Notes under the pieces: generated by a model
The model's database searches: none
Seen by the model: the letters and a program-made list of their open reading frames with translations, nothing else
What the model was told of the DNA's origin: nothing
Position numbers and translations under genes: made by a program
From: Candidatus Woesearchaeota archaeon CG10_big_fil_rev_8_21_14_0_10_33_12
Lineage (GTDB): Archaea; Nanobdellota; Nanobdellia; Woesearchaeales; CG1-02-33-12
Length of the DNA stretch: 39,365 bases
Assembly: GCA_002762865.1 (NCBI GenBank)
Contig: PCYE01000008.1
Location: 1 to 39,365 of the forward strand
Direction of reading: 5' to 3'
Part shown: positions 1 to 39,365 of the stretch, piece by piece
Layout: every line of letters starts with the position of its first letter
How positions within the stretch are numbered: the first letter of the stretch is position 1

Positions 1-251
1 AATGGCAGGTTTTCAGCACATGCCTGTATGTAAAATGCGTTTTTTCCCTGCTTTAGCATCTCTATGCTTGGATCAATCCCTATTTTGATGCAGTTAAATT
101 CCTCTGCAAAAATTCCTGTGCCGCAGCCAACATCTAAAAGCAAATCCTGGTTTTTAATTTTTAGATTATCCTTTATCAGCCTTATCTTGCTTAACTGCTC
201 TTCTCTGTGCAATTCATTATAAGATTCTGAGATTGAGTTATAATAATTCAT
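1..251 (-). CDS. Class I SAM-dependent methyltransferase, N-terminal part (runs off window start)
   Basis: Reverse-strand translation from ATG at 251: MNYYNSISESYNELHREEQLSKIRLIKDNLKIKNQDLLLDVGCGTGIFAEEF...; contains SAM-binding motif LLDVGCGTG. Confidence 0.85.
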   Translation of the reverse strand, partial: MNYYNSISESYNELHREEQLSKIRLIKDNLKIKNQDLLLDVGCGTGIFAEEFNCIKIGIDPSIEMLKQGKNAFYIQACAENLP

Positions 252-309
252 CTTAAGAGGTTACTGGTAATTTGTTATAATATTTTAGTTAAAATAATTC
301 CTTTGGATG

Positions 310-900
310 TTAAGTTTCCTGAAAATCTCGGATACTGAATATTATGCTAACATCATCTGTTTTGTTCCATAAGGCAATTTCCGCATTAACAGAAAAATCT
401 AATGTTAAATTAACAGCAACCTGCCATGGGACTGTAGTTTCATCCTGGAAGAGTATAATATCTATATTTTCATAATCCTTATTAAAGTTAGTTGCTATAT
501 GCAGTGTATTTTGTGATATTTCTTCCATTTCCTCAAGCCTGTAAATAAATGTATTGCCCTGCATATTGCCCAGACTGCTGCCATCAATTGTTCCATTTAA
601 CACTGCTTCCTTGAACTTTATATTTAACTCTGCTTCGTTCATTAGGAGCCCTGTTGTTTGGTTTATATATGAAGTAAGTGATTCCATCGCACTATAACTG
701 CTTACATATAGTGCATTTTTTAAATAAGCTCCCTCAATGCTCCTTAGATAGTTGTCTGCTGTTTTAATCCTTGATTTAACTACAGGAAGCCTATTTTTTG
801 AGGTAATATAAACATCTGATGAAAATGCCAACATCAGAGCAGTCACAAGAAGGATTGACATAAATGTGAAAAAAATTCCTTTTTTATTTTTTATTGCCAT
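310..900 (-). CDS. Pilin-like/pseudopilin membrane protein of pilus operon
   Basis: 196 aa; N-terminal KNKKG-IFFTFMSILLVTALMLAF hydrophobic segment; overlaps the upstream ORF start/stop (891-900). Confidence 0.6.
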   Translation of the reverse strand: MAIKNKKGIFFTFMSILLVTALMLAFSSDVYITSKNRLPVVKSRIKTADNYLRSIEGAYLKNALYVSSYSAMESLTSYINQTTGLLMNEAELNIKFKEAVLNGTIDGSSLGNMQGNTFIYRLEEMEEISQNTLHIATNFNKDYENIDIILFQDETTVPWQVAVNLTLDFSVNAEIALWNKTDDVSIIFSIRDFQET

Positions 901-1415
901 GTTCTAACCTCTGCAATATAAGGGCCCCACATAGTTGAATCACTTAACCCAAAGATTATATTCTTTGAAGATGCTACAGCCTTTGATGTATTTCTTAAAG
1001 TACCTATACTCTTAAGTTTTATATAATTAAATTTTATAATATCGCCCTCTTTGATTAATAGCTGGAAGTTATATTCATTAGGGATTATACCTGGAAGAAT
1101 AGTTTTTGTAAAATTACTTGCTGTATCATTCATACCCCTATAACTGAACTCGCCTATCTGATCTAAAATAGTATTTTCCGGATTTGTTATGCTGCCTTCT
1201 TCTATTAACTCATAAATATAGTTATTATCACTTATTTGATATACTTTTATTGAGGATATTGTATCTATCAAATCCTGTGATAGAAAAGCTGTCTGCATCT
1301 CATAGGGTTTATTTGTAGTGGTAAAAAGTATTAGTACAATGCCTACTGCTATAACACCAGTTGCAATGAAAGCGTCTAATGTAAAAAAATATGCTTTTTT
1401 TTTCATTTTTAGCAT
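891..1415 (-). CDS. Pilin-like/pseudopilin protein
   Basis: 174 aa; MKKKA-YFFTLDAFIATGVIAVGIVLILF; basic stretch plus A followed by hydrophobic helix with D at +6. Confidence 0.6.
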   Translation of the reverse strand: MLKMKKKAYFFTLDAFIATGVIAVGIVLILFTTTNKPYEMQTAFLSQDLIDTISSIKVYQISDNNYIYELIEEGSITNPENTILDQIGEFSYRGMNDTASNFTKTILPGIIPNEYNFQLLIKEGDIIKFNYIKLKSIGTLRNTSKAVASSKNIIFGLSDSTMWGPYIAEVRTWQ

Positions 1416-1483
1416 GTTATTTGGTATTTAGTATTTAAGTTATTTTCTTAAGTTAATAGTTGCAATGGAATAATGTATTCTTA

Positions 1484-1906
1484 TTAACTGCAAGCTATAC
1501 CTCCTATATACACCCTGCTACTGCCTATGCCTGCTCTGTTTGTGCTTTCATTTATGTAAATTATGTTTCCCTCATCATCCTCAAAATGTATGCAGAAATC
1601 TCCTCTTACGCCAAGCTGTTTCTTAAGATTTTCATAGTCTTCTTTAGCCAAATCATTTAGTTTATCTTCATCAATTATACTTCCCACAACAATGTTTAAG
1701 CTTTCTTCTGGTTTTGAGGATATTAGAATATCCTGGATATCCTCACCCTCTCTTAGAAGTTCATCTGTTTTGCTAGTTTCTGATGTTAGGCTGATAATAT
1801 AAAAAAAGCTGATGATTACAATAACAAACATTCCTGTTGCCACCATTACATCCAAAGACCATGTTTGTGCTTTTTTCATCCAAAAACCCCTTTTATGAAC
1901 ATTCAT
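1484..1906 (-). CDS. Pilin-like/pseudopilin protein
   Basis: 140 aa; MKKA-QTWSLDVMVATGMFVIVIISFFYI; class III-like signal; overlaps next ORF by 14 bp. Confidence 0.65.
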   Translation of the reverse strand: MNVHKRGFWMKKAQTWSLDVMVATGMFVIVIISFFYIISLTSETSKTDELLREGEDIQDILISSKPEESLNIVVGSIIDEDKLNDLAKEDYENLKKQLGVRGDFCIHFEDDEGNIIYINESTNRAGIGSSRVYIGGIACS

Positions 1907-2330
1907 TTAAACAAACAGTTCCATTCTCTTTTGTTATATTATTTTTCCCTTTATAAATAATTCCATTTACCTTTTTTGGTAAGATTCTTACTGTTTCATA
2001 CCTCTTTGTAAAATTAACATACTGAAGCACTAATTCGCTATGGTTTGTTTTCATAGTGCTGGAGCTCCAAAGTTCCACTGAGTAATTTATTCCCCTTAAT
2101 GTTTGTGGAATTTCAAATGTTCTTGAATATCCATCTTCAACTCCTAATGCAAGGGTTATTTCATCCCCAATAACAGAACTCATATCTTCTATAAGCTTTA
2201 GGTCTTTTTGTTTCTGTATCCAGGTTATCCTCTCATTAATTGCCAAGAGAAATACAGCAGATACCAATGCCATAAAGCTGATTAACAACACAACTTCTAT
2301 AGATGCCTGTGCTTTTCTCATCATTGCCAT
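1893..2330 (-). CDS. Class III signal peptide pilin-like protein
   Basis: 145 aa; MMRKA-QASIEVVLLISFMALVSAVFLL; Q+1/E+5 class III prepilin motif. Confidence 0.75.
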   Translation of the reverse strand: MAMMRKAQASIEVVLLISFMALVSAVFLLAINERITWIQKQKDLKLIEDMSSVIGDEITLALGVEDGYSRTFEIPQTLRGINYSVELWSSSTMKTNHSELVLQYVNFTKRYETVRILPKKVNGIIYKGKNNITKENGTVCLNECS

Positions 2331-2399
2331 TATTACCTAGAAAATCCTGTTTAAATATATAAAGGCTTTGTGCCTACTTAAAAGTAAATTTAAATTAAA

Positions 2400-2451
2400 T
2401 AGATTTGGCTAAAATATAAATTAAAAAATTAAATTAAAAAATTAAAAAGGA
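2400..2451 (-). terminator. Putative oligo-dT (archaeal-type) terminator after the major pilin gene
   Basis: Minus strand reads TCCTTTTTAATTTTTTAATTTAATTTTTTAATTTATATTTT immediately after the pilin stop codon; several T-tracts. Confidence 0.45.
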
Positions 2452-2979
2452 TTATTCAACCTTTGCCAGTAAGTCTCCTTCAATTGTGTGGGAGTAAGTA
2501 AGGCACTCTGCATCACTAGCTACTGTATCAGAGCAATACACTAGGCTTATGTCCCCTTTTGTCTTGCCAGTAAAACTTGGTATTGCTGAAGTGCATGTCA
2601 CTATAACGCTGCCACTATCACCATTTGCAAGCCACCATCCATCTAATAAATTATATGTGTCAGCACCGCCAGGAGCAGCAGTTAGTAGGTCAATAGTACA
2701 GCCAGTAAATACCTGTCCAGTAATAGTTATGCTAGTAATCATCAGTCCCTGTCCCATACCATTCTCCAGCTTAAAATTTACTGTGCTAGCAGTTCCGTCT
2801 ACGCGATGGTCTTTACAATATAATCCCATTGGCAGTGTGCATTTCTCTGGCAAAAGGTTCTGCGGGTTTAAAACACCAAAATATGCCAATGCACCAATAA
2901 CAACCAAAACAACCAGGATTGCCCATCCATAGGTCATTAAGAATTCCATGGCAGCCTGTGCCTTTTTTTTCATAACCAT
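2452..2979 (-). CDS. Major type IV pilin (class III signal peptide)
   Basis: 175 aa; MKKKA-QAAMEFLMTYGWAILVVLVVIGALAYFGVLNPQNLLPEKC...; canonical archaeal class III prepilin N-terminus; strong SD AAGGAGGAGAT upstream. Confidence 0.85.
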   Translation of the reverse strand: MVMKKKAQAAMEFLMTYGWAILVVLVVIGALAYFGVLNPQNLLPEKCTLPMGLYCKDHRVDGTASTVNFKLENGMGQGLMITSITITGQVFTGCTIDLLTAAPGGADTYNLLDGWWLANGDSGSVIVTCTSAIPSFTGKTKGDISLVYCSDTVASDAECLTYSHTIEGDLLAKVE

Positions 2980-3034
2980 TTTATCTCCTCCTTTTTTATT
3001 GATAAAATATACTTATATTGGTCTATACTCTCTC

Positions 3035-3050
3035 TTTTATATAAATCTTT
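3035..3050 (-). promoter_or_regulatory. Archaeal BRE/TATA promoter of the major pilin gene
   Basis: Minus strand CGAAAGATTTATATAAAAGAG ~56-71 nt upstream of the pilin start, followed by SD AAGGAGGAGAT. Confidence 0.55.
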
Positions 3051-3104
3051 CGTTTTTTTTTTTGCTTTGCGTGGATTTTTTATAAGGTGATTTTACTGCA
3101 AAAA

Positions 3105-4136
3105 TCAGATTAAAATTAAGCTGCCAAATACACTTGTCAGTATAAACATGAATAAGGTATACATTAATAATGAGGATACAATAAATATAGGGATGTACAT
3201 TACTCCAGCCTTGATGCTTCCCTTTCTTATCATTGAGACTATCATTGATGCAAAAGCTGATGTTATTACAAGTGCATACCTTGAAAATGTTATAAAATCA
3301 TGTGGTTTTATTGATATGCTTGACATAGTTAGTGGCAGACTAATTCCAGTTGCTACTTGGCTTGGTCCAAGTTTTCCAATAAATTTTTCTAAGACAGTAA
3401 GCAGCTGGTATGACAAGGCAAATAATCCCGGGGCAATAACTATCACAACAAAAGTAATAAATATAACATAAGTCATGTTTGTTGTAGCCATTTCTCTTTT
3501 TAATCTCTTTGTTTCTCCTATGTTCTCAACAACCCTATCAATAATTTCTGCTATCTCTCCCCCACCCCTAAGGCCCTCGCTAATAAGGTTGAATGACCTC
3601 TTTAGGATTGGGGAGTCATACTTGTCTGTGAATTCCCTTATTGCATCCTCAATGTCCTGGCCAGTTATAACTTTTTTTGCAGCAAGCCTCACCTCAGTGG
3701 CAAGTATTCCAAACTCCGGCTTTATAGCAGACCATAATGCCTTTTCAAAAGGCATGCCTCCCTTAAGGTTCTCTGATACAAACTTTAAGAATTCTTGCAA
3801 TATCTCTTCCATTTGGCTCGTCCTATTAAAGATTTTTATGTCTAAATAGGCATATATTACAAAAAATGCAAATATCATAATGGCTGATGCTATAGCCAAT
3901 CCAGAGATAAATGAAAAAAAGAAGAGACCAAATCCAGAAAATGATTTAATAAGAAGGGGGTATGCATAATAAAAAAATAAAGTTATAGCCAGCAAAACAG
4001 ACATATAAAATAGGGCACCAAATGATTTATATGGAACATCTATTATGCCTGCCTTAAAAAGGTATTGTCTAAGTCTTGGCCTAACCTTTTCAGGGATTAT
4101 TGCTTTTCCAAACTCCTCTAAAAACACTATTTTCAT
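3105..4136 (-). CDS. Type II/IV secretion system inner-membrane protein, GspF/TadC family
   Basis: 343 aa, multi-TM; ...MEEILQEFLKFVSENLKGGMPFEKALWSAI...AAKKVITGQDIEDAIREF...LISEGLRGGGEIAEIIDRV; 4-bp ATGA overlap with upstream gene. Confidence 0.85.
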   Translation of the reverse strand: MKIVFLEEFGKAIIPEKVRPRLRQYLFKAGIIDVPYKSFGALFYMSVLLAITLFFYYAYPLLIKSFSGFGLFFFSFISGLAIASAIMIFAFFVIYAYLDIKIFNRTSQMEEILQEFLKFVSENLKGGMPFEKALWSAIKPEFGILATEVRLAAKKVITGQDIEDAIREFTDKYDSPILKRSFNLISEGLRGGGEIAEIIDRVVENIGETKRLKREMATTNMTYVIFITFVVIVIAPGLFALSYQLLTVLEKFIGKLGPSQVATGISLPLTMSSISIKPHDFITFSRYALVITSAFASMIVSMIRKGSIKAGVMYIPIFIVSSLLMYTLFMFILTSVFGSLILI

Positions 4137-4888
4137 ATGTTCACCATTGGTCTTGCTGATTTGATTAAGGATATAAATAAAAATTGCATTACAGCCAAAA
4201 AGAATAATACTGACAAAAGATGCACATTTGTAATATCAAGTTCCATAAAGCTGGAAATAATAACCAGCATTGTCAAACCCAATGAGGGGATTACACAGGC
4301 AATTATCATATAAAACATAACCAATGAATTCAGCTTCTTTCCATATTCTTTTATGTCTAGGATTTGATCTTGCGTAATTTGGTTTAAAGTGGCTTTTAAT
4401 GAATCTGTCACCTCTGCCCCTGATTTCAATGATGTTATTATCTGCCAGAGAATAAGCCTAAAATTCTTTGATGCATTATAGGTTCTTGCATTTTCCAATG
4501 CCTCTTCTATAGGGATTCCGGTATTTATATTATCAACTATCTCCTTGAAGTATTTGCCTGCAACACCATAGGATTTTGAGGCGTCAATAAGTGCATTGAA
4601 TAAGGGATCTCCAGACTCCAGCTTGACAAGAAGGTATCTTCCTGCAAACAAAACCTCATTGTTTATCTCCCTTTCCCTCTTTCTTATGTAGACCTTTGGT
4701 GTCTGAAGAATAAATAAGAATGTGAATATAAAAACAAAAATAAACACAAATGGAAGTATTAAAAGTGGAAGCATCTGGCTTCTTAGGATAAGAAACATAA
4801 AAAAAGTTGCAGTTACAGAAGAAAAAAATGAAAATCTTACAGCATTTTTAACAATCTGCTTAGGGCTTTCCTTAATGTGAGCAACCAT
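4133..4888 (-). CDS. Type II/IV secretion system inner-membrane protein, GspF/TadB family
   Basis: 251 aa; LLVKLESGDPLFNALIDASKSYG...VDNINTGIPIEEALENA...IITSLKSGAEVTDSLKATLNQI plus C-terminal TM helices. Confidence 0.8.
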   Translation of the reverse strand: MVAHIKESPKQIVKNAVRFSFFSSVTATFFMFLILRSQMLPLLILPFVFIFVFIFTFLFILQTPKVYIRKREREINNEVLFAGRYLLVKLESGDPLFNALIDASKSYGVAGKYFKEIVDNINTGIPIEEALENARTYNASKNFRLILWQIITSLKSGAEVTDSLKATLNQITQDQILDIKEYGKKLNSLVMFYMIIACVIPSLGLTMLVIISSFMELDITNVHLLSVLFFLAVMQFLFISLIKSARPMVNI

Positions 4889-4957
4889 AATATCGTGCTT
4901 TAAATGTGGAAGTTTCCTAACAAGAATATTAATTAAATCAATAATTTATATCACCTC

Positions 4958-6415
4958 TTAATGTTTTAATGTTTTAATATAATATTTAGCAAATATTAAC
5001 CCCATTTGATGGATATTGGTTATATTATTGCTAACAAGCCATTTAAGGATATTTATTTTTTCATCTATATCCTCCTTTATCTCTTCTATTGTAAGTCCTG
5101 TATAGAGGTTTATTGTATCCATAAGGACCTTGGACTCATTTATTTGGTTTAATTGGTCTTTTTGGGCATCCAACTGCAGTAAAACATTTGGGTCACCATT
5201 TGGCAGGACCTCTGCAATCTGTAATGTTCTTCTCACTCCAATTCTTCTATCACGGTGCTGTACAACTATTAATGAAAGGGCAGGAAGCATAAGTTTGGGA
5301 ATCTCTATTGGGGGGTTTGTCATCCTTACAATAGTTTCCCTTGCATTATTTGCGTGCAGTGTAGCATAAACAGAATGCCCTGTATGCATTGCTTCAAACA
5401 GAACTTCTGCCTCTCTTTTCCTTCTTATCTCACCAACAATTATCCTATCTGGCCTCATTCTAAGCGAGTTTACAAGAAGGTCCAGCATGGTTACTTCACC
5501 CTTGCCCTCTGGATTCGGCAATCTTGTCTCCAGAGGAACCCAATGCAGGGAATCAGGAAGGGTCAGCTCTCTTGTATCCTCAATAGAGATTATCCTCTGG
5601 TTTGGAGGAAAAAAGTTAGAAACAACATTAAGCATTGATGTCTTTCCAGAACCTGTTCCACCTGTAATCAATATGGAAAGTTCGTTTTGAACTGCAAGCC
5701 ATATCAATGCAGCCCCATAATAAGATATGGTTTTGCCCTTAATAAAATCAGTTATTGTCCATGGTTTTTCAGCAAATTTTCTTATTGAGATTGTATTGCC
5801 CATAGTTGAAATTGGGCTTAGGGTGGCGTTAACTCTGTCACCAGTTGATAGGCTGGCATCCATTAATGGCTTTAATAATGTTATTTCTTTTCCAACATCC
5901 CTACCTATCATTGTTGAATAATGCCTTATCTTTGATTCGGTTAGTACTCTAACATTTGTCTTGAGCCAGCCATGTTTGCGGTGATAAACCCACACTGGAT
6001 CATGGGCATTGTTTATTACTATATCCTCAAGGTTGCTATCTCTTAATAAAATTTCAACATTTCCAAGGCCTATATTCTCCTGTATGAGGTAATTTATAAG
6101 AAGGTTTGATGTTTTTTTGTCAATATCTGGAAAGTATTTTTTTATCAACACAAATATTTCTTTTGTGAATTTCTCCTTAATGACATTTGGGTCACCTGTA
6201 TCTGTTATTTTTATGTCACCAATATTAATTTTTGACACAAACTCTTCTCTTATTTTATGCAAAATAATATCCGTTATCTTACTAATATTAAGAATTGAGA
6301 TATTATATGATGGAACAAATGCATTTCTCTCCAAAAAAATATCCACATTAACAACAATATCATTAACATGCAGGTTGTAAGAATCCAGTTTTATTGTTCC
6401 TTGTTTATCAGCCAA
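4958..6415 (-). CDS. Type II/IV secretion ATPase, CpaF/TadA (archaeal pilus assembly ATPase)
   Basis: 485 aa; Walker A ILITGGTGSGKTSMLNV; RMRPDRIIVGEIRRKREAEVLFEAMHTGHSVYATLHANNARETIVRM; TTG start preceded by AGAGGTG. Confidence 0.95.
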   Translation of the reverse strand: MADKQGTIKLDSYNLHVNDIVVNVDIFLERNAFVPSYNISILNISKITDIILHKIREEFVSKINIGDIKITDTGDPNVIKEKFTKEIFVLIKKYFPDIDKKTSNLLINYLIQENIGLGNVEILLRDSNLEDIVINNAHDPVWVYHRKHGWLKTNVRVLTESKIRHYSTMIGRDVGKEITLLKPLMDASLSTGDRVNATLSPISTMGNTISIRKFAEKPWTITDFIKGKTISYYGAALIWLAVQNELSILITGGTGSGKTSMLNVVSNFFPPNQRIISIEDTRELTLPDSLHWVPLETRLPNPEGKGEVTMLDLLVNSLRMRPDRIIVGEIRRKREAEVLFEAMHTGHSVYATLHANNARETIVRMTNPPIEIPKLMLPALSLIVVQHRDRRIGVRRTLQIAEVLPNGDPNVLLQLDAQKDQLNQINESKVLMDTINLYTGLTIEEIKEDIDEKINILKWLVSNNITNIHQMGLIFAKYYIKTLKH

Positions 6416-6449
6416 TGGTTAACACCTCTTTTTTATTTATTTAAATATT

Positions 6450-8408
6450 TTATTTTTCAGGTTTAAAGCCCGGTGGTGTTGGGGGCATTAAGTCAATTTT
6501 ATTACTTTTCTTAAACAATTTAAAAAATGATGGTTTATGCTCCATAATTGGTTTTGATGGAGGAATGCTTAGTTTTGGGGGAAGTGGTAGCTTCTTCTCC
6601 TCTACAAATTTTGTTGGCATTGATAGATGTGAAGGATGAAAATTTTGAGGTTTAAAGGGTGGAGGTTTAGGAATTGGTTTAGGCAGCTTCCCTCCCTCTA
6701 CAAATTTTATAGTTTTTTGGTGAGGAAAGGGAGGAAGAGTTCTAGGCCTAACAATCTTGGGCATTTCATATCTCTGGATGAGTGTTGGTTTTTTAATCTG
6801 TGGTTGTGGAATAGTTTCCCCTTGTATTTGTAAAACTGGTTTTTTTATCTTAGCAGTTTCTTCTTGCTTAAGTTGCTTTATTTTTATTGATGGGACTTCA
6901 ATCTCTGTTTTTATTGATGAGACTTCAGTCTCTTCCCTATCTAAGGGCTTTTTTATTTTAGGAACCTCAAATATATTTTTTTCGAGTCCAAGCTCAGAGG
7001 ATATATCCCTATAAAAAGTCAAAATTCTCGTTCTAAGCTGTGTCTTCCTTTCCAAAAAGCCACTTGGCATTGCATTGTATAGGCTTATAATCTTTTTGTA
7101 AAGCTCGCTAGCCTGGTTAAATTTTTTATTCTTCACATAGCTGAATGCATCTCCAAGCATCTCATCTATTTTATGATATTTTATATTAAAGTCTTCAGAA
7201 GATTTTTTATCCAGCTCTGCGGATAGTTTTTCATATAAGTTTAATAGAATTTTATGCAGCTCTGTCTTCTGTTTTAAAAATCCTTCTGGAAGGCTATAGA
7301 AAACATCTTTAATTTTATTGTATGTGTCTTTAGCAGACTCCAAATCTTTTTTTGCTATGGATTGATTTATCAGTTTTGATAATTCTTCTATTTTTATTGT
7401 TTTATTTTCCATATCATCACTTGTTATTTTTTTATATCCTAATAGTATCTCCTCATACAAAGGGATAATTTTAGCTTGAAGCTCTGCTCTTTCCTGCAGA
7501 AATCCCTCTGATAAGCTGTTATAAATCTTTCTTATCTTTTCATATAGCTTTATGGCAAGAGGCATATTTCTCTCATTAATAGACTGTCTTGTCTCCTCAA
7601 GCAGATTAATTATTTCAGTTTTTTTTGTTGACATATCTTTTATATCCTGCTCTTCCCGAATTGTAATAAGGGGCCCATAGAGTTCTATTATTTTGTTCTG
7701 TAAAACAACTTTTTGCTCAATAAATCCATCTGGCAGGTTATCATACATTCGCCTTATTTGTCCATAAGTTTTTATTCCACCCAATAAATCCTTATTTTTT
7801 ATTTTCTGCTCAAGTAATTTTAGTAATTTTTTCAGATATTGAGATTTCTTCTCCATTTCTTTTATTGATAATTTACTAAGATTGACTCCCAGATCCTTAC
7901 TTAACTTAGTAAGGTGGGTATTGAGCTCATTCTTTTTTTCAAGAAATTCAGATGGCAAACCATCATATTTGCCCTTTATTAAGGCATATATTTCCTTTGC
8001 TTTATCAAACTTTTTTTTCTTTATGTAGCTGTATGCCTCACCAAGCAGCAGGTGTATTTCAGTTAGCTCCTCTTTTTTAAGGGTTCTCTTAGCTTGTTCA
8101 GCAGGCTTTTTCTTAAGAGTTTCTTCCTCAATGGTTTCTTCTTTTGGTTTTTTCTTTTTCTGCTCAAAAACTGTCAGGAGGGGTGTTGTAAAATTATATT
8201 TTATAGAAATAATTTTCTCTTCTTCCAGAAAGTTGGCCCATGCTTCTATTGTTTCTTGTGATACATTTAGTTCCTTTGCAGAATCCTCAAATGATATTTC
8301 TCCTTTCTGATTAACCAGCTTCACTAGTTTGTCAGCACTTGTCTTTACTACATCTGCTTCTTTCTCAAACCTCTCTAAAAGTTCTTCATCATCCAATTCA
8401 TATGCCAT
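6450..8408 (-). CDS. HTH-domain protein with five ~74-aa helical repeats and proline-rich tail (pilus-operon associated)
   Basis: 652 aa; N-terminal KGEISFEDSAKELNVSQETIEAWANFLEEEKII (wHTH-like); five copies of a Y..[ML]P.GF[LI]..[KR]..L module; Pro/Lys-rich C-terminus. Confidence 0.8.
   Translation of the reverse strand: MAYELDDEELLERFEKEADVVKTSADKLVKLVNQKGEISFEDSAKELNVSQETIEAWANFLEEEKIISIKYNFTTPLLTVFEQKKKKPKEETIEEETLKKKPAEQAKRTLKKEELTEIHLLLGEAYSYIKKKKFDKAKEIYALIKGKYDGLPSEFLEKKNELNTHLTKLSKDLGVNLSKLSIKEMEKKSQYLKKLLKLLEQKIKNKDLLGGIKTYGQIRRMYDNLPDGFIEQKVVLQNKIIELYGPLITIREEQDIKDMSTKKTEIINLLEETRQSINERNMPLAIKLYEKIRKIYNSLSEGFLQERAELQAKIIPLYEEILLGYKKITSDDMENKTIKIEELSKLINQSIAKKDLESAKDTYNKIKDVFYSLPEGFLKQKTELHKILLNLYEKLSAELDKKSSEDFNIKYHKIDEMLGDAFSYVKNKKFNQASELYKKIISLYNAMPSGFLERKTQLRTRILTFYRDISSELGLEKNIFEVPKIKKPLDREETEVSSIKTEIEVPSIKIKQLKQEETAKIKKPVLQIQGETIPQPQIKKPTLIQRYEMPKIVRPRTLPPFPHQKTIKFVEGGKLPKPIPKPPPFKPQNFHPSHLSMPTKFVEEKKLPLPPKLSIPPSKPIMEHKPSFFKLFKKSNKIDLMPPTPPGFKPEK
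7000..8085 (-). repeat. Five protein-level tandem repeats, period ~222 bp (~74 aa)
   Basis: Motif cores LPSEFLEKKNEL, LPDGFIEQKVVL, LSEGFLQERAEL, LPEGFLKQKTEL, MPSGFLERKTQL at plus coordinates ~7950, 7727, 7502, 7283, 7061. Confidence 0.8.
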
Positions 8409-8599
8409 ATGTCAAATTAAATTTTAGTTAGTATTTAAAGGTTTTGATGTTTCAAAAAGTTTATTTCACGACTATAAAATAGCATAAATATTTTGCTACA
8501 AAAGAATAGTTTTATGATTATGCTATGTACAATTTTTAAAAATTATAAAATTTTTACATAAACAAAGATTAGTGAATTTTAAGAAAAGTTTTCCCAAGA

Positions 8600-8609
8600 T
8601 TTAAATATA
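8600..8609 (+). promoter_or_regulatory. Putative TATA box for the 236-aa gene
   Basis: tttaaatata ~37 nt upstream of ATG 8646; ggtgat SD between. Confidence 0.45.
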
Positions 8610-8645
8610 TAATAGTTTTCTTGCTTGATGTTTAAAGGTGATAAT

Positions 8646-9335
8646 ATGAATTTTATAAAAAAGATTTACGAGAAAAAGATTGATGAAAAAGTTCACCAGA
8701 AGTTTACAAGATACAGCACAGGAGAGTTTGAGAAAGAGGAGTTTATGATAAAAAAAGGCTCTTCTTTTGTCCAGATAAAAGCTGGCTTTGAGTATCTTGA
8801 TGTCATGTTTGATATAATGTCCAGATGTGTAAATGAAGATGTTTCATTAAATGGAGTTATTATAACAAAAAACAAAATAATTAATGAGCTTAATGAATTT
8901 GGAATTCAGCCAAAAAAGATTACCGGAAAGAAATACACAATAGAAGCAATGATGACCAGTGATAAGTTTAAGGAGTTTGTAACTAGTTTTAGCTCATGCT
9001 TTCTGCTTTTGAATTTAAAATCAGGAAAATACAGCATCTCAGTAAAAAAATCAATTCCAAAGCCAGGAAAATTAGTTGAAAAGTTTGTGACAGCAAAGTT
9101 TGACTTAAAGGATTTGGACTTGATAAAAAGAGAGTTTTTGTTTGATGTAAAGGCAGATAACTTTAAAGATGTCTCAATAAAGCTCACTTATGTTATTGAT
9201 GAAATTATAATACCAGAGGGGTTAAAGAATAATCCAGAGGAAGCAAGGCTTAATGCAAAGCGAAAGGGCAGGATAGTAAGGAAAATAGATATAGATGGCA
9301 AAACAGAAGAAAAAGAGATTGGGCTTCTTGCCTGA
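8646..9335 (+). CDS. Conserved-looking protein of unknown function
   Basis: ORF listed from 8625; ATG at 8646 (MNFIKKIYEKKIDEKVHQKF...) chosen because SD GGTGAT lies just upstream. Confidence 0.75.
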   Translation: MNFIKKIYEKKIDEKVHQKFTRYSTGEFEKEEFMIKKGSSFVQIKAGFEYLDVMFDIMSRCVNEDVSLNGVIITKNKIINELNEFGIQPKKITGKKYTIEAMMTSDKFKEFVTSFSSCFLLLNLKSGKYSISVKKSIPKPGKLVEKFVTAKFDLKDLDLIKREFLFDVKADNFKDVSIKLTYVIDEIIIPEGLKNNPEEARLNAKRKGRIVRKIDIDGKTEEKEIGLLA

Positions 9336-9397
9336 TTATTCCTTAGTGAATATAATATTCAGAAAACTATTTAAACAAAATTGCCAAAAAAGAGAAA

Positions 9398-11569
9398 ATG
9401 AGTGAAAAAACCAAACAAAAAATACTTGTAACATCTGCACTGCCTTATGTAAACAATGTTCCCCATATAGGGAATATGGTCTGTGTTATAAGTGCTGATG
9501 TTTATACTAGATTTCTGCGTCTTAAAGGTGTTGATGTTATTTCTGTTCTTGGCACAGATGAGCACGGAACAACAACTGAAACAAAGGCAATAGAAGAGGG
9601 AATAACACCTAAAGAAGTATGTGAGAAATACTTTAAGATACACAAAAAAATCTATGACTGGTTTGAAAGCTCTTTTGACTGTTTTGGCAGGACTTCATCA
9701 AAAGAAAACCTTGAGATAACACAGGATATATTCAAAAAACTAAACAAGAATGGCTTTATAAAAAAAGATATTCTAGAGCAGGCATACTGCCCAAAATGCA
9801 AAAAGTTTCTTGCAGATAGGTTTGTTGAGGGTGTATGCCCAAAATGTGGCTATAAGGATGCGCGCGGAGACCAGTGCGAGAACTGCGGGGCATTATTAAA
9901 TGCAACAGAGCTTGTTGATGCAAAATGCAAAATCTGCGGAACAAAACCAATTACAAAGAAAAGTGAGCATCTTTTTATTGACCTGCCAAAGCTTGCCCCA
10001 ATGCTCGAGAAATGGGTAAAGGAGCAGTCTGTAAAGGGAAAATGGTCGCAAAACGCAAAAACAATGATTGATGCGTGGCTAAGGGACGGGCTAAAGCCAA
10101 GGTGCATTACACGTGATTTAAAATGGGGAATCCCAGTGCCCTTAAAAGGATTTGAAAAAAAGGTTTTCTATTCATGGTTTGACGCTCCTATTGGATATAT
10201 CGGGATAACAAAGGAATGCAGAAAAGACTGGAAGGAATGGTGGTTTGGCAAAGATGTAAGGTTAGTGCAGTTCATGGGAAAGGACAATATCCCGTTTCAC
10301 ACTGTCTTGTTTCCTGCATCCTTGATTGGAACAAAGGACGGTTATATTTTACTTGACAGGATTTCATCAAATGAATACATAAATTATGAGGGGGGCCAAT
10401 TCTCAAAAAGCCGCGGACTTGGAATTTTTGGGGATGATGCAGTTAAAACAGGAATTAAAGCAGATGCATGGAGATATTATATTATGGTCAACAGGCCTGA
10501 GAAAGCTGACACAGACTTTTCATGGGAGGATTTCCAGAGCAAAATCAATAACGAGCTTGTTGCCAATTTTGGTAATTTTATCAACAGGACTATTTCATTT
10601 ATCAACCAGTTTTACAAATCAGAGGTTCCAGAAGCAAAGCCAGACAAAAAAGATGAAAAACTAATTAAAGAAATAAATGATGATATTAAAAAAATAACAG
10701 ATCTTCTTAACGATGTTCAGCTAAAGGAGGCATTGAAGCAGATAATGCACATATCAAGATTAGGAAATCAGTATTTCCAGGAGGCAGAGCCGTGGAAAAA
10801 GAAAGAAAATGCAGACACATGCCTGGCTACATGCGCAAACATTACAAAGGATTTGGCAATTTTGATAAGGCCTTACATGCCAGAAACATCATCAAATATT
10901 TTTAAACAGCTTAACATTAAAGAGCTTGGCTGGAAAGATCTTGGAAAGGTTTTGTTAAGGAAAGGGTATAAAATCAACAAGCCTGAGCTTTTGTTCAACA
11001 AGCTTGAGGGCAAGGATGTTGAAAGATTCAAAAAAGATTTTGGTGGGAAAAAAGTAGAAGGAAAAAGAGAGGAAAGTGTTAAAGACGCATTTTCAAAGCT
11101 TGACTTAAAGGTTGCAAAGATTATTTCTGTTGAGGATCATCCTGATGCTGATAAATTAATAGTTATGAAAATTGACCTTGGAAATGAGGAAAGACAGATA
11201 GTTGCTGGAATAAAAAAATATTACTCAAAAGAAGAACTTATAGGAAGGAATCTTATTGTTGTTAAAAATCTAAAACCTGTAAATCTAAGAGGGAAAGAAA
11301 GCAATGGAATGCTTCTTGCGGCCATGGAAAAGAAAGATGATGAAGAAAATGTGAAGCTGCTTTCAGCAAAAAACAGTTCTCCAGGAGATGATGTCTTCAT
11401 TGAAGGAATTAAAAAAGAGCCAAAAAAACATCTTGGCTATAATGAATTCAGGGAAGCAGAGATGAGAACAGATGCAAAGGGCCATGTTTTGTATAATGGA
11501 AAGCCGCTCAAAACAAAAAAACAGAAAATAACAGTTGAGGGCGTCAAAGAAAACGCAATTGTGAGATAA
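9398..11569 (+). CDS. metG: Methionyl-tRNA synthetase with C-terminal tRNA-binding (EMAP/Trbp111-like) domain
   Basis: 723 aa; LVTSALPYVNNVPHIGNM (HIGH-like), four Cys knuckles CPKCKKF..CPKCGY..CENCGA..CKICG, FSKSRG (KMSKS-like), LDLKVAKIISVEDHPDADKLIVMKIDLG. Confidence 0.97.
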   Translation: MSEKTKQKILVTSALPYVNNVPHIGNMVCVISADVYTRFLRLKGVDVISVLGTDEHGTTTETKAIEEGITPKEVCEKYFKIHKKIYDWFESSFDCFGRTSSKENLEITQDIFKKLNKNGFIKKDILEQAYCPKCKKFLADRFVEGVCPKCGYKDARGDQCENCGALLNATELVDAKCKICGTKPITKKSEHLFIDLPKLAPMLEKWVKEQSVKGKWSQNAKTMIDAWLRDGLKPRCITRDLKWGIPVPLKGFEKKVFYSWFDAPIGYIGITKECRKDWKEWWFGKDVRLVQFMGKDNIPFHTVLFPASLIGTKDGYILLDRISSNEYINYEGGQFSKSRGLGIFGDDAVKTGIKADAWRYYIMVNRPEKADTDFSWEDFQSKINNELVANFGNFINRTISFINQFYKSEVPEAKPDKKDEKLIKEINDDIKKITDLLNDVQLKEALKQIMHISRLGNQYFQEAEPWKKKENADTCLATCANITKDLAILIRPYMPETSSNIFKQLNIKELGWKDLGKVLLRKGYKINKPELLFNKLEGKDVERFKKDFGGKKVEGKREESVKDAFSKLDLKVAKIISVEDHPDADKLIVMKIDLGNEERQIVAGIKKYYSKEELIGRNLIVVKNLKPVNLRGKESNGMLLAAMEKKDDEENVKLLSAKNSSPGDDVFIEGIKKEPKKHLGYNEFREAEMRTDAKGHVLYNGKPLKTKKQKITVEGVKENAIVR

Positions 11570-11586
11570 TTTATATTCCTTGAAAT

Positions 11587-11724
11587 TCATAGTTCAATCC
11601 CTTGTTTTATTGCCTTGTTTAGTTTGGGACTTGGATTGTATATCCATAATATCCCTTTTCTTCCATCCAGTATTTTCCTGCTAGCTTCAAGATAGCTTAA
11701 GACAACATTTAATGTTTGGTGCAT
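11587..11724 (-). pseudogene. 45-aa remnant resembling the C-terminal half of a winged-HTH protein
   Basis: Reverse-strand ORF MHQTLNVVLSYLEASRKILDGRKGILWIYNPSPKLNKAIKQGIEL*; in-frame TAG shortly upstream of the ATG; absent from the ORF track (too short). Confidence 0.35.
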
Positions 11725-11753
11725 AATTTTAAAATTGCTATAAAAACAAAAGT

Positions 11754-11761
11754 TTTATATA
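11754..11761 (+). promoter_or_regulatory. Putative TATA box for surface cassette A
   Basis: tttatata ~32 nt upstream of ATG 11793. Confidence 0.45.
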
Positions 11762-11792
11762 TCTAACAAGAGAAGAAACTGGTAGAGGGAAT

Positions 11793-13907
11793 ATGTTGAA
11801 AAAGAGAGGCCAGATAAGTGTATTTATAATAGTGGGGATTATTATCCTTCTTGCTTCTGGTTTAACTTTTTATATTATAGCAAGAGTTAGCAGGATAGAT
11901 AATGTTGAACCAATAATTGAAGATATACCAACACAGCTGTATCCAATAAAATTATTTATTGAGCAGTGCATTGACAAGACAGCAACTGATGCAATAACCC
12001 TTATTGGGGAATCAGGCGGCTACACAGATATTTCTGAATTTGGAATTACGCACACAGCTGATCCAACTATCTCACAGGCAGTTGAGTTCTCGCCAGAAAG
12101 TTCTATGAATGTTGCATACTGGTGGTATCTTAAAAGCAGTAATGACTGCTCAGGAAACTGCGAGTTTTCATCAGAGATGCCTGACCTAAAGAGTGAATAC
12201 AAGAAAGGCGAGGAAAGAGCATTAATGGATTATTCTATTGAAGCACAGATTGACAGGTATGTTAATAACAACTTAGATGAATGCCTTAATGATTTTAAGG
12301 ATTTTGAAGAGCAGGGCTTTTCAGTTAGAGAACTTGGAAAAATAACCACAACAACAACTATAAGGGATGATGATATTCTTGTTTCTGTTAATTACCCAAT
12401 GGAAATAACCAAAGAAAAAACCAAATCAACGGTTTCTAACTTCTTCACAACAATTCCTGTAAATCTTAAAAATATTTATGAGCTTGCATTTATGATAACA
12501 AGCGATGAGATAAACTATAAGTTTTTGGAGCGAAACACCCTTAATCTGATAGCTGGTTTCTCAGAGATAGACAGTGGAAAATTGCCTCCAATGGCTGGCT
12601 CTAAATTTGAGTCAAGTTCTCCTGTGTATTGGACAAAGCCGGATGTAAAAACAAAACTAGAAGGGATGCTTATGAGTTATGTTCCCCTTCTTCAGGTTGA
12701 AGATACACTAAAATACCAAGAGAGAATTTTTGATGATAGCATAAAGCAGAGAATTTACAGCCAGATGTTAATTCCATCATATGGAAATTCCTACAAAAAG
12801 CTTGGAGTTGATTTTATTTATTTGGGTTGGTGGCCTATCTACTTTGACATTAATACAAAATCAGGAATAATAATGCCTGAATCTGCATCAACAAATCTTT
12901 TGCCATTGCCAATAACAATTCAGAGATACAATTTCCTGTATGATATATCATATCCAGTTATTATAACCATAAACAGCCCAGAGGCATTTCATAGTAAGGG
13001 TTATTCATTTAGGTTTGCGCTTGAAGCCAATATAAGAAACAATGAGGCTATTAATTCATCATTTGTATCTTTAGAAGGAAAATCTGATGAAACATCAATG
13101 TTCTGTGACATTAACAAAAGAAACAGCGGCAACATAAAAATAACAACAGCAGATGCCCAGACAAATAATGCCTTAGATGGTGTTATGGTTTATTATAGCT
13201 GCGGCACTGAGTCATGTTTTATTGGAGAAACAAGTAATCAGGCTGTTCTGGAAACAAAATTCCCTGTCTGTGCAGGAGGCATAATAACATTTTCAAAGCC
13301 AGATTTCCTTGGCTATTCAGAATTTTTAAACACAGAGCTTGATAAAGATGTTGTTCTGCCAGTTAAAAAACTAGAGCCCTTTGTTTATAAAAACATTGAG
13401 ATAAAGAAGAAAAGAATGATAAAAGTGGATGGTAAATGGACATTTGACAACACGCCTTTAAGGTTATCAACTAATGAGCAGGCAATCCTAACACTTGAAA
13501 GAATTGGCAGAAATGGTGAGGAAGAGTTTTCAGCAGCAGCACAATATACTGGCGGCCAAGATGAGCCCTCTGAGTTAAGGCTTGTTCCTGGAGAATATAA
13601 AGTTAATATTCAAATAATTTTAAATGAAAAGGTTGTGATACCTAAAGAAGTAAAAATTATCCCACCAACTATTCTGCCAGAGATTGATTTGAATCCTTTT
13701 CCTGCTGGAGGGATTATATTTGATGAAACTATCCCATGGAACACAGGTAGTATAATAAATTATGATAATATAGAATTTTATTCACTTTATATAGACCTCC
13801 CTGGAGTCCCAGAGAATGAAAGAAAGCATGATGATATGGATGAAATGAGCAAAATAGAAGAATATTCAAAAAATTACAGGGCAAGTTTAGAGCCAATCTT
13901 AAGATGA
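11793..13907 (+). CDS. Large surface protein with class III-like signal (MLKKRG-QISVFIIVGIIILL), cassette A
   Basis: 704 aa; paralogous to 20377-22284 along its length (APIK/YPIK..., YWWYLK/YWYLN, TTVPV/TTIPV...); ATGA overlap with next ORF. Confidence 0.75.
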   Translation: MLKKRGQISVFIIVGIIILLASGLTFYIIARVSRIDNVEPIIEDIPTQLYPIKLFIEQCIDKTATDAITLIGESGGYTDISEFGITHTADPTISQAVEFSPESSMNVAYWWYLKSSNDCSGNCEFSSEMPDLKSEYKKGEERALMDYSIEAQIDRYVNNNLDECLNDFKDFEEQGFSVRELGKITTTTTIRDDDILVSVNYPMEITKEKTKSTVSNFFTTIPVNLKNIYELAFMITSDEINYKFLERNTLNLIAGFSEIDSGKLPPMAGSKFESSSPVYWTKPDVKTKLEGMLMSYVPLLQVEDTLKYQERIFDDSIKQRIYSQMLIPSYGNSYKKLGVDFIYLGWWPIYFDINTKSGIIMPESASTNLLPLPITIQRYNFLYDISYPVIITINSPEAFHSKGYSFRFALEANIRNNEAINSSFVSLEGKSDETSMFCDINKRNSGNIKITTADAQTNNALDGVMVYYSCGTESCFIGETSNQAVLETKFPVCAGGIITFSKPDFLGYSEFLNTELDKDVVLPVKKLEPFVYKNIEIKKKRMIKVDGKWTFDNTPLRLSTNEQAILTLERIGRNGEEEFSAAAQYTGGQDEPSELRLVPGEYKVNIQIILNEKVVIPKEVKIIPPTILPEIDLNPFPAGGIIFDETIPWNTGSIINYDNIEFYSLYIDLPGVPENERKHDDMDEMSKIEEYSKNYRASLEPILR

Positions 13908-16900
13908 ACAAAAAAATAACTGCATTTTTTATGATATGCATGATAATTGCACTTCCAGTTTATAGTGCAAGTGTTTTTGCAAGCATAAACAATGTTGGTA
14001 TTTTTGGTGAGGATGGATTAAAAGGATATAAAAAAGGATATGATTTTACATATGTTAATGCAACTGTTGCTATTGATGGAGATGATGATATAACTCCTGA
14101 TAAGCAGGTCTTTTTCAATAATATCCCCTTTAATACATGCAGGGGATTGCCTAATGAATATTTTATGTGCTTCTTAGGCATTAAAAAAGAGACCTTAGAG
14201 TCAAAAACCTATCTGTTTAATATAACATTGAAAGATGATTCTGAAAATGTTGTTGGTATGTATGCAAATACATTTGTTGTTGATAATAAAGGACCAACTA
14301 TTGAATCATTTACTATAAATCCAAAAGTAACAAGAAAAGGGAATTTAACTGTAAAATATAGTGTAAAAGATTATGCTTATGGCACAAGCATTGGCTCTGG
14401 ATTAAGCAAGATAATTATCTGCAAGAACTATATATCAAATGTGGTTAAGGAAATAACAATTAATGATTCCTCATACATTGATTCAAGAGAATTGCAGTTT
14501 AAAACATCTGACTTTGTTTCCTCAACAGGCTCTGCTAATGTTTGTATAGCTGCTTATGATAAGTTAAATCAGGTTTCAGAATTTAGGTGTGAAAAACTTA
14601 CTGTTGATGAAAATGTTCCAGAAATAAAAGAAGACTCGTTTAAGATAGTTGATTATAATGGTAATGAGATAAAATATCTTTCTGGCAAACAAATGAAAGT
14701 GATTATCAGCATTGAAGTTGAAGATGAATCATTAGATAAGGTTGTTGCTGACTTATCAGAGCTGAATAAAGATGAGTCAAGCTATAAAAATAAGGTGGCT
14801 AGCTGTGCCAGCAAAAATGGAGTCTCATTATGCACGTGGTCTAATATACTGATAAAAATTAGTAGTCCGGGCAAAGTTAATATTAAGGTTAATGCTGCAG
14901 ACTATATTGGAAATACTGCAGAAGAGAGTGTAGAAATTAATGTTGATGAAACTAAACCAAAGATTGATAAGAATTCATTTAAACTAACAGATATTAATGG
15001 CAATGAAATAAATTATCTCACTAAAGAGCCATTAACAGCAGTTATTAGCATTGAAGTTGAAGATGAATCATTAGATAAGGTTGTTGCTGACTTATCAGAG
15101 CTGAATAAAGATGAGCCAAGCTATAAAAACAAGGTGGCTAGCTGTGTCAGCAAAAATGGGGTTTCACTGTGCACATGGTCTGGTGTAGTAATAAAACTTA
15201 ATAATTCAGGAAAGGTTAATATTAAGGTTAATGCTGCAGACTATATTGGAAATACTGCAGAAGAAAGTGTAAGTTATGATTTTAAGGTTGATAATATTGC
15301 TCCGATAGTTAAGTCTTTGAAGAATTCAAATGGGGAGTATAACAACATAAATTATATTGGAAAAAACAACGAGCTTATTGCTGAGATTGAAGAAAAAGAT
15401 TCTGGTTTTAATCTAAAAAAAGTTTGGCTTCTGGTTGAGGATGAAAAAATTCAGGCAGACAGATGTGATAAAAATAGTGGAAACTGGAAATGTTACTGGA
15501 AAAATGTGAAATTCAATGCAGCAGATGGTTCCTCAATAACAATATTTATCAGCCCTAACTCAGAGGATGATGCTGGAAATAATATTGATGTTAATAAGGG
15601 TATAATTTCAGAAAAGTTTAATCTTGACATTAAAGCTCCTGCTCTAATAAGCAATATAGAAATTAAAAATCTGGACATCAATCGGTCATACATCCAGGAG
15701 GATATATTACTTGGGGATAAATTACACATAAAAGCAATCCTTAGCGAGAGAACATCTGTAACAGCTAGTGCAGATTTCTCAGGCATTGGTTTGGGTTCTG
15801 ATGTAAGTACCCAATGTACAAAGAATGAAAGCAACTGGGTTTGCGAATGGACAACAAATGAGATTGCTCCAAAATCAACAAATGTTGAATTAAAATTTAA
15901 ATTTACAGACCTTGTTGGCAATGAAGCTGAGAAAAAAGTCAACATAAAAGTTTTAGGGGTAAGTGATGAGGAAAATCCTAATCACTGGAAAATTAGCAGT
16001 ATTGAAAAAATGCCTCTGGCAATTGACAGGCAGACAACTGAATTAATAAACCAAAAGACCTATTATCACATTAAGTTAAAGCCAGCAAGTGTTTATGAAA
16101 ATCCAACTATTCTTGCTCTTGATCTGCAGTGTGATGGAGATATGACTTATATTGAGAATTCTGAATTGATTAATAAAAATTTTAATGATCCTTATATTAT
16201 CCTGACATTAAAGCAGGAAAGCATGCCTAATGTGTCTTTATCATTTAACTGCAATCTATTTATCATATCAAGGGTGGGAGATTTGATTATACAGAATACA
16301 GAAGAAGAGCCCGTTGACCTGACAATAGACTTCTACAATATGCCCCTTGGAGAGCTAAGCCAGAATGTTAAGGACAAAATAAAAAATGCTCAGGACAGCT
16401 GGCTTGTAAAGATGGAATGGTTAGATTTTGCAGAGAAAATATTACACCTTGCAGAACAAATATGTAGATTAATTCAAACACTTGGCAAAATAAATGAAGC
16501 AATCAATGACCTTGAGCTATTAGTTTCCCCATTTGAATCAACTGGTTTGGTAGGAATTATTAAGACTACTGCTGACTGGACTGATAGGATGTATACGGAT
16601 TATATTAAAAAGTTAGAAAAATACTGCAAATATGTCTCATGTGAAACAACAATTTGGGGAGGGTGGTATGATGAGTTCTCAAGCAAGAATACACCTGAAA
16701 TTTTTAAGGAAATGAGGTTTAGTGGAGGCTTTTGGCCTTCAAGCCCAAAAGAGAGTATTGTATTAAGCCTTGCTACTGGATGCTTGCCCGGGATAATATA
16801 TAATCTGCAAAAAAGGAGGCAAGTAGAATGTTATTATGTGTTATGCCTCAAGAAAGCAGCTGATGAAGGGATTCCATTGTCTGTCTGCGATGAGCAAAAA

Positions 16901-17254
16901 TCATATCTAGAATGTGTGTTTATATTTGGCGAGATATTCCAGATAATACCTTTTGCAGGATTTTTCAAGGGGTTAGCAAGTGAATTTGAAACAATAGTAT
17001 CAGACCCATTAGGGCTTATCTTTGGAGGGCTTAACTTTTATTGCGAGCTTCAGCCAACAATGGCTGGCCATGCTATTTGTGTTAGTGCTCATTTAGTGCC
17101 AACCTTAGCATCTATTGTGCAAGACATAATAGGATTTGCTGATACAGACAACTGGTGGATTAGCGGTGATGTATGCGAAGAAGCTCTAAAACCAATGCCT
17201 GAAACAACAGAAGAAGGCATAAATGAAACAGATGGAGAAGAACAAACAATTTAA
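13904..17254 (+). CDS. Giant secreted surface protein with repeated Ig-like/Cys-containing domains
   Basis: 1116 aa; signal peptide MNKKITAFFMICMIIALPVYSASVFA; repeated C..xxxxx..[LW].C.W domains; Ig-like DYIGNTAEESV motifs. Confidence 0.8.
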   Translation: MNKKITAFFMICMIIALPVYSASVFASINNVGIFGEDGLKGYKKGYDFTYVNATVAIDGDDDITPDKQVFFNNIPFNTCRGLPNEYFMCFLGIKKETLESKTYLFNITLKDDSENVVGMYANTFVVDNKGPTIESFTINPKVTRKGNLTVKYSVKDYAYGTSIGSGLSKIIICKNYISNVVKEITINDSSYIDSRELQFKTSDFVSSTGSANVCIAAYDKLNQVSEFRCEKLTVDENVPEIKEDSFKIVDYNGNEIKYLSGKQMKVIISIEVEDESLDKVVADLSELNKDESSYKNKVASCASKNGVSLCTWSNILIKISSPGKVNIKVNAADYIGNTAEESVEINVDETKPKIDKNSFKLTDINGNEINYLTKEPLTAVISIEVEDESLDKVVADLSELNKDEPSYKNKVASCVSKNGVSLCTWSGVVIKLNNSGKVNIKVNAADYIGNTAEESVSYDFKVDNIAPIVKSLKNSNGEYNNINYIGKNNELIAEIEEKDSGFNLKKVWLLVEDEKIQADRCDKNSGNWKCYWKNVKFNAADGSSITIFISPNSEDDAGNNIDVNKGIISEKFNLDIKAPALISNIEIKNLDINRSYIQEDILLGDKLHIKAILSERTSVTASADFSGIGLGSDVSTQCTKNESNWVCEWTTNEIAPKSTNVELKFKFTDLVGNEAEKKVNIKVLGVSDEENPNHWKISSIEKMPLAIDRQTTELINQKTYYHIKLKPASVYENPTILALDLQCDGDMTYIENSELINKNFNDPYIILTLKQESMPNVSLSFNCNLFIISRVGDLIIQNTEEEPVDLTIDFYNMPLGELSQNVKDKIKNAQDSWLVKMEWLDFAEKILHLAEQICRLIQTLGKINEAINDLELLVSPFESTGLVGIIKTTADWTDRMYTDYIKKLEKYCKYVSCETTIWGGWYDEFSSKNTPEIFKEMRFSGGFWPSSPKESIVLSLATGCLPGIIYNLQKRRQVECYYVLCLKKAADEGIPLSVCDEQKSYLECVFIFGEIFQIIPFAGFFKGLASEFETIVSDPLGLIFGGLNFYCELQPTMAGHAICVSAHLVPTLASIVQDIIGFADTDNWWISGDVCEEALKPMPETTEEGINETDGEEQTI
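14604..15270 (+). repeat. Two-copy in-frame tandem repeat, 339-bp period, with near-perfect blocks
   Basis: agcattgaagttgaagatgaatcattagataaggttgttgctgacttatcagagctgaataaagatgag is identical at 14708 and 15047; gttaatattaaggttaatgctgcagactatattggaaatactgcagaaga also recurs. Confidence 0.95.
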
Positions 17255-17305
17255 GATTAAATAAATAAAGAAGAAATAATAAAAAACAAAAATAAACAAA
17301 TAAAG

Positions 17306-19507
17306 ATGAAGAAAGGAAAAACAATCTCAATGGTTTTAACAATTGTAATGCTTGTCTTGTTAGCTGGAAGTATGGTTAAAATATCTAAAGCAGGTATTAT
17401 TGGAATAGTAAGTTATAATCGTGCCAAAGGAGAATTAACATATGGAAATGAAGTAGTAGTTGACTTCTCAAACGAACAATATGATGCTTCCGAATATATA
17501 CTAACCACCTTAATAAATCCTGAAGGATTTAAAATGGAAGATAATAGCCTTGTGTTTACAGCGGATAACTACAATAAAGATAAGGATAATATGCTTAGTT
17601 TTTATGAAGGTAAAATAACTTTTAATGAAGATGGTGAAATAATTTCACAAACATACACAGAATATTATAATAACGCAGAAAAGGAACAAGTAAGAATAAC
17701 TGAAATAGACAAGGCAGAAAATATTAAAGTAAGGATTGAAACTCTTGATGATGACGGAAAGAAAGACACGTTTGATTTGAGTGAAGAACAAATGAAATTA
17801 TATGAGTTTTTGCCAACAGGAATTCCACTAAATGAGTATATTAAAGCCGAAGAGGAAGAGACAAAAAAATCAAACACTGCAAAAGATGCAACAGGAAACA
17901 TTGAAGTTGAGGTAGAAACAAAAGATGTAAAAGAACCTTCTGTCAGCACAGATGTGGAAAGTGCTAAAAAACCACATTTAGTAGTTCCTTCTGATGAAAT
18001 AAATGATGCAGTTGTAAAAGAAATAGGGAGTGTGAAAATATTTAATAATCAAATAAGTTTTGAAGGCAATACACTTACATATACTACAAAAGATGCCAAT
18101 GGAAATCTAATTGATGTTGCAATTGTTTATAATAAAGAGGGTATCACAGAATCAACAACTAAAAGTTATGAAGGAAATATAATTTACTTTAGAGAAGGTA
18201 ATGAAAATAATAAAGAACTAACAATCAATTATAACTTAGGAATTAAAACTATTGATTATGAAGAAGGAAATTATATTGCAACAATCAGTGATGGAAGTAA
18301 AGGAAAATTAGAAAGCGGAAATAAGTTTATTTATGACGCTGATGAAGGGGTTACACGCACATTAGAGGCATTAAATGGCGGGGGCACTTTAAAGTTTTAT
18401 AACAAAAATCCAAAAGATGGAGAAGAAGAGATAGGAACAATAACTATTACAAGAGGCAGTGAAAAACTTACGTTTTATGGAACTTTTGATGGTAAAGAAG
18501 TAAAGGAAAAAGGTAAAAAAGTTCTAGCTATAGATGAGAATGGCAACATTTTAACAGATTTTGACAAAAATGGTGAAGCTCAAACAACTTATTATGCTCA
18601 TAGTGTTTTTAGTGCATATGTTTTTGGAAAAAAACAAAGTGATAAATCAGAAAAAATATACTGGCCAGGGTATGAACCATTTGCATTCAGGACTAGTGAT
18701 GGAGAGGTAATACTAATTCAAAGACAGGAAGACGGCAGTTATAAATATTATGCTTATGAAAACAAACAACTGAAAGAATTAAAAGAAGGAGATGCAAATT
18801 TCAAAGAAGTAAATGCAATGGTCAGAAAAACAAAAATTGGACCTGCATTTTATGCGGCTGCCAGTGCTGCACGTGGAGGAAGAGCACTTTCAAACCTTCT
18901 TAACAGCTGGCTTGACATTGACTTCATAAACAAGTGGAGAAAGAAAAGTGATGAGTTCTTCTCGCAGACTGTTATTGGCAGGATAATCAGCGGAAAGTGG
19001 GAAGAAAGTTTATGCCATTCAAAGATTGAAAAAATACCAGAAAATATTGCTGTTGTAAATGTAAACAATGTTATGGGATTTGCAGCTCATGTTGAGGGTG
19101 AGAGAAGCGCTGCAATAACAACAAACAATCAAACCTTATATTTCTATAAGATAACCTTTGGAGTTAATCCAAGTAATGTAGGTGATGTTACATTTAATCT
19201 TTTAATAGACGATCATGCTGTTGACTTTGACAATGATGGAATGGCTGACAAAATAAAGCTTAAAAGTGATGAAACTTACAACGGAACAGGAAAAAATGCA
19301 ATTGTAAGGTACAAACCAAAGATATATAAAAAGGTGTGCCTCAAATTCTACAATACAGAGAACTTAAACGCAGAATTCAGGAATTCATTAAAAGACAATA
19401 AACTATGCAACAAGATAAATGAGGTTGATTTAAGTTCTGTTGAAATTTCTGAACCAGCAAGCTCAACAGCTGTCTCCAGCACATCAACTGGCCTACCCGG
19501 ATGGTAA
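17306..19507 (+). CDS. Secreted surface protein; Lys/Glu/Asn-rich N-terminal half and distinct Cys/Ig-like C-terminal half
   Basis: 733 aa; signal MKKGKTISMVLTIVMLVLLAGSMVKISKA; C-terminal half from ~18840 starts ARGGRALSNLLNSWLDIDFINKWRKKSDEFF... Confidence 0.7.
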   Translation: MKKGKTISMVLTIVMLVLLAGSMVKISKAGIIGIVSYNRAKGELTYGNEVVVDFSNEQYDASEYILTTLINPEGFKMEDNSLVFTADNYNKDKDNMLSFYEGKITFNEDGEIISQTYTEYYNNAEKEQVRITEIDKAENIKVRIETLDDDGKKDTFDLSEEQMKLYEFLPTGIPLNEYIKAEEEETKKSNTAKDATGNIEVEVETKDVKEPSVSTDVESAKKPHLVVPSDEINDAVVKEIGSVKIFNNQISFEGNTLTYTTKDANGNLIDVAIVYNKEGITESTTKSYEGNIIYFREGNENNKELTINYNLGIKTIDYEEGNYIATISDGSKGKLESGNKFIYDADEGVTRTLEALNGGGTLKFYNKNPKDGEEEIGTITITRGSEKLTFYGTFDGKEVKEKGKKVLAIDENGNILTDFDKNGEAQTTYYAHSVFSAYVFGKKQSDKSEKIYWPGYEPFAFRTSDGEVILIQRQEDGSYKYYAYENKQLKELKEGDANFKEVNAMVRKTKIGPAFYAAASAARGGRALSNLLNSWLDIDFINKWRKKSDEFFSQTVIGRIISGKWEESLCHSKIEKIPENIAVVNVNNVMGFAAHVEGERSAAITTNNQTLYFYKITFGVNPSNVGDVTFNLLIDDHAVDFDNDGMADKIKLKSDETYNGTGKNAIVRYKPKIYKKVCLKFYNTENLNAEFRNSLKDNKLCNKINEVDLSSVEISEPASSTAVSSTSTGLPGW

Positions 19508-19508
19508 A

Positions 19509-20321
19509 ATGACATACTTAAATAATCAAATAAACTTATTTAAAAAAAGTTTTAAACTTGACAAAAAGAGATTTTTTTCAGTGATAATTTTTGATTTTCT
19601 TTTTATTTTGGTTTCATATATTGCACTCTTTTTATGTGGTATGTGGTTAAACAGTTCTGCTTCAAAAATAAGCGGATTGGATTTAACAACCCTTACTGAA
19701 AATGCTATAAATGAACTTGCTGCACTAAAAAGCTTCTATTATGGGGCAATAATATGCTTAATACTGCTGATTATATTTTTGTTTTTTGCCTGGTCTTTTT
19801 TTCAGGGTTTTATATGGAACACAATACTAAAAAAGAAATTCAATTTAGATTATTTCAAGAAATTCCTGTTATTAAATTTAGCTTGTATTCCATTATCAAT
19901 AATCCCCTTTTTTATAGCATTAATTTGTCTTAGACTATTTAATTCAATAATCTTGTTTTTTTCAACTGCTGGGCTTAACACAAGCCTTGTTATGTTTGTA
20001 TTATTAATTTTATCTGCTTTTATCTTTCTGCCAATCATGCTTTACCTTATTAATTTTATATCAATCTTATATTTTTATTTTACAAAGAAAAGCAAAATAT
20101 TGGATTCTTTTAAAGACACATTCAAAATTGCAGTTAAAAAAATCCATTTGCTATATATCCCTTGCCTGGTAATGAGCCTTGCCTTTGTTTTTTTGGCTGT
20201 AATCACAATACCTCTTAATATTCTACCATTGTGGCTTATATCATTAGTTTCATTTGTTTTGCTTGTTATTTATGCAGCATGGGCAAGGTTTTACATTGTA
20301 GCTGTTATAGCAAAATTATAG
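19509..20321 (+). CDS. Multi-pass membrane protein, cassette A
   Basis: ORF track starts 19440 but ATG 19509 (MTYLNNQINLFKKSFKLDKKRFF) follows the upstream stop; several TM segments; paralog of 26258-27226. Confidence 0.75.
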   Translation: MTYLNNQINLFKKSFKLDKKRFFSVIIFDFLFILVSYIALFLCGMWLNSSASKISGLDLTTLTENAINELAALKSFYYGAIICLILLIIFLFFAWSFFQGFIWNTILKKKFNLDYFKKFLLLNLACIPLSIIPFFIALICLRLFNSIILFFSTAGLNTSLVMFVLLILSAFIFLPIMLYLINFISILYFYFTKKSKILDSFKDTFKIAVKKIHLLYIPCLVMSLAFVFLAVITIPLNILPLWLISLVSFVLLVIYAAWARFYIVAVIAKL

Positions 20322-20337
20322 AGAATTCACCACAAGA

Positions 20338-20347
20338 TTTAAATATA
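20338..20347 (+). promoter_or_regulatory. Putative TATA box for surface cassette B
   Basis: tttaaatata ~30 nt upstream of ATG 20377; SD-like gaggt before the start. Confidence 0.45.
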
Positions 20348-20376
20348 CTTTATTATAGAGTATTCTTAGAGGTATT

Positions 20377-22284
20377 ATGAAAAAAAGAGGCCAGGTAACA
20401 GTATTTGTAATAGTTGGGATTCTTATTCTTCTTGCCCTTTTGCTTTTTTTTTATCTAAGGGCAAAAACAACTATTTTCACTCCAGAGATTGTTGTGCCGC
20501 AGGAGGTTGCCCCTATAAAAAGATATGTTGAAAGCTGTGTGCAGGATATTGGCGAAAAAGCTGTGATAAAGCTTGGAATGCAGTCTGGATATGTTGAAAT
20601 ACCTGAAGACATAGCTATGAATCCAGAAGCATATATTGCTGTTGGTGGACCATTAAAACTGCCATACTGGTATCTCAATGGAGTTGATACCTCACCAACA
20701 TTATCTGATATACAATCTCAGATATCAGACTATGTTTCAAAAAACCTTAAATCCTGCCTAAGAAACTTCTCTGACTTTGATGAGTTTATCATAGAAGAAA
20801 AGGGCGAAATCAAAACAACAACACTAATAGCAGAAGAAGAAGTTATTATAACAATAGACTATCAATTAGTTATTAAGAACAAAAAAGGTGATAAGATAAC
20901 AACATTATCTAAATATACAACATCTGTTCCAGTAAGGCTTAAGAAAATCTATAGGCTTGCAAAGGGAATAATGGGAGCAGAAAACAAGGATATGTTTCTT
21001 GAAAAAACAACAATTGACCTTATGGCTCTTGACCCTGAAATCCCTTTTACAGACATGGTTTTCTCGTGCAATGGGCTTGAGTGGAGCAAGGCAGATATTG
21101 AGCAGTCTGTTAAGGAGTTGTTATATTATAATCTGCCGAAGATAAGGATTGACAAAACAGATTATATTCCTTTTTTATATGATCCTGTGATATACAAGAA
21201 ATTTCAAAAACTAGATGTTACCAAAGATCCACTACCTAAAGACATACCAGAGGATATTTATGAGTACAATCACTTTTTCTGGGCACCTGTTAGTGAAAAT
21301 TTTGAGGATATGAAAGCAGGAATAAGGTATATGCAGGACTGGGGAATCCAGCTTGAAGCAAGACCAAGCGACGGAGATGTTATGAAATCCAACATGGTTG
21401 AAGGAGCTCCAAAATATCTCAATATGTTCTGTATAAATGTATATCATTTCACATATGATGTAATTTATCCTGTTGAAATAGCAATAAGGGATGAAAAATC
21501 ATTTAATAACAAAGGATATGTTTTCAGGTTTGCTTTTCCTGTCTTGATTAACCATAACCAGGGTGATAGGTCTGACTTTGGAATAACAAAACTTGCAAGC
21601 TACCAGGATACAGGATTCTGCGATGAGCTAACAGAAGAGGAGTATGTTATCAATGCCAAAGACTCAAGAACAAAACAAGACTTAAATAATGTGAGCATTT
21701 CATTTAACTGCATAAAATACCAATGTGATTTAGGCTTTATAAAATCAGAGGCAAACAGGTACAGACTAAAAACAAATCTGCCATCAGCATGTGTTAATGG
21801 GGTTATAATAGCAGAGAAAGATGGCTATTTAAGAGCAGAACAGCAGGTTATTGATGAAGAAAATGATATTCTAATTATGATGGATCCACTTAAGAGCTTT
21901 GATTTTAGTGTTATGAAAGTTGACAGCACAGGATATAAAGAAAGATTGACTATAGATGAAAAAGCAGCAATATACATCAAGTCATTAAATAAAAGCCATG
22001 ATATCTTTGCAACATATCCTGCTGAAGAAGGAATGGAAGAAATAGAGCTGATTGAAGATGATGCCAGCTATTATCTTGAGATTTTCCTTATGAATGGTGA
22101 TGTGCTTACAGGCGGCTTTAAGGCAGACTGGGATTTAAGTTATAGTGATATTGTTGGCAAAGATAAAATAATATTTTATGTTTATGACAAAGGTGTTGCT
22201 AAAACAGATGAGGATAAGCTTGCTATGGTAAAGTTCTTAAATCAGAACAAAAATAATAATGAATTAATGCCAAATTTTGAATGA
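20377..22284 (+). CDS. Large surface protein with class III-like signal (MKKRG-QVTVFVIVGILILL), cassette B
   Basis: 635 aa; paralog of 11793-13907; ATGA overlap with the next ORF. Confidence 0.75.
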   Translation: MKKRGQVTVFVIVGILILLALLLFFYLRAKTTIFTPEIVVPQEVAPIKRYVESCVQDIGEKAVIKLGMQSGYVEIPEDIAMNPEAYIAVGGPLKLPYWYLNGVDTSPTLSDIQSQISDYVSKNLKSCLRNFSDFDEFIIEEKGEIKTTTLIAEEEVIITIDYQLVIKNKKGDKITTLSKYTTSVPVRLKKIYRLAKGIMGAENKDMFLEKTTIDLMALDPEIPFTDMVFSCNGLEWSKADIEQSVKELLYYNLPKIRIDKTDYIPFLYDPVIYKKFQKLDVTKDPLPKDIPEDIYEYNHFFWAPVSENFEDMKAGIRYMQDWGIQLEARPSDGDVMKSNMVEGAPKYLNMFCINVYHFTYDVIYPVEIAIRDEKSFNNKGYVFRFAFPVLINHNQGDRSDFGITKLASYQDTGFCDELTEEEYVINAKDSRTKQDLNNVSISFNCIKYQCDLGFIKSEANRYRLKTNLPSACVNGVIIAEKDGYLRAEQQVIDEENDILIMMDPLKSFDFSVMKVDSTGYKERLTIDEKAAIYIKSLNKSHDIFATYPAEEGMEEIELIEDDASYYLEIFLMNGDVLTGGFKADWDLSYSDIVGKDKIIFYVYDKGVAKTDEDKLAMVKFLNQNKNNNELMPNFE

Positions 22285-25200
22285 TGATGATAATGAAAGA
22301 CATAAAACTAAAGCTAACAGCAATCAGCTGCATATTGCTTATATTGTTTATGCCTGTTTATAGTGCAACTGTTTTTGCACAGGATGAAGAACAGACTATT
22401 GAGGATAAGACTCCTCCTTCTGTGAATATAGAAAAACCAGAAGAAAAAGTTACTGAGCCATTTATTGATATTAAAGGAACAACCAATGAGCCAGTAGTAA
22501 TTGAGGTTAGCCTTAATTCTAATTATTATGGCACAGCAAACTCAAATGAAGACAATACAATTTCAATAGGCATAACTTTAGCAGAAGGAGAGAATAAAAT
22601 AAAAATTAATTCAACAGATGCTGGCGGAAATTCTGTTATAAATGAGTTTAATGTTTTTTGTGATTCAGAGCAGCCCCAAATACTTTACAATAATATATAT
22701 GAGCTAAACCCTGCATACACAGCAGAACAGACAGTTAAAGGCCAAGTCAATAAAGCAGATATAAATATAGATATTTTTGTTAATGAAAAAAAGAAATATT
22801 CTGGAAAATCTGATTCTGAAGGTAATTTTGAGATTGACATAAATCTTGATAAGAGCATTAAAATAAGTACAATAGACAAAACCATAACTGTTGGAACACA
22901 GGAAGGAAATGCATGGCAAAACAAGATAAAAATAGTTGCAACAGATGATTATGGCAGAGAAGCAACTATTGAGGAGGTTATTACATATACGCTGTGCGGC
23001 TATGGCTCTGACTGGGATGTAGGTGTTGGCGAGAGAACTCCGGATGTTATAATACCAGAACATTTAATACAGGGAATAGCTCAATTCAGCTTTCCTGTTA
23101 ATCTAACTTATAGGGGTAATGCTGATTCAAGCACAGTTGTCTTGACAAGCGAGCCTCAGCTCACAAACTATGACTTAAGCATGTCATCACAAGAAAAATT
23201 CCAAGACGAACTTTTTCCTGGCTCTGCAACAAGCTACTGGAATGATGATTACACTCAAGGTTATTTTATTGTAAACCTTAATAGCTGGACAAAAAGCAAA
23301 GAGGAACTAAATAACCTTAGTTTTATAAAAATACCACTAAGGCTTGATATATACTATGAATATGAGGATAGGAACGGTGACATTGTTGAAAATACGCAAA
23401 GAAACTGCTGGGATATTAAGATAATGGTTGACAAGGAGATTCCACTTGACAAGATTCCAAAAGAATTGCTGAATGCTACTGTAAATTTATTAAATTCAAC
23501 TATAAACCTTATTGATGCAATAAAAAAACCAATTGACACAATTAAAACATATACTTTTGTTGGGTGTGCTTTATCATGGGGCTGGCACTTGATCCAGTCA
23601 ATTTCTGTAGAGTTTTCGTGTGTTGGTGTAAAACAGGAGGCAATCCAGGCATTGATAAATGGTGATGACACATGTCCAAACCCACCATCTAAACAAGATG
23701 AAAGTGGCAAGCTTATTGAATTTGATTGTGATTCCTGTCTTCAGGCTTTGAAATCATTAAGAGAAGCTGAAAAGGCTAGAAACTGGCTTTGTGATAGGAT
23801 ATTTTGCCCTGCTGTCCCTTCTCTTGAATATCACACTGAAACATATAATGACAGCATAACAAAGGCTAATCTATGTGAAATGTTTGACCAAGATTCAAAG
23901 GAATGCGAGGAAGAATACAAGCGAGCCTGGGATTCTGCATTTATGATGATTGATGAATGGAAAAAGGCTAATGCAAAAGAAGGAGAAGGAGAGGAAAGCT
24001 TTTTTGATAAAATCTCAGAGGGTCTTGCCTTCTGCGAAAAAGCAAAAGAGCAGGAAGTAGATGCTGTAACAATTGGCTCTGGAAGCAAGCAAACTGTTTA
24101 TTTAGTTTATCCTGATGGAAGTGTTTGCATTGGCCAGATAACAGAGATTGAAGCAGGAACTCAAGAAGGCTCTAAGGTGTATGTTGGAAAAGAAGGCGAA
24201 AAGGATATTTATTATAGCTGTGATGGTGGAAAGTTAAACATAAATGAAGAAAAAGGAGTTTATACTGATGTTGATGGCAAAGAGGTTAAAATACCCCCTG
24301 ATGTCCAATCAAAGAGAGGTATTGAAGGAAATGATAATTATATACTTGACCCTACATCAGATATTATAAGGTCTGTGCAGGCAGTTTGTTTGCCTGCTGT
24401 CTCTGGCTATCTTAACCTGTGGAAGCAGATTCTTGAAGCTGTAAAGCAGTGCTTTGAAACAATAATGATAACCGGCGAGGGAAGTGCTGGCGTCTGCAAG
24501 GCAGTGCTTACAAATTATGTTTGTGATATGATTTATGATATCATAAGATGCACAGGAGAATCATTTTCATTTGGAGCAGGCGAGGAAATTTCAGGAGGCA
24601 TTACAGGATTAATGCAAAAGATATCAACTGCCGGAACAAATGTTTTGAGTTCTGTTGAAGGGAGATATGGACAGACAGGAATGTACAAAACAATGTTTGT
24701 TGATAGAAAACTTATACACTCTATGTGCTTGTTTGCATTTACAGGTGACTGGGGAGAGTTTGACCTTGATACGTTACTCACTGCAGAGATTGGAATGCCT
24801 ACATTAGGAAGCGAGGGCTTCTTATATCCAACAACAAGAAGATTTATGGGCTCTAACCCACTTGATTATGGAAGAACAACCTATATCTATCATATTGGCG
24901 CTGGCTTGATTGCAGGAGCAGACCTTAATTATAAGGTTTATCTGCAATGCTCAAATGACAATTCATGCCCAGAGGGAAGATGCGACTGCTTTTACAGGGG
25001 CAAGGAAGAAATATATAATATTCCCTCAGGTAGCGGCAGTTTAAGTGCAGGTGACCTTTATACTGATGAGTTTTATATTGATATTCCTGATTCCCTTGTA
25101 AGGTATGACAAGGCAGTTATTGAATGGGACTGGACAGACAACACTGGCCAATCACAGACAACAACAAAAGTCAGTGAAATAAAAGATATAGGTGAAAAAG

Positions 25201-26258
25201 CTCCTGCTGACTGCAAGCTTGACTCAAAAAGCGGAGAGTTCAGGTGCAAGTATATTATAGGTCAAGATGGTGAAGCAAGACTAATTGATGTTGAAGGAGA
25301 GGATAAGTATAATATTAATGACAAAACAAGCTTTGATGTAAAACTGGAGATTATTCCTCCTGAATCTGGTTATGATATACCTAAATACTTAATATGGAAA
25401 ATAAAAGACAGCAAAAACATAATGGTTGATAGCGGACAGATAAGAGTTTTAACCAAGAAAGGAACCATATATGAGAAAAATGTTGCAGAATTTGATATAA
25501 GTGAATACTTCACAGGAAAAACCGAAGATAAAATAGAAAGAGAGCAATACAATGGCAATAAAATGCTTGAAGTAGATGACAAACTTATAGGAACTCCTTA
25601 TGGAAGTGCATCTTTCCTTGTAATATTCACAGATGTAAATATTGAAGAAAAGGTTTATGTTTATGAGATTTATTCTTTAACTGAAGGATTGGAAAAAGAT
25701 AGTATGATTTATAGATCTGACGAATATAGTCCAAACCTGAGAACAATAAAATATGAGTTAAAAAATATACAATTTAAATTAAATAAAAATCCAGAAGAAG
25801 GAGATGCAGCAATAATAAATGTTGAGAAAGGAAGAGATAGCCATGAATGTGATGAGGATGGGGAAGAAAATTGGAAAGTAATATTTGAACTTCTGCATTC
25901 AAAGAAAAAAGACGCTGATTTAGAGGGAAATAATCCGCAGGACTATGAATGTTGCGGTTCAAAAATAGATAGTGAAGAAGTTGAAATAACAATTGACTGT
26001 GGAGTTGAGCAAAAAGACGAAGAAAATAATTGTGATAAAAACGAGCTGATTAATGAAGAATGTAAATGTGGAAATGAAGTTGAAACATGTGGTAATGTGG
26101 GGGCAGACCAATGGAATATCTGTTGTGAAATTGAATCAAATGTTTACTGTAGCAAATTAATTGACGAGTCTGAAGTTGAATTAGACAATACTAAAATATC
26201 TAACGAAAAAACAATAATAGATCCAGAATATCTTAATGAATTGTGTGAGCTAAGCTGA
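22281..26258 (+). CDS. Giant secreted Cys-rich surface protein, cassette B
   Basis: 1325 aa; signal ...LTAISCILLILFMPVYSATVFA; Ig-like DKTPPSVNIEKPEEKVTEPFIDIKGTT...; many Cys; start may be the downstream ATG at 22293. Confidence 0.78.
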   Translation: MMMIMKDIKLKLTAISCILLILFMPVYSATVFAQDEEQTIEDKTPPSVNIEKPEEKVTEPFIDIKGTTNEPVVIEVSLNSNYYGTANSNEDNTISIGITLAEGENKIKINSTDAGGNSVINEFNVFCDSEQPQILYNNIYELNPAYTAEQTVKGQVNKADINIDIFVNEKKKYSGKSDSEGNFEIDINLDKSIKISTIDKTITVGTQEGNAWQNKIKIVATDDYGREATIEEVITYTLCGYGSDWDVGVGERTPDVIIPEHLIQGIAQFSFPVNLTYRGNADSSTVVLTSEPQLTNYDLSMSSQEKFQDELFPGSATSYWNDDYTQGYFIVNLNSWTKSKEELNNLSFIKIPLRLDIYYEYEDRNGDIVENTQRNCWDIKIMVDKEIPLDKIPKELLNATVNLLNSTINLIDAIKKPIDTIKTYTFVGCALSWGWHLIQSISVEFSCVGVKQEAIQALINGDDTCPNPPSKQDESGKLIEFDCDSCLQALKSLREAEKARNWLCDRIFCPAVPSLEYHTETYNDSITKANLCEMFDQDSKECEEEYKRAWDSAFMMIDEWKKANAKEGEGEESFFDKISEGLAFCEKAKEQEVDAVTIGSGSKQTVYLVYPDGSVCIGQITEIEAGTQEGSKVYVGKEGEKDIYYSCDGGKLNINEEKGVYTDVDGKEVKIPPDVQSKRGIEGNDNYILDPTSDIIRSVQAVCLPAVSGYLNLWKQILEAVKQCFETIMITGEGSAGVCKAVLTNYVCDMIYDIIRCTGESFSFGAGEEISGGITGLMQKISTAGTNVLSSVEGRYGQTGMYKTMFVDRKLIHSMCLFAFTGDWGEFDLDTLLTAEIGMPTLGSEGFLYPTTRRFMGSNPLDYGRTTYIYHIGAGLIAGADLNYKVYLQCSNDNSCPEGRCDCFYRGKEEIYNIPSGSGSLSAGDLYTDEFYIDIPDSLVRYDKAVIEWDWTDNTGQSQTTTKVSEIKDIGEKAPADCKLDSKSGEFRCKYIIGQDGEARLIDVEGEDKYNINDKTSFDVKLEIIPPESGYDIPKYLIWKIKDSKNIMVDSGQIRVLTKKGTIYEKNVAEFDISEYFTGKTEDKIEREQYNGNKMLEVDDKLIGTPYGSASFLVIFTDVNIEEKVYVYEIYSLTEGLEKDSMIYRSDEYSPNLRTIKYELKNIQFKLNKNPEEGDAAIINVEKGRDSHECDEDGEENWKVIFELLHSKKKDADLEGNNPQDYECCGSKIDSEEVEITIDCGVEQKDEENNCDKNELINEECKCGNEVETCGNVGADQWNICCEIESNVYCSKLIDESEVELDNTKISNEKTIIDPEYLNELCELS

Positions 26259-27226
26259 TGGAACTTAAAAAAAATATTCTAATAAACGGCTTTGTTGATT
26301 CCTTTAAAGTTTTAAAGACTAGGGTTAACACAAGGTTTATTATATTTATATTATCAGTTTTATTTGCTTTTATATTTCTGCCAGTAATGATATATCTTAT
26401 TGCTGTTATATTTATTTTATATTTTTATTTCACAAAGAAAAATAAAATATTGAAAGAATTTTTATATTCTGTTATTTTGTTTTTTAGTGATCTTTTTTTC
26501 TTGTTTGTTTTTTTTATTATTTATAATCTCTTTTTAGGAAACATTATGAATAAAGTAATTTCATTGCTCACACTTACTGGAAAGGCATTGCAGGGCCTCA
26601 CACAAACTGATATTACCCTAAACATTTTGTCTAACCAGCAGCAGATGAACTCTCTTATTGTTAACATTGGCCTTTGGATTTTTGGCCTCATTGCTTTATC
26701 CTATGCGCTGTATTGCATCTTTCAAGGGCTAGTCTGGTTTATTGCGCACAAAATACTCAAAGAAAAAACAAACTTCAAGGAGTATATAAAAAGATTCTTT
26801 GCAGTAAATATTTTATGGTGTGTTTCCTTTGTTATAATTGCCTATTTCTATGTCAGGGCAGTCATTTACACACAGGTCCTGAGAAGTCCATCAAATATAC
26901 AAACAGTTAGCATATTTTCAGTTATTTTATTAATTATTCTTAGCTATTTTGCGCTTATATCATATGTGTTAATCAAAAAATACGGTTTTGTTGATTCAAT
27001 AAAAAAATCATTTTCATTGGCAATTAAGGAATTTGCAACAATAGCCCCAATGTATGTCTTGCTTGTTTTAGGCTTTGCTGTTATAGACGTTCTGCTCAGG
27101 CTGTTGTTTATGGTAAATGTAACCCTTATGGTTATTATTGGAATAATATTAATGTTCCCTTTTATAGCCTATGCAAGGCTTGTAATTATTTCTGTTATTA
27201 AAAATTTAACCAAAAAAAATAATTGA
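26258..27226 (+). CDS. Multi-pass membrane protein, cassette B
   Basis: 322 aa; many TM segments; paralog of 19509-20321 with an extra N-terminal TM segment; 1-nt overlap with upstream stop. Confidence 0.75.
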   Translation: MELKKNILINGFVDSFKVLKTRVNTRFIIFILSVLFAFIFLPVMIYLIAVIFILYFYFTKKNKILKEFLYSVILFFSDLFFLFVFFIIYNLFLGNIMNKVISLLTLTGKALQGLTQTDITLNILSNQQQMNSLIVNIGLWIFGLIALSYALYCIFQGLVWFIAHKILKEKTNFKEYIKRFFAVNILWCVSFVIIAYFYVRAVIYTQVLRSPSNIQTVSIFSVILLIILSYFALISYVLIKKYGFVDSIKKSFSLAIKEFATIAPMYVLLVLGFAVIDVLLRLLFMVNVTLMVIIGIILMFPFIAYARLVIISVIKNLTKKNN

Positions 27227-27237
27227 AAACAAAAACT

Positions 27238-27245
27238 TTTTATAT
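27238..27245 (+). promoter_or_regulatory. Putative TATA box for the ZPR1-like gene
   Basis: ttttatat ~22-29 nt upstream of ATG 27267. Confidence 0.45.
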
Positions 27246-27266
27246 GCACTAGTTTCTAGAAAAATT

Positions 27267-27797
27267 ATGGAAAAGCCAGAAACAATTGAAAAACAGTTAT
27301 GCCCTATGTGCAAGACAAACAATATGACAATGATGGAAGAGGAGATTGAGATCCCTTTCTTTGGAAAAACATTTGTTTTCTCAATGACATGCTCAAACTG
27401 CAAATATCATGTTGCAGATGTTGAAGCAGCTGAACAGAAAGAGCCACTAAAGCAGACAATAGAAATAAGCTCTGAGGAGGATATGAAGATAAGGGTCATC
27501 AAGTCGTCTCAGGCAACAGTAAAAATACCGCATATCACAACAATTACTCCTGGTCCTGCTTCAAATGGTTACATAACAAACATTGAGGGCATACTAAGAA
27601 GAGTAAAATACCATGTTGAAACTCTTGCAGAAGATGCAGAAGATGATGATGAAAAGAAAAAAGCAAGAAAACTTTTGAAAAAGCTCAACAGGGTTATGTG
27701 GGGAGATGAAAAGCTCACTATCACAATTGAGGACCCTTCTGGTAATTCTGCGATAATATCTGACAAGACCCAGACATCCAAGCTAAAATCAAAATAA
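27267..27797 (+). CDS. ZPR1-type zinc finger protein
   Basis: 176 aa; CPMCKTNNMTMMEEEIEIPFFGKTFVFSMTCSNCKYHVADVE; SQATVKIPHITTITPGPASNGYITNIEGILRR. Confidence 0.9.
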   Translation: MEKPETIEKQLCPMCKTNNMTMMEEEIEIPFFGKTFVFSMTCSNCKYHVADVEAAEQKEPLKQTIEISSEEDMKIRVIKSSQATVKIPHITTITPGPASNGYITNIEGILRRVKYHVETLAEDAEDDDEKKKARKLLKKLNRVMWGDEKLTITIEDPSGNSAIISDKTQTSKLKSK

Positions 27798-27860
27798 GCT
27801 GTTCTTGTATTTCTTTTTAAATAGTAACATTTTTATATTTCAGATTTATTATGTTCTAAT

Positions 27861-28652
27861 ATGAAAGAAAAAATAAAGATAGGTATTATTGGCGGCTCAG
27901 GAGTATATGACCAAAGATTAGTGAAAGATGCTAAGAAAATAAAAGTTCATACTCCTTTTGGCTTAACATCTGACCTGGTAACAACCGGCTTTATCAAAGG
28001 CAGGCCTGTTGTTTTCATACCAAGGCACGGCTCTAATCATACTATTAATCCAAGCAATGTTAACTACAGGGCAAATATCTATGCAATGAAAAAGCTTGGT
28101 GTAACTCATATATTAGCACCTTCTGCAGTCGGCTCATTAAACGAAGGCATGAAGCCTGGCGATTTTGTTTTCACAGACCAGTTCATTGACAGAACATATA
28201 AAAGGGAAACAACTTTTTATACTGGCTCGCAGGTCTGCCATATCTCTGTAGCAGAGCCGTGCTGCCCTGTTCTGAGAAAGCTGCTTTCTGACAGCTCAAA
28301 AAAGCTTGGATTTCCATTCCATGAGAGGGGAACTTGTGTTGTTATAGAAGGACCAAGGTTTTCAACAAAGGCAGAATCAAATATGTACAGGCAATGGAAT
28401 GCAGACATAATAGGAATGACAATGACACCAGAGGTTGTTCTTGCAAGGGAAGCAGAGATATGCTATGCAACAATTGCCATGGTTACAGATTATGATGTCT
28501 GGAGAGGCACACATGTAAGCGGTGATGAGGTTGCAGCCACTATGAGAAATAACCTTAGCAAAGTAAAGCAGTTGATCTTAGAGATTATTCCAAGAATTCC
28601 TTCAGAAAGAAAGTGCAGCTGCAAGAATGCTCTTGATGGGGCAGTTATGTAA
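27861..28652 (+). CDS. mtnP: S-methyl-5'-thioadenosine phosphorylase (MTAP family)
   Basis: 263 aa; IGIIGGSGVYD, FIPRHGSNHTINPSNVNYRANIYAMK, APSAVGSLNEGMKPGDFVFTDQFIDRT, GMTMTPEVVLAREAEICYATIAMVTDYDVW, C-terminal CSC. Confidence 0.93.
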   Translation: MKEKIKIGIIGGSGVYDQRLVKDAKKIKVHTPFGLTSDLVTTGFIKGRPVVFIPRHGSNHTINPSNVNYRANIYAMKKLGVTHILAPSAVGSLNEGMKPGDFVFTDQFIDRTYKRETTFYTGSQVCHISVAEPCCPVLRKLLSDSSKKLGFPFHERGTCVVIEGPRFSTKAESNMYRQWNADIIGMTMTPEVVLAREAEICYATIAMVTDYDVWRGTHVSGDEVAATMRNNLSKVKQLILEIIPRIPSERKCSCKNALDGAVM

Positions 28653-28668
28653 TTTCTATTTAGAAACT

Positions 28669-28676
28669 TTTTTATA
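28669..28676 (+). promoter_or_regulatory. Putative TATA box for apt
   Basis: tttttata ~32-39 nt upstream of ATG 28708. Confidence 0.4.
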
Positions 28677-28707
28677 CAAGTCTTAACAATTAATATAATT
28701 GGTAATC

Positions 28708-29232
28708 ATGGAATTAAAAGACAAGATAAGAACAATACCTCACTTTCCAAAGAAGGGCATTATGTTTAAGGATATAACAACTTTGTTGAAAGACCCTCAT
28801 GCATTCAGGTATGTAATAAGGGAAATGATGCATCATTTTGATGGAAAAAATATAAATATTGTTGCAAGCGCTGAATCAAGGGGTTTTATTTTGGGGGCTG
28901 TTCTTGCCCATGAACTGCATGCAGGATTTGTTCCTTTGAGAAAACCAGGCAAGCTGCCATATAAAACAATAAAGCAGGAGTTTGAGACAGAATACAGCAT
29001 AGACGCTTTTGAGATTCATGAGGATGCAATTGAAAAAGGTGACAATGTTTTAATTGTTGATGACCTCTTGGCAACAGGTGGAACAGCAAAGGCTGCAATA
29101 GACCTTATTGAAAAGCTTCATGGAAAAATTGTCGGTCTGGCATTCCTTATAGAGCTAAGCTTTCTTAAAGGCAGGGAAAAATTAAAAGGATATGATATCT
29201 TAACACTGGTAGATTATGATAAAGAAGAATAA
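28708..29232 (+). CDS. apt: Adenine phosphoribosyltransferase
   Basis: MELKDKIRTIPHFPKKGIMFKDITTLLKDP; ASAESRGFILGAVLAHEL; VLIVDDLLATGGTAKAA (PRPP motif); ATG 28708 preferred over TTG 28699. Confidence 0.95.
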   Translation: MELKDKIRTIPHFPKKGIMFKDITTLLKDPHAFRYVIREMMHHFDGKNINIVASAESRGFILGAVLAHELHAGFVPLRKPGKLPYKTIKQEFETEYSIDAFEIHEDAIEKGDNVLIVDDLLATGGTAKAAIDLIEKLHGKIVGLAFLIELSFLKGREKLKGYDILTLVDYDKEE

Positions 29233-29271
29233 GTTCTAATCTCTTGGCAGTATAATTAAAAAATAGAAAAG

Positions 29272-29279
29272 TTTATAAA
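29272..29279 (+). promoter_or_regulatory. Putative TATA box for the HTH-nucleotidyltransferase gene
   Basis: tttataaa ~22-30 nt upstream of ATG 29302, consistent with a near-leaderless transcript. Confidence 0.45.
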
Positions 29280-29301
29280 TGATTTAACATAAATGTTACA
29301 T

Positions 29302-29850
29302 ATGGAACAAAAAAGTTACAAATTAGAGATTATAAGGGTTTTATTAAAAAAGAATAGCCATATTCGGGAGATAGCTAAAAAACTTAATATAAACCATATG
29401 ATGGTAGTTAGGAAGATAAAAGAGCTTTCAAAAGAGAATGTTGTTGATTTTACGCAAGAAGGGAAAAATCAAACTTATTTTCTGAAAAAAACAGCTGAAA
29501 CACAGGCATATGTTTTTATAGCTGAACAATACATTTTGATTCAAGCAATAATCAAATATCCTGGGTTAAGAGGAATTATTGAGAAAATCCAAAGAGATAA
29601 AAGAATAAAATTAGCTGTTCTTTTTGGCTCATATGCAAAAGGGCTTGCAGGAAAAGACAGTGATATTGATATTTTTATTGAAACTAAAAATACAAACCTG
29701 AAAAAGGAACTTGCTCTTATTGACTCAAAATTAAGCATTAAAATAGGAATGTATAACAAGGAAACTAACCTGATTAAGGAAATAGATAAAGATCATGTTA
29801 TAATAAAAGGGATTGAATATTATTATGAAAAAAATCAGTTTTTTGGCTAA
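29302..29850 (+). CDS. HTH-nucleotidyltransferase (MNT-like) fusion protein
   Basis: N-terminal HTH (HIREIAKKLNINHMMVVRKIKELSKENVVDF) then LAVLFGSYAKGLAGKDSDIDIFI, matching GSx10DxD; alternate start at 29293. Confidence 0.85.
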   Translation: MEQKSYKLEIIRVLLKKNSHIREIAKKLNINHMMVVRKIKELSKENVVDFTQEGKNQTYFLKKTAETQAYVFIAEQYILIQAIIKYPGLRGIIEKIQRDKRIKLAVLFGSYAKGLAGKDSDIDIFIETKNTNLKKELALIDSKLSIKIGMYNKETNLIKEIDKDHVIIKGIEYYYEKNQFFG

Positions 29851-30304
29851 ACTCTTTGATGAAGGAAAGCTACAACTTGTGAATCCAAGCGAAGAAATTA
29901 AGGATTCATATATCAAGAAATCAGAAAGCAATCTTATTTCTGCAAAAATTCTCCTGGAAAACAATAAGTTAGAAGAATCTGTTTCTTTAGTTTATTATAG
30001 CATGTATCATATTCTAACTGCATTGCTCTTTAAAGTTGGAATAAAGTGTGAAAATCATTCTGCTTCAATTATTTTGCTTAAAGAATTGTTTTCTATTGAT
30101 AATTCAGGTATATTTTTTGCAAAAGAAGAAAGAGTAGATAAACAGTATTATACTGACTTCAATATAACTAAGCAGGAAATTCTTGAAGCAATCAGAATAG
30201 CAGAAAATTTCAATAAAAGATTGCTGGATTTTATTTCCAAATTAGATAATCAAAAAATAAAAGAATACAGAGAAAAATTTAAAATATTAAATTGGAAAAA
30301 ATAA
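29825..30304 (+). CDS. HEPN-domain protein
   Basis: KDSYIKKSESNLISAKILLENNKLEESVSLVYYSMYHILTALLFKVGIKCENHSAS...VDKQYYTDFNITKQEILEAIRIAENFNKRL; overlaps the nucleotidyltransferase ORF by 26 bp. Confidence 0.75.
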   Translation: MKKISFLAKLFDEGKLQLVNPSEEIKDSYIKKSESNLISAKILLENNKLEESVSLVYYSMYHILTALLFKVGIKCENHSASIILLKELFSIDNSGIFFAKEERVDKQYYTDFNITKQEILEAIRIAENFNKRLLDFISKLDNQKIKEYREKFKILNWKK

Positions 30305-30432
30305 AATAAAACCTTATTCTCCATTAAGCCCAGGAATTTCCTTTAGAATTTCTTTAAAGCATTCAAATTATTATAACTCATACATAACGTTTACTTCTGG
30401 TTTTTTATATAATATAAGTCTATATTTATAAA

Positions 30433-31011
30433 TTATCCCTTGGCGATAAACCTTTGTAATATTGCTTTTTTCCTTTTATAGAATAAATCTTCCTTTCCTA
30501 TGCATTTAAAAATCCTTTTTATCTCAAGGATTTGCTTCTTGGAAAGAATTTTCTCCACATCTGTCTGCCCATTTCCTGCCTTTATAATAATGGGGCAATC
30601 AAGAAGGGTATCATGCTCAATAATTTTAATTCTGCTGTTAATCAGCCTTATGGCCCAAAATGGATATATTTTGCATACATTTGGCCTCAGGCTGTAAACA
30701 TCACATCTTCCGTTATCATTCAGGAAGATGCATCTGCCGTCATTTTTTGTTTTCAGCCTTAAAATCCTGCTATCATCATCCAATTGGGATAATCTTAATG
30801 CCCCTTCAAGTGAAGGATCGCAATTTTTTAAGGCATTAACTGTTTTCTTTTTAAGAGGTGTGTAATCTAGGAAATAGTCATAATTTTTCTTTATTATTTT
30901 TTTTATGTTTCTTGCATCAGTTATACCAACAAAAGTAAATCCTAGATTATTCTTAAAAATACAGCAATGCGGATCTTTACTACATCTTTTGCACTTATTC
31001 CTAAAATCCAT
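30433..31011 (-). CDS. YkgJ-like cysteine cluster protein (putative Zn/Fe-S binding)
   Basis: 192 aa; CKRCSKDPHCC...GRCIFLNDNGRCDVYSLRPNVCKIYPFW. Confidence 0.85.
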   Translation of the reverse strand: MDFRNKCKRCSKDPHCCIFKNNLGFTFVGITDARNIKKIIKKNYDYFLDYTPLKKKTVNALKNCDPSLEGALRLSQLDDDSRILRLKTKNDGRCIFLNDNGRCDVYSLRPNVCKIYPFWAIRLINSRIKIIEHDTLLDCPIIIKAGNGQTDVEKILSKKQILEIKRIFKCIGKEDLFYKRKKAILQRFIAKG

Positions 31012-31165
31012 CTGCAGAAAATAAAGATGCTGACTTAATAAAGTTAACGTGTTTTGCTAGTTTACTCCTGCATTAATAAAGTTTAAAAACAAGCTAAGAT
31101 ATACAATTGAAAGGTTTGATACTAAGAGAAAAGAGTTTTATATGAGGAAATAATTACAATCTAAA

Positions 31166-31933
31166 ATGGGCAAAAAAATACGCATGTTTCCATTCCTTTT
31201 TAGAACTGGGAAATTCAAAGACGGTAACGAAGTGATGAGACTTATTAAAGACGGAAAAGTCAAGGTAGATGACAGAGTCATAATAAATCCTATATTTGAA
31301 TTTCGGCCAAACACCAAATCTGTATATATCAATGGTAAAAAGATTGAAGGACAGAAAGAGGAATTATATTTCATATTCAACAAGCCCCAAGGAGTGATAT
31401 GCCAAAAGAATGACCCAAAGGGCAGGCCTAGCATCTGGGACTGGCTGAAGTCTCATTCAGACCTTAAAGAAGAAGAAATAAATTCTCTTGTCAGTGTTGG
31501 TAGGATTGACATAAATACAGAAGGACTTCTTATATTGACAAATGACAGCAGTCTTGTCAATCAGGTGCTTCAGCCAAAGAATCATATTGAAAAGGAATAT
31601 TATGCTATAGTAAAAGATTTTCTGTCTGATAAAGCAGTTTCACAGTTAGAGGAAGGAATTGACATAATTGTAGGATATAAAGGCAAAAAGAAAAAAATTC
31701 ATGCCCTCCCAGCGAAAGTAAGGATTTTGTCAAGGAATCAAAGCAAAAGCGAAATCATGCTTGAAATCTGCGAGGGAAAAAGAAGGCAGGTAAGAGAGAT
31801 GCTTAATGCTGTCGGAAATCCTGTAACATTCCTGAGAAGAGAAAGGATTGGAAAAATTCTGCTGGAAGATTTGAAAGTTGGAAAGATAAAAAACATATCA
31901 AAAGAAGAAATTCAGAATCTTTTGTTTAAATAA
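31166..31933 (+). CDS. RsuA/RluB-type pseudouridine synthase with N-terminal S4 domain
   Basis: 255 aa; S4-like VMRLIKDGKVKVDDRVI; FIFNKPQGVICQKNDPKGRPS; VGRIDINTEGLLILTND (catalytic Asp motif); EICEGKRRQVREMLNAVGNPVTFLRRERIG. Confidence 0.93.
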   Translation: MGKKIRMFPFLFRTGKFKDGNEVMRLIKDGKVKVDDRVIINPIFEFRPNTKSVYINGKKIEGQKEELYFIFNKPQGVICQKNDPKGRPSIWDWLKSHSDLKEEEINSLVSVGRIDINTEGLLILTNDSSLVNQVLQPKNHIEKEYYAIVKDFLSDKAVSQLEEGIDIIVGYKGKKKKIHALPAKVRILSRNQSKSEIMLEICEGKRRQVREMLNAVGNPVTFLRRERIGKILLEDLKVGKIKNISKEEIQNLLFK

Positions 31934-31934
31934 T

Positions 31935-32106
31935 CACAAAATTCTCAAGAATGTTGTATATAACTATTGTAGCCTTATCTGTTTTCTCCCAGGTAAAGTT
32001 AGGAATGAACAAGTTTCTTCTGGTCGATAAAACTAGACTAACAAAAGAATTTAAAGCTTTTAGCACATATTGGGATGAGCCAAGGTTTTTTATTGTAAAT
32101 CAATTT
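31935..32106 (-). pseudogene. Possible decayed C-terminus of a GT4-type glycosyltransferase
   Basis: Reverse-strand open frame ...[36 protein letters not shown][ST]WEKxxxxT..VY is typical of GT4 C-termini; no usable start, stop just upstream. Confidence 0.25.
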
Positions 32107-32146
32107 ACGCCAATATGCCAAAGAAGAATAAGAAACAAAAACCGAC

Positions 32147-33337
32147 TTAGTTTGCTGGCTTGACTGGTTCTGCAAGGTATTTTACTCTTGCTTCATAGAA
32201 GCGCTTCTTGCCGTCTTCGACAATTGCTTCTATCAGCTTTGCACTGTCAGCTGATTCCTTCCTCAATCTTGCAATCTCTTCTGTAGATTCAGTCTGGAAT
32301 GCAACTATTGCGTCGACTAGTTTCTGTACTGAAGGTGCATTGAATGTTGAGCCATATCCTGCTTCCAAAGCTGCCTTGTCAAGCTCTCTTTCCATTGAAG
32401 CTATGTCTTCCAGACCTTTGTTCATGCCCTCTTTCATTGCCTCAACAGTTTGTGTTGTCTCATGCAATCCATAAGAAGCTGTATAAACAGCATCCATTAC
32501 AGTAAATACATGTTCATTTGTTGTGAAAAATGATATAGCTTTCCTGTAAACCTGGTCTTTTAGCTGGTGTGTTTGGCTCAATCTTCCGACAAGCACTTCG
32601 CCAACGTTATAGCCATTCTTTAAGTTTTCAGTTATATCCTTGATAAGCTGATACTTCCTATCTTCATCTACAATAGCCCTGTCAGCCACGTCTCTTTCAA
32701 GCTGTAATCTTGACTGATCCTGGTCTGATACACCCTTTGCCATTGCATCATCAAATGCTGCCTTTGCAGAATTGAATTTTTCTTTTGTAGTATTGAGATT
32801 CTTTTCCTGTGCTTCCATGACCTTGTATGCCAGTGTTTCTGCATCCTTAAGTGCAAACCTGAAATCCATATAACCATCCATTATTATCTTTTCTTTGTCA
32901 AGTTGTTCCTTCGTATCCCATGTGACATCGTTATAAAGGTCTCTTATCTTCTCGAACCTTTTGTGAGGAGTCCCTCTTGTAAACTTCATCAACCACTGCT
33001 GTGTTCTTTCTCCTGCAGAAATTTTTCCGTCTGCTAGCTGTTCAACTAACTTCTTGGAGTCGTCTCTTATAGAATTAAACATACCTGTGATTTTTTTATA
33101 TCTCTGCGAAACATTCATGTCTTCGACATTGTCTCTTACCATCTGGCTGAATGTGCTTATGTACTGCAATGTTTCAGCAATAGCCAGCACTTCAGGCTGA
33201 GAAACAGTCACTACATCCTGCAATAATGTTGCTAATTGGCTTTCCTCTCCTTTCTGGAGCTGAATTCCAAGTTGGTCTAATACCCTAACTGCCTTTTGTA
33301 AATAACCTTTTGTTAATGTTTCTAGATTGTTTTTCAT
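32147..33337 (-). CDS. Coiled-coil protein, weakly TelA-like; member of the three-gene module
   Basis: ORF track starts 33412; ATG 33337 (MKNNLETLTKGYLQKAVRVLDQLG...) placed downstream of a TATA-like element; 396 aa, almost entirely helical. Confidence 0.7.
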   Translation of the reverse strand: MKNNLETLTKGYLQKAVRVLDQLGIQLQKGEESQLATLLQDVVTVSQPEVLAIAETLQYISTFSQMVRDNVEDMNVSQRYKKITGMFNSIRDDSKKLVEQLADGKISAGERTQQWLMKFTRGTPHKRFEKIRDLYNDVTWDTKEQLDKEKIIMDGYMDFRFALKDAETLAYKVMEAQEKNLNTTKEKFNSAKAAFDDAMAKGVSDQDQSRLQLERDVADRAIVDEDRKYQLIKDITENLKNGYNVGEVLVGRLSQTHQLKDQVYRKAISFFTTNEHVFTVMDAVYTASYGLHETTQTVEAMKEGMNKGLEDIASMERELDKAALEAGYGSTFNAPSVQKLVDAIVAFQTESTEEIARLRKESADSAKLIEAIVEDGKKRFYEARVKYLAEPVKPAN

Positions 33338-33360
33338 AATAGTTTTAAGAAATATTGCTC

Positions 33361-33428
33361 TGTTTATAAATGTTATGTTTTTGTATCTATTAAGCAATAG
33401 TATCAAATACAAACATTTAAAAATAAAC
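33361..33428. promoter_or_regulatory. Divergent promoter region of the coiled-coil module
   Basis: tttataaa at ~33363-33370 suits the minus gene (ATG 33337); catttaaaaataaa at ~33414-33427 suits the plus gene (ATG 33449). Confidence 0.4.
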
Positions 33429-33448
33429 CTACAATACCACCTATTATT

Positions 33449-34996
33449 ATGGTTGACAAAGGAATTGTTAAATTACCTATAGATAAAGATGGCAAAGTTG
33501 ATATTTCATCATTCTTAAAAGCTAAAAGGCATGCTGTCGAGATAGCGTCTGATGATGAAGAAGTCAAAAGGTTGTTTAATATAGAAAATGAGAAGAAAGC
33601 ATTTGCTGATGCCATGGTTGAAGCAGCAGAGGCAAGAAATGATAGTTCTATTACTCAAGAAGTTGCAACAAAGGCAACAGAAAGAGTATATGACAAGTTC
33701 TTTGTATTTGACAAGCCTCCGACAGGCTTAAGGACAAGGCTAATGAATCTATATCTTAATAGGGTAAATGCAGTCTATAAACCAGCCATAGTAACCGTAG
33801 CTACAATAGCGATAGTTACAGGCAGTGTTTTAACTGTAAATTATACAATGCACAATGCGCATGAGGCAAAACTTGCAAAACAGGAAATTACTGTAGAAAG
33901 GACAATTGATGATTTATTCCAGTCTATGATGAACCTAAAAAATCAGATGAAAGAAATTTCAACTTATGTTTCTGAAAAAACACCAGTAGATTCTTCTGAC
34001 CTTGATAATATAATTACTCTTGCTGAAGGCCAGCTTAGAAGCACTGACCTTTTCTTCGCTCAGTATAAACCTACAGAAGAACAGGTCACAAGAGAAAATT
34101 ATATTGAAGCAGGAAAGACAGCAGATACCATTAAAGGTATATTGGCTCAGGTTGGCCAGCAGTTAAGCAAAGGAAAGGATATGATTGCAGTCAATGATGG
34201 CTTAATTGTTGTAAAGCAAAGTCTTGATTCTCTTATTGGCGAAGTGAGAAGCGCAAAGCCAGTGGATGTATTGATGGACAAAGCAAATACTGCCTATCAG
34301 TCAGGTATATCTACAGTAGAGCATAGGCAGTTGAAAGAAGCACAAGGATACAGGCAAGAACTTGAAAAGATTAAGACAAATGTACATCAGTTTGCACCAA
34401 TGCCTGCAGAGCTTGACAAAGCATACCAAGCTATAATGAATATTGTCCAACACGAACCAACAAAACAATGGGCAGAAAAGATGTATTTAGAAGGAAATAC
34501 ATATGTCAAAAATGTTGATATTCCTAATTTAGAACAAATAACTCAAGATTTATCAGATAAAGCAGCTATATTGGCACAAGAATATGAAATATTTATAGTA
34601 AAGAATCCAAATCGGGATATAAGAACTGTTTGGGATATTGAGTGGTATGAAACTGAGAGGGGCAGGGAAAAAGTAACAAGAGTTGACTTCTTTGCTAGAG
34701 CCCAAGCTACAAAAAATGGAAATATAATCCCGCTCACATTTTATGATGTAGCAGAAGATAAGACTGTAACAGTAGAAACATTTGGAGTTAGGATTTCAGG
34801 CGATGAGCTGGGAGGGGTTTCTGATGAAACAATGATGGATGAGTTTAAGGTCTTTGTAGGCTTAGGAGAATACCAGAAAACTCCTTTGATAGTAAAAGAA
34901 AGAGGGTATCCTGATGAAGAGGTAAGATACACTTCTTCAAGCACAAATAAAGTGCTGCCATTTTCAGATAAGACTTCAAAGGTACCAAATAATTGA
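33449..34996 (+). CDS. Single-TM coiled-coil protein of unknown function; member of the three-gene module
   Basis: 515 aa; TM segment AIVTVATIAIVTGSVLTVNYTM after a ~110-aa N-terminal region; long helical region; C-terminal beta-rich domain (DIRTVWDIEWYETERGREKVTRVDFFARAQ...). Confidence 0.75.
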   Translation: MVDKGIVKLPIDKDGKVDISSFLKAKRHAVEIASDDEEVKRLFNIENEKKAFADAMVEAAEARNDSSITQEVATKATERVYDKFFVFDKPPTGLRTRLMNLYLNRVNAVYKPAIVTVATIAIVTGSVLTVNYTMHNAHEAKLAKQEITVERTIDDLFQSMMNLKNQMKEISTYVSEKTPVDSSDLDNIITLAEGQLRSTDLFFAQYKPTEEQVTRENYIEAGKTADTIKGILAQVGQQLSKGKDMIAVNDGLIVVKQSLDSLIGEVRSAKPVDVLMDKANTAYQSGISTVEHRQLKEAQGYRQELEKIKTNVHQFAPMPAELDKAYQAIMNIVQHEPTKQWAEKMYLEGNTYVKNVDIPNLEQITQDLSDKAAILAQEYEIFIVKNPNRDIRTVWDIEWYETERGREKVTRVDFFARAQATKNGNIIPLTFYDVAEDKTVTVETFGVRISGDELGGVSDETMMDEFKVFVGLGEYQKTPLIVKERGYPDEEVRYTSSSTNKVLPFSDKTSKVPNN

Positions 34997-35043
34997 TTAA
35001 AATAATATTTATAATCATATTAAAAACAAAAAAGGAATAAAAC

Positions 35044-36501
35044 ATGGCTAAAAGCGGAAGATCAGTAAAAAGCGAAATTGAAAGCATTGCTAATAATTTG
35101 TATAGTGAGTATTCTGCAGTCAATAGTAAAGTAGAGCAGTATGAATGCAGCATAAAGAAAGTGTCTTCTGAAAGAGAGGATATTCTATTGAGGCTAGCTA
35201 AGACTTATCTTTCTGAGCTTGATGCTGATAATATCCAAAGGACATTAAAGGAAGTTCAGGCTGAAGTCCAGAGCATATTCAAGCAAAAACAGCAGAGAAG
35301 AACTGAGCTTACTTCAATTATGGAAGAGTCAGAGGAGAAAAGAGAAACTCTTCAGAAAAAAGTCAACAGCCTTATTGAAAAGTTAAATGACAAAGTTGCA
35401 AGAAGAGATGAACTTTCAGCAAAAGCAGGAGCAGAATTGAAAAGGGATCCTACTTACAAGCCATTAACACAGAGAGCTAATTCTTTAAGGTCAGACTTAG
35501 AGAAAGATGAAAAAATCTTAAAGTCAACTACTGCAGACTTTGCACAGAAAAGAAAAGCTATTGAAAGCAATAATTTCTCTAAGTATTTATTGAATAGTAA
35601 GTATGATCCAGAACATCAAAGATTCTTTGATGGATGGATTGCAAAAGCTGTTGCATGCAATAACGACAATAAGCAACCCATTGGTTTTGTAGAAGTGAAG
35701 AAAGCTTATGATTATCTTAAAAGAATGCCAGAGCTTATGAAAAAAAACTATGAAGAAAGGGTTTCACAGCTTGAGGCGCTTGAAGTAAAAATTAACAAGG
35801 CAGAAAAAGCTGCATCTGATGCGGTTGGCTTGACCAAAATATTTGGAGAGATAGATGCATTAATTGCAGAGAAGAAGAAAACAGAGTCACAGGTTGATTC
35901 TGAAGTGCAGACTTATGGAAGATATGCAGCAGAAAAGAAATCAATGGAAAATACTAAAGGCCAATATCATTCAGCGGCAGTGCAAAAACTAAAAACATTC
36001 CTTAAGAGCCAGCAGATTACTGATCTTAAGGCAAGAGCAAGGGCAACACCATGCACTGAAGATGACAGTCTTGTTAACAGAATTGAAGAAATAGATAGGG
36101 AAGTAAGAAAACTCAAAGACGGGTCTAAGACAACAAGGGCAAAAGCAGAAGACATGTCTGATTTGTATAATGGAATAAGAAGAATATTAAACAAGTTTGA
36201 CAACAATGGTTATGCCTCTTCAAGATCATATTTTAGCCCAGGACTTGACATGGATTCATATCTTTCAGGATACATATGTGGCAAATACTCTGAAAGAGTT
36301 GTCTGGAATCACATAGAAAGCAGACATCATATAAAGCCAGTAGAGTCTTATTCATCATATTCAGGCTCAAGCTATGGCGGACCAAGCAGTTCAAGCTCAC
36401 CGTCTTCTTCACATAGAAGCGGCGGAGGATTTGGTGGAGGCTCAGGATTTGGCGGCGGAGGATTTGGCGGCGGAGCTAGAATAGGCGGCAGAGGATTCTA
36501 A
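35044..36501 (+). CDS. Coiled-coil protein with Ser-rich then Gly/Phe-rich C-terminal tail; member of the three-gene module
   Basis: 485 aa; tail SSYSGSSYGGPSSSSSPSSSHRSGGGFGGGSGFGGGGFGGGARIGGRGF; SD-like aaggaa before ATG. Confidence 0.75.
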   Translation: MAKSGRSVKSEIESIANNLYSEYSAVNSKVEQYECSIKKVSSEREDILLRLAKTYLSELDADNIQRTLKEVQAEVQSIFKQKQQRRTELTSIMEESEEKRETLQKKVNSLIEKLNDKVARRDELSAKAGAELKRDPTYKPLTQRANSLRSDLEKDEKILKSTTADFAQKRKAIESNNFSKYLLNSKYDPEHQRFFDGWIAKAVACNNDNKQPIGFVEVKKAYDYLKRMPELMKKNYEERVSQLEALEVKINKAEKAASDAVGLTKIFGEIDALIAEKKKTESQVDSEVQTYGRYAAEKKSMENTKGQYHSAAVQKLKTFLKSQQITDLKARARATPCTEDDSLVNRIEEIDREVRKLKDGSKTTRAKAEDMSDLYNGIRRILNKFDNNGYASSRSYFSPGLDMDSYLSGYICGKYSERVVWNHIESRHHIKPVESYSSYSGSSYGGPSSSSSPSSSHRSGGGFGGGSGFGGGGFGGGARIGGRGF

Positions 36502-36601
36502 GAACTATTTTTTATTTTATTGAAAATTTTATCTATAACTCTAACTCCAAACTTAATTGAAAAAATAAAACAAAAAAATTAGCTTTCTGTCGCAGACTTT
36601 C

Positions 36602-37762
36602 TTACAATCCAGCTTCTTTTTTCAGGATTTCTGCCTTGTCTGTTTTCTCCCATGTAAAGTCAGGGTCGCTTCTTCCAAAATGGCCATAGCAAGCTGTTTT
36701 CCTGTAGATTGGCCTTCTTAAGTCAAGGTTTTTTATTATGTTTGCCGGCTTGAAGCTGAAGTGCTTTCTCACAAGCTCTTCTATTTTTTCCTCAGGAATC
36801 TTGTTTGTCCTGAATGTATTTACCAGTATGGAAACTGGCTCTGCAACCCCAATGCTGTAGGCAACCTGTATCTCGCATTTGTCTGCAAGACCTGCTGCAA
36901 CTATGTTTTTTGCAACATATCTTGCCATATAGGAAGCTGACCTGTCTACCTTGCTTGGGTCTTTTCCAGAGAAACAGCCTCCGCCATGGGAGCCATGCCC
37001 TCCGTAAGTGTCAACTATAATCTTTCTTCCTGTAACCCCTGTATCTCCCGGGGGACCGCCAATAACAAAACGCCCTGTTGAATTAATGTGGTATTTTGTT
37101 TCTTTTGTTAAATATTTTCCACAGACAGGTTTTATAACCTCTTGAAGAATATCTTTTCTTATTTTTTCTTCACTAACATCTGGGTCATGCTGTGCAGCTA
37201 TGACAACTGTTGTAACATTGGCAGGAAATCCATTTTTATATTCTACAGTAACCTGTGATTTTCCATCAGGCCTTAAGTATGGCAAAATCTTTTTTTTTCT
37301 TACCTCTGCAAGCCTCAGGCAGAGTTTATGAGCTAACACAATTGGCAGGGGCATAAGCTCTTTTGTCTCGTTGGTTGCATATCCAAACATCATTCCCTGG
37401 TCGCCTGCACCCTGCTCATGCTTTTCAGTTGCTGTAACACCCTGGGATATATCTGGGCTTTGCTTATGAATTGAGCTAAGAACTCCGACATCATTATAAT
37501 TAAAGCCATATTCAGGCTTTGTATAGCCAATTTTTTTTATTGTGTCTCTCACAATTTTTTGGGTATCCACATAAGTGTTTGTTGTTACCTCTCCTGCTAC
37601 AATGACAAGCCCTGTTGTTACAAGTGTTTCAACAGCAACCCTTCCATTTGGGTCTTTGCTGTAAACTGCATCCAGGAATGCATCTGATATCTGGTCGCAT
37701 ATTTTGTCCGGATGCCCTTCTGTTACACTCTCTGATGTGAATAAATAGTTTTTATCACTCAT
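36602..37762 (-). CDS. metK: S-adenosylmethionine synthetase, bacterial/eukaryotic MetK type
   Basis: 386 aa; [101 protein letters not shown]. Confidence 0.97.
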
Positions 37763-37810
37763 TGTTTATCTCCCTCCCTTAATTAAAACTAAGAAAAAGC
37801 TTAATTAATC

Positions 37811-37820
37811 CCTATAAAAA
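37811..37820 (-). promoter_or_regulatory. Putative TATA box for metK
   Basis: Minus strand GGTTTTTATAGGG ~50 nt upstream of the ATG. Confidence 0.35.
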
Positions 37821-37920
37821 CCTTCTTGATAATAATATTCCAAAGAGAATAATTTTAATGTTATTTATTATAAGAATGTAATGTATTAATGTATTAAAGG
37901 AGTAGTGCCAAAAAGAGAGA

Positions 37921-38475
37921 TTATTCAACATTTTTTATGATAAAATCATCAAGAACGCTTCCAGCAACCTCAAGCTCGCTGCCGGCAAGCCCATAATCAC
38001 CATAATTTGCCAAGATCCTGCATGCCATTGTTGTATCATATACTGAATAACCTGCTACTAGCAAAGCAACATTACTGCCAGTATCAAATAGCTTAATCTT
38101 TGCCTTTCCCGGCTCAAAATCCTGGTCGCATTTTGCAGGATAATCCATTATCTCTGCTGCTACTGTGTTAACGCAAGGTCCTCCAACTATAATGATATTC
38201 TGCTCTTTTATATTGTCTATTTCAGTATCCAATACAATTACCCCTGATTCAAAAGGTGGTCCAAGGCTTGTTGCTATATTAATAGCCCCTATCATATCAC
38301 CTGTCTTGGCATTTTCCCCAACAATTATTATTGAATTTAATATATCTTTGCTCACAAATGGCTTTGGGTAATTTGTTAGGTCAAGATTTTTTATTGCTAG
38401 TGCTGAAACTGTAAAAATCATTATTGCAATAATATAAAAGAAAATTATATTTTTAGTTTTTTTCCCTATCACCAT
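37921..38475 (-). CDS. Short S-layer-like surface protein
   Basis: 184 aa; N-terminal TM/signal; IIVGGPCVNTVAAEIMDYPAKCDQDFEPGKAKIKLFDTGSNVALLVAGYSVYDTTMACRILANY resembles the C-terminal region of DPANN S-layer proteins. Confidence 0.65.
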   Translation of the reverse strand: MVIGKKTKNIIFFYIIAIMIFTVSALAIKNLDLTNYPKPFVSKDILNSIIIVGENAKTGDMIGAINIATSLGPPFESGVIVLDTEIDNIKEQNIIIVGGPCVNTVAAEIMDYPAKCDQDFEPGKAKIKLFDTGSNVALLVAGYSVYDTTMACRILANYGDYGLAGSELEVAGSVLDDFIIKNVE

Positions 38476-39353
38476 TTTCTATTAATGTATGAAGTAGAAT
38501 ATTTAAATGTTTCTAATATCGCGTGGCTGCGTTGAAAAAGTCCTGAAAAACAATAAATTATATTGTAGGCGATAGCCCTACAATATACTTCTGCTCTTTG
38601 AGTTGTTATCTTAAGAGAGCTGACGCTGGGTCCAAACCTCCTTTTGAAGGATGAAAAAACAGATTCTGACATTTCCCTCCTTCCATAAGTTCTTTTATTG
38701 TAGGATTGTGTTGCTCTTTTCCTTGCTGTTTTTCTATAATACGGACTTTTTCCATAATTTCTCTGAGGAATACATGTAACTATTCCTCGTGAATGGCAGA
38801 ATTTATGCAACCAATTTGCATCATAAGCCTTATCTGCTACTAACTTATTTGGTTTTGTGGGTAACCTCTTGATAAGATACTTCGCATCCTTAATGTCATG
38901 TGCTCTCTTAGCCCTTAGCCTTAGTGCCATTATCTTCTTTCTTTTTGTGCCAACAGCCATGCTTAGCTTCAAAGGTATTTCTACAGGATATGGCTTGTCA
39001 ATTCTCCTGTAGTAGTATGGGCTTGGCAGTGGTCTGGACATGCCTGTGCCGTCAATAGAGGCAATATACACATTAAAGCTGGCTGTTAGCTTAAGAAGAT
39101 TCTGCCATAGAACAAGAGGAATCCTCTGAGCCATTTTGGCAAGAGCAGAATATGTTGGAACATTAAACCCCAACAATCTAAGTAATCTACTTACCCGACG
39201 ATAACCAAGTCTGCATTCCTGTTTTACAAGCAAGGCAACAGCATGCTGCCAGAACTCATATTTCTTTGGTCCAAAATGATGAAGCCATCTTGGACATCCT
39301 AAGCGTTTTAGCAAACGCTTAACTTTATTAATCAGTTTTGTTTTCTTTTCCAT
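38469..39353 (-). CDS. IS5/IS4-type DDE transposase
   Basis: 294 aa; YIASIDGTGMSRPLPSPYY, LVADKAYDANWLHKFCHSRGI, YGRREMSESVFSSFKRRFG (Y-(2)-R-(3)-E-like signature). Confidence 0.88.
   Translation of the reverse strand: MEKKTKLINKVKRLLKRLGCPRWLHHFGPKKYEFWQHAVALLVKQECRLGYRRVSRLLRLLGFNVPTYSALAKMAQRIPLVLWQNLLKLTASFNVYIASIDGTGMSRPLPSPYYYRRIDKPYPVEIPLKLSMAVGTKRKKIMALRLRAKRAHDIKDAKYLIKRLPTKPNKLVADKAYDANWLHKFCHSRGIVTCIPQRNYGKSPYYRKTARKRATQSYNKRTYGRREMSESVFSSFKRRFGPSVSSLKITTQRAEVYCRAIAYNIIYCFSGLFQRSHAILETFKYSTSYINRKW
38499..38508 (-). promoter_or_regulatory. TATA-like element of the S-layer-like gene, retained between IS end and gene
   Basis: Minus strand AAACATTTAAATATTC ~24-33 nt upstream of ATG 38475. 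Confidence 0.45.
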
Positions 39354-39365
39354 GGTGGAAGTACC
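38525..39365 (-). mobile_element. Insertion sequence (IS5/IS4-like), left end near 38525, right end beyond window
   Basis: Transposase ORF plus terminal-repeat-like ggctgcgttgaaaaagtcctg at ~38525; partner repeat not visible. Confidence 0.6.

What the first reader, a model, noticed from the sequence alone, without database searches (positions are those of the whole stretch)
11793..27226. Tandem-duplicated giant surface-protein cassette
Gene order repeats: A = class III-signal protein (704 aa), giant secreted protein (1116 aa), 733-aa protein, multi-TM protein (11793-20321); B = class III-signal protein (635 aa), giant secreted protein (1325 aa), multi-TM protein (20377-27226). The first genes are clear paralogs; both giant proteins start at an ATGA overlap and share the signal-peptide end PVYSA[ST]VFA; the multi-TM genes are paralogs. 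Both copies have a TATA-like element ~30 nt upstream of the first ATG. This points to an ancient divergent duplication of a three-gene module, possibly a secreted surface complex with its own membrane partner, plausibly in host contact.
Basis: partly seen in the sequence, partly recalled or inferred. Interest (0 to 1): 0.72.

Follow-up and report, generated by a model that had tools for sequence, protein, structure and literature searches.

The report
Duplicated surface-protein module of Woesearchaeota
A three-gene module, present once in related orders of tiny archaea, encodes a membrane-anchored outer protein, a giant secreted partner and a membrane protein; it was duplicated in the ancestor of this order, and it is a widespread, unnamed surface system whose job is still unknown.

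Summary
In this Woesearchaeota genome two paralogous units lie in tandem: A (11793-20321) and B (20377-27226). The class III-signal proteins A1 and B1 are paralogs (27%, E=1e-48). The giants A2 and B2 share a four-cysteine helical domain (the "CLPG" domain) and neighbouring beta domains, found only by profile comparison. The six-TM proteins A4 and B4 are paralogs. Sister orders carry ONE copy of the triplet (class III, giant, usually six-TM). Within this order A1 and B1 form separate, strongly supported clades, so the duplication is as old as the order. Class III protein and giant are present or absent together: 17/17 against 0/18 genomes in this order, 12/12 against 0/11 in sister orders. The family occurs in 204 of 236 sampled genomes of the phylum and has no Pfam family. 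It needs neither the type IV pilus platform nor an adjacent assembly ATPase, though every genome checked keeps a prepilin peptidase. Most likely A1/B1 are prepilin-peptidase-processed membrane anchors that hold the giants at the cell surface. "Host contact" is unproven. Two cultivated ectosymbionts (identified by remembered genome length), one with a described attachment organelle, lack the module.

The parts
11753..11762 (+). TATA-like promoter element of unit A, 30 nt before the A1 ATG
   Evidence: TTTTATATAT, nearly invariant in 4 species inside an otherwise diverged intergenic stretch
11793..13907 (+). A1: class III-signal (prepilin-like) membrane-anchored ectodomain protein, 704 aa
   Evidence: KKRG|QISVF motif; paralog of B1, E=1e-48; A1 clade of 25, support 1.0; motif in 64/70 family members, 0/57 giants
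13904..17254 (+). A2: giant secreted protein, 1116 aa: signal peptide, Ig-like repeats, 'W..P' beta domain, CLPG cysteine domain (about residues 955-1040)
   Evidence: ATGA overlap with A1 conserved
17306..19507 (+). A3: secreted protein, 733 aa, specific to unit A; C-terminal part conserved, middle expands by internal repeats
   Evidence: A3 homologs accompany A1-A2 in many families of the order; none recognised as part of unit B or of the sister-order triplets
19509..20321 (+). A4: six-TM membrane protein, 270 aa, end of unit A
   Evidence: start set by orthologs; separate TM clade from B4; an A4-type gene directly precedes B1 in 21 loci
20338..20347 (+). TATA-like promoter element of unit B, 30 nt before the B1 ATG
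   Evidence: TTTAAATATA invariant in 6 species, but the aligned stretch as a whole is 92% conserved
20377..22284 (+). B1: class III-signal membrane-anchored ectodomain protein, 635 aa
   Evidence: family in 204/236 genomes of the phylum; AlphaFold2 mean pLDDT 86: N-terminal helix 4-30, low-confidence 31-37, alpha/beta domain, C-terminal beta domains
22281..26258 (+). B2: giant secreted protein, 1325 aa (likely start 22293); Ig-like domain, beta domain, CDRxxCP and CLPG cysteine domains
   Evidence: present and absent together with B1
26258..27226 (+). B4: six-TM membrane protein, 322 aa, with an insertion of about 46 aa copied from A4
   Evidence: groups with the post-giant TM proteins of sister orders; 134-bp tract 81% identical to A4

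Best explanation
This is an ancient tandem duplication of a three-gene envelope module (class III-anchored ectodomain protein, giant cysteine-rich secreted protein, six-TM protein). SHOWN: the homology of all three gene pairs, the single-copy triplet in sister orders, separate A and B clades across the order, linkage, and joint presence/absence of class III protein and giant. INFERRED MECHANISM: the class III protein enters the membrane by its N-terminal helix and is cleaved after K-R-G/A by the prepilin peptidase, exposing a Q-start helix. Its roughly 600-residue ectodomain is displayed outside. The giant is exported by Sec, is stabilised by disulphides, and docks on that ectodomain. The six-TM protein is the membrane partner that helps export or assembly. 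The two units make two parallel, specialised surface complexes; unit A gained a third secreted part (A3). The most likely role is adhesion or cell-surface scaffolding, in the manner of a non-filamentous minor-pilin/adhesin tip complex.
For: Paralogy. Single-copy triplets in 11/11 sister-order loci, class III directly followed by a 1657-2410 aa giant, TM protein recognised in 6. Tree: A1 (25, support 1.0), B1 (34, 0.998), sister (11, 0.982). TM tree, B4 with sister-order TM, A4 separate. Sister giants homologous to B2 (189 columns, prob 98.4, E=4e-15) and A2 (prob about 90). Co-occurrence: Fisher p=2e-10 and 7e-7. Class III motif 64/70 against 8/84 for other N-terminal-TM proteins. Prepilin peptidase in 18/18 genomes, including those without a Tad-type platform. 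Short class III proteins elsewhere are directly followed by a secreted protein (9/9), though not of the CLPG kind.
Against: No interaction, cleavage or localisation was measured. The class III motif is a sequence pattern. Co-occurrence samples are partly family-clustered, so the Fisher p-values overstate independence. In some families B4 or A4 is missing, so the TM protein may be dispensable. The three-way class III tree is not reliably rooted (N-terminal-domain root supports 0.34-0.44), so duplication before the orders split followed by loss in the sister orders is not excluded.
Confidence: 0.6

Rival explanations
1. A1/B1 are true minor pilins of a type IV filament and the giants are PilY1-like tip adhesins, assembled by the divergent ATPase (about 760 aa) and 8-TM platform (about 730 aa) found in these genomes.
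For: Class III motif with G/A at -1 and Q at +1; prepilin peptidase in 18/18; divergent ATPase in all 36 genomes checked, though only weakly in one, G167, beside the platform protein in the loci read; archaeal T4P loci with large PilY-like proteins are known (PMC4858521).
Against: Not in the ATPase loci. Ten module-bearing genomes lack the Tad-type ATPase and any T2SSF match over the family cut-off. The divergent ATPase is equally present in module-less genomes. Ectodomain of about 600 aa on a low-confidence linker rather than a continuous pilin helix. No pilin, DUF2341 or PilY Pfam match.
Confidence: 0.22
2. The module builds an S-layer-like or wall scaffold rather than an adhesin.
For: Phylum-wide (204/236), retained in genomes near 0.5 Mb (G256); Ig-like and beta domains, many conserved cysteines.
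Against: Lost cleanly in several lineages, unlike an essential wall; no S-layer family match. Abundance is unknown.
Confidence: 0.15
3. It is the protein machinery of the Nanobdellota host-attachment organelle, whose proteins are unknown (PMC11420986, PMC11104419).
For: Large phylum-specific envelope module of unknown function; the authors of PMC11420986 suggest the organelle may be ubiquitous in the phylum.
Against: The 668,961-bp genome (length recalled as that of Nanobdella aerobiophila, which has the organelle) and the 605,887-bp genome (recalled as Nanopusillus acidilobi) have neither the class III protein nor the CLPG giant.
Confidence: 0.03

Closest known systems
Type IV pili / type IV filaments of archaea (class III-signal pilins, prepilin peptidase, FlaI/TadA-type ATPase)
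   Same: N-terminal class III signal and hydrophobic helix; prepilin peptidase in every genome checked
   Different: Ectodomain about 600 aa, not in an ATPase/platform locus, kept where the Tad-type platform is lost, no pilin family match
Minor pilin plus PilY1-type tip adhesin (bacterial T4aP; archaeal DUF2341 proteins in clade 1 T4P loci, PMC4858521)
   Same: Pilin-like anchor gene next to a giant secreted protein
   Different: The giant has no PilY1 or DUF2341 match; its hallmark is an unnamed four-cysteine CLPG domain; a six-TM gene is added
Predicted arCOG01314 secretion complex with Ig-like S-layer proteins (PMC5898192) and the DPANN T4P 'dark matter' islands (PMC6393860)
   Same: Archaeal cluster of secreted Ig-like and membrane proteins predicted from neighbourhood
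   Different: No MoxR ATPase or DUF4350 neighbour in the window; the class III plus CLPG-giant plus TM triplet did not appear in the passages of either paper that were read; their arCOG supplements were not searched

Membership tests
Type IV pilin (class III) | Class III signal: K/R then G/A/S, cleavage, Q-start hydrophobic helix | tested here: met
   64/70 family members; giants 0/57; other N-terminal-TM proteins 8/84. Sequence pattern only
Type IV pilin (class III) | Prepilin peptidase in the genome | tested here: met
   PF01478 over cut-off in 18/18 genomes
Type IV pilin (class III) | Dependence on a T4F ATPase and platform | tested here: inconclusive
   Tad-type ATPase/T2SSF missing in ten module-bearing genomes; a divergent ATPase is found whether or not the module is present
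Type IV pilin (class III) | Match to a curated pilin family, compact pilin-size ectodomain | tested here: not met
   No pilin match in Pfam or NCBIfam; 600-700 aa; Foldseek finds only partial beta-sandwich and transthyretin-like matches
Type IV pilin (class III) | Polymerises into a filament | not testable with these tools
   needs microscopy or biochemistry
PilY1 / DUF2341 tip adhesin | PilY1 beta-propeller or DUF2341 domain in the giant | tested here: not met
   Only weak Ig-like or Glucodextran_B matches below cut-off
Nanobdellota attachment organelle | Present in organisms that build the organelle | tested here: not met
arCOG01314 putative secretion complex | MoxR-type ATPase and DUF4350 protein in the neighbourhood | tested here: not met
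   None among the window's genes scanned with Pfam; related loci were not Pfam-scanned

The most novel reading that the evidence does not exclude
A phylum-specific surface machine of Nanobdellota: a prepilin-peptidase-processed anchor that is not a filament subunit presents a giant disulphide-rich partner through its own six-TM protein, and was duplicated and specialised in the ancestor of this order.
Probability: 0.35. Interest if true: 0.75.

Novelty: new variant of a known kind. Interest (0 to 1): 0.55.

Why it matters
The module is in most sampled genomes of a phylum of tiny, mostly uncultured archaea thought to live on other cells, yet none of its proteins has a family name. It gives a defined gene set (anchor, giant, TM protein) with single-copy and duplicated lineages, co-loss, and probable natural knock-outs among cultivated species, so surface biology of this group becomes testable. 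It also suggests that prepilin peptidase is kept for a purpose other than canonical pili in genomes that lost the Tad-type pilus machinery.

Tried and rejected
Plain BLASTP of the giants found only the signal peptide; profiles were needed. Attachment-organelle idea: attractive from the papers, dropped when the two genomes of matching length proved empty. Divergent T4F ATPase as the discriminating partner: found in all 36 genomes, so uninformative. The adjacent T4P operon (310-8408) as functional partner: not required elsewhere. PDB sequence search: nothing significant. Foldseek of B2: generic beta-sandwiches, ApaG/Fn3-like, model confidence only 71.6. A first alignment of sister sequences held a mistyped row and was remade. 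A script that ended with an IQ-TREE run timed out; FastTree was used instead.

Full report
WHAT IS THERE. The window is contig 49 of a 1.05-Mb archaeal genome; its nearest named relatives are Woesearchaeota/Nanoarchaeota MAGs, one labelled Methanosarcinales. The reported genes exist at the stated places. I name them A1 (11793-13907), A2 (13904-17254), A3 (17306-19507), A4 (19509-20321), B1 (20377-22284), B2 (22281-26258), B4 (26258-27226). Orthologs place the A4 start at ATG 19509.

PARALOGY OF A AND B. A1 and B1 align over nearly all of B1 at 27% (E=1e-48). A4 and B4 match at E=1e-13. A2 and B2 give only the signal peptide by BLASTP. With family profiles they match over the Ig and 'W..P' beta region (prob 94.6%, E=7e-8) and over a four-cysteine helical domain (prob 90.8%, E=1.2e-6); reversed-profile controls give below 1%. 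The domain reads C-L-P/T/S-G-I ... C-L ... C-D ... C; I call it CLPG.

SINGLE-COPY TRIPLETS. In other orders of the class, each module-bearing genome examined carries one long class III protein (615-715 aa). In 11/11 loci read it is followed directly by a giant of 1657-2410 aa, and in six by a recognisable six-TM protein. Those giants match B2 over 189 columns (prob 98.4, E=4e-15) and A2 over the CLPG domain (prob about 90).

AGE OF THE DUPLICATION. The class III tree splits cleanly into A1 (25 sequences, support 1.0), B1 (34, 0.998) and sister-order (11, 0.982) clades. In the TM tree B4 groups with the sister-order post-giant TM proteins, and A4 is a separate group. The trees of both small families and the giant profiles therefore show the duplication, which is at least as old as the order. 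B looks closer to the single-copy form, but the root is not resolved. Gene order across the order: A1 directly followed by A2 in about 16 of 25 loci, B1 by B2 in 33 of 34, TM directly before B1 in 21 (counted). In some genomes the two units lie apart (G012).

CO-OCCURRENCE. In this order the B2 giant is found in 17/17 B1-bearing genomes and, at comparable strength, in 0/18 genomes chosen for lacking a strong long class III match; two of the latter give weak CLPG hits. G046, which has A1 but no recognised B1, also lacks B2. In sister orders the giant is in 12/12 against 0/11. Fisher p is 2e-10 and 7e-7, an overstatement because relatives are not independent. The class III family is in 204/236 sampled genomes of the phylum.

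ANCHOR. 64 of 70 family members carry K/R, then G/A/S, then (62/64) Q, before a hydrophobic helix; most of the others have truncated or misplaced starts. None of 57 giants and 8 of 84 other N-terminal-TM proteins do. All 18 genomes tested have a prepilin peptidase. AlphaFold2 of B1 (mean pLDDT 86) shows helix 4-30, a low-confidence stretch 31-37, an alpha/beta domain and C-terminal beta domains; Foldseek gives only partial matches to sortase-pilin-type beta-sandwiches and transthyretin-like domains. One of 40 members hits CarboxypepD_reg.

RELATION TO TYPE IV PILI. The window holds a T4P operon on the other strand (310-8408), but ten module-bearing genomes (G014, G016, G019, G026, G031, G033, G038, G039, G041, G046) lack its ATPase and any T2SSF match over the cut-off. 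A divergent ATPase (about 760 aa) with an 8-TM platform is read in ten loci and the ATPase is detected in all 36 genomes tested, with or without the module, only weakly in G167. It could serve the class III proteins, but nothing links it specifically.

HOST CONTACT. The proteins of the Nanobdellota attachment organelle are unknown (PMC11420986, PMC11104419). Two single-contig genomes of 668,961 and 605,887 bp, lengths that I recall for Nanobdella aerobiophila and Nanopusillus acidilobi, have neither gene. So the module is probably not that organelle. The giants diverge faster within the genus (63-79%) than A1/B1 (80-85%) and flanking enzymes (85-96%), which fits surface exposure but proves nothing about hosts.

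PROMOTERS AND JUNCTIONS. TATA-like boxes end 30 nt before both ATGs and are conserved; the A1/A2 ATGA overlap is conserved, the B1/B2 one is not.

VERDICT. A real, ancient, duplicated three-gene surface module of a known general style (class III anchor next to a large secreted protein) but with no named family; function inferred, not shown.

Noticed in passing
window 26258-26460: B4 of this genome alone carries a 134-bp tract 81% identical to A4 (46 extra residues), absent from four close relatives: sequence exchange between the two units.
   Followed up: yes
L081:7766-15406 (own genome contig 32) and L082-L090: A divergent type IV filament locus: ATPase of about 760 aa, 8-TM platform of about 730 aa, usually two or three 5-TM proteins of about 190 aa and coiled-coil-like proteins. 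The ATPase was detected in all 36 genomes checked (weakly in G167), including ones without Tad-type pili.
   Followed up: partly
L102, L103, L104, L105, L073, L074: Short class III proteins (about 250-400 aa, sharing the A1/B1 N-terminal domain) are each directly followed by a secreted protein (9/9), often in two nearby pairs; the partners lack the CLPG domain.
   Followed up: partly
window 310-8408: Archaeal type IV pilus operon on the minus strand: T2SSE ATPase, two T2SSF platforms, five pilin-like genes.
   Followed up: partly
window 29293-30304: Overlapping nucleotidyltransferase (MNT) and HEPN genes, a toxin-antitoxin-like pair kept in some relatives.
   Followed up: no
window 17306-19507; L039:5514-9131: A3 varies in length by internal repeats (733 aa here, 1205 aa in a relative) with a conserved C-terminal part.
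   Followed up: partly
G205:C13:35581-37440: A class III (B1-like) gene with one in-frame TGA.
   Followed up: no
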